Source of the DNA: Chondrosia reniformis
Taxonomy: Eukaryota; Porifera; Demospongiae; Chondrillida; Chondrillidae
DNA length: 64,000 bases
Direction of reading: 5' to 3'
NCBI GenBank assembly: GCA_947172415.1
Contig: OX359194.1
Span: 3,286,001 to 3,350,000, forward strand
Shown here piece by piece: positions 1 through 64,000 of the stretch (position 1 is the stretch's first letter; each line of letters starts with the position of its first letter). A program made the translations under genes and the position numbers. A model generated the notes under the pieces. That model was not told the origin of the DNA. It did not search any database and was given only the letters and a program-made list of their open reading frames with translations.

Positions 1-46
1 CAGCAGAGAGCCCTGACCTGAATTCCATTGGGGATCCATGAAGACA
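1..46 (+). pseudogene. Tc1-type transposase, part before the insertion
   Basis: One frame of the first 46 bases reads A-E-S-P-D-L-N-S-I-G-D-P, a worn version of the SPDLNPIENLW block around the catalytic Glu of Tc1 transposases (here E is replaced by G). It runs into the TA target site at 47-48 of the 49-9425 element. The downstream remainder is at 9428-9590. The window edge hides the rest. Confidence 0.6.
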
Positions 47-319
47 TACGGTACGCACGGAAAGTATCTTTACATTCCGAAGGGTACTACCTAAGGTACT
101 ACCCTAGCTACCCTAGGTAATAGTTAGGAACTACCAGTACAAAAGTAAAAGTACCTTTAGACAACTTCAATCGCTAAGTCCCGTAACCTGATAGTACTGG
201 TAGAAATGATTGGAATTAGTCGAGCGCATTATGTTAACTAACTCATGTGAACAAATTTCACACCAGTGCTGATCGAAGCTTAGTTTTACAGATGCTAGTT
301 GGAAGAGACGATTTGCAAT

Positions 320-678
320 GGCAGTGATTAAACATATTCTAGTTTATTGGGACGAAGAAGGACTAATCTCCATCGTTAAAGGCTAACAGTTGGTTGAACC
401 ATCCAACGTAGAAGCAGGGACCAAAGCGAAGATAAAAAGGGGCCGTAAGATCCCATTAGCGACCGTAATCAATCTTGGAGGCAAGGATAAGATGAAGCAT
501 AGGCAGGCAGTATATCTCAGAAAGCGTTCATCGACTGAATCCAGCATTGAAGTAGGCATCAGGGAAGAAGAAGGGAGAAGTATCAAGAAGAGAAGAGTGG
601 AAAGAAAATCGGAAATTAAATCGAGGAAGAAGGAATTGAATATTTTAAGGGTAACCTCCTCTTTTAGAAATTAACAAC
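320..678 (+). pseudogene. BEN-like cargo gene of the outer element, 5' part
   Basis: Reading frames here give MAVIKHILVYWDEEGLISIV and then LVEPSNVEAGTKAKIKRGRK with a basic, low-complexity stretch. The inner element has the same layout at 859-1020 (a short hydrophobic opening, then LIAGEQVTIKTKTR), so the two cargo genes are related. A stop lies between the two segments and another at 672-674, then the inner element interrupts at 681. Possible short introns cannot be excluded. The type of opening resembles the N-terminal segment seen before BEN domains in some invertebrate proteins, but that is inference. Confidence 0.5.
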
Positions 679-858
679 TACGGTACAGTGCATAAAAAAG
701 GTAACGTTAATAACTTTTAACCTTTAACCATTAGAGGTTACCGATTCACCGTTATGTGGTATCTGTTAACTGCTAACAGTTAACTTAATTTACACATCGA
801 AAGGTGTAGTGTATGCGCAGCGAATAAAGTGTGAAATCTGATACTTGTTGAATAACGA

Positions 859-2103
859 TGGATAAAGTTTTAATTAGCTATGTGAACAATGGATCTGTCT
901 GATATGACGGCAAAGACTTTTTAGAACCGTTAAAGAAGATACGAAGAGAGAAAGGAGCAAAAGGACGATTGATTGCAGGGGAACAGGTCACAATCAAAAC
1001 AAAGACAAGGATATGGAATGCCATAATTGTCAGTCCGCAACCTAAAGATCCTGAGCCTGCTAAGAAGAGACGGAAGACAAAGAATCGCCGCAATGGAGAA
1101 GAAGAAAGACTTTTACCGATTGTTGCCTCGTATACGCCTGGAAATTCGACAAATTTAGCTTGCCAGGAAGCGCTTCCTACAATCTGTAATGAGGGAACTC
1201 CAGCTGTTGTTGAAGAAGGCTTATGTGAAGCCATTGAGAAGAGTGAACCTACTGTTTTTCAAGGAGAACCTATAGTTATTGATACCGAGGAGACACTTGC
1301 TGATATTCAAGAAACTCCTATTAAAGCTGTTGAGAAGAACAACCCTACTATTACTCAAGGAAAATCTACAGTTGTAGAAGCTGAGAGTACACCTACTGTT
1401 GACCAAGAAGGTATTCCTGCAACCTCTGCAATTGCCCAGCAACTCTTCACACAGGATACTAGTGGCACACCATCACAATCAGTTACTGATTTTACCGCTA
1501 GGGATTACTACTTTGATGATTTAACCAACTTCCCACTGGATCCAGGGTATATGCAGGAGGTCCTCAATAGCCATGAACTAAGTCAACTAAGAGAGAAAAT
1601 TGAAGAAATTGAAAAAACAAGCACAATTTCAATTAGACATTTTGGAAAGGATTAAGAGGTTGGAGCGATTTGCAAGAGAAAGAATAACTACACCAGTAGC
1701 AAGAATGTCATCTACCGTGACACCAAGAAGGCCGCTAACTGAAACAAATCAAAGACCGATTGTTCATTGTGGCTCTGAGAATGATAGGGCTATGTCTGTC
1801 CAGGAGACCATTGCCTGTAAAAGCTTCTCCTCAGGACAACAAATGGCAATGGCTTTAGTTAAAGTTCTTTTTACTGAGCAGGAGTTGGCTTGTTGTACTC
1901 TAACAGGACGAACAATTCATGGACAAGCTCGAGTTGCATTAGATGGGTCCAGACTACAGTTGATAGAGAGCCTGATGCAGCAAAAGTTTCAAATGTCTGA
2001 TGGTGAACTTGCTGCTGCTAGAAGCACGTTCAGGCAAGCACTGGCCAACCGATGCAAATATCTGAGGCTAAAGCTGGCCCCACATGATCGAACTCTTCTT
2101 TAA
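859..2103 (+). CDS. BEN-domain cargo gene of the inner element
   Basis: Two overlapping frames make up the gene: 969-1655 (acidic, low-complexity, with 15-17 residue repeats of the type EKSEPTVFQGEPIVIDTEE) and 1600-2103. The frame changes in an A-rich run near 1610, where a predicted helix (LREKIEEIEK) continues as FQLDILERIKRLERFARER. A one-base indel or small intron is likely. The C-terminal 90 residues (ALVKVLFTEQELACCTLTGR, then LDGSRLQLIESLMQQKF, ending CKYLRLK) fit a BEN domain. BEN domains bind DNA or chromatin proteins; a role in targeting or silencing would be a guess. An upstream frame begins at 859 (MDKVLISYVNNGSV) and is broken by one stop. Confidence 0.6.
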
Positions 2104-2294
2104 CTTAACATTACAGTAACTGCTCAGTTTCTTTTAGATACTTTTTAATATTATTTTCATGTGTATATATATATTATATTAATGTTGCGATTACTATAAA
2201 AATAACTTTAAATTTATAATAATAATAAAATAAATTAAGTAATAATTATGAAATAAAAACAAAATGTCAAATCTCTGTCACATGTCTTAAGTGT

Positions 2295-3311
2295 CTAATA
2301 CCCTGTTGCTTCCCCATTTACCTCCAAGACTTTTGGTATAACCTTTTTTAAATGATTTATATAGCACGAACACTTTTCAGGCGTAACTGTTTCCCAGAAT
2401 GTCTGGATGGCAAGAAGTAGTTCTTCCTTGTTTTTGGGCTTGGCTGTTGTCCGAATAAAATGTTTAAGTTCATGCCAAAGGTTTTCTATGGGATTCAGAT
2501 CGGGGCTTTCAGGAGGTGTCTGCATCAAAGATATTCCCTGCTCTTCAAAGAATTTTCTTGTGGACAAGGAGGTGTGACATCGAGCATTGTCTTGCTGCAG
2601 CTTTCCTTGAGGTAGTTTCTCCTGGAGGAAAGGCACAAGGTGTGTCCTTAATACTTCTTGATAAACCAAGCTATCCACTGATCCCTTTATAATGCAAATG
2701 TTGGTGGCTCCCTTCCTGGATATGCCAGCCCATACCATTACGCGAAAAGGATTTTTTGGGCATGGCTTTGCTTTAGGTGCTATCCCCTTCTTCCTATATG
2801 AGAATGCCCTATGGTTTTCTAGCTGAATCATGGACTCATCAGTCCACACTCCACCATCAAAATCATCAGTAAGATGTTCTCTTGCCCAAGCAACTCTCCT
2901 TTCCTTATTTCTTTCTCGGATCAATTGGCAATATCTACTGCCATGGAATGTCCATCCTAAAATCTTCCTTGCCCTAATTATGGTAGTTAATGACACCTTG
3001 TGTCCTCCTTCTTCCAACATCTTGAGAATCTGTGTGGCAGTAGTTTCATCATTGCGCTTCATCTGCTCTTCTATTAATGTAATGACATCATCTGACAGTT
3101 TGAAGGGTCTCCCAGATCCTGGCAGGCGATATATAGTTCCATGGCTTTTATACTTTTGGATGGTCTTCCATACTGTCTTCTTGGGCACTTTGATTCCTTC
3201 TGCCTTTAGAACCTCTACAATGTTACCATAAGAAATCCTTCTTTGGTAATAAAGCTGGATGATCCTCAACTTGCAGTAATCCGTTAATACCATTTTCAAT
3301 AAAAGCAACAA
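2295..3311 (-). CDS. Tc1-type DD34E transposase, intact
   Basis: The 338-residue protein cuts and reinserts the element. Residues about 8-120 are two helix-turn-helix halves joined by the GRPF hook (SGRPFKL near 67). The catalytic triad is visible: D158 in WTDES, D241 in QQDNARCH and E276 in LNPIENLW, with 34 residues between the last two, the DD34E spacing of Tc1. Length matches the family (about 340). Met7 (MVLTDYCKLR) is a likelier start than Met1. It faces the BEN gene, whose stop is only 192 bp away. No stop or frameshift is seen, so the enzyme may be functional. Confidence 0.92.
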   Translation of the reverse strand: MLLLLKMVLTDYCKLRIIQLYYQRRISYGNIVEVLKAEGIKVPKKTVWKTIQKYKSHGTIYRLPGSGRPFKLSDDVITLIEEQMKRNDETTATQILKMLEEGGHKVSLTTIIRARKILGWTFHGSRYCQLIRERNKERRVAWAREHLTDDFDGGVWTDESMIQLENHRAFSYRKKGIAPKAKPCPKNPFRVMVWAGISRKGATNICIIKGSVDSLVYQEVLRTHLVPFLQEKLPQGKLQQDNARCHTSLSTRKFFEEQGISLMQTPPESPDLNPIENLWHELKHFIRTTAKPKNKEELLLAIQTFWETVTPEKCSCYINHLKKVIPKVLEVNGEATGY

Positions 3312-3611
3312 AAGTTTATCAATTCGAATACACCGCTATGACACACCTAATCTCGTTTACGTAAACATCTCACGAATATCTGGTGAGTATACGTCCGTAT
3401 ATCATAGCGTATACTGACCATCTCATATGTTTTGAATATCTTCCTATTACGTAAACGATTAACAGCTCGAGGTGTCGATTTACACAGCTATAACTTTAGA
3501 CAATTTTTGGTTAACAGTTAACTATTACCAGTTAACGATTCGGTTAACTTTTAACCTCTAGCGGTTACCTTTTAATCGGTTACCGTTACCTTTTTTATGC
3601 ACTGTACCGTA

Positions 3612-4611
3612 AGATGGTGGATCACCAGAGTCAACTGGAACTCCTAATCGGGGATCGCCAAAGCCAACTGGAACTCCTAATCATGGATCGCCAGAGCCAA
3701 CTGGGACTCCTAATCGTGGATCACCTGAGCCAACTGGGACTCCTAATCATGGATCGCCAGAGCCAACTGGGACTCCTAATCGTGGATTGCCAGAGTCAAC
3801 TGAGACTTCTAATCGTGGATTGCCAGAGTCAACTGTCAACTGTCGTCTCCCCAGAGGTACCTAATCAGCGTTTTCTACAGATATCTGTCATTAACAGGGC
3901 ATGCCACTGTAGGGAATTGCAGGAAGATTTGAAGATGTTGACTCTGGCGTTTAACTCTTGGGAAGGATGGATCAGGAAAGAGGTTGCCACAATCAAAACT
4001 ATTATGGAGGGGCAATTTGTACATGTTGCTAGATTGCGCAGCATTCATGAGGCTAACCTGATTGATCAGTTCTTGCAGTCTACTCATATAGAGATGGCAG
4101 GATCTCAGTCACAGCCTGCAGCTAAAGACCACTTGGTTCAGGGGAACTATCCATTACAAACATCCATACTGAAAGATACTTCAGTACGTCCATATCCAGA
4201 GCCTGCACCTATCACAGAAGGAGATTCAGTACAAACTGAAATATCTAGACCTGTCCTGTGCGACATTATAGGTGTCTTTAACAAGCAAAGCAATACCTCT
4301 TCACAAAATAGCTCAGGTTTTGACCATTGTCTGATGTAATTGCAAAGAATTCTCAACTTATAACCGATCGCAATAAGGCAGGAAGATTAGCTGTTAATTT
4401 GGCTAGGGAGTCTTTCTTTGGTAATGAAGAAATGAGAGCCCATACCCTCTCAGCCTTGGACAATGAAAAAAAGAAGAAAATCAAAGAAAAGATACATGAT
4501 ATATACCAGTTCACGAATGCTCTTAAGTTTGAACCTGTAAGGACTAAATGTCTGACAGCTATTTCAAAGGCCTGTCAAGCCTTGAGAAGAGCCACCAAGG
4601 AACAGAATTAG
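3612..4611 (+). pseudogene. BEN-like cargo gene of the outer element, 3' part
   Basis: Two overlapping frames (3614-4339 and 4327-4611) continue the cargo gene after the inner insertion. The first begins with a 30 bp tandem repeat (3622-3830) and a helical stretch. The second encodes NLARESFFGNEEMRAHTLSA and then VRTKCLTAISKACQALRR, which I read as a divergent BEN domain: the leucine-rich FF..EE start and the KC...R.LRR end match the fold's usual outline. Stops between the frames and the 2.9 kb insertion mean it is probably dead. No recognised function beyond the presumed DNA-binding or chromatin role of BEN domains. Confidence 0.5.
3622..3830 (+). repeat. 30 bp tandem repeat in cargo gene
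   Basis: About seven copies of a 30 bp unit built on CAACTGGGACTCCTAATC with GGATCGCCAGAGC. It is open in two frames: one gives QSQLGLLIVDR repeats, the other GSPEPTGTPNR repeats. The second looks more like a disordered linker, so I cannot say which frame was used. Confidence 0.85.
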
Positions 4612-4899
4612 ACATGAATATATATACTTAGACACGTAGAAACGTAGACATGTAAACTAATATATTATTCTCGTACATATATACTAAATATTTCTTATTA
4701 TATTTTCTGTATATTACGTATTTTTATATTATTTGACTTTTAATTAAGCGCCATTGCTAAATTCAATGATAGAGGTGTGAAAAATGGCGGCGGCGTACTG
4801 TGCTAGGTAAAACGGTCGTTCAGACAACCTGCCAGGAGAGATGCCAGCCCCAACAACATATCCGAATAGGGATGAAGAACGTCTAAAGCAGAGAAATGA

Positions 4900-6156
4900 T
4901 TGTGGAGGAAGAGACAGTATAGGAACGTGGAACGTACGATCGTTGAAAGGAAAAGATGGTGAACTTATAGAGGAGATGAAGAAGTAAGGCCTCGGGGTGC
5001 TAAGAACCAGCGAGATTAAGTGGAAGGGGTGTGGCGCGAAGGAGATGGAAGATTGCTACGTAGTGTACTCAGGGGTCAGGGATGGCAGAGCCAGAACGGG
5101 TGTGACAGTGTTCCTGTTAGAAGAAATGAGCAGATGTGTAAAAAGCTGGCAGTGCCTGAGTGAGAGAATTGTGGTTGTGTGACTTAAGATTGGCAGAGAG
5201 TGGATCACCTATCTACAAGTGTATGGTCCGATGGATGATGACAGTAAAGAGGTGAAAGATGGTTTCTATAATGAGTTGCAGGGAGTGTTAGACAAGACAG
5301 CGAAGAGAGATGCTGTGGTATCATGGGCGATCTAAATGCAAGAGTGGGGAGAAATAAGCAGGTGTGGGGCAGTGTTTTGGGCAGTTATGAAGAAGCTATC
5401 ATAAATGACAATGGAGAGAGGTTGCTACAGTTTTGTGCAGTGAATGAGTTGCCTATCACCAACACCTGGTTCCAACATAAGGACATCCACAAGTACACTT
5501 GGGAATGTCCAGGGAGGCAGCTGAAGTCGCTCATTGACTACATCCTAGTGAGGAAGAACATCCAGCCTCTAGTCTGTGATGTCAAAGTGGTACGGGGTGC
5601 TGAGATTGGGAGTGACCACCACCGAGTTCTCATAAAGATGAGAAAGTGGAGAAAAGCTGAGGAACAAAGGACATCAAGCAGAAGGACAATGGTGAGAACA
5701 GAGAAGCTGAAGGTCAGTGAAGTAAGACTGAGATTCCAGGGGAGACTGCAGCTAAAAATGAAGAGGAGTGCAGAGGTGAACAGCGGAGAGGTAGAAAAGG
5801 TCTGGAGAGAATTTAAGGAAAGCATGATGAGTACAGTAATTGAGGTGTGTGGGACTAAGCAATGCGGGGACAGACAAAAGCGGACAGGATGGTGGAATGA
5901 GGAAGTGAGGACAACTGTGAAGAGGAAGAAGAGGGTCTACAAGAGGTGGCTGCAATTGAAGACAACAGGGGCAAAAGAAGAGTATACAGAGGCAAAGAAT
6001 GAAGCAAAGCGAGTAGTTAGAAAAGCGCACAATAAAGAGTGGAGTGAACTATATAGGCAAGGCACTACAAGAGGATTTCAACAGAAACCAGAAGAGATTC
6101 TGGACCACAGTGAAGGGGCAGAACAAGGGAAGCACAGATGGCAAAAAGGTGTGTGA
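4900..6156 (+). pseudogene. AP-type endonuclease region of the non-LTR element
   Basis: Pieces in several frames rebuild an endonuclease of the exonuclease III type: GTWNVRSLKGK near 4925, a segment at 4997-5182, then after stops the long frame 5323-6156 with MGDLNARVG, NTWFQHKDIHKYTWECPG, LIDYILVRKN and GSDHHRVLI. These correspond to the GDFNA, T..S/P, IDYI and SDH motifs that nick target DNA for reverse transcription. At least two stops or shifts before 5323 mean it is no longer translatable as one protein. The C-terminal part is basic linker leading to the reverse transcriptase. Confidence 0.8.
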
Positions 6157-6336
6157 AGAGAATGGTGATGCTATTGGAGAAGAGGAGAGGGTGGTTGAGA
6201 GATGGAAAGAGTATTTTGAAGGTTTATTGAAAGGAGACCGTCAGCAGCAGGATGACTATCCACAGCAGAGGGGAGTATCTCAGCAGGAGGAAATTGAAGA
6301 ACAAAGCGATATCATAGTAGAGGAGGTTGAAGCAGA

Positions 6337-7467
6337 ATGAAAAGTGGCAAGGCAGCAGGGTTGTGTGGCATAAATGCAGAGATGCTCAAAGCCGGGGATT
6401 CAGTAGTAGTAAAGTGGCTACACAGGATAGTCAACATAGCATGGGCCACAGGAGAGGTGCTGAAAGACTGGAAGAGAGCAGGGATAATTCCTCAGGTTAG
6501 CAAGGCAATGTGTTCAAATTACCGAGGCATCAGTTTACTCAGTGTCCCAGGCAAGGTGTATGCCAGAATAGTGGACAACAGGGTGAAGCAAAAGACAGAA
6601 GGGATGATACTAGAAGTGCAGGGAGGTTTCAGAAAGGGGCGGAGCTGCATAGATCAGATATTTACAGTCAGTCAACTCGGTGAGAAGGTGTTGGAGAAGG
6701 GGAAGCAAATGGCAGTGGCGTGTGTAGATCTGGAGAAAGCATATGATACAGTGAGAAGAGACAAATTATGGCAAGTGTTAGAGGAATATGGAATACATGG
6801 GAGGCTACTGGGAGCAGTTAGAGAATTCTACAAGAAGAGCGAGGCATGTGTAAAAATAGGAGAAAAGATGTCTAGATGGTTTCAAATAACAAGAGGAGTA
6901 AGACAAGGATGTGTGATGTCGCCGTGGCTCTTCAATGTATTTATGGACAAGATTGTAAGAGAGGCACAAGAGAGGTTTACTGAAGAAGTGCAGCTGGAAA
7001 CCACAATTGTGAAGTTGGTGCTGTTTACAGATGATGTGATGATGCTAGCGGAAAAGAGTGAGGACATGGAAAGAAATCTGACTGAGATGAAGAAGGCAAT
7101 GGACAACTGGGGCATGAAGATACACTGGGGAAAGACAAATGTGATGATGGTTAGTAGAACAGGGGATGATTGCAAAGTGAATGTTGATGGACAGGATATT
7201 GCACAAGTGGAGAAGATGAAGTACCTAGGAGTAATGCTGAGTGCAAGTGGAAGATGTGATGACGAAATTGAACAAAGAATTGGAGCAGCAGCAAATGTTG
7301 TTGGAGCAATGAGGAAGCAGGTGCTGGATAGAAGAGAGCTGAAGAAATCAACAAAACTGAGAGTGTACAATGCTATGGTTCTGCCCACACTGCTATATGG
7401 CTATGAAACGTGGACAATGCAGCAACGACATGTGAGCAGCCTGCAAGCCCTAGAAATGAGATACTAG
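6337..7467 (+). pseudogene. Reverse transcriptase of the non-LTR element
   Basis: An open frame of 376 codons covers the palm and thumb. Visible blocks are CSNYRGISLLSVPGKVYARI, VQGGFRKGRSCIDQIF, VACVDLEKAYDTV (catalytic Asp), RGVRQGCVMSPWLFN and LVLFTDDVMMLAE. The catalytic box reads FTDD in place of the usual F/Y-A-DD. KYLGVMLSASG, typical of the thumb, follows. The frame is separated from the endonuclease by shifts near 6150-6340 and decays after 7467 (NEDIYKEST and a VKRVFEEEA-like piece to about 7690). Confidence 0.85.
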
Positions 7468-7994
7468 GGAGAGTGCAAGGAGTGACACGTTTAGACAGGG
7501 TTAGAAATGAAGATATATATAAGGAGAGCACTGAGGCAAGATGCAGTACTTGACGTTGTGAACGTTGAGTAAGAAGCTAGAGCAGATGAATAATGAGAGA
7601 CTGGTAAAAAGAGTGTTTGAAGAGGAAGCAGTGGGGAGGAGACCTAGAGGGCGACCAAGAAAAAGATGGCATGAGAATTTTAAGTAATAATTAGCATTTG
7701 TACATTAAAACTGTTGACAGATATAGAGTAGTTATCTTTTTTTTTATTCTGCCATGTTAACTACTGTGTTTGTGTATATTATGTGTACAGGCTACCCCCT
7801 GCAAAGGGGATAAAGCCCATGGGTGATAGATGGATTGATTGATTGATTGCTAAATTCAATCGAATTAAAGCATATTCTTAGACGTAATATATATAAAACC
7901 CAAAACTACATATGGAAGTTAATAGATAAATAAGACAATATCATTGGTCAATAACCAGTCGGTCCACCATTACACTCAATAATCTTGGTAATAA

Positions 7995-8948
7995 CTTTAT
8001 TAGGGTGATTGAGTAATATATCTGGTGCACTTCTGAATGTATACTATGCCCCAAAACTCTGTAATTCTGCTGATCAGAGCTTCCTTTGTGGTAGGTTTAA
8101 CAACACGATGTAAATATTCCTTTAACACGTGCCACAGGTTCTCAATGGGATTTGCATCTGGGCATTCTTCCGGTGTTGGCCACCAATTGATGTTCGTGCC
8201 CTCAAAGCATTGTTTTGCCAAAGCAGAAGTATGCTTAGGATTGTTGTCTTGAACGAACCTGTGGCCATCTGGATACAATTCCTCAATCATAGTGAGGAGG
8301 GTTTTTTCAAGGATATTGACATATCCTCTTGCATTCATACAACCTTCAAAGAGACATAAGCCAGAGCGCCCACTTTTACTAATTGCAGCCCATACATAGA
8401 CTTTAATGGGATGCTTCAGTCTTGGTTTACATCTAGGTTTGTAGCCTGTCTTTGTACCACAAAATCTTCTGTGTGTCTCCAGTTGCACGGTTGTTCATCT
8501 GAATAAATACAGTTGAAGAAGCTGTCACCCAAGTTTTCTTTAGCCCATTGAAACGTTTAATTTTGTTCTGATCTCTGATCATCTGGCAGTAGGCACTGCC
8601 TCTGTAGGTCCATCCAAGGTCATGTCTACACTTGTTTATTGTGGTCTTTCCAAGGCCTATGTTGTTCTCCTTCAGTAATTTCTGCAGTTCCTTAACAGTG
8701 CTCTCATCATCTTCCTACATCTTGTCTTCAATTATCCTTTTGACTGCTTAGTTTATCTTGGTTTTCCTTCCAGCTCCCTCCTTTCTACTAATCAATCCTG
8801 TCTCTTGGTATTTCTTCAGCAAATAGTGGATTCCTTGACGCGTAGTATGTAAGCCCTCTTCATGTAATAATTTTTCGATTGTAGGTGCTTTGTGTCTTTG
8901 CTGAAGTGCTACTATTTGCATACGTTTATATTCAGAGTATTATGACAT
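7995..8948 (-). pseudogene. Tc1-type transposase of the outer element, decayed
   Basis: The C-terminal half is open (8000-8488). It contains VYVWAAISKSG, the second Asp in FVQDNNPKHTSA and the Glu in DANPIENLWHVLKEYL, again with 34 residues between them. Upstream, toward 8948, the N-terminus is recognisable in pieces (RMQIVALQQRHKAPTIEKLL, LGKTTINKCRHDLGWTYRGS, then TDEQPCNW in another frame) with at least three stops or frameshifts. Orientation and position relative to the BEN cargo match the inner element, confirming that both have the same plan. Confidence 0.85.
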
Positions 8949-9427
8949 GGTACACTTAATTCCAGAGGTTCACTAATAAAAATCTCACTGTAGACGAAAT
9001 CGTTATAAATGTATACTTGGGAAAGAAGGTGAGTAAATACCGACCTATTAGCAGGCGTAAAGTGTTACCAAGCCAATGCAAAGCGCTGGTAAGATACATA
9101 CGTATAGGTATATGTTTGCGCATAAGATATATGTAATTATTCTCTTTCTTATAATTTTGACGTCGTAATTTATCTCAGCGATCCCCACAAGACGAAATCG
9201 TATCCAAACAAACCCAAAGAGGGTCACTAACACTTGTGCTGTGTTAATAAGTTAATAGTGACTTTTACCTCAAAGGTACCCTCAACTTTGAGTAATTTTG
9301 GGGGTACTCTACTGTTCTGTCGGTACTTTTTGTAACTACCGATAACAAAAATTTGCTACCGTTACTTCAAAACTTGGTACCGGTAGTACCAACTACCCCC
9401 GTAAAAATGATTTCCATGCGTACCGTA

Positions 9428-9590
9428 CCTTCGCGACCAGTACAAGCCAAGGAGCCTTTCACAGCTAAAAGAAGGTATCAGAACATACTGGAGCAAGCTA
9501 ACTCCTGAGATATGTGCCAGGTATATTGACCACCTTCAAAAAGTGATGCCCATTGTTGTCAAGGAAGAGGGAAGACCTTCAGGACATTGA
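9428..9590 (+). pseudogene. Tc1-type transposase C-terminus, part after the insertion
   Basis: A frame open to the stop near 9590 encodes YWSKLTPEICARYIDHLQK and ends VVKEEGRPSGH. This is the usual C-terminal block of Tc1 transposases (compare YINHLKKVIPKV in the intact protein at 2295-3311). It follows the TA duplicate at 9426-9427, so it is the other half of the gene beginning at 1-46. The host element is therefore the oldest layer of a three-deep nest of Tc1-type transposons. Confidence 0.7.
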
Positions 9591-10129
9591 ACAGTTGACT
9601 ATTGTTTGTATACTTATTGATTGTATGCAGTGTTTCATTGTTGATTGTTATGACTAAACAGACATTACGCTGTTAAATAAACATTGCGCTGTTGAACAAA
9701 CATTGCACTGTTAAATGAACATTGTGGTTAACGATAAATGAGTGGCACCTCAATATCTCGAGAACTATGCGGAAGTCTGCGTGTGCATTTTCTCTGCTGC
9801 GGGTGCCAGGCAAACGTTCCGCAGGAGGCTTATCGTTGATCACAACTTGTCTTTCTGCTGTCTACGGATAACCTACACGGTAAGCCTGCGGAAAAATTCA
9901 ATTAACTTGTGACATGTACCGTAGGCAGTTGCTCTAAATTGGGAAGGCAAGCGCTTCGGTTCAAAGATTGCTATCAGAGTAAAAATTTATTCATGGACTC
10001 TAAAATCACAACAAAAAGGTGATAGGGTGATTTCATGAAGAGTAACTTACAGCCTTCTTTCGTGGGCCTGTTAGCTCCCGGCCATTGTACAATAGTGATT
10101 GACAAAAATGGCTAAATGAGTCCATGTGG
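9591..10129. other. Intergenic, 3' flank of oldest Tc1 layer
   Basis: No open frame with recognisable content. There are three near-repeats of AAACATTGCGCTGTTAAA at 9665-9725 and inverted GGCTTA/CCTGCGG pieces around 9830-9890. It probably holds the right arm of the oldest Tc1-type element, but I could not fix an end. Confidence 0.3.
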
Positions 10130-10402
10130 GAAACGCCTAGGTTACAAAGAATCCAATCAATATTATAGTCAGAATGCAATTGGAGGTCAGACTTGGGATG
10201 GACCTTAAAGAGTGCCAGATACTGTCAAATGATTCGTGCAGCAAACAAGGATTAAAATGGGCCCATGACAATATTTAAACAATAGATTTTGAAAATGTAA
10301 TATTTACAGATGAAACAACCGTACAAATGGAGACCCATAGGTGAACATGTTGCTTCAAACATGGAAGAAAACCTCACTATAAGCCAAAGCCTAACACAGG
10401 TA
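10130..10402 (+). pseudogene. Another Tc1-type transposase fragment
   Basis: A broken frame reads LGWTLKSARYCQMIRAANK, then DFENVIFTDETTVQMETHR and GRKPHYKPKPNT. This is the middle of a Tc1 transposase around the first catalytic Asp (FTDET). Frameshifts and stops are scattered, and it ends abruptly at about 10402, where repeat R1 begins. It lies downstream of the C-terminal piece at 9428-9590, so it is a separate, truncated copy. Confidence 0.7.
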
Positions 10403-11265
10403 TAACATGTGCAAACCACACCTAAAAACAAAATGGCCGCCATGAAATGATGCCACAATTAACCCGTATTTTCCCCGCTTCTATTAGATGTCAGTAGATC
10501 AAAAAAACTAATTACATTTCGGCCTATTTACTTTAATATTTGACTGATAATTTCCACATAACTCACTCACCTATGGAAAACAAAACGATTCATTCGGACA
10601 TTAAAAAAAGTCTTTAGTCAAAAACGCGGTCATAAAATTCGTAATTCTAGTGTAACCAGACTTCTAAGAAAGGTATCTAAATTTTCATTTTCATTACTGA
10701 GATGTGCCACTTTTAAGAGATTTTTTAAAGGAAAGATAAACAAATTCATGCACATATCAGTAACGTAAGAAGCTATTGCAAAGCACCTCAGTGAAAATTT
10801 AGTCTTACCTTAGATTAACAAGTAGTTCGAGTTTAAAAACTCGTGGGGCTGCCGCCCCCGAATTAACTCGAACTACTTGGCCGCATCGTTGGGATTTAAT
10901 ATATATATTCGTAATACTAACGATTGAGGAAGTGTCCTGAATTTTATAAATAACGATGGAAAAACTTCGTTAACTAAAGCTTCCTGAACGCCGCCATTTG
11001 CAAAAACGATGTATTGACGTATAAATTAAGTGTTACAATAGTTGCGTATGAACTTGTATTATACATATACCGACGTATAAAATAAGTGTTATAACAGTTG
11101 CATATGAACCCGTATTATATATATATATATCTTTCCGTAACATGAAGCCGTACAACGTAATCGGCATATGAAAACAATATAAGGGGCTGCCTGCGGCAGC
11201 CCCTAATAAAACCATAAAAGTTTGGTAGCGCTAAGTCTTCATTTACCTGACCGCATTTTAACCAA
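10403..11265 (+). repeat. Dispersed repeat R1, copy A (split by H1)
   Basis: It begins with ACATGTGCAAACCAC and AAAATGGC, passes TTAACCCGTATTT, then GAGATGTGCCACTTTTAAGA, ATGCACATATCAGTAACG and ends TTTGGTAGCGCTAAG. The same order of blocks occurs at 11978-12500. Element H1 interrupts copy A between CTTACCTTAGATTA and AATAAAACCAT. No coding content. Confidence 0.7.
10819..11206 (+). mobile_element. Hairpin-ended short element H1, copy 1
   Basis: The left end folds back on itself (AAGTAGTTCGAGTT pairs with AACTCGAACTACTT, enclosing GGGGCTGCCGCCCC). The right end is the palindrome GGGGCTGCCTGCGGCAGCCC followed by CTAA. The middle is AT-rich with repeated GCGTATGAAC and ACGTATAA motifs, and it has no coding capacity. 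It sits within repeat R1 with no clear target duplication. The features fit a non-autonomous rolling-circle (Helitron or Helentron-like) element better than a cut-and-paste MITE, but this is inference. Confidence 0.7.
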
Positions 11266-11977
11266 TTACATGCAATTGGAGAATACATTGAAAGCCAAAG
11301 GTAAGACCAAATAACATGCTAAATAACATTACTGTTTTAATTTGTTTACAATTAGTATGACTATCGATTTGCATATACGCAACGTTACATTTATCGGATC
11401 TCAATATTTAGTATTACGAATATGCATATGTATATTTCGTGTGATGTCACCTACTGACTGCTACCTCAATTCCATGCATCGTACGCCTTTTTTGTTATTT
11501 TAACCTTGAATGGCTTAGAGATGATTGCAGTCAGCGACTCTGTTAAGCTTTTGTTGTTTACGACAGAGATAAGGTCCTCGTTAGGCCAGTATACCAAGAG
11601 ATAATCGTCTGAAGAGAATACATGCGGTAATCTATGTACGTTTTATGATTTCAATAATGTAGTCTTACTGGTATCATTCTCGGAAACCTTTATTAGTGAA
11701 ATATTATAGTATCCTACATGTATACACACATGCAGGTCTAGGATTCTTATGGCATTGATTGGAATGGACCTGTGTCTGCTGGTGGAGATAATGCAGTCCT
11801 AGTTCCAGAATTCACAGAAGAACTTACGTGTCATCTAGTAGCCTAACCCTTGAGCAGCAACTAGCTGGGAATAACATCATACATTTTTAGGTTGCACGAG
11901 TTATTTTAACATCTCTTATAATTGATGTGTATGCATGAGTGTTTAAAATTTATAATGTAATTAAAATTTCAGGTTGC
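11266..11977. other. Non-coding interval
   Basis: No gene recognised. AT-rich sequence between two R1 copies, with no repeat that I could link elsewhere. Confidence 0.3.
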
Positions 11978-12500
11978 TGTGCGCAGGTATGACATGTGCA
12001 AACCACTGCTGAACAGAAAATGGCAGTCAATGGCAGTATATTTAACCCGTATTTCCTCACTTTGCTTTAGAATAGAGATCAAAACAGAAATTACCTTTAA
12101 GTACTGTAACTCTTACAATATGCGAGTTTGTTTTTTTCTTACTACGTTATTCATACATCAAAATATTTATAATTGTCAGTCGGGCTTGCAAAAAATGTTT
12201 AAGTTGAAAACACGGTGATGTAGACATTGTTTTAAAGTCGTGATACCGGTCTCAAAATACTTCCCACAGTAATATCCAATTTTTCACCCGTATTCTTTTA
12301 AAACAATGCTTTGTTTGTGAGATGTGCAATATTTTATAGATTTTCACAAGGAATTACACACAAATCCCTGCACATGTCGGTAACGAAGCAAGCTATCAAA
12401 AGTATATGTGGTGGAAATGTAGCTTTACCTTTTGTCAATGAACCATTAAATTTTGGTAGCAAAAATCTTCATTTAGATCACCTACTTTTCCAAACAAATA
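11978..12500 (+). repeat. Dispersed repeat R1, copy B
   Basis: The same block order as 10403-11265 without the H1 insertion: ACATGTGCAAACCACTGCTG, TTAACCCGTATTTCC, AGATGTGCAATATTT, CTGCACATGTCGGTAACG and TTTGGTAGCAAAAATC. It therefore serves as the uninterrupted reference for the H1 insertion in copy A. Confidence 0.7.
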
Positions 12501-12939
12501 CAACTGTCTTAAAAGACTCTTGCTCTAGCTTGTATCACGCCAATGTCACGAAGTAATTATAATGTTGTTATGAGACGTTTATATATATATGACGTAATCT
12601 TTGTTAACAAAGTTACAAAACTTTGAAAGGATTCTTGGGAGACTATTCCGTCCAAACAATCAACAATGTGTACATATCATCTGTCTTTAAGCTATAGAAC
12701 AATTTATACATTTAATACAGAGCATAACTCACAAATCCATTGCAACATGAGGACTCTACAAATGGGTATTTCCTCACACACTGAGGGGCCACATGCTCCT
12801 AGGATATATTGCTGCTGCCACGAGCGTGCTCCACAATGGCTGTCTTATCCTCCAAGCTAGGAGAGGCAAGTTACACAATTTTCCTTTTATCACCATACAT
12901 CAGCATATTACAAAAGCTTGTTGAAGTGCAGAAACGAAA

Positions 12940-14600
12940 GTGACTGTGCAGCAGAAAGCACACAAGCCAACATCGAAAGTAGCTCATCAAATTATATCAG
13001 AGGACACCCGAGATGAGGCAGAAGATGCTTCATATGTTCTTTTCTGCATGACTGCAGCACTGAATTTACCAAATAGGGTAACTGTTGAATTAAATGAGCA
13101 GGAAGTACAAATGGAAATGAACACAGGGGCATCTCTGTCCATTATAAGTAAGAAAATTACTTGGAGGTCTGGAAAAAGAATCACCCACCCCTACTACTAT
13201 CCACTATCAAATTGAAAACCTATACACACAGGTAGAACATTTGCAAATTGCACACAAAAAGGGCATTTTGTGGTTGTAAAAGAATTTATTTATATAACAG
13301 TGTCTCACAATTAAATGCGTAAGTTGGTCATGCCAAGGTACGTGATTTCACCGATGATTCGTTTTGACGAATAAAATTATTAAAGTACAGACACGTTGTG
13401 TCTCTTTTGTTTCCTGGGCATTTTTTACTTCGCAACGGATGGCTTAAACAACTCGCTGATCAATCAAATCTCCAAATCGACTGTCAAAAGAGGATACGTA
13501 TTCAATGACGTCATAATTACCTCGTGACTTCAGTGTGACTTAGTCGAAAGGATAATTTTTTATACGAGATTATTTCGCCAAAAGGCGGTCATGTAAACAA
13601 TGGATTATCACTCCTAATATTTAAGGACCACTTCGCAAAAGCTCGTTGGCTTGTGATAGCTTCTTCTGTTACTGATATGTGCAGGTTTTTGAATTAATTT
13701 CTTATCAAAAATTCAAAGAAAGCTGCACATTTTGGGAACAAAATGGTATTTCAAAAGGCAACGCGGTGAAAATTTAGATATTGATGTTAGCAATCTTTTA
13801 AGACAACTATTGTACTTTTTAACCGTGATCTGCATGACTACCTTTTTAGTCGAAGTGCTTTTTGTACCCCTGAATGAATCTGTCTTTTCTATATCAATTA
13901 ATAAAATAGAAAGAAAAAATAGGCCAGATCATTAGTTATGTAGTTAAAAATCTTCCATGAAATCTTTTCTTTTATCAGAAATCAAAAAGAAAGAGAAAAC
14001 GACAACTTAATTTCGATCTTCGTTTTCGACTGCCATTTTGTTTTCGGCCGGAAAATGCACATGTCCTACTTTCGCAGGAGAATTTCTTGTTGTTTTAGGA
14101 TGCCTTCAAGTGCCAGTGCAGTATGATTGTGGAGGGAGAGGGCCCAACCCTAATGGGAAGGGACTGGTTATAAAAGATCCTACTTCACTGGAATACTATT
14201 GCTAATATTACACTGGCTACTACACTTACCTCGGATAATGTCCTGGATAAACACCCTGCAGTGTTCAAAGATGAATTGGTCCAGGTAAAAGGAGTGACAG
14301 CCAAACTTCATGTTGATTCGCAAGCAACACCTATATTTCATAATTAAGGCTTGTCCAGTACCATATGCCCTGCATGGCAAGGTGGAGCAAGAATTAAAAG
14401 GTAGGAAGGCAATCTGTAATTGAGCGTCTTGAATTTGCAGAATGGGCCGCTCCCATTGTGCCTGTAGCTAAACAAGATGGATCAGTTAGGATCTGCGGAG
14501 ACTACAGAGTAACAGTAAACCATGTGGCTAAACTGGATATAAGAGGAACACCTTTCTTGAGGGGCAAACCAAGTGCAGAAATATCCTAGCTGGCTAAAGC
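12940..14600 (+). pseudogene. Ty3/gypsy pol remnant: protease and RT start
   Basis: 12940-13190 encodes a retropepsin-like segment (RVTVELNEQEVQMEMNTGAS, with N for the first D of the usual DTGAS active site, then LSIISKKITW). After inserted R1 sequence, 14100-14165 gives LQVPVQYDCGG and GPTLMGRDWL, the usual link before reverse transcriptase. 14215-14600 then reads, with frameshifts, DKHPAVFKDELVQVKGVTAK and EFAEWAAPIVPVAKQDGSVR, ICGDYRVTVNHVAKLD. These are the first blocks of a gypsy reverse transcriptase. It is broken by many stops. The remainder of pol is at 15905-16615. Confidence 0.8.
13640..13880 (-). repeat. Dispersed repeat R1, inverted copy C
   Basis: The reverse complement carries CTGCACATATCAGTAACAG and ATGTGCAGC blocks of R1, and on the plus strand GGTGAAAATTTAGATATTG. 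It sits inside the protease-RT interval of the gypsy remnant, so it entered after that retroelement. Confidence 0.6.
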
Positions 14601-14824
14601 AGAGGTAAACTGCAAACCAAGAGAGTTACAATCACTAAAGAGAAAAATCCAAACCAAGTGAGCAACCCCTCCAAAAGAGATCTATCAAACGTTATAATCT
14701 CGAATTCTGTGTTTTAAAAAGATGCATGATCTTTCTGACCAGGGAGTAATCAACCATACAGAGGGAAACCATAATAACAGCAAGGAGATTGGGGCTGACT
14801 GGGACATTGTAACAATTATTTCTT

Positions 14825-15900
14825 TGGATCTATCTTATGATCTCATTTCTCTTATCACTTAGGGCAGGGCAGGATGCCAGAAAGTGTATCTGGTCTTCTA
14901 TTTGATTACTATTACCACATAATCGACACCATCTCTCCTCTCTGAGCTCGCCAGAATATCTACCTGATTCCACCCTGATTGGTAGTGTCCCACCCACTAA
15001 TCTGCACAAAAATCTACATCCTTCTCTGTGTGAAACAAAATCTGCCAGTGGTATTGATTTAAATCCAAAGATCGTATTGTAGAAATCAAGTTTTGGCCTT
15101 CTCAGTACTTCATCATTCCATCTTCTCTGTTCTAGATCAGACAGTCTATGTCTTATAATAGATTTTGCTTCCTCATGACTGCAGTTCACTAGAATATCAC
15201 TCTCTAAATTTAACTCCACTAATAATGGTCTAATCTTTCCCAGCCAGCTCCTTGAATCCAAATCACTCTCCATTTCCCTCAAGACCTTATAACAAAACCT
15301 TATAACAAATTCTATTTGGATCTATTATCATGATTTTCCTAAAATACAGAAGTGTTTGTAATCTTTGTCTCTCAGTAGCACTCTCCCGTCCCATATCATT
15401 CTCCAATGCCGGGATAGGGTGTAAGCTATTAACTCCAAGAAAAAATCTATAGCTAGCGATAGTAAGATTAATCATTTCCTTCTTTGATCTATTAATAGAC
15501 GGGCTCCATACAGGACAAGCATAATCACATATGGGGAAAATATATGCCTTAACAAGTCTCTTAAAAATCACAGATCTGATTTCACCTCTTCTATATCAAT
15601 TACTCCTTATTCCAAAGAAAGCATGCTTAGCCCTATTAAGATTATTATCAAATAGCGCACAGAAATCAAAATATTCATCAAAAAATTACCCCTAAATACT
15701 TATAACTTGGCTGCACCATAATCTTTTTATTATTAATGTGGAAATCAAACTCAGTAATTACAGATGATCTTTTTCTAAAATGGATAATAGCTGATTTTGC
15801 CTCATGAATTTCCAAATGGTTCATCTGACACCACTCACCAATAACTTGTAACAAATCCTGCAGTGAATGATCATTTTCTGCTAAAACTATATATACCATT
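14825..15900 (-). pseudogene. Non-LTR reverse transcriptase C-terminal fragment
   Basis: Three open segments (15899-15678, 15571-15287, 15282-14830) form the end of a non-LTR ORF2: KYLGVIF thumb motif, YIFPICDYACPVWSPSINRS, and a Cys-His knuckle CRLCGNSNQIEDQIHFLASC. The catalytic palm is absent, as expected from 5' truncation. It interrupts the gypsy pol between RT and RNase H/integrase. Confidence 0.8.
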
Positions 15901-15904
15901 CAGT

Positions 15905-16615
15905 AAAAGCCAGGCTCCCAGCATACTAATGCAGACCTTTTAAGTCATTTACCTCTTCCAGATTATCCCAGTCAAGTTCCGATACCTAGTGAATACTGTT
16001 TTAGTATTGGACACCCTACAGTCCTCTCAAATCACAGCCAAGCAGATCAAGCAATGGACAATGTGAGACCCTATTCCTTCAGAGGTGGCCGAACTAGTGT
16101 TCTGGATGGCCTTCCACAATTGCCAGTGACACACTGAAACCTTATGAAAGGAGGAGAAGAGAGCTCTCTCTCCAGGATGGGTGTGTTCTATAGGGGAACT
16201 GGGTGGTCATACCAGAAATAACTCAGGCAAGAGTTCTGGATGAACTCCATGTTGGGCATTCTGGGATTTCCAGGATGAAAGGCATTCCTAGAGGAATTGC
16301 TTGGTGACCAGGCCTTTACTAGGATATAGAAGTCAAAGTTTGTTCATGTTTTGACTGTCAGGCAAATCAAAAATCTCCAGCTACAGCCTACTTCATCCAT
16401 GGGAATGGCCTTACCGCCTGTAGACTCGCCATCACATTGACTATGCAGGACCATTCATATAGGGAAAATGTTTCTAGTTGTTGTTGATGCCTATTCGAAA
16501 TGACTTGAGATTGAGGTAGTTCCCTCAACCACGTCTGCACATATATACCATTTCAAAACTCCAAACTATGTTTGCAAGCCATGGATTCGTATCTGACAAT
16601 GGGACAGCCTTATAG
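15905..16615 (+). pseudogene. Ty3/gypsy pol remnant: RNase H end and integrase
   Basis: Continues the retroelement after the non-LTR insertion. AGSQHTNADLLSHLPLP is the end of RNase H. Then come pieces of the integrase: VFDCQANQKSP-like zinc region near 16350, HIDYAGPF-like near 16430, MFLVVVDAYSK at 16470 and SDNGTA at 16590, followed by stops. Every block carries damage, so it is old. Confidence 0.8.
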
Positions 16616-19600
16616 TCTTTATAATCTATTGTAATCCTTTTGTATGTATTCTTTTTCAGTTGTTCATAAATTGTTGTGTATTTAGGGTTGTGAGCGAATC
16701 TCTGGATATCGATCGAGATATTATAAGTATGCATAACTTTTACCTGAAGATTTAAATCATTTATAGGTCCAGGATGCATTAGAAGTACAAGCAATATGAA
16801 AGCCTTGACATTTGCAATCTTGAAAGAGCCTGAAAAGACTTGGTAAGATATTATCATGTATATTTATGTTCGATGTATATGGTATAAGCCAGAAAATAAT
16901 ACACTTTTCTAAGTAATCATCAATCACATGACCAGCACACTAGTTCAATTTGCGTACAGCTGTAAATTATAACACTGAACTGAATTTTGAAATTTGTCTT
17001 TTTCGTATATATATATAGGTTAATTTTATTAGCCGGGTGTAGATGTATATATGCATGAGTTTCGCATTTGTAGGCGACGAGAGCTGCAAATTTGCTACCC
17101 CTCTCCTTACAGTAAGTGGTAAGTGTTATGGGCAAACTGCAGTAACATTAATTAGAAGCTTTTGTAGCTCTCACATAATTTATGGAGCCTACGGTTATGG
17201 TTCATGGATAGCATGGTGTACGAATTAGAAAAACAACTTTTTTTATGCAGGCACCTGGTTGGGCTGCTTGGGAAATGGCTTTACTATACCTTGAGTTCCA
17301 AGTTAAATATGACCCCGGACAATGAGTGATGCTAAATTGGTGGCAGAATCAGATATTGCCATGTCATATTTACAATATTTGGATCATCCCAAAAGGTCTT
17401 GTAAAAGAACTTCGATAAATATGGTTACAATCTGAGTAACTACTTTCTCACAATATTTCATGATCCTTCCAACGATTAGGGTTAGGATAGGATTATGAAT
17501 CTTAATTAATGTGGGAAGCCTTTAGCCACGAGGCCACTCTTCCAGGCACCCACAATAGTACAAACAACATAAACATAACAACATAAACACAACATACAGT
17601 AAATCAGTCAGCAATAATCAGTTTGTTCAGTGGGCAATGTTTGTTGTCAAGGGGGTGCTGTCACTGAAAAACTGCTGCCACGGCCTGGGCTCAAACTTGG
17701 GACATCCCATAATAGCTTGATCTTGAATCTTCTGCTTTAGCTCCAGACCACCAGCACTCCAAAGATGAACAGAGATATCAAGCCGTCATTCAACAACTTT
17801 TGACACATTGTATATTTCACTTTAAAGGCCAATTTTCACAATCATACATTCCCTGGATCGAACCAGTTATGTATGAAGATTAAATTGAAGTTGAAAGACA
17901 TAATTCCAATGTAGTTTTGCTTAAGCTGGTTAAAGCATGTGTAGGAAATGTTTACAAGATAGTAGCTCTAATAGAGCTTAAGCGGATCCTTAATTCTGCC
18001 TAGAACCTTCAGCAGAGCGCCATAGAAACCAGAAATGCTCTGGCACAGTTACTACACCTAGTCGCTCTTTCAAAAGCCAACAAAATGCTGCCTTCTAATG
18101 AGCTATTTATTGCCCTGGGACAGCCAAGGGTATGGCACGTTATGTTCTTATGTTAAGTATACATGTCCTTTTTGATAAAGGATTACTATTGTATAGCTAC
18201 AAAAGAAGACCCACAAAGTTATGAAACATTTGTTACACTGTTGAAAGAAGTGGTGCTTTGAGGTAGACAAAGCTCAAGAGTAATAGGATTTCAAAACTGC
18301 ATAAATATCAAGTTGCATGTAATTAATGATAAACAATTATACCTTTTTTGTCCTATATATATACTGTTTGTTGTATGTGTATTTATTTTATTAATTAGAC
18401 AGTGAATTCAGAATATTATATTATATATACTTTTTAAAGACAATTTATTCAGAATATTATGCTTTTGTAAACTTGACAAACTGTCCAAGTATGGAGGCTT
18501 GCCGTTGACCACACTAGACTTACTATTAATATTCATGATCAAGTATTAGGCCTGGCCCACAAGAGCAAAAAAAGCTAGGCTTGCCAATTCATGCAAGCTA
18601 TAGGCCTGTCCATTCCTGCCCACATTATTCATGAACCAAATTTCATGCCTATACATCTAGCCATTATTGTGAATTGATTACTGTATTATGTATAGATATG
18701 CTACCTTATTTAATATTGTTTGAATATTTTCTGTCTATATATAAAACAATGTATTTTATTAATATTCTTAGCTGGGATTTCCAATAAGGTGACCAAATTC
18801 CCAAAATATGTTTTGTTACATTATGTAAATAACATGAGTTATTTTTCTTATTGTTTATTTTTGTGACATGCTCTACAAAACTGACATTAGTAAAGGTAGC
18901 CTAACCACAAGGGTTTACAAAGTCAAATTAAAAAGAGTGCACATTAGAGCAGCTTGGAAGTGGATAGTTTGAATAGTGGAATGATTGAAGGGGATATGAA
19001 TTGTGTGCATTTATAAAACTACACGGACATATAACTAAGTGACTGATTTGTGGTGTAAATACATGATAAAAATACAATTGCATGGTCATTTGTCTATTAT
19101 GGTAGAAGAGGACATAGAAGCATTTCTAAATTTTCCCTAAATGGGATTGTGGTAGCTCCTTCCGTTACTGACATGTGCAGGAGTTTCTTTTAAGCTTCCT
19201 TCAAAATGTATTAAAAGATGCACATCTCAATGACTATATAACATTATTATATTATATGAAATTCCATTCGGTGAAAATTTAGATATTTTTGTTTGCTATA
19301 TTTTAGGACTGCTATTGTCACTTTTACCCGTCATCTTCATGACTGCGTTTTCAATCAGTGTTTTTTGTATGGTCTAATCAATTCACACATTTTCCAATAT
19401 GGATATATTCTACCTGAGCAAGAGGCTATGTCACTGATTACTTTATGAATGATTTTATGTTTGGTCTGATGATATACCTTAGTATATTGTAACTTGCACT
19501 GTATACGTATATATTTTGGAGCCATATGAATTATTCATATTATTTATTTATTTATTTATTTTAGATTAGATTAGATCACTTCAGCTTGTACTGTATATAT

Positions 19601-20492
19601 ATATATAATCAAGTACTTACACAGTGCAAGTTACAAATTTATACATGGATGCAAGTGACTCCCAAGATAATCACACTGAGGTATATAATATAATACGGAT
19701 GCAAATGACTCCCAAAATAATCACAATCAGGTACGTATATTAAATGCTACAAGACTTTAGCCACACTGAAATTATCAACTGCTGCATACAGAGTAGTAGT
19801 CTCTACAGATCATATAAGGCTAAACACATGGCCTTCCAATTACCTTTTCACATCTTAGTATAGACTGAAGATGATGCATCTGCATGCCATTATCAGCAAA
19901 AATTCCAGTCTCATGCAGGGGGTCTCAGCCAATAATCACTGCAGATTTGACTTGCCTTGAGTGTGAGCTAGGAGTACCATTGGTTGCTTGTATGCATTCA
20001 CATAAACAACAGGGTTAGAGACAATTTGGTAACTTGCACACAAGGGACATAAAAGCTGGGGCCTTTAATCTATTTCATGAACAATGATAATTACATTCAA
20101 TTGCAAGCATATTCTGGTACTTTGGTAGTAACAGAAGAAATGGGGAATCGTTGGTGTCTATATTTCTACAACTCTTAAATGTACAACTATTTTAGGATAT
20201 ATTTCACTACTTTTCCTATTCTTTTAATATCAAACAAGATTGTCTTATTTACATACTGCATACATAATTTACTATAACAAATTAAAAATTGATATGTTTA
20301 GGTGTGAAGTTTTATGTGCATACAGAGACAATACTTGTGGTTGTTCTGTTTTGGTAGTGTCAGGTAATCTTGTCCAATGTACGTACTATTAAAGCACGTA
20401 TGTCCTATATGAAATTACATATGTGTACCTATGGACATGCCTATAGGATAGTCAAACAGTTGGATCTACTGTAGCTCATGATCATTTGTTAG
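16616..20492. other. Long stretch without recognised genes
   Basis: No intact gene. 17880-18140 can be read, through stops, as VERHNSNVVLLKLVKACVGN and NALAQLLHLVALSKANKMLP, which looks like an old coding remnant I do not recognise. R1 copy D is at 19140-19390. Two near-identical segments of about 45 bp containing GACTCCCAA(G/A)ATAATCACA lie at 19645-19735. The missing 5' exons of the ABCG gene should lie here, but no Walker A (GxSGAGKS) coding sequence was found. Confidence 0.4.
19140..19390 (-). repeat. Dispersed repeat R1, inverted copy D
   Basis: Matches 13640-13880 along its length: GTTACTGACATGTGCAGG, GATGCACATCTC, CGGTGAAAATTTAGATAT, TTTTACCCGTCATC and CATGACTGCG. It is not coding. 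Confidence 0.65.
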
Positions 20493-22935
20493 ATTGGTAA
20501 CGAGTTTCTTAGAGGGGTATCAGGTGGAGAGAAGAAGAGAACCAACATAGGTATGGAACTGATTATATCCCCCAAGGTTCTCTACCTTGATGAGCCTACA
20601 ACTGGTCTTGATGCCTCCACTGCCACCTCAGTTATCCAGCTGCTGAAAAAGTTAGTGTTTAATATACAGTACATCTATGTACATTGGGGATTTTGAATGG
20701 GTGAACTTGATTAGTGGACACCACATTAGACAGTGAAACCTGTGTATTTTAGACTTGGTGCAAATGTACAACACAATTTTGAAACTCACTCAAATGACCA
20801 CTTTAAACAATTGGTCTTGTTATAGATAGGTGATGGTTTATAACAGATTTTATCTTTCAATATTAGGTTAAGCTCAAGAGGTCGTACCATCATCCTGTCC
20901 ATTCACCAGCCACGATATTCCAATTTCAAGCAGTTTGATTCTATGACACTCCTTTCAAAAGGAAACATGGTATACCACGGGTCAGCTAAGAAAGCACTGG
21001 AGGATTTTACTCATAGAGGTATATGGCTGTATTGCACAATTGTTGCTTATCCTTATATGGTACTGCACCAGATTCACAATGTACATGTGATGAAAGAGTC
21101 TAATGATAGTAGAACATTTCACTTGACCTTATGACACTGCAGACTGGAATATTAATGTTGGATAGCCAATGACATAGCATCACTCTGACATGTACTATGC
21201 ACTAGGTGTGTATGTCATAAGGCATAGTGATGGTATGTATGTACTCAATGACAGTGATGTTGCACATTTAGCATGGGTACTACAGTATTTCACAGTCAAG
21301 ACAGAGAAGAGTGCTTCATTTCATCTTCAGTCCAACTGCTACTTTGACACCCTTAATACTTTGATACATTGTTACTCTGCCTATATCTATCATATTATGC
21401 ATGATGTCTTTCTATAGCATAATAGTCGAGATATGACGAGATTTGATGAGATTTGGCGAGATTTGGCGAGATTTGGCGAGATTTGGCGAGATCTCGCCGA
21501 GTGAAAGCCTCGCCAATCTCGATTGAGGCGGCATTTCTGTTGGTGTATACTGTATATCCCAATTTGTGTGGGGGCTTGTGTGGCTAGGTACACTACTGAT
21601 CCTAAGGAGGACTGTAGTGTTTTGAGTGTTGGTCAAAAATGTGAATCTTATCTTGAAAAATAAGTTTGCAAATTGTCTTCTCTTTCACTGCAGGATTTGT
21701 CTGTGAGGAGGATGACAACCCTGCCGACTTCTTTCTTGATGTCATTATGAAAAATGAGGAGTTGCTGACGGTTCAACAAACCTCATCTGCAGTCTCCATG
21801 AACCAGCCTCAAGGTACATACAGTCCATCTGCATAATGAAATGAAGTAGAATAGGATATTTAGACTGCTACTAAGGATTGTATATGCTACTGTGATGAGA
21901 TTGGGACTATTAAAGGTGTTTGATTGTCTAGGATCTTGTTAGTTTAACACCTTCAGCCTAAGATATATACTGTAAGGATTAATTTATATATATCAGATTA
22001 TGTAATCCTAGGTTTCCCAGACAGGAGAGGCATTGTGCATATTTTATGGACTATTAGAAACGCAGCTACAGCCACAGCATGGTGGCTCATATATTAAGGA
22101 GAACATTAACAATATATTCTATATCACAATGGTTTATTTTAATAGAGTGTTTGGCATCATTCTTTTAGCTGATTTGCCTTCATTTTGATAATAAAGTCAA
22201 TAAAATGTATAATTGTGTAAGATTCCAGAAGCCGAGAGGAAAAAATATAGTAATTTGTCACATCACATCCAGAAAATGAATTAACTGAATATGTCAATTC
22301 TAACCTTATCAATAATTCTCTGCAGTGATTTCTCCTGAGGAAAATCCTTTAGCCCTGCACTACAAAACCTCCGAAGAGTTTCAAACTGCTCAAAAGCAGT
22401 TAAATCCAATCAAGAAGCAATATCTTACAAATATTAAAACTAACCGAGTGAGCAGGGAGAAGGCTGCCGTGTACAGGACTACCTTCTTTTGGCAGCTGCT
22501 AATGGTATCATGGAGAAGTTGGATTAATGTACTGCGAAATCCTATGACATCTGTGCTCCAGGTTAGTATGGTATAAACAGAGAACAAGAGACAAATGGTG
22601 ATACAACAGAACACAATTTTAGTTAATGTTGTCCAGGTTAAGTATTTCTACTTCTGGTACGATGTAGAATACCTTTGAATCAATAGAACATGACATATTG
22701 CTATAATTCGTAATCCCTTTATTTAGAAGCATGTTGAGGATAGCCTGTCTGTCTATACATTCTCCTCTTATTAATCTCTAATGTCCAAGTTTAGTGTTTT
22801 CATCTCTTATCCTACCTCGTACCTATACTGTACGTATATAACTTGTTTGTAGATTTTCATTACCCTGTTGTTTGGTGCCGTGGTAGGGCTGATCTACCTT
22901 CAGCTCTCACAAAATATTGATGGTTTTAGAGACAG
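20493..22935 (+). pseudogene. ABCG2-like half-transporter, five middle exons only
   Basis: Exons 20493-20650, 20867-21018, 21694-21813, 22326-22561 and 22853-22935 join in phase, with GT-AG borders throughout. They encode the ABC signature [16 protein letters not shown], Walker [15 protein letters not shown], the switch His in ILSIHQPRYSNFKQFDS, the NNPADFFLD block (here DNPADFFLDVI), the linker, WRSWINVLRNP and the first membrane helix (LLFGAVVGLIYLQLS). This matches ABCG2/white-family order closely. Such proteins export lipids, pigments or drugs. The Walker A exon upstream and five further membrane helices downstream are absent from the expected places, so it is a fragment or has very long flanking introns. 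The last exon ends in a good donor (GTAAGC) with no acceptor partner found. Confidence 0.8.
21432..21495 (+). repeat. 10 bp tandem repeat in ABCG intron
   Basis: About six units of GAGATTTGGC lie in the intron between exons 2 and 3 of the ABCG fragment. They end in GAGATCTCGCCGAG, which begins an inverted copy. Confidence 0.8.
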
Positions 22936-23300
22936 GTAAGCACACTATTGGGAATTTGAAGATGTTCTGCAGTAGAAGCAAGCATTGTTTGCACATTATA
23001 ATTTTTATCAGTGTACACCATATTGCTAGTGAATGTATGTAATATGCAAGAGCATATTTTGAGATTATTTATGTGACATTTCTATATATACAACTCCCTG
23101 TTTCTCACACATGCCCATAGATGGATATATAGCTGTACTGAATGATTATGTGCTGGAATCGATATCTACGTATAGGTAGAATAGCATTCTTAATTATCAG
23201 CCATACAAACCTATATCATTACTCTACATAGAGGATGGCACTTGCTTTATTAAACAATGTATACAGTGTATCTTTTTGATGGTACATTATTCAATTCTCG

Positions 23301-23441
23301 GAGCGTCTAAAAATGCAGTTTGGCTTGATAAATTTTTTGATCGAACATTTCGACCCTGAGGGTCTTCATCAGCGATTGACCCTCAGAGTTGAAACATTCG
23401 ACCAAAAGATTTATGAAGCCAAACTGCGTTTTCAGATGCTC
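23301..23441. repeat. Foldback repeat with hammerhead-like centre
   Basis: Imperfect inverted arms of about 64 bp run from GAGCGTCT at 23301 to AGATGCTC at 23441. At the centre, the minus strand reads CTGATGAAGACCCTCAGGGT then CGAAAT. Similar centres are found at 36872-36900, 45531-45558, 45716-45744 and 56404-56439. Confidence 0.7.
23342..23372 (-). other. Hammerhead-ribozyme-like core
   Basis: CTGATGA, a GACC...GGTC helix (stem II) and GAAA appear in the order of a hammerhead core. A proper stem III with a cleavage triplet is not obvious, so catalytic activity is doubtful. Confidence 0.3.
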
Positions 23442-24175
23442 AAAGAGTCAAAAGATGTACCATCTAAAAGATGAGTTCGATGCAGTTAGAAGAAATCCTT
23501 ATTCTAGTATACAGTGTACATACAGACATATGGGAATGGCTCCTCTAGTGACTAATGCAACCAATAATACTGCTAAGATGCTCCACTGTGTGTGGCAAAC
23601 ACATCTAACTAGATTGCTTTTTCCTGTGTTACTCATAGTTTTACACTCCTATATATAAATTAGACCCCTATACATGGGACTGCAGTGCATGGTCCTCACT
23701 TTCAAGCAAACAAAACATTAATTAATGTGCATTATACATCATGCAGCTGACTGCATGGGAAGAAGCTGTATACATGTACATAGTTGCGTACATGCATTTT
23801 CAGTATTTGATCATATGCATAGTCTCATGCATATGGTCAGTCTACTTAAATGAATCTCTTTCATTTATATATACGAATATATATACTCTGAGTCAATTAA
23901 TGTAATAACATCAGAAAGTCTTAATTATAAGCTTGATGTTTAACATCAAGCACTGTACACTAAATTGAACAATAATCAACTGAACCACACATTGTGATTC
24001 TGCATACTGCAAAAATACCTGTAGATGATGCCATCCTTCTGGATATGATAGCTGGGGAGGCAAAAATCAGAGACTTAAGACAAAGGAATGACTAAACTTG
24101 CATGATTAGTACTGTACTTTATACCAAACTAGCAATGTACCTATACAATGTACCAATATGTAGTATTCTCATAAT

Positions 24176-26880
24176 TTTTTTTACTAGAAACAGCGTTTAT
24201 TCGTCGAAAACGTCATAACCATGCCTATACTTCTGCGCATGCGCAAATTACCAAGTTACCTGCTTGTCAGATAGCTACACTTGAGTTTCCGATCAACTTG
24301 TTTACTTTTCAGTCCAAGTCCAGTGGAAGATGTAAGTTAAGAGATCGCTTAGCTAAGGGCTAAAGGTGAAGTATGGGGTTTTCAAACACAGCGCCTTTTA
24401 CCAGTACCAGAACAGCTTCTTTCTTTGTCTCCAGTTGCTCCTTCGCGTGCAGGCGAAATTCGAGCTATATTCGGAACCCCTCCTTTAGCAATTTGCTCTG
24501 CCACAAGCTACGAATCGGTAGTTCCTTCCTTAGACAATTATTCCATCCTTACACAGCCGCCAAGGGAATAAGATACGAAGGGGTGAGGGTCAATCGTTGC
24601 GCGAGTGAACATTTGACCAAAAATGCCCTTCCGTACCTTAGAGTAGGTTACTCAAGTTTGGCTTAATGTTAGAAATTATTGTTCTCTCCTTTGCTCTGCA
24701 ATTTACTTCGGTTTCTTTTGCATTATCTACTATTTGCTTCTGTTTCCTCTACAGGGCAATGATGCAGAAGCGCGATGAGCGGCAAGACTTTGGTGTAGCT
24801 ATGGTACCTCAGCGGCAAGACTTTGGTGTAGCTATGGTACCTAGGTCCTTGTCTGCTTCTCTGTCAAGCCCATTGTATGACTTGGGGTTACCGCTATTAA
24901 TCAACTTCGAAGACTGCGACCGTGACTCATCAACGAAATGCCCTTTACTGAGCAACTCCTTAAGGTACACTTTAAAGAACCTTGCGGATGATGCTAAAGT
25001 TAAGTTAGACTTTGAGGGCCATAAAGCGGAAGAAGTTGCCAAGAACATTGTGAGTCAATACTTAGCCAATGCTGACGTGACAGTGCAGTCAAACAAGGAG
25101 GTAGAAGAGTGGAAAACAATGAAAAGCTTTGCTGTCAAGGAAGCCCAACGACAAGATGTTTATGCTCGACATTGTAAAAATGAAGATGATGTTGTCTTGG
25201 TAGTTGAAATCCACTCAGGACCAGACGATTCACATTTCTACAAGACAGTGAAAAAAACAGCTTTTGCGCTATTGAGCCAGCTGCGCTATCTGCGACAGCA
25301 TTATGACATTAGCAAAGTAGTTGGATTTACTTTCCCTAAGAAAGATTACCCAGCAGTTGCAGTGAAAGTATCTGTGTCGCTGAAATTGTCTGTCGAGGGC
25401 ATTGGCTTTGTTTGTGAGAGGAATGCTCTCGAAATGGAAAAAGTAGGTGAGGAGGTTAGTGATGCAGTTCATGACATCAAACAGCTTCTCATACAACATA
25501 ATCCAGAACCTTTTCCGTGCTACCCTATCAAACTCACGCCAGGAGAAATCAGGAAGATTCAAGCCATTCTTAATTCTCAGAAAGATAAGGGTCGTTATAG
25601 ACAATTTCGAATCGATCAAGAGAAACGTTTAGGCCATGAGAATGAGGAATTGAAGCAGGTCTATTCAGGATCCTCACTTATCTTGAAGGGCAATAATAAA
25701 ACCTACAAACACATCTGCCATGAATCACTGTCCGAATTTTCTGTGATGAGTGATCTCTTTAGCATGGCTAAGAGTGACCAACTTGTGACGGCTATTGGCT
25801 ATTTTAGGGTAGGCATTGCATCGTTCTATGTGTTTCCAACGGTGTCACGACCACTAACATATAGAGAAGCCAAAGCCTGTCTTTTACCCCTATTGGAGGG
25901 TACGAAGCAAGCACTGGAAGAACTGCACCGTCTAGGCTTTGCACACCTTGATGTCCGTTTGGACAATATCTGCTTGAAGTTGAAAAATTCTGGAATGATG
26001 GTCGTACTCATTGATTTTGATTTTGTTCGAGACATAGACACTACATTGGAACAGAATAGTATGTCATATCTGGCTAAAGAAAGTGTAATGTACAAGATTC
26101 CAGAGTATAAAGAAAAATCTGTAAGCCAGCCTGTAGATAAGTTTGATTGGTGGCAGCTTGGTTTGATGGCAGCATATTGCCTAACAGTGCACAACGAAGA
26201 ACAGCGGCCAAGTTACCACGACTTTAAGATTCCTGAAGAATTCTATCAAGACGAGTTCTTCAAATGTGCAAAGAAGGGTGAGCCATCTCCGCCTCGGGAA
26301 TGTGAGAGGATTGCCAGATACTCTTCGCCTATTGGTTACTTAACTTAATCTGTTCTGCCTGAGCACAGTCATGTAATTACAAGAGAAACTAGCAGCTGAA
26401 CACAGTGTTCTAGTTGATCCATGAACTCAGGATTTCAATTCTCTTTAATTAACCTGTAAACTTGGTAAAAAGTATACTCTTTATTTTTCCTGATTGTATT
26501 GCATTGTGTTGAACCTATGAACTTGATGTACTTATATATATACTCTTTATTATAGTATTTTATATAATTATATCCATGCACTATTTGCATGACATTTTGT
26601 GCACATGAACTGTCCCATATCTTAATTGTGTTGGTGATAGTACGTGATAACTATAGTTTGTAACAAATGCATCCACATCTATATAAGCATTCAGTATTCT
26701 CTTGTAAATTCTTGCGTAGCAAGCATAGTTATAAAATTATATGTATATACATAACCATGGGCATGTACGTGCATGAGCCTTATACTTATATAATATGATC
26801 GGAAAATGAGTATGTTAAAAAGTATAAGATGATCAAAGTATATACTTATTTCACCTGCAGTTTAGTTGATGTTTCAATAA
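24176..26880 (+). repeat. Tandem duplication unit, copy 1
   Basis: Sequence from AACAGCGTTTATTCGTCG through the kinase-like gene and about 530 bp of 3' flank recurs at 27735-31110. Similarity resumes at 27345-27560 versus 31125-31310 after a non-LTR insertion in copy 1. The whole unit is about 3.4 kb before later insertions. Confidence 0.9.
24755..26348 (+). CDS. Kinase-like protein, tandem copy 1
   Basis: An atypical protein kinase-like protein. The open frame begins at 24666, but a strong polypyrimidine acceptor (CTCTACAG at 24747-24754) and a GTAAGT donor at 24332 suggest a 5' exon and a start at Met 24759, giving about 529 residues. If unspliced, the extra 31 residues form a hydrophobic leader. 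The N-terminus has an 11-residue tandem repeat (RQDFGVAMVPQ). The middle holds VVLVVEIHSGP with K-rich helices, reminiscent of the nuclease-like domains that precede kinases in Crinkler-type proteins. The C-terminus has HLDVRLDN (catalytic loop, about residues 425-432 counting from 24666), VVLIDFDF (DFD in place of DFG) and DWWQLGLMAAY (helix F). No clear glycine loop. Substrate unknown. Confidence 0.75.
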
Positions 26881-26974
26881 GTAAACTGTGAAACGAAAAA
26901 AAAAATGATGACTGACATTCTAAAGGAAAAAAGCAAAAACTCTATCAGTGCAATGAGTCAGGAACTAGTATATA
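26349..26974. other. 3' flank of kinase-like copy 1
   Basis: AT-rich and matching 30581-31110. It contains AATAAG/ATTATA-type signals but no convincing second gene. A short A-rich run (26895-26905) precedes the non-LTR fragment. Confidence 0.4.
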
Positions 26975-26979
26975 TTATT

Positions 26980-27011
<32 letters not shown>

Positions 27012-27345
27012 AGTGCATCATGTGCAAAGCACACTAGGGTGTTTGCCCCATGTAGCACTGTGCAGACAATAAATTAAATAATAAACATAAAAAATAGGTT
27101 AATTTCCACAAATCGCCATTTATTCAGTGACATCAGTACTATGTTTGTAGAATCTGTGATACCACATCTTCTCTAGTGCTCTTCCCACTCTTCCTTCCTT
27201 GCAGGCTCTATCTAGTATTATAGCACATTTCTTCTTTTCTCCCATCTCCTGGAATCCTTCCACTGTGTCCCCCATGGCTTGCAACAGCTCCCTCCTCTTC
27301 TCCACTAGTGACCCACAGCGCAGTAGGAAATGCAAACATGCAACA
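26975..27345 (-). pseudogene. Non-LTR retrotransposon 3' fragment
   Basis: An (ATT)n tract at 26977-27010 is the 3' tail, read on the minus strand as AAT repeats. Next comes GTGCTACATGGGGC, then a short coding end (LEKMWYHRFYK and FLLRCGSLVEKRRELLQAMG). It resembles the element at 37500-38672, which also ends in an AAT tract and KMWTARF. It is absent from copy 2 of the duplication, so it entered copy 1 afterwards. Confidence 0.7.
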
Positions 27346-27758
27346 ATATAGCAAACAACTATGGTGCTTGTACAGATTCTGATCAAATATATACATGTGA
27401 CCTAAAGTTGTGTTTATCGATCCAGTGACCGAATAACAGCTGACCCTGAGAAACCATATTTAACTTTGTATGTTTTTAGATCAATATTGTGACAATACAC
27501 TAGTACTGTGATGGTCTTGGGAACACAAGTTTTACGTTAATTCCATTTAATACAGTGGAGCACGGATATAACGAACTTCTAATTGTAGTAAATTAAATTT
27601 ATTTCGTTATAACCGAATTTCGTTATAAAAAAGATACGTTTTCAGGCACGCATCGTATCTGTACTCGTCAGGGTGAATTACGCGAGACTGGCCAATCAAA
27701 GCAAAGTACTAGGAGGCCATTTTTTAATTACTACTAACAGCGTTTTTTCGTCGTAAAC

Positions 27759-28463
27759 GGGAGTCTTTAAAACGCGGAATACGGAATACGGAATACGGAA
27801 TAGCGGAATAGCAAAACGCGGAATAACGGAATAACGAAAATGGCAGCCAACTAGTATGGCCGAATGGAAATTCGTTCATCGAGCTTAACGATCAATCAAC
27901 GTCGTCTTCGCTTCACGGAACGACTTAAAAACAGACGTTTACTCGCTATACCGACAGATACTCGTAGCGCATTGGCGAAACATAAAATAATAAGGTGACC
28001 GAAATACGCGTAATCGAGAAAATAAGATTTACCGATCAATCAACGTCTCTACCACAAATTTACCTCTATTGTTCCTATGGTTACATAATGTCTAAATAAT
28101 TAGTGTTTATTCCTAAACATGTATTACACATAGGTAATCTCTTACTGGATGCACCTTTCTGTAGCAGTATCAACACCTTTTTATATTATAGCCGGTGCAT
28201 ATTATTTTATCTTTAATAACGCGCATTTTGGTCACGATTCTTTCGTTGTCTTCCTTATTATTTAATGTTTAATAGCGCGTATTTTGGTCACGATTCGTTC
28301 GTTGTCAGCGTTCCGTGAAGCGAATACGACGCTGATTGATCTTTAAGCTCAATTTCCATTCGGCCATACTAGTTGGCTGCCATTTTCGTTATTCCGTTAT
28401 TCCGCGTTTTGCTATTCCGCTATTCCGTATTCCGTATTCCGTATTCCGCGTTTAAAGACTCCC
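27759..28463. mobile_element. Mutator-type foldback element, 705 bp
   Basis: Terminal inverted repeats of about 160 bp start GGGAGTCTTTAAA and end TTTAAAGACTCCC. A 9 bp target duplication, GTCGTAAAC, lies at 27750-27758 and 28464-28472. Copy 1 of the duplication has the uninterrupted site (TTCGTCGAAAACGTCATAACC at 24200-24220). Long repeats plus a 9 bp duplication fit MULE-type elements. The arms contain repeated CGGAATA units, and the centre has two direct copies of TTTTGGTCACGATTC. There is no protein. Confidence 0.9.
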
Positions 28464-28986
28464 GTCGTAAACGTCATAACCACGCCTACTACTGCGCATG
28501 CGCAAAAATTACCAAGTTACCTGCTTGCCAGATACACTCGAGTTTCCGATCAACCTGTTTACTTTTCAGTCCAAGTGCAGTAGAAGATGTAAGTTAAGAA
28601 TTCGCTTAGCTAAGGGCTAAGGTGAAGTATGGGGTTTTAAACACAGCGCCTTTTACCAGTACAAGACAGAACAGCTTCTTTCTTTGTCTCCAGTTGCTAT
28701 ATTCGGAACCCCTCCTTTAGCAGTTTGCTCTGCCACAAGCTACGAATCGGTAGTTCCTTCCTTAGGCTATTATCCCATCCTTACACAGCCGCCAAGGGAA
28801 TAAGATACGAAGGGGTGAGGGTCAATCGTTGCGCGAGTGAACATTTGACCAAAAATGCCCTTTCGTACCTTAGAGTAGGTTACTCAAGTTTGGCTTAATG
28901 TTAGAAATTATTGTTCTCTCCTTTGCTCTGCAATTTACTTCGGTTTCTTTTGCATTATCTACTATTTGCTTCTGTTTCCTCTACAG

Positions 28987-30580
28987 GGCAATGATGCAGA
29001 AGCGCGATGAGCGGCAAGACTTTGGTGTAGCTATGGTACCTCAGCGGCAAGACTTTGGTGTAGCTATGGTACCTAGGTCCTTGTCTGCTTCTCTGTCAAG
29101 CCCATTGTATGACTTGGGGTTACCGCTATTAATCAACTTCGAAGACTGCGACCGTGACTCATCAACGAAATGCCCTTTACTGAGCAACTCCTTAAGGTAC
29201 ACTTTAAAGAACCTTGCGGATGATGCTAAAGTTAAGTTAGACTTTGAGGGCCATAAAGCGGAAGAAGTTGCCAAGAGCATTGTGAGTCAATACTTAGCCA
29301 ATGCTGACGTGACAGTGCAGTCAAACAAGGAGGTAGAAGAGTGGAAAACAATGAAAAGCTTTGCTGTCAAGGAAGCCCAACGACCAGATGTTTATGCTCG
29401 ACATTGTAAAAATGATGGTGATGTTGTCCTGGTAGTTGAAATCCACTCAGGACCAGGTGATTCACATTTCTACAATACAGTGAAAAAAACAGCTTTTGCG
29501 CTATTGAGCCAGCTGCGCTATCTGCGACAGCATTATGACATTAGCAAAGTAGTTGGATTTACTTTCCCTAAGAATGATCACCCAGCAGTTGCAGTGAAAG
29601 TATCTGTGTCGCTGAAATTGTCTGTCGAGGGCATTGGCTTTGTTTGTGAGAGGAATGCTCTCGAAATGGAAAAAGTAAGTAAGGAGGTTAGTGATGCAGT
29701 TCATGACATCAAACAGCTTCTCATACAACCTATTCCTGAACCTTTTCCGTGCTACCCTATCAGACTCATGCCAGAAGAAATCAGGAAGATTGAACACATT
29801 CTTAATTCACAGAAAGATAATATTCGTTATACACAATTTCGAGTCGATCAACAGGAAGGTTTAGGCCATGAGAATGAGGAATTGAAGCAGGTCTATTCAG
29901 GATCCTCACTTATCTTGAAGGGCAATAATAAAACCTACAAACACCTCTGCCATGAATCACTGTGCGATGTTCGTGTGATGAGTGATCTCTTTAGCATGGC
30001 TAAGAGTGACCAACTTGTGACGGCTATTGGCTATTTTAGGTTAGGCATTGCATCGTTCTATGTGTTTCCAACGGTGTTACGACCACTAACCTATAAAGAA
30101 GCCAAAGCCTGTCTTTTACCCCTATTGGAGGGTACGAAGCAAGCACTGGAAGAACTGCACCGTCTAGGCTGTGCACACCTTGATGTCCGTTTGGACAATA
30201 TCTGCTTGGAGTTGAAAAATTCTGGAATGATGGTCGTACTCATTGATTTTGATTTTGTTCGAGACAGAGGCACTTCATTGGAACAGAATAAAATGTCATA
30301 TCTGGCTAAAGAAAGTGTAATGTACAAGATTCCAGAGTATAAAGAAAAATCTGTAAGCCAGCCTGTAGATAAGTTTGATTGGTGGCAGCTTGGTTTGATG
30401 GCAGCATATTGCCTAACAGTGCACAACGAAGAACAGCGGCCAAGTTACCACGAGTTTCAGATTCCTGAAGAATTCTATCAAGACGAGTTCTTCAAATGTG
30501 CCAAGAATGGTGAGCCATCTCCGCCTAAGGAATGTGAGAGGATTGCCAGATACTCTTCACCTATTGGTTACTTAACTTAA
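28987..30580 (+). CDS. Kinase-like protein, tandem copy 2
   Basis: Paralogue of the gene at 24755-26348, with the same layout and the same alternatives for the start (first ATG of the long frame 28898; preferred Met at 28991 after the CTCTACAG acceptor; GTAAGT donor at about 28588 in a 5' exon). All kinase-like motifs are kept: HLDVRLDN, LIDFDFV and DWWQLGL. By hand count it differs from copy 1 by about 42 residues. Most cluster between residues 270 and 325 (for example KLTPGEIRKIQAIL against RLMPEEIRKIEHIL) and near 352-362, while silent differences number about six. This bias suggests that both genes are used and are diverging under selection. Confidence 0.75.
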
Positions 30581-31310
30581 TCTGTTCTGCCTGAGCACAG
30601 TCATGTAATTACAAGAGAAACTAGCAGCTGAACACAGTGTTCTAGTTGATCCATGAACTCAGGATTTCAATTCTCTTTATTTAACCTGTAAACTTGATAA
30701 AAAGTATACTCTTTATTTTTCCTGATTGTATTGCATTGTGTTGAACCTATGAACTTGATGTACTTATATATATACTCTTTATTATAGTATTTTATATAAT
30801 TATATCCATGCACTATTTGCATGACATTTTGTGCACATGAACTGTCCTCCGATATCTTAATTGTGTTGGTGATAGTATGTGATGACCATAGTTTGTAACA
30901 AATGCATCCACATCTATAAGCATTCAGTATTCTCTTGTAAATTCTCGTGTAGCAAGCATAGTTATAAAATTATATGTATATACATAACCATGGGCATGTA
31001 CGTGGATGAGCCTGTCTCTATGTACTTATGATTGGAAAATGAGTATGTTAAAAAGTATAAGATAAGCGAAGTATATATACTTATTTCGCCTGCAGTTTAG
31101 TTGAAACGTATAGCTATCATTTTATTATATAGCAAACATGGCGTTTGTACAGATTCTGATCAAATACATGTGACCTAAAGTTGTGTTCATCGATCCAGTG
31201 ATCATGACCAAATATTAGCTGATATTGAGAAACCATATCTTTGAATATTGTGACAATACACTAGTACTGTAATGGTCTTGGGAACACACGTTTTACGTTA
31301 ATTCCCTTTA

Positions 31311-33256
31311 ATATTTATGTAATATGGTATATAAATTTGTTACTTTTGAGCAGACATGGTGATCAGGATGGTCATTGTGAAGAAGATGCTATAATATTGG
31401 TATTGTATCATGTAGTACCATGCAATGTGCAATCGTAGAAATAGAATCTGGTAGGTCTTATCCAATTTTGTCACAGCTTAGAGCTATCAATGTATTAATG
31501 GTTTTTGAAAAAAGCCCTGATAGCATATATATATATAAGCTGGTTTGGATTGCATGCACATTTCAATATGATCATGATTGCATAAATATGGATGTGGCAA
31601 CTGGCCATGAATATATAGTCAGTTTGTACTGATCATGTGTTGGGTTGTATATATTTTAAGATAATATGTATGAGTACCGTATACGAGTATATACCTCATG
31701 AGTACATGAGTCAACCGTACATATATTATATGTACGGTTCCTTGCCTTGCTATGACATGCATGGATGATTGGTATATTTTGTAATCACTTGTATTCCCCA
31801 TTTTTGTAATACATTACACTTATATTTGCTCAAAAGTATCTTAGTTATATATTTTTGTTAAGTTAGTACGTGAATAATGTGATGTTGAGCAAGACTACTA
31901 TATAACATAATAAAAAGCTTCAGCAAACTACAGAACCTACTAAACATTGTTCATACTTATCAAAACGTTCACTAATGAAATGGTGTCCAGCTTGATCTGA
32001 TTAGTACAGCAGCTTTTCAACAACTGATACAGAAAACTGTGTATTTGCACTGCCCTCATAGTCCACCTGGCTGGGAGGAAGGGCATCACCTGAAGGTGCA
32101 TGAGACTCTCAGTTGGAGGTGTGGAAACTTTGCAGAAGTGAACATAATGATTTCATGCCCAGCTGAAACATTTGCTGGTGGGTGTGGCTTTAAGAGTGCG
32201 CTCAGACGTCCACTCTACAGGGTATTTAAGGGAATTTTAAAGTCATGAACAAAAAGACTAGTAACGGTATCAGTGGCAAACAAATAACATATGCTGTGGA
32301 TAGAAGTGATAAAGAAATACAGTTTAATTATTATAGGTCAACAGAGGCCAAACGCAGCAAAGCCAAATATATGTACCTTATTATATCATACATGCAGATA
32401 TCTATTGTATATATATAAGACCATCCACTTATAAAAATCTTATCACCTCTCATTAAAAAATGCCTTAACAATTGTATCATAGAGTACGGTAGTACTCTAT
32501 AAGTAGGGATGGCCGAAAAAAAACATGGCCGCCCTATTCAATGTATTATCAATTAACACCTCATAAATCAACAACGTTCAGATTTTCGGTTGCATTCGTG
32601 TGTTTGCAGTCGTTTTTGCATGCTTTTCTAAACGCCAAAACATGTTACGATGCTCTACAACCTTCGCAAAGTGGTTAAACCGAAATAGGCCAAATTCTGC
32701 AATTCCTCATTTTTTCTTCTTCTTCTTCTTCTTCTTCTTCTTCTTCTTCTTCTTTTTTCAAATGAGCTAGCGCTAACATGCGAACTTACGCAGGTACATA
32801 CAAATACGAAATCGTCATGAATGTTTCCGAACTAGGGAATAGGCTACCCTAGATTTCAACGCGCTCCAACCGAAGCGTGTTACTTTTGAAAGTGCCAAAT
32901 TTAGGGCCTCTTTGAACGCCATTTTTTAATTAAGTTTCAAATTCTCTGTATATAAAATAAGTAACCCGAATGAGTAATATTTGTGGTACTGCCGTTACCC
33001 GCGATCGAATTTCTTAGTCGCTTTGCAGGGCCTATATACAGTCGTATTCTTAACGATTATGGACCCTTTAATATCCTAAACTGAATGTTAAAGAACGGTA
33101 GAAAACATCTTATCAAATTTGGGATCTTTTCGGACGCCATTTTTTAATTTAGAGCTCTCTATTATATCGTCTATTCTGCTACTTTATTTCGAGTTTTCGC
33201 CAAGAAAACTTTCAAAACAAATATTAACAAGAAAAAAGGAGCAATACAAGTTAAAT
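31311..33256. other. Non-coding interval
   Basis: No recognisable gene. It contains an AAGTAGGGATGG motif at 32502-32513 shared with the palindrome below and a (CTT)n tract at 32708-32755. Confidence 0.35.
32708..32755 (+). repeat. (CTT)n microsatellite
   Basis: About fourteen uninterrupted TTC triplets in a T-rich context. Confidence 0.95.
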
Positions 33257-33614
33257 AAAAACATTCAAAAATGAAGTTAAAAGTAGGGATGGCACTATAA
33301 CAGTGATTGGCACATCTAGAAAAAGTAACAAAACAAGAAAGTGATCATATGGTAAGGCTAACATTGCAGAAGTGGCATACTGAAACTTAACTATACACAT
33401 CACTTCTATGTTTGGGCGCATCAATCCCTACTTCTAGTATATCCATGATGCGCCCAAACATAGAAGTGATGTGTATAGTTAAGTTTCAGTATGCCACTTC
33501 TGCAATGTTAGCCTTACCATATGATCACTTTCTTGTTTTGTTACTTTTTCTAGATGTGCCAATCACTGTTATAGTGCCATCCCTACTTTTAACTTCATTT
33601 TTGAATGTTTTTTA
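33257..33614. repeat. Near-perfect long palindrome
   Basis: Two arms of about 168 bp read as exact complements (AAGTAGGGATGGCAC outward, GGGCGCATCA next to the centre) around a 22 base spacer. I compared the inner 145 bases of each arm and found no mismatch; only the outermost few bases differ (TTAAATAAAA against TTATATAAAAA). Such identity implies a recent origin. No coding content. Confidence 0.95.
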
Positions 33615-34807
33615 TATAATTTAGTAAACCTTTGCATAGCTCAGGGAAATTAGGATATATAGTCATGACTGTATAATGATGTCAACAGAAATTTTAATCT
33701 TCATGATCAGCTGGTTCCCAAGCGAACATTCTGTATATAATTTACAGCCGTACATGGGCCTTCCAACACTAATAATAATGTACTACATATATACATGTTA
33801 CTTACCCCTGCTAGTAAGCCATATTCAGTAACCTCCAAATAGTAGGCAGTTTGTTTGAAATTTCTAAAAGCTATTCCAGAATTCACATCACACGGAATTT
33901 CCCCTAATGACTCGGGTATGTGCACGTGTAGCTTTACAGTGTTAAGTGTGAAAGGTAGGAGAGTTTAAACACGAGCTAGCTACGGTATTTTGCGAATGTG
34001 AAGGTGGTATGTATGAATTAAATCACATTATTTATTCTAGGAATCATCTTTAAACTAAAACTGCATAAATTTAATGCAGCATGAATTACTTGATTTACGT
34101 TATGCAGATAATTATATGGAAATGCATATAAGCTAAAGATTCATTTTGTGTAAAAACAAAATCCATGCATGTACTGTTGATTTTTACACTGTCAATCCTT
34201 TTTACATTATAAAGTGACCATGTTTTTTGTATCATCCCTAGCTATTAAGAGAGTATATACTGAATACCTTAAGCTTCTGATAGCTATATAAGTACACACA
34301 CACATGTACATATACCGTAATCCTCCCATGCTCCATTGCAATCCACTTGACCAGAAGGATTGATTTGTAGGGTTTTCCCATACGAACAGGAAGTGAGAAA
34401 AACCACAGTTCCATGAGATAGCACCCACTACATATGCAAAGTATGGTAAGCTTGATATAGATAGATATACAGATTGCATGCTTAAAAATGAAGTATGTAA
34501 TACATGTATGTATATGATCGATGACACTATGTACACATGTACTATATAGGTGTATATATAGATCCTGCGTGACTCACATAAGAAAGGGATTTCACACTTA
34601 TTGGGTAATGAAGTATTTTCTCTACAAATAAAGATGACAAGGAGGGTATATATATAGTCACAAATTACTAACTGTAGACTTTGCCTTAGAATGTACCTCT
34701 AGAACCCAAACAGAACACACAGTCATATTCAAAGACTTTTAAAATGCTCCAAATGAGGTAATAGGCACACACGAGCCAAACCGTTTTTCTAGTTAAGTTA
34801 TATATAT
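33615..34807. other. Non-coding interval
   Basis: No gene recognised in about 1.2 kb of AT-rich sequence. Confidence 0.3.
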
Positions 34808-34913
34808 AAAACATGGTAGTCTCGCGTAGCCCAGACCGCTTCTCGCCTCCATATTTATATTATGACGTCACACGGTCGGCGAGATAGGGTCTGGTCAATT
34901 GCCTATACCATTT

Positions 34914-35239
34914 TTGTTCTGGCCCGAAGTGTTCCGGAAGTGGTAGGCGATGATAAACGCACTTCTAACGCATACGCTCTGATCAATCCTAACCGATGTC
35001 AGAGGGCTAATGCAAACTGTAATGCTCCCTTTTCGGGTTAATAAACGATCAAAAATAATCGGTAGTGCTGCGTAGATGACGGATTTGCCATAACCCGTCG
35101 GCAGAGAAACAAAGGTATCCTTCCCGCTTACAAAGGCCTTAAAGGTTTCGATTTGCTTGTCCTTAAAGCTCCCAACACCAAACAATTTAGCAACGTCCAC
35201 AAGAATTCCCGTAAGATCACTAGATTTAGAAGTACTCAT
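34914..35239 (-). pseudogene. RecQ-like helicase N-terminal fragment
   Basis: From Met at 35239 the frame encodes LFGVGSFKDKQIETFKAF, then VSLPTGYGKSVIYAALP. These are motif 0 (the FK..Q..A/T glutamine) and motif I (GYGKS, the ATP-binding loop) of RecQ-family helicases. TVCISPLTSVRIDQ follows, matching the motif Ia region. The frame then runs into the terminal repeat and stops. DEAH box and later motifs are missing, so it cannot be an active helicase. The source gene is not in the window. Confidence 0.8.
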
Positions 35240-35364
35240 CTCGTACGTAGATCATATAGGACGATTTGCGGAGTTCACGTTACATACGCGTATCTCGTAT
35301 GAATATAATTATTTCCATGGTAACTGCATATTTAATGAGCCCCCAACTTCCGGGGGCCAGAACA

Positions 35365-35797
35365 ACAAGTATTTCGAGTTTAAAAACTCGTGGGGCTGCC
35401 GCCCCCCGAATCAACTCGAACTACTTGGCCGTATCGTTGGCATTTAATATATATATTCGTAATACTAACGATTGAAGACGCTTAAGTGTCCTGAACACTA
35501 TAAATAGCGACAGAAAAGCTTCGTTAACTAAAGCTTCCTGAACGCCGCCATTTGCAAAACGATGTATTGATGTATAAATTAAGTATTATAAAGTATTATA
35601 ATAGTTGCGTATATATGAACCTGTATTAAATATATATCGACGTATAAATAAAGTGTTATAACAGTTGCGTATGAACCCGTATTATATATATAGATATATA
35701 TATATATATCTATATATATATCTTTCCGTAACATGAAGCCGTACAACGTAATCGGCAAATGAAAACAATATAAGGGGCTGCCTGCGGCAGCCCCTAA
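35365..35797 (+). mobile_element. Hairpin-ended short element H1, copy 2
   Basis: Same left foldback (ACAAGTATTTCGAG start) and right palindrome as copy 1. It lies within the Mutator-type element at 34817-35895 and abuts that element's right terminal repeat exactly, so the Mutator-type element either carried it along or was hit by it later. Confidence 0.75.
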
Positions 35798-35960
35798 AAA
35801 TGGTATAGGCAATTGACCAGACCCTATCTCGGCGACCGTGTGACGTCATAATATAAATATGGAGGCGAGATAGCGGTCTGGGCTACGCGAGACTAAAAAC
35901 ATGGATACATACACCCATAATGGATATGTACAAACATGGATGAATGTGTACATAAATATA

Positions 35961-36796
35961 CAGTTGAATCTATCGAATATTCACTATACTGAATACAAAC
36001 ATGGATGAATGTGTTGCACGCACGCATATTTATCCAAATCCACCCCTACGTATCCAATTACACTCCTGCATACGTACGTACACACATAGATAGGTAAAAA
36101 TATTAACAGAAAACAAAAGAAGAGATGACGGAGCTTAAAGTACCAAAGTTTTACTCCGGTCGTCTAAACGAATTTATTTTATTTATTTTACATCAATATA
36201 TAGCAACAATTCTGGCTTAAACTTAACGGGAATGTATACAAATACGCTTTATCTAACCTTCGCTACAACTCGCTTATTCCGTAGCTCCTTCTCGTAGGAG
36301 AGCGTCGACTTGTCATAGCCCTTCACGAAAGGGATGATCTTCTTTAGCAACGAGTCGGTGACGTTTTCGCAACGTCACAGATTCACTAAATGTTTACAGA
36401 GCGACATACTAGAGGTGTTGGTGACGCACTAGAGAAACATCATAATACATCATCAGATTGCGCAATCGTAACCTTGAATTCTTCATTATATCTTGATTAT
36501 TTTGCTCATTTAATTAAGCAAAACTTCGCCAGACATTTCCTATGCAAATGTACCATGATATATGTTGGTTTCACAGTTATCTGACAAATTGAATTTTTTT
36601 ATAAATATAACACGTGGTTTGAATATAAATTTTCCATAGATTTTTTATAGTCCTATGTCCTTTTATATGCAGACTTTGTCCTCCGTTTTCTAACAAACGG
36701 AGGCCTAAATGGTATCTTAGATTTTTCTTGAGTGTAATTAGCCTTCACTATACTTAAGACATTCACTATTAGCAATTTCGTTATGAGATTCTACTG
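35961..36796. mobile_element. Pogo/Tigger-like non-autonomous element, probable
   Basis: It starts CAGTTGAATCTATCG and ends with the complement of CAGTAGAATCTCATAACG, with TA on both outer sides. The last 60 bp are clearly the same family as the 173 bp element at 41071-41243. It encloses repeat copy 36125-36600. Confidence 0.5.
36125..36600 (-). repeat. Dispersed repeat R2, copy 1
   Basis: About 470 bp recurring at 37045-37480. Shared blocks include TTATCTAACCTTCGCTACAA, CTTCTCGTAGGAGAGCGTCG and AGATTGCGCAATCGTAACC. On the minus strand it can encode ENVTDSLLKKIIPFVKGYDK followed by STLSYEKELRNKRVVAKVR and a stop, a plausible last exon that I do not recognise. Confidence 0.75.
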
Positions 36797-36827
36797 TACA
36801 CATGGAAAACGTACACACATGGATAAG

Positions 36828-36971
36828 AATAAAGCCTTGTTGAACATCAGTAACATAAATTTACTAATTCTGGACGTTTCAACCCGGAGGTCTTCATCAG
36901 TAATACAGGAATGGGAATATCAAGTAGGAAATTAGTAAATTCATGTTGCTGACGCTCAACAAGGCTTTATT
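36828..36971. repeat. Foldback repeat with hammerhead-like centre
   Basis: Arms of about 40 bp start AATAAAGCCTTGTTG and end CAACAAGGCTTTATT. The minus strand between them carries CTGATGAAGACCTCCGGGTT followed by GAAACGTC, the cleanest hammerhead-like core in the window. GTC could be the cleavage triplet. AATTAGTAAATT after it pairs with AATTTACTAATT before the core, but about 28 bases intervene. Confidence 0.75.
36872..36900 (-). other. Hammerhead-ribozyme-like core
   Basis: The order CTGATGA, stem II (ACC/GGT), GAAA, CGTC fits a minimal hammerhead in which stem III (ACGT, self-complementary) would form only between two copies. The retroelement-type hammerheads known from Penelope-like elements use similar minimal forms. 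Activity is inference. Confidence 0.4.
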
Positions 36972-37044
36972 CTCATAATGATCGCAACAAACACTCCTAA
37001 TTCCTACACATGGACAAGTAAAAATGTAAAAAGAGAGACAGAGC

Positions 37045-37480
37045 TATACGGTCGACTAAACGAATTTCTTTTGCATCAATATAGGGACAATTCTGCCTCA
37101 AACTTAACGGAAACGTACACAAATACGCTTTATCTAACCTTCGCTACAACTCGTTTATTCCGTAGCTCCTTCTCGTAGGAGAGCGTCGACTTGTCATAGC
37201 CGTTCTCGAAAGGATGATCTTTTGTAACAACGAGGCAGTGACGTTTTCGCAACGTCACATGATAATCCACTAAATGTGTACACAGAGCGACATACGAAGG
37301 TGTTGATGACGCACTAGAGCAACATCACAAAACATCACCAGATTGCGCAATCGTAACCTTGCATTCTTCATTATATCTTGATTATTTTGCAACTTTAATT
37401 AAGCAAAACTTCGCCAGACGTTTGTCATACACATGTACCATGATATATGTCGGTTTCACAGTGATCTGACCAATTGATAA
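37045..37480 (-). repeat. Dispersed repeat R2, copy 2
   Basis: Second copy, about 85-90 percent similar by eye. The minus-strand frame is broken by a one-base loss before the GYDKSTLS segment, so if copy 1 is an exon, copy 2 is not. Confidence 0.75.
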
Positions 37481-37499
37481 TTTTTATCAATATATATTT

Positions 37500-38644
37500 C
37501 AGTATTATATATTTCAGTATTGGTGAGAAGGAGCTCCCATGGGTGTCTACTTACAAGTACTTGGGCTGTATGGTGGATGACAGTTTGGGCTGCTCAAGTA
37601 TGGTGGAGCATCGGGTGGAAATGGGGTCTCAGGCATTAGGTGCTTGGCTGCGGAGGTGTCGGGAGTCAGTTGGGGAGGTCGTTTATGCAGTTGATGCAGT
37701 CACTGGTGGAATCCGTGTTGTTGTATGGGGCAGAGATCTGGGGTTGCCATCAGAAGTTAGATGGGTTGAACCAGCTACAATTAAGGGCCTTGAGAATCTT
37801 CTTTGGGGTGGGTGTGCGCCACCCAAAGGTATCCCTGATGATGGAGGCTGATGCTTTCCTGGTGGTCTGGCTTGCAAGGGTGAGATGTGTTACATTCTGG
37901 TTGAAGGTTATGACGAATCCACTGTTTGAAGGAAGGATTTTGAAGGCAGCAGTGTTGGAGGCGGCTAAGAGTGGTGGAGGATGGATGAAGAATCTGAAAA
38001 AATACCTGGAATGTTTTGGTTGGTGTGGAATCGGTGCCGAGGAGGTAAAAGGGTTGTCATGTAGAGAAATCACAATGATGTTACAGGCTTGCGCGAGAAG
38101 GAAGGTGGAAGATGAATGGGATGGTGAACTGGTCACAAAACCCAAGTTGGCCTTGTTGAAACTTTTGAAGGAGAAAGGTGGTGAATCTCGATGTTTAGAT
38201 GTGGCAGATAAGGGTAAGAGACGGATGATGATGATGGTCAGGGTGGGACAGCCCCACTTAGGATTGAATGTGGAAGGTGGAGGGGTCTCGAGAGAGCGGA
38301 GAGAACATGTGAGGAGTGTGATTTGGGGAAGGTGGAAGATGTGCAACATTGGCTGCTGGAGTGCGAGAGATGGAAGGATGAGCGAGTGGACCTTTTTCAG
38401 TTATTGTCATGGGTAGCACTGGGGTTTGATTTGATGACTGATGATGATAAACTATTTGCTATTCTGGATCAAGGATGCAAGCATCACTCAATCCTTAAGA
38501 TTATTTTGAAGATGTGGACTGCTAGATTTAGTTGACCTTTTTGATTGATGACTTAATGTTTTGTTGAACTGATTTATTTGTCATGATGTATTGGTGTGTG
38601 CCTCATAGGACAGTTTGTCCTAGTGCTATGCATGTGGCACGTTA

Positions 38645-38672
<28 letters not shown>
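37500..38672 (+). pseudogene. Non-LTR retrotransposon, 5'-truncated
   Basis: It starts in the thumb of the reverse transcriptase (ELPWVSTYKYLGCMVDDSLG), then after a frameshift near 37670 continues for about 260 residues (LYGAEIWGC, LRALRIFFGVGVRHPKV), and after another shift near 38300 ends in a Cys-His knuckle (CEECDLGKVEDVQHWLLEC). The 3' end GTGCTATGCATGTGGCACG followed by (AAT)n at 38647-38672 is its tail. The family seems the same as 26975-27345. Catalytic blocks are missing through 5' truncation. Confidence 0.85.
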
Positions 38673-38675
<3 letters not shown>

Positions 38676-38929
38676 TAACAGCTGGTTTCAATATAAATTT
38701 CCTATATGTTTTCTATAGTCTTATGGCATTTTATATGCAGACTTTGTCCTTCGTTTTCTACCAAACGGAGATCTAAATAAAAAATCCTTTAATTTCAAAT
38801 GAGTTTTATACCCTAAACTTTATAATACTATGCCTATTCTGTTGCAAGGTCCTTTCCTGGAGCCATATGAATTATTTATATTATTTATTTATTTATATTA
38901 GATTACCTTAGTATATTGTAACTTCTACT

Positions 38930-39100
38930 GTATATATAATACGGCTTCATACGCAACTATTATAACACTTATTTTATACGTCGATGTCCTCAATCGTTAG
39001 TATTACGAATATATATATTAAATACCAACGATGCGGCCAAGTAGTTCGAGTTAATTTGGGGGGCAGCAGCCCCACGAGTTTTTAAACTCGAAATACTTGT
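38930..39100 (-). mobile_element. H1 copy 3, partial
   Basis: Reverse orientation. It keeps the foldback end (CTCGAAATACTTGT at 39087-39100) and part of the middle, but lacks the GGGGCTGCCTGCGG palindrome end, so it is truncated. Confidence 0.7.
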
Positions 39101-40407
39101 TTGATTTCCTTTTTTAATTTCTATGAAATGAAAATACAGGACACCCAGGTAGACCAGCTATTTGCAGAGCTGGTCTTCCTGTCTAAATATCATTATAAGT
39201 AGCTAAGCTAATAACCAATGGAGTTATGCCAACCATGCAGCGGAATAATCATCTTAGCTGGGGTACCAAAATCCCCTATTAGAAGGGCAACCAGTGATTG
39301 TACCCCAGCCATCCAAGATGAGCCTTTTCATCATGTGAGTGCTCAGTCTTGCCTAGACAGTAGCTACCATCCACCTTCATGTATTACTGAAACCACAAGT
39401 GTTTCACTTACATGTACTAGGCTTATAGGGTGAAGGCAGTCATCCAAATTCACCACCAAAGCAATATATATACCTTAGCTAATTAACTAGCTACTTATTG
39501 AAAATGTTGCAGAAACAGCTGTCTGTTGTTGTTTGATGATTTTCCTACTTGGAGGGTGGAATTCTGTCACTGGATGTCAGTGTATAGAACCTTGGTCCTC
39601 CAGCCAAGGTAGGAGATTGCAGTCCCTTGGCTGGTAACAGATTTGATGCAATCTTGTAAGCTTCCATTTTAAGGGTGATGTAATAGGGGAATTCCAAATC
39701 GATGCTGATTCATCAGTTTTTTTTTCGAGAAGAAAGCCTTGAGGTAAGCCACTTCGTTCATCGTTAGATCTTAAGATGCAACTCAAATGGTAGTTGTAGT
39801 TCTTGTGGGCCTTTGTAAATTTAGTGTTTTTCGGTGTGTATTCTGTACTTATCGATGATCCTAGATATAACGTGGGCCTTATAGATTGCCATTGGAATAT
39901 AAGCGTACGTGGTGATAATTTTCCCTACTGACTAGTGTGTTTAATTTAAAAAAAGTCCTGTGAGACGATATGCACCTTTTGGAAGGTTATTCTATTCTAC
40001 ATCTAAGTTATACGTATGTATGAGTTGAAAGTTTAGCACTTAAAATTAGTCACTTTGTATTCATAAATCATACTACCCATAATAGACTTTTGAAATATGG
40101 TGTTCTGGATTGTTCATAAGCAGCTAAATGGGGTTACTCGGCATCAGATGGTTTAGTGTACTACTGCATTGGCCCAGTGGAGAATATTAAGAAAAAAAGA
40201 AAAGTCTACAGGACCTGTATCTTTACCCACAGCCCACACTGGGTTTAATTCCCAATAGGCTTTTTACAGAGTAGGCATAGCATGTAGGAAAATGGTGTAT
40301 TAGATTTTTCATTTGTCTTACCGTTTACTTTCATTGGGTATATGAGTTTGCATAACATGTGGAGCACTGCTTACAGGAAAATAACTGATCACAAGTGACA
40401 TTTTAAG
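39101..40407. other. Upstream region of the 4-exon gene
   Basis: No coding sequence recognised. GCTGGGGTACC and its complement at 39255-39315 form a loose foldback. A SINE-like stretch at about 40200-40320 (GGGTTTAATTCCCA, then TAGGCATAGCATGTAGG and AAAATGGTGTATTAGA) recurs, worn, at 47310-47380 (minus) and 59010-59100. Confidence 0.4.
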
Positions 40408-41817
40408 ATGGCACAGGAAAGTACACATTTGGCAAAATCATGTCAATCAGAAGAAGATGAAGAACCACTGTTCAAGAAAAGGAGTAGAGAATTTGCAAAA
40501 AAGTAAAAGAAACATTCTTGACATTTCTTTTAATTTTTTGCTTTATTTCAATGAGCCATTGCTTTTGATCTTGAAATGACAGATATTTTGCAGAATCTGA
40601 AAAGATAAGAAAACTTAAAAAGAAAAAGGAAAGAGGTCCTTACACTGGGAACCAGTCTGGAATTTTATTTGGACTAGAATGTTCTAAAGCAGTAGCTCAA
40701 TCAATGCCTGGTACATGCATATGTGATCATTACTGACAAATCATGTGACGTCACTGTAACGATTAGAGTGTGTTAGAGTCGGGTTATTTTACCTTTTTTC
40801 TTGTTTCATGATTGAAAAGTTGTTTTGATAATCTGTCAGTTATATTATGCAATCTAGTAACTCACCAGTTACATCTCTACCGTAAACAATATCCGAATAC
40901 CTGTATATTAAATGCCTGTACAAAGACTATGGTATACTAGCATCACTGGAGTATATTATGTCATACTAGTCTAGGGACCAAGTCTCATCTTGGTTGGGAG
41001 ACCCAAGTTCTACTAAAGGTGGTGATTAGTTATGTGCTTGCCTTCATTTACCATGAGCAATATGTAAATACAGTAGAATCTCATTATAACGAAATCGCTT
41101 ATAGTGAATGTCTCAGTATAGTGAAGTACTTTGCTAGCCCCAGCAAAAGTTGCATACTGCTATATACATTCAATATAGTGAATATTCAATATAAGGAACT
41201 AATTTTGGTCCCCTTTGAGCTTCACTATAATGAGATTCCGCTGTAACTATACATATAGGAATATCTTCCTTTGCAGAAGGTGACACACTGACCACTCAGC
41301 TACATGATGAGGCTGAATCTCTGACAGACATTGCTGGGAATATTGATGCAGCAGCTTATCCAAACGCTGCCCTGGTTGGGAATGAGTTGGCAGATATTGC
41401 TTCCAAAATTGATGATACTGTGAACAAGAAGAAGACTCAGCGCATAAATTATGAGCAGTATAAAGAAATTCTGGTTGAATTGTTAAGAGAGCTTACATTG
41501 TCATTGAGACAGAAAATCTTTCTGCTGTATAATGTAGGAGGGAAATTGCTTGCAAGGGATGCTGAGAGGCCTAATGAAGACATAATTGTTGAATGGCCTG
41601 CCATTGCCATGGAGGAGCTTGATATTGCCAACGAATCGGAGTTTGTAAGTCATCTAGATGTTTCTCTATAATCTCATTACCTTGTAACTATAAAGCTAGT
41701 GGATAGTTTCCTGACCACATAATACGCATATACTCTTGAAGTGTTTACTAAGATGTTAACTTTTTGTTGTTTGTTGTTTTTTAGAGGGGTGTTTTGGATG
41801 CAGGAACACCAGTGTAA
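40408..41817 (+). CDS. Uncharacterised 4-exon gene, 207 aa
   Basis: Exons 40408-40502, 40583-40710, 41277-41644 and 41785-41817 join in phase with GT-AG borders and give 207 residues. It starts MAQESTHLAKS, has an acidic patch SEEDEEPLFKKRSRE, a lysine-rich helix (SEKIRKLKKKKERGPYTGNQ, a likely nuclear signal), then a helical region (YEQYKEILVELLRELTLSLR and QKIFLLYNVGGKLLARD). It ends FRGVLDAGTPV. I recognise no domain. A pogo-type MITE lies in its second intron. It lies 478 bp before the next gene on the same strand. All phases closing over four exons is good evidence that it is real. Confidence 0.7.
41071..41243. mobile_element. Pogo/Tigger-like MITE
   Basis: A 173 bp element with ends CAGTAGAATCTCATTATAAC and the near complement ending at 41243, with TA outside each end. 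The ends resemble pogo/Tigger termini. It sits in intron 2 of the uncharacterised gene. Confidence 0.7.
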
Positions 41818-42295
41818 TTGAGCAGTCTTCATGACATAATAATTATATTAAAATATGAATGTGAATTACTGTATAAAGTTATTGTATATTTGAAAGAATG
41901 TAAACGAGATTCTTAAAAAAAAAAAAAAACAATTGATACCAGTCTCGTAAAGAGGTTTGTAGGCTATTGCCCAGAGACCCCAATGGCTATGTATATAGGT
42001 GTAGCTCTTCGTTAATGGATACAGATCCAACCAGTCGACCCACTGTATGTATATATACCCCGTACCGGGAAGGCTTTCTAGACTCACTCGCCTGCTTAAT
42101 GGATACCATATACGTTGGTCCCATGGGACAGTGTTGCCAAGTAGCAAAGCGTTACGTTCTAATAAATTAATTGACCACAACGGCAAAATGGCCGAATACA
42201 GAAGTTGAGAATTTCTATTTTGTTTCTCCGCTTATAAAGAGATTTATTTATCCTACTTGCCCTTCACTTACATTCTAATTGGTCAATAGCTAACT

Positions 42296-45200
42296 ATGGC
42301 AGAAGAAGCATACGTGGACATTCCAGAAACCGTAAGTTTGACCTTTGTTTCTCCAATCTGGATGAAAGGATGCTGTTAGTTGCGCAGCCTGTACATAGGA
42401 TAATATTACTCTGATACATATCGCTCTATTTGAATCTAGACAAGTAGCCAATGTATATAATTCACCTTACTGCCTGTAGCTCTTTGGCGTATAAGGTCCC
42501 AGAAGTAAGGTGCTAAACAACAGTGCATCCTTAGTTACCCGAGTTGATAGGAAATTTTACCACGAGAGGTTTAAAATGCGAAAAGTGCTCCTAAAGCTAA
42601 CAGTAGAAAGACTTTAACTTTGAAAGTTCAACAGACATGACCTACAAGTACATCAGTAACATATTAACTATCATAGAGAATTAGATGTAAATCATATGTA
42701 CAAGTCGTTTAAGCATGCGATATAGAACCTATAACCAGCTCAGTCTACATATACATACTCATATGTATGGACTGTATTTGTGCCTATTCTGTTCAGAACT
42801 ACAGAGAGTATACTGTATAACCACGTTTTTGTGGATGTAGCAATCATGTTTTAAATTAATAATTCACTTATATATCTATCAAGTTTTCTTTGGAATATTA
42901 TATAGATGGGTACTACGTATATAAATACATGTTGTAGAAGAATAATCACTAGAATATATGTTACCATACCAGCCTGATGACCAAGATATCTTATCTTAAT
43001 TGGCAAGGGACCAATATCCTATTAATTTTAACAACCAGGGCTATAAGAATAGAATATATATATACGTATGTTAAATGGAATCCTAAGTCATTTTGTAGTA
43101 GACTCTAGGCATGTTCATACATGTGCAGTGCCTTTAAATTATTTGTAATATTGTGGTTCTTATGTCTTCAATAGGAGGAGGAGAACAAGTTTAAGGTTAC
43201 TTCAGAGCATGACTGGGCCTTTGACAGTCTGTTTGAGCAGTGTTGCAAGGAGGGAGAGTGCTTTGCTAAGGTGGAGGATGTGGTGAGAGCCATTCAAATC
43301 ATCCGACCCCCAGGAGAAGAGGTGGGCATGGTTACTTGTAATACTGTTCTCTCTGATGTACTCTTTTTATCATGTACACCAGTTATATGTTAGCAAAGGG
43401 ATGGAACTTGACTGTGGTGTTATGACCTCTTTGTTAATACTGCATGTTTGGTGTTACTCTTTGTTAATACTGCATGTTTGGTGTTACTCTTTGTTAATAC
43501 TGTTAATACTGCATGTTTGGTGTTACTCTTTCTTAATACTTTTAATACTGCATGTTTGGTGTTACTCTTTGCATCTAGGACAGTTGACCATTTGTACAGT
43601 GAGAAGTTTGCTTGTTATTGAATTTCTATTTCATGCCAATTTGATTGCCCTAAAGTGCACATATCATGTTAATTGAACACATTCTTGATGACAGAGTTAC
43701 AAATTTACTTTCTAATACAGCCCCAATGAATGTACATTAGTATTTTAGTTAAGTACTGTATATTATATTGGAAGTAGTGTTTACGTATGTACCTATGCAC
43801 TTATTGTAGTTAGGCTATACGTAGGAGTAACTGATAATGTATCTAATGAGCTAATATTGTTTTGTGTACTTCCTTTGATCAATCTGTGTATGAATGTACG
43901 TATGTGTGTATCTATAGTAAGTGTTATACTGATTAGATTAAGGTATGGCATATGAGAGTGTAAACATGCATTTGTTGTTGGTTGACACACTGTTCTCTTG
44001 TAGGATTGACTCTGTGTTTTGTATACGGTATTTATGTGATGGCTGTGTTTGGCTTTACATTATTCCAATTGGTATTAGGAAAGTGGAATTGGTCTGCTTT
44101 GCAATATGTTGTTTAAAGAGGCAACAGAGAACCAAATTGACATGGCTACCTTCAAAAAAGTTGTCGGAGAATGGATCAAAGAAATAACTCGCATTAAACA
44201 ACCAACCTCAAGTACGCAGAAACATTAATCTGAACAGTAGACTATCTGCTAATATAGAGTTATTAATGTGCACAGTTTATGATGCCATAAGAATCATGCT
44301 TCATATATATGTGCATTTGCAAAATACATAGCCTCAGATGTCTACAAGTACGATATATTCATATGTTTTGTCTTACCATGTTATGGGACTCTTGAAATGC
44401 TGGATCCACTACAGTATATCTGTATTTATGTAGTAGGTACATGTTTGCAACTTATGTGCATACGTATTTACACCTTTCTATCAAGGTTACTTGGAGGAGA
44501 AGGAAGGCAATCAATCCTTTTCACTCAGTTCTCCAATGCTTGTGTCACAAGTGAGGTCATATTAATAAGTAGCACTTGAGGTGGTAGTGGTGTACGTGTG
44601 CATATCTTCATCGACGTACGTAGCACTGAAGTGTTACATTCTTATGTATGTATGTACATAGGTAGTGAGTGCTTACGTATGTTTGTAGAATGCAGGAATG
44701 CAGTGCACAAATGTAAAGCCTTAGTTCAGTTGTGGTACACAAAGTGACCGAAGGGGTCTTCATGTTTGTATTTCCAGGGACCATACCAGCTTGTATAGTT
44801 GGTCCTTCTATAGTTATGCAGTCCCTTGACAGTTATTTATTTACATTTTTGTTGTATTGTGTGGCCTTTCCCTGTTCTAGGAGGGAAGCACTGTTACACC
44901 ATCTTCCCTGAGGTTTTATAGCCACGAGAGCCTGGAAGCAGATGGGGGAGCAAGTTCTCTTTCTGACTCACAGTGAGTTGTGTACAGTTAATCCCTACCT
45001 ATTGTCTTTATTGTGAAATGTTGGAGCTGACATTCCTTCATTGTCTGTGTGTATACTATTAGAGGTCCAGGGGACATGCCTCCTGAGCAGACTTTGATAT
45101 ACGTATACTGTATATACTTCCACTCCACCCCTCCCCTAAATGAGGCCCTGATTGCGAGGGATTTGTGTTTATGAAATGTCCCACACTTATACTGGATAAC

Positions 45201-48200
45201 CAATCTTTTGTTGCAGGGACTCGCAGGAGTTCAAGCTAACTATTGGTAGACTGAGAACAGAGAATATTCAGTTAAGACAGTACCAGTCTCAGTTGGAGAC
45301 ACAATTTGAGCAGAGAGAGGAGAGTTTTAAACAGGTGAGTATTGGGCCCTCTATTCAAGTGCTGTTAGTAAAGAATAGGATCATGAACTCACACCTACCC
45401 ACATACGTAGGTACCTATACAGGGATGTATTTGTGAGATGATATTCATATAGATCACTATTACATCATCACTCACCACCTGCCACCCAACATCTACTTAA
45501 ACACACTTGTGTTCCTCTCTCTCATTATTGCTGATGAAGACCTTAGGGTCGAAATGTTCAATTCTAAAGAATATTCCTGTTGCTGCAGCTCAATAATCAT
45601 CAATTAACTATTATACATAGATAAAGATACGTACGTACATGCTTTTCATATGTACGTATGTACATGTGATATATAAGTGTATTGGAGCTATCTGCAATGA
45701 AAATTGAGCTAGATTAAACGTTCTGACCCGTAGGTCTTCATCAGTAATATGTAGAAGTATATTTTTCATAGTGTGTTTTGATTACATATGTGTATACGTA
45801 GGTACATTCTGTAAATATCTTGAAATAAAATAAAAATTTCCAATGAGGCATTAAGCCTGTGCAATGTAAATTCTATTATGAATAAATTGGAAGGTATAAT
45901 GCCGACCAGTCAAGTAATTGACGTCACATCTTGGCTGGAGGCTCAAAGTCCTACATATTAAAATGGCAGTCAATGATCCAGCCATTGCAATAGAACTACA
46001 GTCCTCCGACCAAGACTCTAGTCACTTGGCAGCTAGTCATTGTCTATCAGTGACAACTCCTTGGTTTATGATAGATAATGTACAATGTTTGTATACGTAA
46101 TGTAGATTTGACTAACTTGAGTTAATGTGTATATACGTACGTACATACGTACTTATGTACATATGTACATAAGGGATTGTGTGATATTCTTGTATTTCCC
46201 CTCTTCTGTCAAGTTAAAAGTTGCTATGGAGAGGAAAACTAAGCAACTTTTGCAGCAGTTGGAACAGAAACAACTAGAAAATGATGAATTTAAGCAGCAA
46301 TCAGAACAATTGGAACAACGAAATGAAGAAGTTAACAGAAAATTGAGAAATTTAGTAAGTTAAGCAACCTCATCTACACATACGTAAGTATTTATGAAGA
46401 ACTTTCAGAATCTGTAGATATATAACCAGCTGTCCTGGGTTCAATTCCCAGCAATTGCTTCTTTCGTGTTTTTCCCTCTTTATGATGTTTCATTGATTAT
46501 TACTTGTGGTTTGATTATCACATCGATTATCCATGCACACATGAGGAGGCTTTCATAGCCTGTACACGTATATATACACGTGTATTTAGTTGTTACTGAA
46601 GAGCAGTTGAATTTTATAGTGATTTGGATTGTATGATGTACTTGAGGTGAATTTGTGTATATTGTTACATCAAAAAGGGAATATACTTATGTTCTCTCTA
46701 TACTTGTTTGTTACAAGCATGCAACTATATAAATAAACACTTGCATACTGTTGGTTATAGATAGGTATTGAGCGTAATCGCAGCGACTGGAATACACAAT
46801 GAACAATTCAATTAATTTCTAGGACGTTTTGATCCGAGGACCTTTCTCAACTGGTATAAAACAAACTGAAACGAATGAAAGAAACCCTTCCTAAAATAGG
46901 TGTGGGTGACAGGGAGGTTGTCCTCAGATCGAAACATTTTCAATTTCCAATTAATTGAATTGTTCATTGTGAAATCCAGTCACTGCGATTATGCTCTCAA
47001 TAACTATCTATAACCAGTAACCTCTGCGCAGCAATGAGCCTTTACAGTTACATACTGTTGCATGTATGTATGTACCGTAATCTTTATAATGCAAACTTTG
47101 CAGATGTATTGGTTTCCGTATCTCTTTGACTCCTGTAATCTGTTCTATATGTACTGCAGGAGAAGGACAAGCATGGCTTGGAAGAGAAACTTGAGGACAT
47201 TGAAGCTCAGGTCAGTGGCAAGAACCTTGTCATCAGTCAACTGGAAGAGCAACTGACTGCCATTTTGGGCAAGGAGAAGAAGTTACAAGTACGTACATAC
47301 CTATATACCATATGAAAAATCTAAGATACCATTTTCCTACATGCTATGCCTATTCTGTAAAAGAGCCTATAGGGGAACTATATGTACAGTACATTATATG
47401 AATTTTGTTCAATATGAGTGTGACTTATTTTCATATTAGTTAGAGTTTTATGAGTAGTGTCCTTTAATAGCCACTCTCTACATGTTTAATATGGACAACT
47501 TTGGAATCTTTTTTAATAACACTAATGTGGATCGCTGACTGAAATAGGGATGGCCATCATGGAGGTCACTACAAGTGTAAACCTTTCATGCTACCTCTCT
47601 CTCAGGAACACTTTGAAGAGTTAGATGGGCAACTTTCAGTCATTCAAGAAGAGAAGAACAGTTTAGAACAACAATTGGCTGAAGTGAGGGATGAGAATGA
47701 GTCACTTGTGTTTCAGAGTAGGATTTTGGAGGGGGAACTGGAATCTGTGAAAACTGAAATGAAACTCAAGTGAGTACTGTTTATATACTATTAATTGTCA
47801 AATCTCATCTTTAGCAAATTAAGGGATCCCATGATCTTTAATCTGTAACAGTGGCAGATGAGAAAGGAACAATGTATGTATATATATACAGTATTTTTGG
47901 GTCGGTTGTCCAGACCGGACATTACAATCGGTATCGTAAAAGGTTATTGCAGTGACATCAATTCTATTGGGAACGTTTGTTCCAATGGTATCGCGAGTTA
48001 CCGATTGCAACGTTCGGTCTGGACAACCGACCCAAAACATATTATATGTAGTTTTTAGGCAATAAACAACTGCATACAATTGTCATTATATGATGAACTT
48101 GAAAGCAAACATGAACAGTATCTTTTGAATGGTTCATCTATGATGTTTCTGAATAAGATACCATTGAAAATCTAGTCTCAGAAAAGATTTTTTAGAAGCA

Positions 48201-51200
48201 CCAAAGTTCAAAGATGAACCATCTCAAAGAGATTATATCTATTAAAGTTACATTTATCTACGTAAATCTGCCAAGTCTTGACAAGGATGTTGGTAAAACA
48301 TATAATCAAACTTAACAAGCTAGTCGTAATATGTCAATTGGTCTTAGAGTACTTGCCTTAGCAACTGTATACTTCTTGTATTGTGATGGAAATACATTCA
48401 TTATGTAGATACGTACGTACATACATTGGTAGGTCACTAGTACCCTTCTATATATGTACGTACGTAGCTGTATGTCAAGCTCATTTTTCCATTGTCTTAC
48501 TTCACTATGGGACACAAGAGGTAGCTATAGACATTTTCTGTCAATGAATTTGCTAAACACTTTTCCTCAGGGATGATGTTGCTGTACAGCCTCCATTGCT
48601 AAGTAGTACTCCTCATATTCATATAACAGCTATAGCAAGACAAAAATCTATCAAGGAAGAAATAGCAGATGTTAGTGTAAGTTTCTTTTGGCTGTATATA
48701 AATAAAGTCATGATATGAAATCTAGCTAGACTGTATTGAAGCTGCTGTAACACGTACTTTCATGTTTGTTTCCATGACCACAATATCAAAGATATAGAAA
48801 CCACAACTATTTCATATAGAGTGGAACGTAAACGCTCAGCAACGTGTATTCCAATGGTGTACTTCAGGACAGTATTCCTATCATTTTTTGGACTGAGGCT
48901 TTGGGTTTTACCAGTTTGTACGTATGAAACTGGGTAGAACGTTCCAAGCCTTCGAATGTGCATTGTGTTAATTGAAAGAGCTGTAGGTAGCGTGCGAAGG
49001 ATTCTCTTGGCCTACTTCGTTACCACGGGTCTCAAGAGATGCGTATCATTTGGTCTCTTTAAACGTACGTCGCGAACGCGTATGCGCTCCCGAGTGTTAC
49101 CAGATTAGGACACTGATTTGGTCTACTCTTACACGAATACGCTCCCGAGTGTTACAAGATTAGGACACTGATTTGGTCTACTCTTACACGAATACGCTCC
49201 CGAGTGTTACAAGATTAGGACACTGATTTGGTCTATTCTAACACGAATACGCTCCCGAGTAGATAGATAGATAGATAGATATTTTTATTTGTCATCAGGA
49301 GTGCTGCATCCACATCATCGGTGGATTTTCATGCAGGTCCTGGATCAAGTACAATGCAAAAAGATAGAGAGTGAATGCATAATGTTAATGGGGAAATATA
49401 GTAAGTAGATTTAAAGAGTTTAAATGGATATAGATTGAGTTCATGGAATTAATTCACATTTGTACAGTTCAAGTTGGCTAGGGCTCTTCTGAATGATTTT
49501 GCATCTCTAATGTCTTTGATAGCAGATGGCAGACAGTTAAAATGATATGCCCCTTGATATTCAAATGTTGAACGATAGGCATTGGTTAGTGGTCGCTTCA
49601 AGTGTAGATTGTTCTTCCTGCGTGTTGAGGGGTAGTTTACATTATGAACCACATTTGTGACAAACTTTGCAGTCAGAAAAGCAGGTGCTCTGTTTGTCAG
49701 GCAGCAATGTACTTTACCTAACATAGCTAGATGTCTTCTATGGTGTAGGGTAGTCCACCCTAACATTTGTCGGAGTGGGTGGCTTCTTGTTCTAGGTGGT
49801 TTCTGAAGAATCATGCGCATGGCATAATTCTGAATCCTCTCAACCCTGTCACTGAGAGTGGTGCCACAAGAGTGCCAAACAACAGAACAATAGTCAAGAT
49901 GTGGAAGCACAATTGCTAGATAGAGCAGTTTCCTTATGGAGCATGGCAAATAGTGACCTGCTCTTCTAATGAGGGCTAGCTTGGCCAGACATTTCTTCCG
50001 TACACTGTCTATATGCAACTGCCAATTTAGATCTCTGTCAATGTGGACACCAAGATATTTCACTGATACTGGTTTAGTTAATACCTGATCTCCGGATCTG
50101 ACTTGTACATCATCTGACTTCCTCTTATTGCACTTCCTACTAAGCACCATAAGCTGGGTCTTAGCAATATTCATTTTTAGCCCATTTTCCATTATCCACT
50201 TTGCTACCTGACTAAGGTCTTCTTCCAATCTGACACTAACACATTTAGCATCACTATCTGAGGTGTATATTGTTATATCATCAGCATAAAGATTTACTAT
50301 GCATTTCTCCACAGCATTGGGCAGGTCATTAATAAACAATATGAATAGAAGTGGGCCCAAGATGGAGCCTTGTGGGACTCCTCTCGTAAGAGTGCGCCAC
50401 TCTGATTTCACTCCTTCCATTACTACTCTGTACTTCCTGCCTTGCAAGTAGTTTGTGAACCAGGCTAGTTCTCTACCACAGACTCCGTATGCATTAATTT
50501 TCTTCAGAAGCATTATATGATCAATTGAGTCAAATGCTTTACTTAGGTCTATCATGATAGTCCCTACGATATCACCTTTATCCAGTGAAGTCCTCCAGTC
50601 ATCAACAGTTTTCAATAAGACATCCTGCGTGGAGTGATTTGGTCGGAAACCAGCCTGGACCTCATTTATTAGTTCGTGTGCCTCAAGATAGTCATACAAC
50701 TGTTGATGTATCAGGGATTCAAATACCTTAGCTAGTACTGGGATCACAGAAACTGGACGATAGTTTGTAACATCATGTAGAGTGTTACAAGATTAGGACA
50801 CTGATTTGGTCTACTCTAACACGAATAGCTTAATTGCGCGCAAAAGACGATATGTAATTGTCAGATGTGGGAAAATGCTCAGGACAGCTAGAATCGTGCC
50901 TTAATACTCTAAATTGTATTAAAGTATGTACGTAGCCGTACATGTTATATACATACGTACGTGCGTATAACTTTGATTGAATGTTGCTTATGGTTTGTTT
51001 TAAGAAAGGTTTGTAATTTTCTAAACTGCAATGTTTTAAATGTAGCTCTACTAGGCTAACTATTCCACTATTATTTTGAAATGCCAATTAGTTCATGCGA
51101 CTGGCAGGCAGAGAATCTATTAAAATTACAGTTACAGTTTTTAATGTATGCAATTTGTTAAAGGTTTTAACATAGGCTGGAACTCCTTCGGATAGAGTAA

Positions 51201-54200
51201 AATTATGTAATCATGTGTGCATGTGTAGATTGTAGATTTTTGGTGCCATAGTTAATCAATATGTCATCTTTCTTTTGCAGGAGATTCCTCCTTCTCCATT
51301 TGGTGCTCAAGATCCTCATGTGGAGACCACACCCAACAAAGCTGGTCTCGCACCTCCAGCTGCCACCGAAGGAGACCTGCTTGACAGCTCCTTTGAAGAT
51401 TCCTTTCAATCAGTATCAGCTGACAAATCCTCACAATTCGTTAAAGAAGAATGTGTAAGTATATTAATATTTGGAAAAAATATTAAGCTCTACAGCTGAT
51501 CTTAAAGCATTGATATCATCATCTCAATCATTATGAATTATGGCTCGACTATCTTTTGAGTGGCTAAGGGGAGACTTTGATTCCCATTAGGTGAACATTG
51601 GTTCCACCCATAGCCCTTGCGCTCCCTAGGAGACATGAATGGGCAGGGGTAATATCCAGAGTTCAATGATGATTATTTAATGAAAATGTGTTAAATCTAG
51701 TAGACTAACCATACATGAGTTGGGTAAGTAGTTATGATTAGGAAACAGGAGTAAATTTATTTATATTAAGGTCAACTTTGTGAGACATTGCAGTTACAGC
51801 TTTAAGTACATTAATTGGCTAAAAATAGGGAATTTAACTGATTAAAGAACTTTCTAAATAATATGTCTAGTTTTCATGTATGTTTCTGTGTTTATCTGTA
51901 TACCTTTGCATAGACTGTTTGAAATATGTATTCCTTTGTTGCCATATCAGATCTACTTATTTTATTTTAGCATTCAATGTATAGTATTTTTGTATTTCAT
52001 GTACGTAGACCTCTGTCTTCAGACAGAATCAACAGAAAGCAATGAAAAGAATTGATGACCTCTTGTCACTGAATCCTTCAGTCTCCATCAAAGAACACTC
52101 ATCCCTCAAAATTCTTTCTCAAGTGGTAAGGAACTTGTTTTATGTATCTGTACGCAATCATGCAGTGATCATGAATCCTACTACAAAATCCGTTAATTTT
52201 TATAAACATGATTGATTGGTGTTCCCATCTAAGGATGCTGGACACATTGTCTAGGTATCATTTTGCCTTGCATTTGTGTCTCCTTAATCGATTCTTGCTA
52301 AAGGATCTGTTGCATGGCCTGCTTCACTTCAAGCTTGCTTTACTACCTTGTTCCCAATTGTAGTAAACTCAAGCCTTATCAGGAGAAACACTGAGAAACC
52401 CCTATTTTATTAGCTATGAATTAGAATACAGTCCTTTACTGTTTATATAACATTTTGCATACTGTTTTTGTGGCTTATTTTGATAACCTGAATGCTTTGT
52501 AGGATATGAAGGAAAGCAATTCAAAATGGGAAGAGGTGGAGAAATTGTAAGTTGTAGTAGCCTTTTTAGTCTGTGACAGTCACACAACTATCATATGAGA
52601 CACTGGACAGTCCTCCAATCAAAATGTTGGGCAATATAACCTAAACACATGCCTATCAAATGTTAGTATCTCTACCATCTGCTGTCATCTTTCTTAGGCT
52701 ACAGACGCTTTTGGAAGAAAGGAGGTTGCTACAGGAAAAACTTAAGAAGTATCATGACAGAAATGCAGAGTTGAAGAAGAGGATAAAAATGTCTACTGAT
52801 GAGAAGATTCAGGTCTTAACTCATGACAATGAGAAGCTAAAAACTAAATGTAGCAACCTTCAAAGAGAGGTATGTATGTATGTACTGTAAATATAGTGAC
52901 CTTCAGAGAGAGGTACGTATGTATGTACTGTAAATATAGTGACCTTCAGAGAGAGGTACGTATGTATGTACTGTAAATATAGCAACCTTTGGAGAGAGGT
53001 AGTTGCGTATGTATGTACTGTAAATGCATGCATGTTCTTAGGAAAAAATCGCTTTTTCCCGTTAGGCTCCAAGTTAATCATACATAGAAAGTCATGAGTT
53101 GCTATTTGCATGTACTTATAACATGTTGCTTAAGTATGATATCCCTTCAGTCCGCTATGCATGTGTTTATACGTAGTTGAGCCGATTAAGCAATCAGCTA
53201 AGTCAAGCCCACAACAAACTGGAGGAAGACAAGCATACACTGGATTCTAGACAGGTGATGATAAAGGACCTAAGAACAGAGTTGGATCATTTGGAGAGGT
53301 TTGCCAAATAGGCTGTGATACTTACTGTATGGATCACATTAGCTCATAATATTTACATCACTTCCTTATGACTACAACTGATGTTTAGGTAATCAGGTAT
53401 TAAACTCTATAACTTTGTGTGTTAACCATATCAGTTGGTCTCAGTGTAAAATATAGTAATTTACAGTTTTTGCTTGTGTTCATTTGTAGAAGTAGATCTG
53501 ATTTACAAGAAACGGTTATTAAATTGGAAAGAAAAGTTGCGCATCAACAGGAAATAATTCAGAAACTAGAGTCTGAGAAGGATCAGTTGACTGAGAAGTG
53601 TAAAGAAGCAGCAGAACAGAACCAAGCTCTACTGGTAACTAGCTGTTAATGTCTATGTGCTTTATTCATCAGCGGTTGAGCATCCATCCACCCATCCCAT
53701 CCACCTATCCACTCATCCATCGATCCACCCATCCAACCATCCACCCCCACCCATCCATCCTTCCATCCATCCACTCATCCATCCTTTCATCCATCCACCC
53801 ATCCATCCTTTCATCCATCCATCCATCCATCAATCCCACCCACACATCCACCCATCCATGCAAGGCTTCCTTTTTGTTTTTTAGAGTCAGCATACGAAAG
53901 CTTTATCTGCTGTACTGAAAATCTTAAATCCAGAACATTTCAAAGATGTAGGGGTATACTGCTTAAATTCCAGCAAGCATACATTACTCCTTCTTGTAAT
54001 CTCTGTCTTAGGCTACTGATGGTTCAGATGACAGTGATGAAATAGTTTCAACTGAGCTTGTAGTTGCACAGGTAAAGGAGAAAATGGCACTCTTGGAGGA
54101 GCAAGCTAATAGGAAACATCCCAAGGTATTAGTAGGAGTTGTTAGGCTAATGCTTTTAGTACTCATGTAGTCATCTTTGCTCTCACACCACAGACAGTCG

Positions 54201-54713
54201 TATTATACTTTGTAAACTTTTGTGTAGCCTTTAACTGATCACTCATTTGTCCATGCCGATGTACCACCAAACGTTACCATGACAACAGACATATGTACCC
54301 AAACCACTGAAGGAGATATAACCAGCACGTATACCCAAACAACTATTGGCCCTCCACTGCAAACTACAACAAGGGCTACATTTACCCCCAAAATATACCC
54401 GTAAGTTACTATGTGTGCATCTAGGTAGTGATGTATACAGTTGTTGATCAGTTGTTTGTTAATTCTTGTTAGCTCCAGATCTCCTACATCAGTTTGTTCT
54501 TCTCTCTGGAGTAGTCTTGGTAGAGTTGTGAAACTTGTGATGACAGTCTTGTTCCTCATTGTTGTGGTGCTTCTCTTGTTTGTTGGGTTGACCTATCTAC
54601 ATGATGGACACATCTGCAGTGATCCATGCTGTACTTCGTCCATCAGCAGTCTGGTGTACAAGACCCTCTACCCCCATATTTATGTGGAACATCATGGAAT
54701 GAAACCAATCTAG
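42296..54713 (+). CDS. EF-hand/coiled-coil protein with KASH-like tail (LRMP/IRAG/KASH5-like)
   Basis: Twenty exons join without a phase error into 831 residues: 42296-42331, 43175-43321, 44079-44211, 44486-44550, 44881-44972, 45217-45334, 46214-46354, 47160-47288, 47606-47769, 48571-48676, 51281-51454, 52009-52125, 52503-52546, 52698-52869, 53177-53298, 53490-53634, 53885-53947, 54012-54125, 54228-54400, 54473-54713. Residues about 15-100 resemble the paired EF-hand-like fold of KASH5 ([20 protein letters not shown], then [12 protein letters not shown]). Exons 6-9 and 14-16 are long coiled coil. A single membrane helix (about 773-795, [15 protein letters not shown]) is followed by a 36-residue tail ending HHGMKPI, like the lumenal KASH peptide. 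KASH proteins span the outer nuclear or ER membrane and bind SUN proteins. The LRMP/IRAG or KASH5 assignment is from layout. Confidence 0.8.
43424..43572 (+). repeat. 29 bp minisatellite in intron 2
   Basis: About four to five copies of TTAATACTGCATGTTTGGTG plus TTACTCTTTG, some with a 9 bp TTAATACTG extension. Confidence 0.85.
45531..45558 (+). other. Hammerhead-ribozyme-like core
   Basis: CTGATGAAGACCTTAGGGTC then GAAATGTTC on the plus strand, inside an intron of the KASH-like gene. A reverse-oriented relative lies 160 bp away (45716-45744), so the pair forms an inverted arrangement. Confidence 0.3.
46747..47019. repeat. Foldback repeat in intron 7
   Basis: Arms of about 70 bp (GGTTATAGATAGGTATTGAG, against the complement ending TATAACC) around a centre with a worn GGACC...GATCGAAAC hammerhead-like remnant. 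Confidence 0.7.
47890..48040. repeat. MITE-like inverted repeat in intron 9
   Basis: Terminal arms GGGTCGGTTGTCCAGACC and GGTCTGGACAACCGACCC with about 25 further bases of imperfect pairing. No clear target duplication. Confidence 0.75.
49086..49258 (+). repeat. 55 bp minisatellite in intron 10
   Basis: Three units of 55 bp built on GCTCCCGAGTGTTACAAGAT and ACACTGATTTGGTCTA. A fourth partial unit lies at 50780-50827, beyond the non-LTR insertion, so the array predates it. Confidence 0.9.
49259..50779 (-). mobile_element. Non-LTR retrotransposon in intron 10
   Basis: A 5'-truncated element in antisense to the host gene. Its 3' end is the AGAT tract at 49260-49281. The insertion splits the 55 bp minisatellite: CCCGAGT on the left, AGTGTTACAAG on the right, suggesting a very short target duplication (AGT or GAGT). 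Confidence 0.85.
49449..50747 (-). CDS. Reverse transcriptase of the intron 10 element
   Basis: 432 codons without a stop. Blocks: [44 protein letters not shown] (first Asp), [30 protein letters not shown] (YADD catalytic pair), [10 protein letters not shown] and VKYLGVHID, then a C-terminal domain ending [15 protein letters not shown]. This order is that of CR1/Jockey-group reverse transcriptases. The endonuclease and the first RT blocks are lost, so the copy is dead on arrival, but the intact frame means a recent insertion. Confidence 0.9.
   Translation of the reverse strand: MIPVLAKVFESLIHQQLYDYLEAHELINEVQAGFRPNHSTQDVLLKTVDDWRTSLDKGDIVGTIMIDLSKAFDSIDHIMLLKKINAYGVCGRELAWFTNYLQGRKYRVVMEGVKSEWRTLTRGVPQGSILGPLLFILFINDLPNAVEKCIVNLYADDITIYTSDSDAKCVSVRLEEDLSQVAKWIMENGLKMNIAKTQLMVLSRKCNKRKSDDVQVRSGDQVLTKPVSVKYLGVHIDRDLNWQLHIDSVRKKCLAKLALIRRAGHYLPCSIRKLLYLAIVLPHLDYCSVVWHSCGTTLSDRVERIQNYAMRMILQKPPRTRSHPLRQMLGWTTLHHRRHLAMLGKVHCCLTNRAPAFLTAKFVTNVVHNVNYPSTRRKNNLHLKRPLTNAYRSTFEYQGAYHFNCLPSAIKDIRDAKSFRRALANLNCTNVN
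52845..53025 (+). repeat. Minisatellite that repeats an exon end and splice donor
   Basis: The last bases of exon 14 with its donor (CAACCTTCAAAGAGAG, then GTATGTATGTA) are followed by three worn tandem copies of the same 45 bp stretch (CCTTCAGAGAGAGGTACGTA twice, CCTTTGGAGAGAGGTAG once), each with a GT donor-like site. Confidence 0.9.
53690..53860 (+). repeat. CCATC-rich minisatellite in intron 16
   Basis: Irregular array of CATCCATCCAC and CCATCCTTC units. The mirror array (GGATGGATGGG) occurs in PLRG1 at 60640-60905. Confidence 0.9.
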
Positions 54714-55290
54714 AAACTACTGGACGCAATCATCATTCAATATATTGCACAAACTTTCACCACAATTATTGTAAAGCATGCACACATCTTTACATATACA
54801 TACTATGATAGTGAGGTAGGTTTTACTTTTACTCCTACTGGTAATGCAGTCATTTTAAATGATGCATTGTCAATTTCCCCCATCTGTGCAATGTTTTAGG
54901 TACCCTAACCTATGGTGTCTTACATATTACTACAGAACTTGTAGTTGCTATTATTTTAAGTTGATAAGGCACACCATTTTTAGCAGGTTCATTAAACGAT
55001 CGCAATGGTGTATACCTTCTGCCTAGCACCAGCCTATAACTATTCTTACACTATATAGCACTAATAAGAGAAGCTTGGAGTGGTATTATTTGGTGGTGTT
55101 TGCTGTGATAATGATGCATGCTTCGAAGATTAATGAGTTTTGACAACATTAATGTATTTAATATATTTAATGATAATATTAGAAATACTTCCTTCATTCA
55201 TGGACACTCATACAGTACATACATCATGTAATAAGTTGACATTTTGCCCTTTTTCACATTATATTCTAAGTGTTAAGTTTTCTGGTTCTT
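54714..55290. other. Convergent 3' intergenic region
   Basis: The KASH-like gene ends at 54713 and PLRG1 at 55291 on the other strand, leaving 577 bp. It is AT-rich and must hold both polyadenylation regions. No other gene is seen. Confidence 0.5.
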
Positions 55291-58200
55291 TTAATATTTT
55301 TTCTTCTTTAATATTTCTGGTTTCCACTTCACTGGATGTGACTCTTCAGTCTGAAAAAGAAGAGTACATATACATACAATGAAAAGTCTCAACATACAAT
55401 AAGAATATAAATAATAATAATAATAATAGTAAGAATATAAAGCACACATGCACAGCACATCATATATTTTGGGTTACAGATAGCAGAAAAGGTTGCAGTA
55501 ACGTGGCTAAATCACAGAATTGTAGTAAGATGATAAAGATTTCTAACTGTGCCAAACTCGATGGCTCATCTCAAATAAAAGTTGTAGTTACACTAGTCAA
55601 TTACAAAGAAAAACTGATCAATGAAGCCAACTTCTCTAGATCTAGAGGTTCATGTCGCACGCATACCAAAAACTACTTGCTAGCAGACAATTCACTGCTA
55701 GAGAGGAGTATGCACTACCAGCTCACAGTCAACATCAACAAGCTGACATCACAATCTTCCCCTTAGCCTACTGTAACTCACTGCTGTATCATCTTCTTTG
55801 TAAATCTTGATAGTCTTGTCTGCCTCAGCTGTTAGAAGTCGACTTCCACTTTGGTCAAACGTGATATCAAATATTCCTGCCTCACTGTCAATGGACCCTG
55901 GTTGTGTAGTAGTCTGAAACTTTTGAAAATTGTATCCACTTCTCCAATCCCACATGAACATGGACCCATTATCCCCTTAATGTGAGGAAATATTCAAATT
56001 ATACTAACATACACAACAACAAAGAGTATATGAAGAAGGGCTGACAACACAGCCAGTTGAATTATGAAGGTTGACAAGATATACAAATACTGTACAAGTT
56101 TATAAGTCTTCCTAATTCGGAGTGATGATCTCGGGTGGTTGTAATTCATAACTCAGGGGTAACTCTCTTCCAACCAGCAACAAATGAAAATGCAAATAAT
56201 TCACCGCCGTCAATCTCCAAGCTCTTATCCCTGTTTAGCAGAGCTTGGAGATTGACAGCTGCTGGACTAACATTGAAAGGGGAGGACCCCATTGAGAACT
56301 GATGACATCATACACATCTTTTATGTCACTACCTATTGTGTAGCATTGATTATGTATTCATTGTGTGCCACAGACATTAAATTTTAGTATTGATTATTTG
56401 TACTCTGAAGAAGGCCACAGTAAGTGGTCGAAACGTCAGATTGTAAATTATTTGAATTTTTATTTGTCGCTGGTTGGAAGAGAGTTACCCCTGAGTTAAG
56501 TCTTCCTATTCTTTGGTTCTTAAACTTCAAACTTCTTGTTGAAAACATTTTCTATCTGAATTAAATATATCTTGGAGATGTTACATCTTCCAATACATTT
56601 AAAACGTCTTAAACAGTTTATTTCTTTTTTGTGGTTCATAGATGACTGATAAAGACACTCAGGGTTGAAACATTAACTGCAAATAAAAGATCAAACTGCT
56701 TCTCTAGATGCTCTAAATTATATTAAATTTTAGATACCATAGACTGCCTTTTAATTGTGGTGTTAAATTGTGTTTTGGTGCATTGCAAGCTGATCATGGT
56801 TCAAAGATTCGTTTTTCAGTGATGTCACTTCCTCCACAATTTTGTTGGCTTCTGCCACTACTCTCGGTGAGAGGTCTGTCTCTTGTGCTGTAAGTATTGG
56901 CAGTTGCTATGGCTTAAGGAAGCGATCAAGGCTCATACTCATATTCGATGCGTGCCTACAGACTCCTTTCACACGAATAATCCACGTGTTATTAACGATA
57001 TCATAAAGTGATAATTAACTGTTAATAATATAGCTGATAAACGAAAACTTCAAAATTTGGCAATTCGCAATTGTTTGGCTGTCGGAATTAAAAGGCAGCC
57101 TATGGTATATCAATTCCAATACAATATTCACAACTTGTCTCCATGTGTCTCTCTTAATCCTTCATCATTCCTAATAATATTTAAACTTGTACGTACATGT
57201 ACATACGTATGTATAAACCTCACTACATTACAGTACATTTAAACAGTCAGACACTCGCTCGTCGGACACAGATACTCAGTACATCCTTCCCACAACCTAC
57301 CTCCTGACACTAGGACTCCATCACTGTTGACTGCCAGCGTGTTGATGATAGAAGTATGACCAGTAATGTTCTGTAGAAAGTTACCATCAGGAAACTTCCA
57401 TTGTTTGATATTGTCTGGAGATCCAGATGCAAATGAGAATCTGAGAACAGAAACAAATACACATAAAATGGATTTAGTGAATACATACATATTTCTACTA
57501 ATTAGGAAAGGTACTGCTAGTGTAGTTAACCATATACATGTACAAAGAATATTAGAGTAATTTCACACATAAAAATAGTAAACATTTCATATACATTGAC
57601 TATGGAATCATTAAAAGGAAACTCCTTTAAATACAGCAAATAATACAGTGACACTGTACATCATTGTTACTTAATAGTATACTTTATTGATTTGAGAAAA
57701 AAGGAAAAAAGAAGCAAACTAATGCACATAGTAGAACTATTCACATTTTAAACACTTGCTAGTTGAGTAGGTACATGTATTGAAAGATCACTATTCAAAT
57801 CAGCTATTTTGGTGACAGTGGGTTTGAGTTATTGGATGCATTCCATTAAACAGGAAACATTGTTAGAAAACAAGCATTTGTAACAATTAGTGAGACTGTA
57901 AGAACACTTAAGTCCTTAATGAAACCCACCAATGGATCACCAGACTGTACAACTCACTCTGTAGGATGCAGTGCAAGAGCTCTAACGCTCTTCTTGTGGT
58001 TCGTGAGAACAGACATGGTCTTCCCAGCTGCCAGATCCCATAGTCTGATAGTGCTGTCATGACTACCAGTGATTACCTGTGTGCAGCAGAATATAAAGTA
58101 CTTAAGGGTATCTGGAATTGTAATCATGACAGATACAAGTGTGTCATATATTTCATACGTATCTAGGTGACTGTAGCTCATTTGACATACACTAAGATTA

Positions 58201-61068
58201 AAAGTTCAAAATTAGACACTGTACGTACAGTTAAAAACATGTAATATCAATACTTGTTAGTTCAAAGTTCAAATAACTATAAAAACAAACACTTGTGGTT
58301 CAAAATTAACGATGTGCTTGGAATTAGGTATGTAGCTCACCTGTGGGTTTGATGCCTGAGTCTGTATATCAGCCAGTGTATTAGTGTGGCCTCCCAGTGT
58401 ATGTACACATGCTTTAGTGCGCATATCCCACACCTAGAAAAATGTATAAATAGATGTACTCACAAACTATACCACTTGAAACATGGTTTGTGTGTGTCTA
58501 AAGTTGCAAGATTTGTTTGACAGAAAAATTGTTTGTAAAGTAACCACTGCCAAAGGTGCTATCCTTCCAATATGGAAATATTACATTACATTGTGGTATG
58601 TACTGAAATGATTTTATGTAATTTCTCATTATAACGATATAATATAAAACTAATAGGCACATAACATTTCCTTCTACGTAGATGATATACAAGATTTACA
58701 TTCCCATAACAAAGAATTACAAGTCCAAGGGTGAATTTAATGGGTAAATATGTACATGTGTCATGTAATACGTACATAGAATGCTAATATTAACTAGTCC
58801 TCAAGTAACCACTATGCAATCAACTAGCTGTTGTCCCATTTTTAGTATCTCATTGTACGTACATACATATGTATATACATAGATTTAGCACAGAGAGCCA
58901 AGGACTCAGAAAAGTTCAAGAAATATACCCAGGTCACTGATAAAGGATGGAATGCCCAGAACAGCTGTCTGGCCTAGTGCAGAAAAAAGGAGGAGAAAAC
59001 TCTTGTATCTGAAGGTTTAACTTAGTTCCCTATAGGCCTTTTAATCTAAAGTAGATGTACGTATATAGCATCTTGAAAAATGGTGTGTTAGATTATTCAC
59101 AGGTATACACAGTGATACACACACACATACTGGATGAAGGAGGCTATACTAACCCTTGCTGCAGAGTCTCTTCCTCCAGTAACAAGCACATCAATAGTTG
59201 GGTGCAGCGACATGCAATAAACAGCACTAAGATGACCATGGTAATGACGGACAACCTACGAGACAAAGAGTTCAGTTAAATGTGACGGTCTGCTCATTCT
59301 ACATACACATTGCTGGGTTACGTACAGACTGATAAAGTACAGAAATCCTTAAGCTTAAGACATGGCAAATCAAACTAAACAGGGGAATAATGCTTGAAGG
59401 TAGAGCAAAATTAATCTAAGGAGACTTACATACGTACATGAAATAGTTTTGAAATGATAGGGATTGTTTGTTACATACATTGAAAACAGCATTAAGTTAT
59501 TTCAGCCTCAGCAACACGTGCAATTTACAGCTATTGGAGGTCAAACTTCATCAGCGAAAATTTGAAGGCAAAATGTTCAAATGCTGAAACTTTGTGTTAC
59601 TGATGTTCATTTTTAAACATGACATACGTAGTTTTAGGCAATCAAATTATAAAGACTAAAAGCTAGTAACTCTAGAATGATAGAATAAGGATTCTTATAG
59701 AATGATAGCAAAAGTACACATTAGGAACTACACCTATTATTAACCTTATTTTGTTCCAAATCCCAGCATTTCACCATCTTATCCTCGCCAGCTGAGAATA
59801 AGTAGGGTTGCCGTGGAGACACTTCCAGTGCTCTAACTGTGCTTATATGACCTGTCAAAGTCAATTTCAGCTTCCCACTTGCAAGCTCCCAAATCTAATG
59901 TTATTGCAAACAATAGAGTGAGCAGATAATATTTAGGTAAATCATAATTATCAAACTCGTTTTTGGATGAATTATCTTACAGCTGTGTACATATTTAACC
60001 TTAATACATGTATGTAACTCAATGCCATATGTATCATGAGATTAAAAGCAAGCAGTTAAGCAAGACTGTGTCCAATTACACTGGGTCCCCTTGCAAAGTA
60101 GCAGTTGACATGGCATATGTAAAATAGAGGGTGAAAGTAGAGATATACAGTGGAACGGCAATCATCCAAACGTCAGTCAACAGGCCAATTTGCTGTACAA
60201 TTGTAAAATGGCTAATAGGAAGAGAAAAAGAATAGTTCCTTCCCTGAATTGAAAGCTTTAAAATGCTTCAGCTCACCTATTTCAGTTTCAAACCAATTTT
60301 AGTTAAAATTTAACTAAAAAGCAACTAACATGTCAAAGCTAACCCAATTAGTTCCAATAAAGTTCCACTCAGTGACTGTACTTTAATATTATCTTTGTCG
60401 GAGACTATACCCATTAACACTAGGCACTAACTGTACCAATAAACTTATAATGTTGACATTAGTACATAATAAATCACAAATTGCAGTAATGAATATGAAT
60501 CTATACTACCCGTGATTACCTTAATGACTCTATCATTGGCACCTGTAGCAAACCATTCATTAGTAGGGTCAATTGCAAGACATCTCACCCACCCCAAGTG
60601 ACCACTGATGACCTGAAAGGACACCACACGGGATGATCACTAGTACATGGATGGAATGAGTGGATGCTTGGATGGGTGGATTGGTGGGTGGGATGAGTGG
60701 ATGGGTGGATGGGATGGGTGGATGGAATGAGTGGATTGGTGGGTGGGATGAGTGAATGGGTGGATGGATGGGATGGATGGGATGGATGGGATGAGTGGAT
60801 GGGTGGATGGGTGGGATAAGTGGATGGGTGGATGGATGGGATGGATGGGATGGATGGGTGGATGGATGGGTGGATGGACAGATGGACAGATGGGATAAGT
60901 GGATGGAGGAATGATCTTACTCTCATGAGTTTCCAGGGAGAATGCCATTTCGGTTTTGGTGCATAAACAGCTTGTTTGGCCAGTGCGAGTTGCTGTGACG
61001 GAGTAATGGTTTGCAAGGCCTTAGAAGTAGACCCCCTAAGCATATCATCAACACCATGTCCAGAAGGG
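55291..61068 (-). CDS. PLRG1: PLRG1/PRP46 WD40 spliceosome protein, C-terminal nine exons
   Basis: Exons in order: 61068-60921, 60612-60520, 59894-59745, 59255-59154, 58433-58341, 58076-57958, 57440-57301, 55975-55782, 55350-55291. All phases close and give about 365 residues. The lead-in [20 protein letters not shown] is the conserved segment before the WD repeats. Then come seven WD40 blades, among them [70 protein letters not shown] and [18 protein letters not shown]. The short last exon [19 protein letters not shown] is the family's basic tail. PLRG1 is part of the CDC5L/Prp19-associated core of the spliceosome in the nucleus. The N-terminal region (about 150-200 residues in animals) was not found between 61069 and the window end. 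Confidence 0.93.
56105..56510. repeat. Foldback repeat in PLRG1 intron 8
   Basis: Arms (AACTCAGGGGTAACTCTCTT and its complement at 56460-56497) enclose a local hairpin (TCAATCTCCAAGCTC with GAGCTTGGAGATTGA) and a hammerhead-like core CTGAAGAAGGCCACA...TGGTCGAAACGTC at 56404-56439. The near-identical AAGTCTTCCTAATT and AAGTCTTCCTATT flank it. Confidence 0.75.
60640..60905 (+). repeat. GGATG-rich minisatellite in PLRG1 intron 1 of the visible set
   Basis: About 260 bp of GGATGGATGGG and GGATGAGTGGATTGG units lie between two PLRG1 exons. It is G-rich on the plus strand with GGG runs. Confidence 0.9.
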
Positions 61069-61537
61069 CTGCAAACAGAACACAAGACAAGTAGAGTTCC
61101 ATACACACAAATACACAGAAATGAAGAAGTAGAATTTACCAGGATACAGGGATTTTGCAGTACAATTTGACTTACCGTACAGTCTACATAATATATCTGA
61201 AAATATTACTATGGTTCAACAGGCCCAGATCAGTTATACAAAAATATATTTCTCTAACACCTCAAAATATGCAGACTCAGTAATAGTATATAACAGAGTC
61301 TGTAATTACTGATAAATAATTCATAAAATGGCTGCTAATTACTGATAAATAATTCATAAGATGGCTGCCAGTACTAATAAATAATTCATAGGATGGCTGC
61401 CAAGTTCTTGGAATACACAGCTTACATATTGTAAAACCTGCATGGGCATGCACAATAACTAGATAGAATTCTTTAAGTAAACATTGAAAGGCTATTTCCA
61501 TGGAAACAGGTTTCATGTGTATCTACGTATGTGGAAT

Positions 61538-61545
61538 TATAAATA
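61538..61545 (+). promoter_or_regulatory. Possible TATA box of the HNH gene
   Basis: TATAAATA lies 63 bases before the ATG of the HNH gene. Position is plausible, but in AT-rich DNA such matches are common. Confidence 0.3.
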
Positions 61546-61607
61546 TTCGGGCAAATATTTTCCCTTCATTTCAAAGTACGAGTGAATACAAGTTCCCAAG
61601 AATCAAA

Positions 61608-62656
61608 ATGTCTGGTAAGCAGAATATAAAGTGCTTCCTATCGTAGTTCAGACTAGCAGGAACTTACTACGTATAGCTGAAATAGTCAGAGGCATATACA
61701 GCAATTATAGGCCTATAGTACGTAATACTTAATAGCAAGTATTATAGTTATGGGAGAAAATAAACTATGCAGTTTTGAAAGATGGTATTTTTATGAAAGT
61801 AGTATAACATGTACAGCAAATAGAAATGTATTAATGTCAACTCCTAAAACAGTTTTTAGGGGCTGCCGCAGGCAGCCCCTTATATTGTTTTCATTTGCCG
61901 ATTACGTTGTATGGCTTCATGTTACGGAAAGATATATATATATATATATAATACGGGTTGATACGCAACTATTATAACACTTTATTTATACGTCGATATA
62001 TATTTAATACAGGTTCATATATACGCAACTATTATAATACTTTATAATACTTAATTTATACATCAATACATCGTTTTGCAAATGGCGGCGTTTTGGAAGC
62101 TTTAGTTAACGAAGCTTTTCTGTCGCTATTTATAATGTTCAGGACACTTAAGCGTCCTCAATCGTTAGTATTACGAATATATATATTAAATGCCAACGAT
62201 ACGGCCAAGTAGTTCGAGTTAATTCGGGGGGCGGCAGCCCCACGAGTTTTTAAACTCGAAATACTTGTTTTTCAGTTACACTTTATTGGTACAAGGCTAC
62301 CAACTGTACTGACATTGATGTCCCTTACATTCTGTTTACTCCATTATCCAGGTGAAGGAAAAGATTTCACAGACAAGCAAAAGGAGATTATCAAACAACA
62401 AGGTGGAAATAAATGTTTCTACTGTGGTACCGGTGGAGATCAAGAGATAGATCACCTCACTCCACTAAGCAGGGGTGGGAATAACTCTCTAGAGAATGGG
62501 GTGCCATCATGCACTACTTGCAATAGAGAGAAGGGCGACAAAACCTATGGAGAATACAAGCCAGGGTGCAACAAGCAAGACTTGAAATACTCACCAGAGA
62601 CATTTTCCTTCACAGACAAGGGCGGGAAGACGGGAGAGTATCATTACAGAATGTAG
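61608..62656 (+). CDS. Two-exon HNH endonuclease, bacterial-like
   Basis: Exon 1 (61608-61614) encodes only Met-Ser and one base, then a GTAAGC donor. Exon 2 (62352-62656) follows a CCATTATCCAG acceptor, and the phase closes to 103 residues. The core CFYCGTGGDQEIDHLTPLSR, GGNNSLENGVPSCTTCNREK is a McrA-type HNH nuclease: two CxxC zinc knuckles, the DH metal-binding step, and the central N in LEN. The last H of the motif is not evident, as in many members of this type. The tail KYSPETFSFTDKGGKTGEYH is unknown. Such proteins are mostly bacterial or phage DNA nucleases. An animal gene with an intron carrying an H1 element suggests old transfer and domestication, or an undescribed animal family. 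If the intron is not spliced, a 113-codon frame from 62315 is the alternative. Confidence 0.8.
61856..62268 (-). mobile_element. H1 copy 4, in intron of the HNH gene
   Basis: Complete reverse-oriented copy: it starts TTAGGGGCTGCCGCAGGCAG and ends CTCGAAATACTTGT. It fills most of the single intron (61615-62351) of the HNH endonuclease gene. Confidence 0.8.
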
Positions 62657-63488
62657 ATCAAAGACAGGACTGTACTGCACATTAATACCAAACTACAAAA
62701 ATAGTCTAGTGTGTGTGTATACGTACATACATAGGTAGTTGTTAATATAATGAGAGTGAAATATTTGCTACTCTAAAATTTAAAATGAATGTATTCAGAG
62801 ACAACACACTGAAAGTCTATAAGACGTATATACCCAACACAAACAATTACACATTTCCACATATAATCTCAGAAATACGGCCCAAACAATGTCGCTACCA
62901 CAATCATAATACATATGTATGCTCACAACATACCATAAGTACGTATACATAGTGAAATAAATTTCACTTCCACTTGCCTCAAACATGCATAAAATGAGAA
63001 TAAATGTACATACGTACATACGTATGTACATATTACCAGTTATAGGCTTCAAATATTGTAATCCTAAAATACGTATATAGAAAGTAGGTAGATACTAATC
63101 TACAATTACTTAACCTCAATTCATTATAATTATATGTTTCAAATATAACAATGACTTACGTATAAGTGGAAAAGATCCAATGTCCTACCTAAAGCTAAGG
63201 ATAAACCTATTTAGAATATCACAACCAAAAATGTGGCAATGAAGTCACACATATACATGTGTACATAATAACAACCTTATACGTACTAGTAGATTCATTT
63301 GTTAACCTTTGTGGAATGCCTGTTTCTTAGAATATGTTATTCCCAGAAGCATGAGAAAGGGAAAACTCAACATTCCTTGGAAAGACGTGATTTATTTCTG
63401 TTACTATGGTGATGCGTGATAAAAAGCTGTGATTCACGTGAAAGATGACCTCTGGCTATAAAAGTCATTTAATGCAAGGGATACTTAC
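62657..63488. other. Non-coding interval
   Basis: AT-rich with several GTACATACGTAC-type alternating tracts (62717-62735, 63005-63030). The missing PLRG1 N-terminal exons would be expected here or beyond the window. I found only weak exon-like pieces, none matching PLRG1. Confidence 0.3.
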
Positions 63489-63547
63489 CTTCTCATAAAA
63501 GTGAACCTCTTTAATTTGACAAATACAGTCAGTTAAAAAGGCTATGG
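63489..63547 (-). CDS. Possible internal exon of an unidentified gene
   Basis: On the minus strand, a TTATCAG acceptor and a perfect GTAAGT donor bracket 59 bases encoding IAFLTDCICQIKEVHFYEK, ending in phase 0. The peptide looks protein-like, but I cannot place it. It does not match the PLRG1 N-terminus I know. The polypyrimidine tract is weak. Confidence 0.35.
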
Positions 63548-63695
63548 CTGATAAGTACATATATGAAATGATATTAAAAGAATAACATGATGCATGCCAT
63601 ACTTGTTCATTTTAACAGGACTGTAGATCTAGACCCAAGTTTAACTTGCCTTGAAATTAAATTTTACAAAATGTTTAATCAACTGTACGTATGTA

Positions 63696-63881
63696 CTGTA
63701 AAACCATTAATACATATTAGCGTGCCATTAATGTTAGCAAAATTAGCGATGCGATATCATTCGCTAACATTTATGGTCACTAAAATGTTTATTATTACGC
63801 ATGTGCAGTAGCGTGGAGAAAGTATTTAACACAGAATGCTAAATTTAATGGACGCTAATAAATGTATTGATGGTTTTACAG
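63696..63881. mobile_element. TA-flanked MITE, 186 bp
   Basis: Ends CTGTAAAACCATTAATACAT and the complement ending GGTTTTACAG, with about 45 bp of imperfect pairing (TTAGCGT, CATTAA blocks). TA lies outside both ends (63694-63695 and 63882-63883). The rest of the window to 64000 shows nothing recognisable. Confidence 0.75.
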
Positions 63882-64000
63882 TATACACCCGTATTCGCTC
63901 TAAAAATTCGTCACCCTTTGTGCAGTGAAATTTCGTCATTTGAGGCTATTAGAGCTGGAAGGAAGAGAACTAGCGAAGGTGGCGAATATTTAGATTTTTC

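Follow-up and report, generated by a model that had tools for sequence, protein, structure and literature searches.

The window, that is, the 64,000-nucleotide stretch of the kidney sponge Chondrosia reniformis analyzed here, is free of N and appears to lie on chromosome 6 (PMC12181767). Its forward strand contains a tandemly duplicated unit, at 24202..26869 and 28463..31104, whose two copies share 94.8% identity and carry gene A and gene B, respectively. The main coding exon of gene A spans 24759..26348 (529 codons plus stop; exon start probably at 24755) and that of gene B spans 28991..30580 (exon start probably at 28987). Both exons sit in 560-codon open frames, the first 31 residues of which are most likely noncoding, because a conserved 3' splice acceptor, TTCCTCTACAG, precedes the exon (24755/28987) and closes the most likely intron end (24666..24754 in gene A, 28898-28986 in gene B). 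The initiating ATG would then be that at 24759/28991. An acceptor-like tract (C/T-rich followed by ACAG) precedes the exon in 34 of the 40 aligned family members described below. In copies C and D of the family, the putative intron-end part of the frame lacks an ATG. The sole obvious hydrophobic stretch falls within this probably intronic part. Close to the start of the gene A exon are two perfect 33-nt repeats encoding RQDFGVAMVP (24778..24842), identical in gene B (29010-29074); copy D has four imperfect versions.

The two genes have also exchanged sequence recently. A tract of 413 bases, bounded by differences at 24631 and 25045, is identical between A (24632..25044) and B (28864-29276). 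We attribute it to gene conversion, since A and B differ by 4.1% in codons 127-560 and by 3.5% in the flanks, and copy C differs from each of them at 25 of 371 positions in codons 1-126.

Domain architecture of the encoded proteins

The C-terminal part of protein A (residues ~334-545, 25665..26300) is a protein-kinase-like domain. It matches Pfam Pkinase with 33.6 bits, above the cut-off of 31.7, while B scores 30.1, just below it; with an E threshold of 0.1, 27 of the 40 family members have a match. Residues H427, D429, N434, and D450 are invariant in all 40 members and K348 is present in at least 90% of them. We take D429 and N434 to be the catalytic-loop Asp and Asn, D450 to be the DFG Asp, and K348 to be the beta3 Lys; the profile match of A, together with these residues, places the domain in the eukaryotic protein kinase superfamily. 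In copies A-D, Arg takes the place of the catalytic-loop Lys (HLDVRLDN) and the DFG motif has the sequence DFD. A full-length structural model was poor in its kinase part, and a Foldseek search with this model gave nothing significant.

The N-terminal domain (residues 95-280; 24948..25505 in A, 29180..29737 in B) was modelled alone for B with a pLDDT of 86.9 and a pTM of 0.87. The model has the order alpha-beta-beta-beta-alpha-beta, with an Asp (D164) just before strand 2 and a Glu (E181) in strand 3. The core of PD-(D/E)XK nucleases has this same order, with an Asp at strand 2 and the (D/E)XK motif in strand 3. K234 and residue 183 complete the candidate motif residues; residue 183, where (D/E)XK usually has lysine, is His, or Asn in the C1/C5/C6 clade. 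The domain profile was built from 37 of the 40 members. Foldseek returned no significant match for this domain, and unrelated folds were also among the matches: the best in the PDB had an E of 0.031, common to yeast exopolyphosphatase and MGME1, and the best in BFVD (E 0.0037) was an unnamed protein. PD-(D/E)XK nucleases nevertheless recur among the 50 best structural matches (MGME1, lambda exonuclease, RecE, and Bse634I), along with Cas4-like and PD-(D/E)XK phage proteins. No Pfam or NCBIfam family scored above cut-off, a profile of the domain found no solved structure up to E 5, and none of the pattern matches in viral contigs (34 and 12) or prokaryote genomes (145) was confirmed as a relative. 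From the model topology, which is PD-(D/E)XK-like, the N-terminal domain is a candidate nuclease-like domain.

Divergence between genes A and B

The first-pass annotation had proposed adaptive divergence of a binding surface from the A-B pair. Its counts were exact: the 560-codon frames (1683 nt each) show 54 differences, namely 42 replacement codons with 48 changed bases and 6 silent codons. The per-site ratio of about 2.5 was too high, as NG86 gives 1.70 and GY94 maximum likelihood (ML) gives 1.89-2.06. The point estimate thus exceeds 1, but ω = 1 is not rejected (p 0.06-0.10), and the pairwise value was discarded as proof of selection. Moreover, A-B dN (3.5%) equals the divergence of the noncoding flanks (3.5%; 46.5/1256 vs 35/1008, Fisher p 0.82), so that the excess comes from the small number of silent changes, and the A-B ω is the highest among 19 disjoint family pairs. 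For these reasons, the pair by itself is weak ground for adaptive divergence.

The reported clustering of replacements held up (14 within a stretch of 50 codons; P = 0.004 across codons 127-560). The cluster covers residues 278-321, between the two domains (25497..25628), and its polarised changes are mostly on the A lineage. A DNA search of the primary assembly with 25400-26348 as query matched only copies A-D and found no donor for the cluster in A. Given the A-lineage polarity and this search, conversion from a known paralogue, the explanation on which the earlier proposal would have fallen, does not account for residues 278-321. The catalytic-loop and DFG-like motifs are the same in A and B, as had been noted; a motif-site change in the N-terminal domain had been missed, P163 of the conserved 'PD' being Q in A only among copies A-D.

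A site model fitted to the four copies A-D (M1a/M2a, LRT 26.4) was likewise rejected as proof: when rates were made to vary in 20-codon blocks (gamma shape 1), 6 of 100 simulated null data sets reached 26.3, as against 0 of 100 without blocks. Site classes with ω of 4.2-6.3 in four other arrays (9 of 10 C3 members used; C1 group left out) share this weakness.

Recurrent diversifying selection across the family

Forty open-frame paralogues of this large family, from arrays on chromosomes 3 and 7 and from scattered copies, were aligned; they were retained from 53 open-frame pieces at the examined loci after exclusion of 13 that were short, cut by the locus boundary, or partly broken. Each alignment column was scored, for a given copy group, by the number of other groups varying there, and columns variable in at least three other groups were called hot (87 of 464 scored residues). 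The sites were thereby defined independently of the sequences tested on them. In the main test, on 17 of 18 disjoint pairs (one pair more than 12% divergent was excluded), hot columns had an ω of 2.43 (LRT 21.3, p 4e-6) and cold columns 0.49. The response was graded: with a rising number of other varying groups, ω was 0.33, 0.79, 1.61, 1.94, 2.55, and 8.1. Across the same classes dN climbed from 0.014 to 0.165, and dS fell without any rise (0.044, 0.039, 0.034, 0.035, 0.028, and 0.020, the last two based on only 7 and 1 silent changes). With the pooled dS of 0.039 as denominator, the series becomes, by our arithmetic, about 0.4, 0.8, 1.4, 1.7, 1.9, and 4.2.

Including all 18 pairs gave a hot ω of 2.13-2.34, an earlier unmasked version gave 2.01, and varying the gap masking, divergence cut, group choice, and kappa left it at 1.77-2.46. 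Copies A-D alone gave 5.89 (p 0.003); groups C7b, C7c, and C1 individually gave 2.06, 1.54, and 1.62, none significant. Hot dN was 2.1 times the flank divergence in the same 16 pairs (198/2784, hand-summed, with pairs matched to the flank set by locus). Pooled dS was 1.5 times the flank divergence. Replacements between A and B fall in hot columns more often than expected (12 of 34, vs 87 of 464 columns; P 0.014), where this pair has 14 replacement but zero silent changes, and the ratio over the family pairs is about 214:33. Recurrent diversifying selection has therefore acted at the same positions in independent copy groups, and the adaptive divergence that A and B alone could not establish is supported family-wide. 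Exchange of tracts between arrays, if it occurs, could make the copy groups less than fully independent.

The changing positions lie after the DFG-like motif, between beta3 and alphaC, in the linker, in the C-terminal part, and in parts of the N-terminus. The catalytic loop and the nuclease-like core, by contrast, have stayed conserved. The first two of the changing regions are the densest in hot sites; the densest segment family-wide is residues 453-467, after the DFG-like motif (26022..26066 in A), with 9 of 15 residues hot. As to the suggested binding surface, the post-DFG, beta3-alphaC, and C-terminal locations, placed by motif, fit it, but the kinase model is too poor to judge exposure.

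Competing explanations and known conflict systems

Relaxed constraint in a young redundant family would let loop replacements accumulate neutrally with a few core positions held, the A-B excess being due to chance and the choice of an extreme pair. It agrees with whole-gene ML ω values of 0.72-1.24 across groups, never significantly different from 1, with a pooled dN of 0.036 that does not differ from the divergence of the flanks (0.033, p 0.14), with the A-B result, and with the broken copies present in the family. However, ω cannot exceed 1 under neutrality, whereas columns chosen by their variability in other groups attain 1.6-8, their dS being no higher, with a hot dN twice the flank divergence; relaxed constraint is thus disfavoured for the hot columns and we regard it as unlikely overall. 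Somewhat less probable still is that the clusters come from gene conversion or other exchange of ancient divergent segments, or from balanced alleles maintained over long periods, and that selection on replacements is secondary. The 413-base tract speaks for it, as do a region upstream of A that is 98% identical to copy C and 88% to B, an A-C silent divergence of 8.4% against 3.5% in the 3.4 kb upstream, and silent differences of A/B from C and D that are also raised at 350-400 and 453-475 (small counts, 2-6). Yet 35 of 40 informative sites in the coding exon (our own count), and 42 of 50 over 24202-26640, favour AB|CD, the primary assembly holds no donor for the A cluster, and exchange transfers both silent and replacement changes, without preference, and is unable to yield the hot-column ratios of 14:0 or about 214:33.

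Recognition loci carry the same diversifying signature, and arrays with diversifying sites could also serve self/non-self or cell-cell recognition inside the sponge, with diversity itself as the product rather than defense against pathogens. We give this no better odds than exchange: both domains resemble intracellular enzymes, and the only obvious hydrophobic stretch is in the probably intronic part. Least probable by far is that A and B are two haplotypes set in tandem by the assembly. The genome note gives a primary k-mer completeness of 69%, which suggests high heterozygosity, and haplotypic duplications were removed in curation; against this, the window has no N, the HiFi assembly has a QV of 69.8 (genome note), the sequences flanking A upstream and B downstream correspond to the copy-C locus (the other two flanks extend less far), and the family signal is independent of the A-B pair.

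The reading we favor, with a probability of roughly 0.6, is a family of nuclease-like/kinase fusions that probably serve as conflict effectors and are subject to recurrent diversifying selection. Tandem and dispersed duplication and conversion between A and B are evident, and A and B are one tandem pair of this repeatedly duplicated family. Each protein would combine an N-terminal PD-(D/E)XK nuclease-like domain with a C-terminal kinase-like domain keeping the catalytic-loop Asp/Asn and the DFG Asp, and may serve inside the cell as an effector of conflict or immunity. The hot positions would be exposed contacts, and a kinase contacted by partners (pathogen inhibitors, decoys, or substrates) would gate or accompany the nucleic-acid-directed domain. 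New copies and replaced contact residues could then help the host to evade its antagonists, in line with what has been proposed for PKR of vertebrates.

Several known systems offer parallels. Crinkler/RHS-type (CR, CRN) effectors, as they are described, include the two domain types suspected in A and B: about one-sixth of CR C-termini join a restriction-endonuclease-superfamily domain to a protein kinase, and CR proteins also occur in free-living eukaryotes and are proposed to be conflict proteins (PMC5289972). However, the sequence and structure searches described above gave no significant link to them, the nuclease motif of A and B deviates, and the Crinkler header PF20147 had no match in the C. 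reniformis genome, nor in the control genomes. In vertebrate PKR facing viral pseudosubstrates, positive selection is likewise described on kinase-domain surfaces with catalysis kept, the windows studied including helices alphaD and alphaG, the glycine-rich loop, and the activation loop (PMC11556786); PKR differs in having dsRNA-binding domains and a known substrate and antagonists, whereas the sponge family is multicopy with a nuclease-like domain. The lineage-specific expansions of conflict domains described in sessile marine animals include large sponge families, such as the TRADD-N proteins of Amphimedon with a proposed role in immunity or cell death (PMC8195603); their domains differ from those of A and B, and the parts of that account we consulted contain no test for diversifying selection. 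Among the papers listed by literature searches, going by titles and abstract openings, none described this Chondrosia kinase-like family.

A broader interpretation, which we put forward tentatively and hold to be possible rather than probable, is an undescribed sponge innate-immune system in which dozens of kinase-gated nuclease-like proteins diversify by tandem duplication, conversion, and positive selection on the regulatory and substrate-facing surface of the kinase; it would parallel the arms race of PKR, but in an invertebrate and with many gene copies.

The family illustrates that the dN/dS of a lone pair can mislead and that a test across arrays recovers the real signal. The same positions change repeatedly around a fixed catalytic core, the pattern expected of arms-race genes; to our knowledge, such site-level evidence is rare for a gene family of a non-bilaterian animal. 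Since the selected positions, the catalytic residues that stay conserved, and dozens of naturally occurring variants are all present in a single genome, the partner-binding and nuclease/kinase hypotheses are directly testable.

Divergence and origin of the tandem pair

The odChoReni1 assembly of Chondrosia reniformis is reported as 117.37 Mb in 14 chromosomes plus the mitochondrion (PMC12181767). The genome used here has 117,379,552 bases in 15 contigs, the window being 3,286,001-3,350,000 of the chromosome 6 contig (C6). Between the frames of the tandem paralogues A (24666-26348, forward strand) and B (28898-30580, forward strand), 54 of 1683 bases differ. A recount gave the same figures as the first-pass annotation, 42 replacement codons (48 changed bases) against 6 silent ones, and the clustering of replacements that it described was borne out (14 in 50 codons, P 0.004, codons 127-560). 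Its per-site ratio of about 2.5, however, came out lower, at 1.70 by NG86 and 1.89-2.06 by GY94 (range over three frequency models), and omega = 1 was not rejected by the codon model (p 0.06-0.10). The NG86 ratio is the highest of 19 disjoint closest family pairs (range 0.36-1.70). The A/B replacement sites (46.5/1256) are as divergent as the flanking non-coding DNA of the pair (35/1008; p 0.82), and the flanks do not significantly exceed the silent sites (7.5/340, p 0.28). Taken alone, the pair shows an excess of replacements that is suggestive at most.

No difference separates A and B between 24631 and 25045. This stretch is a conversion tract, since A equals B there while C, a close paralogue elsewhere in the genome, differs from both at 25/371 in codons 1-126. 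Informative sites over 24202-26640, with D as the fourth copy, were 42 for AB|CD, 7 for AC|BD, and 1 for AD|BC (35, 4, and 1 in the coding exon only, by hand count). Polarisation by C and D placed 22 replacement and 3 silent changes on lineage A and 15 and 2 on lineage B, leaving 12 A/B changes unassigned to either. In the cluster at residues 278-321 (A numbering), the polarisable changes fall mostly on lineage A. Conversion from a known paralogue does not account for this cluster: a DNA search with 25400-26348 returned only the four copies A-D, so no donor is present in the primary assembly.

Copy C lies on chromosome 6 at 5.30 Mb and copy D on chromosome 5 (85% and 82% in the search with A). 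The near upstream flank of A is 98% identical to C, 89% to D, and 88% to B; another 3.4 kb upstream of A differs at 117/3381 from a counterpart lying ~8.6 kb further out at the C locus. The downstream flank of B differs from C at 57/1322 over ~1.3 kb, 23 of the 57 falling in one block of 96 that is possibly misaligned. Because the A-upstream and B-downstream flanks match the C locus, the C and A-B loci most likely come from one ancestral locus, the latter having then been tandemly duplicated. Near copy D is a minisatellite coding an NKSPHQR heptad repeat (L012:278-835).

The exon of A most likely starts at 24755, with its ATG at 24759, because a C/T-rich tract ending in ACAG directly precedes the conserved open part in 34/40 family members and no ATG lies upstream of that part in C or D; the apparent hydrophobic N-terminus would therefore be intron. 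By eye, several chromosome 3 and 7 genes, with locus L013 among them, may begin with ATGGG and then an intron of ~51 bases ahead of the main exon.

Selection at recurrent positions of the family

Searches with A and with a chromosome 3 member located arrays on C3 (0.81-0.87 Mb) and C7 (0.018-0.044, 0.665-0.687, and 0.91-1.35 Mb), as well as scattered copies, among them a clade of more distant members on C1, C5, and C6; all copy counts are lower bounds. Forty stop-free members out of 53 pieces were aligned, and the invariant columns include, numbered as in A, E181, K234, H427, D429, N434, and D450.

For A-D, omega was 1.19 under M0, not different from 1, and the M1a/M2a and M8a/M8 comparisons both gave an LRT of 26.4; M2a LRTs in other arrays were 125, 91, 46, and 42. 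These comparisons presuppose a uniform silent rate along the gene, and silent differences are elevated in some segments of hot columns (those variable in at least three other groups; the remainder are cold). A null simulated without positive selection reached an LRT of at least 26.3 in 6/100 runs with 20-codon rate blocks versus 0/100 without them, and for that reason the site models were set aside as proof of selection and are not relied upon.

Columns were instead classed by the number of other groups varying there, taking six groups in turn, with replacement and silent changes counted from the same columns in disjoint close pairs of the tested group, a design that does not depend on a uniform silent rate. 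Using pairs at most 12% divergent with gaps masked, omega for 0 to 5 other variable groups was 0.33, 0.79, 1.61, 1.94, 2.55, and 8.1, the top two classes resting on 7 and 1 silent changes. Silent divergence falls along this series rather than staying flat (0.044, 0.039, 0.034, 0.035, 0.028, and 0.020); with the pooled value, 0.039, used for every class instead, the ratios become ~0.4, 0.8, 1.4, 1.7, 1.9, and 4.2. Joint maximum likelihood over 17 pairs gave omega 2.43 for hot columns (LRT 21.3, p 4e-6), 0.49 for cold columns, and 0.92 for all. By group, hot omega was 5.89 in A-D (p 0.003), 2.41 in C3 (p 0.019), 2.68 in C7a (p 0.014), 2.06 in C7b (p 0.12), 1.54 in C7c (p 0.38), and 1.62 in C1 (p 0.51). 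The overall hot-column omega stayed at 1.77-2.46 on masking 5 or 8 codons around gaps, omitting divergent pairs, omitting A-D and C1, or setting kappa to 1.

Pooled silent divergence in the coding exon of 16 family pairs is 1.5 times that of the adjoining non-coding flanks (0.050 vs 0.033, p 2e-7), and for A-C it is 8.4% vs 3.5% upstream (p 1e-4). Possible causes of this excess, which concerns 24248-26348 in the window, are elevated mutation within the gene body, constraint acting on the flanks, and coding segments that predate the flanking DNA, owing to exchange or to balanced alleles. Hot-column dN in the same pairs is 2.1 times flank divergence (198/2784, summed from the pair list, vs 460/13788; Fisher). 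Between A and B, 14 replacement changes and no silent change fall in the hot columns (one-sided p 0.013-0.052, depending on kappa), as do 12 of the 34 scored replacement codons (87/464 columns, P 0.014). The adaptive divergence first proposed for A and B is thus not established by the pair itself but gains support from the hot columns across the family, where diversifying selection very probably acts at recurrent positions.

Hot columns were counted per residue span, some residues being unscored, with kinase elements named by their motifs. They make up 9/15 directly after the DFG-like motif (453-467), 10/23 in beta3-alphaC (350-372), 12/56 in the linker (278-333), 12/49 at the C-terminus, and 19/100 in residues 60-159, versus 3/48 from alphaE via the catalytic loop to DFG, 2/44 in the helix region that follows, and 6/86 in the N-domain core. 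Region 453-475 alone has omega 2.16 (p 0.02, 16 pairs outside A-D). The A-B replacements are densest in the linker, with 14, and 7 lie in the N-domain core. Residue 163 (codon 25152-25154) is Gln in A and the Pro of a 'PD' in the nuclease-like domain of at least 90% of the family.

Other elements in the window

A repeat of ~1.15 kb at 32472-33622, containing a perfect 167-bp hairpin (33257-33612), recurs at 93-99% identity in at least 40 other genome places (40 of 2560 candidates scored) and looks like a young mobile element. Another dispersed repeat has four whole or partial copies in both orientations (10855-11209, 35360-35817, 38986-39102, and 61836-62273), some of which carry the short palindrome GGGGCTGCCTGCGGCAGCCCC. 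By eye, open frames at 5323-7467, 49449-50747, 2295-3311, and 8000-8488 resemble LINE reverse transcriptases and Tc1/mariner transposases, and one at 34895-35239 (reverse strand) resembles the start of a RecQ-like helicase.

Domain architecture and proposed role

Profile matching identifies the C-terminal half as a protein kinase. The N-terminal domain had no Pfam assignment above the cut-off and no solved relative found by sequence. Its structural model, of good quality (pLDDT 86.9, pTM 0.87), runs alpha, beta, beta, beta, alpha, beta, then two strands and a helix, with D164 just ahead of the second strand and E181 inside the third. This order matches the alpha-beta-beta-beta-alpha-beta core of PD-(D/E)XK nucleases. 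Foldseek gave no significant match in PDB or BFVD, the best E values being 0.031 (common to an exopolyphosphatase and MGME1) and 0.0037 (an unnamed protein), respectively. Among the top 50 matches, MGME1, lambda exonuclease, RecE, Bse634I, Cas4-like proteins, and PD-(D/E)XK phage proteins recur, alongside alarmone synthetases and other unrelated folds. The position of the motif lysine is His or Asn. The model points to a PD-(D/E)XK-like domain, putative as to catalysis.

Crinkler/RHS conflict proteins include a REase-kinase class in which the kinase presumably regulates the nuclease (PMC5289972). The present family, which has expanded within a single genome, likewise couples a kinase to a nuclease-like domain, a likeness that carries no claim of membership. 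The surface of the PKR kinase evolves under viral pseudosubstrates while catalysis is kept (PMC11556786), and the diversifying kinase half seen here is analogous in pattern. These analogies make a conflict function possible, if tentative. Taken whole, we put at roughly 0.6 the probability that this is a nuclease-like/kinase family, possibly of conflict effectors, under recurrent diversifying selection.
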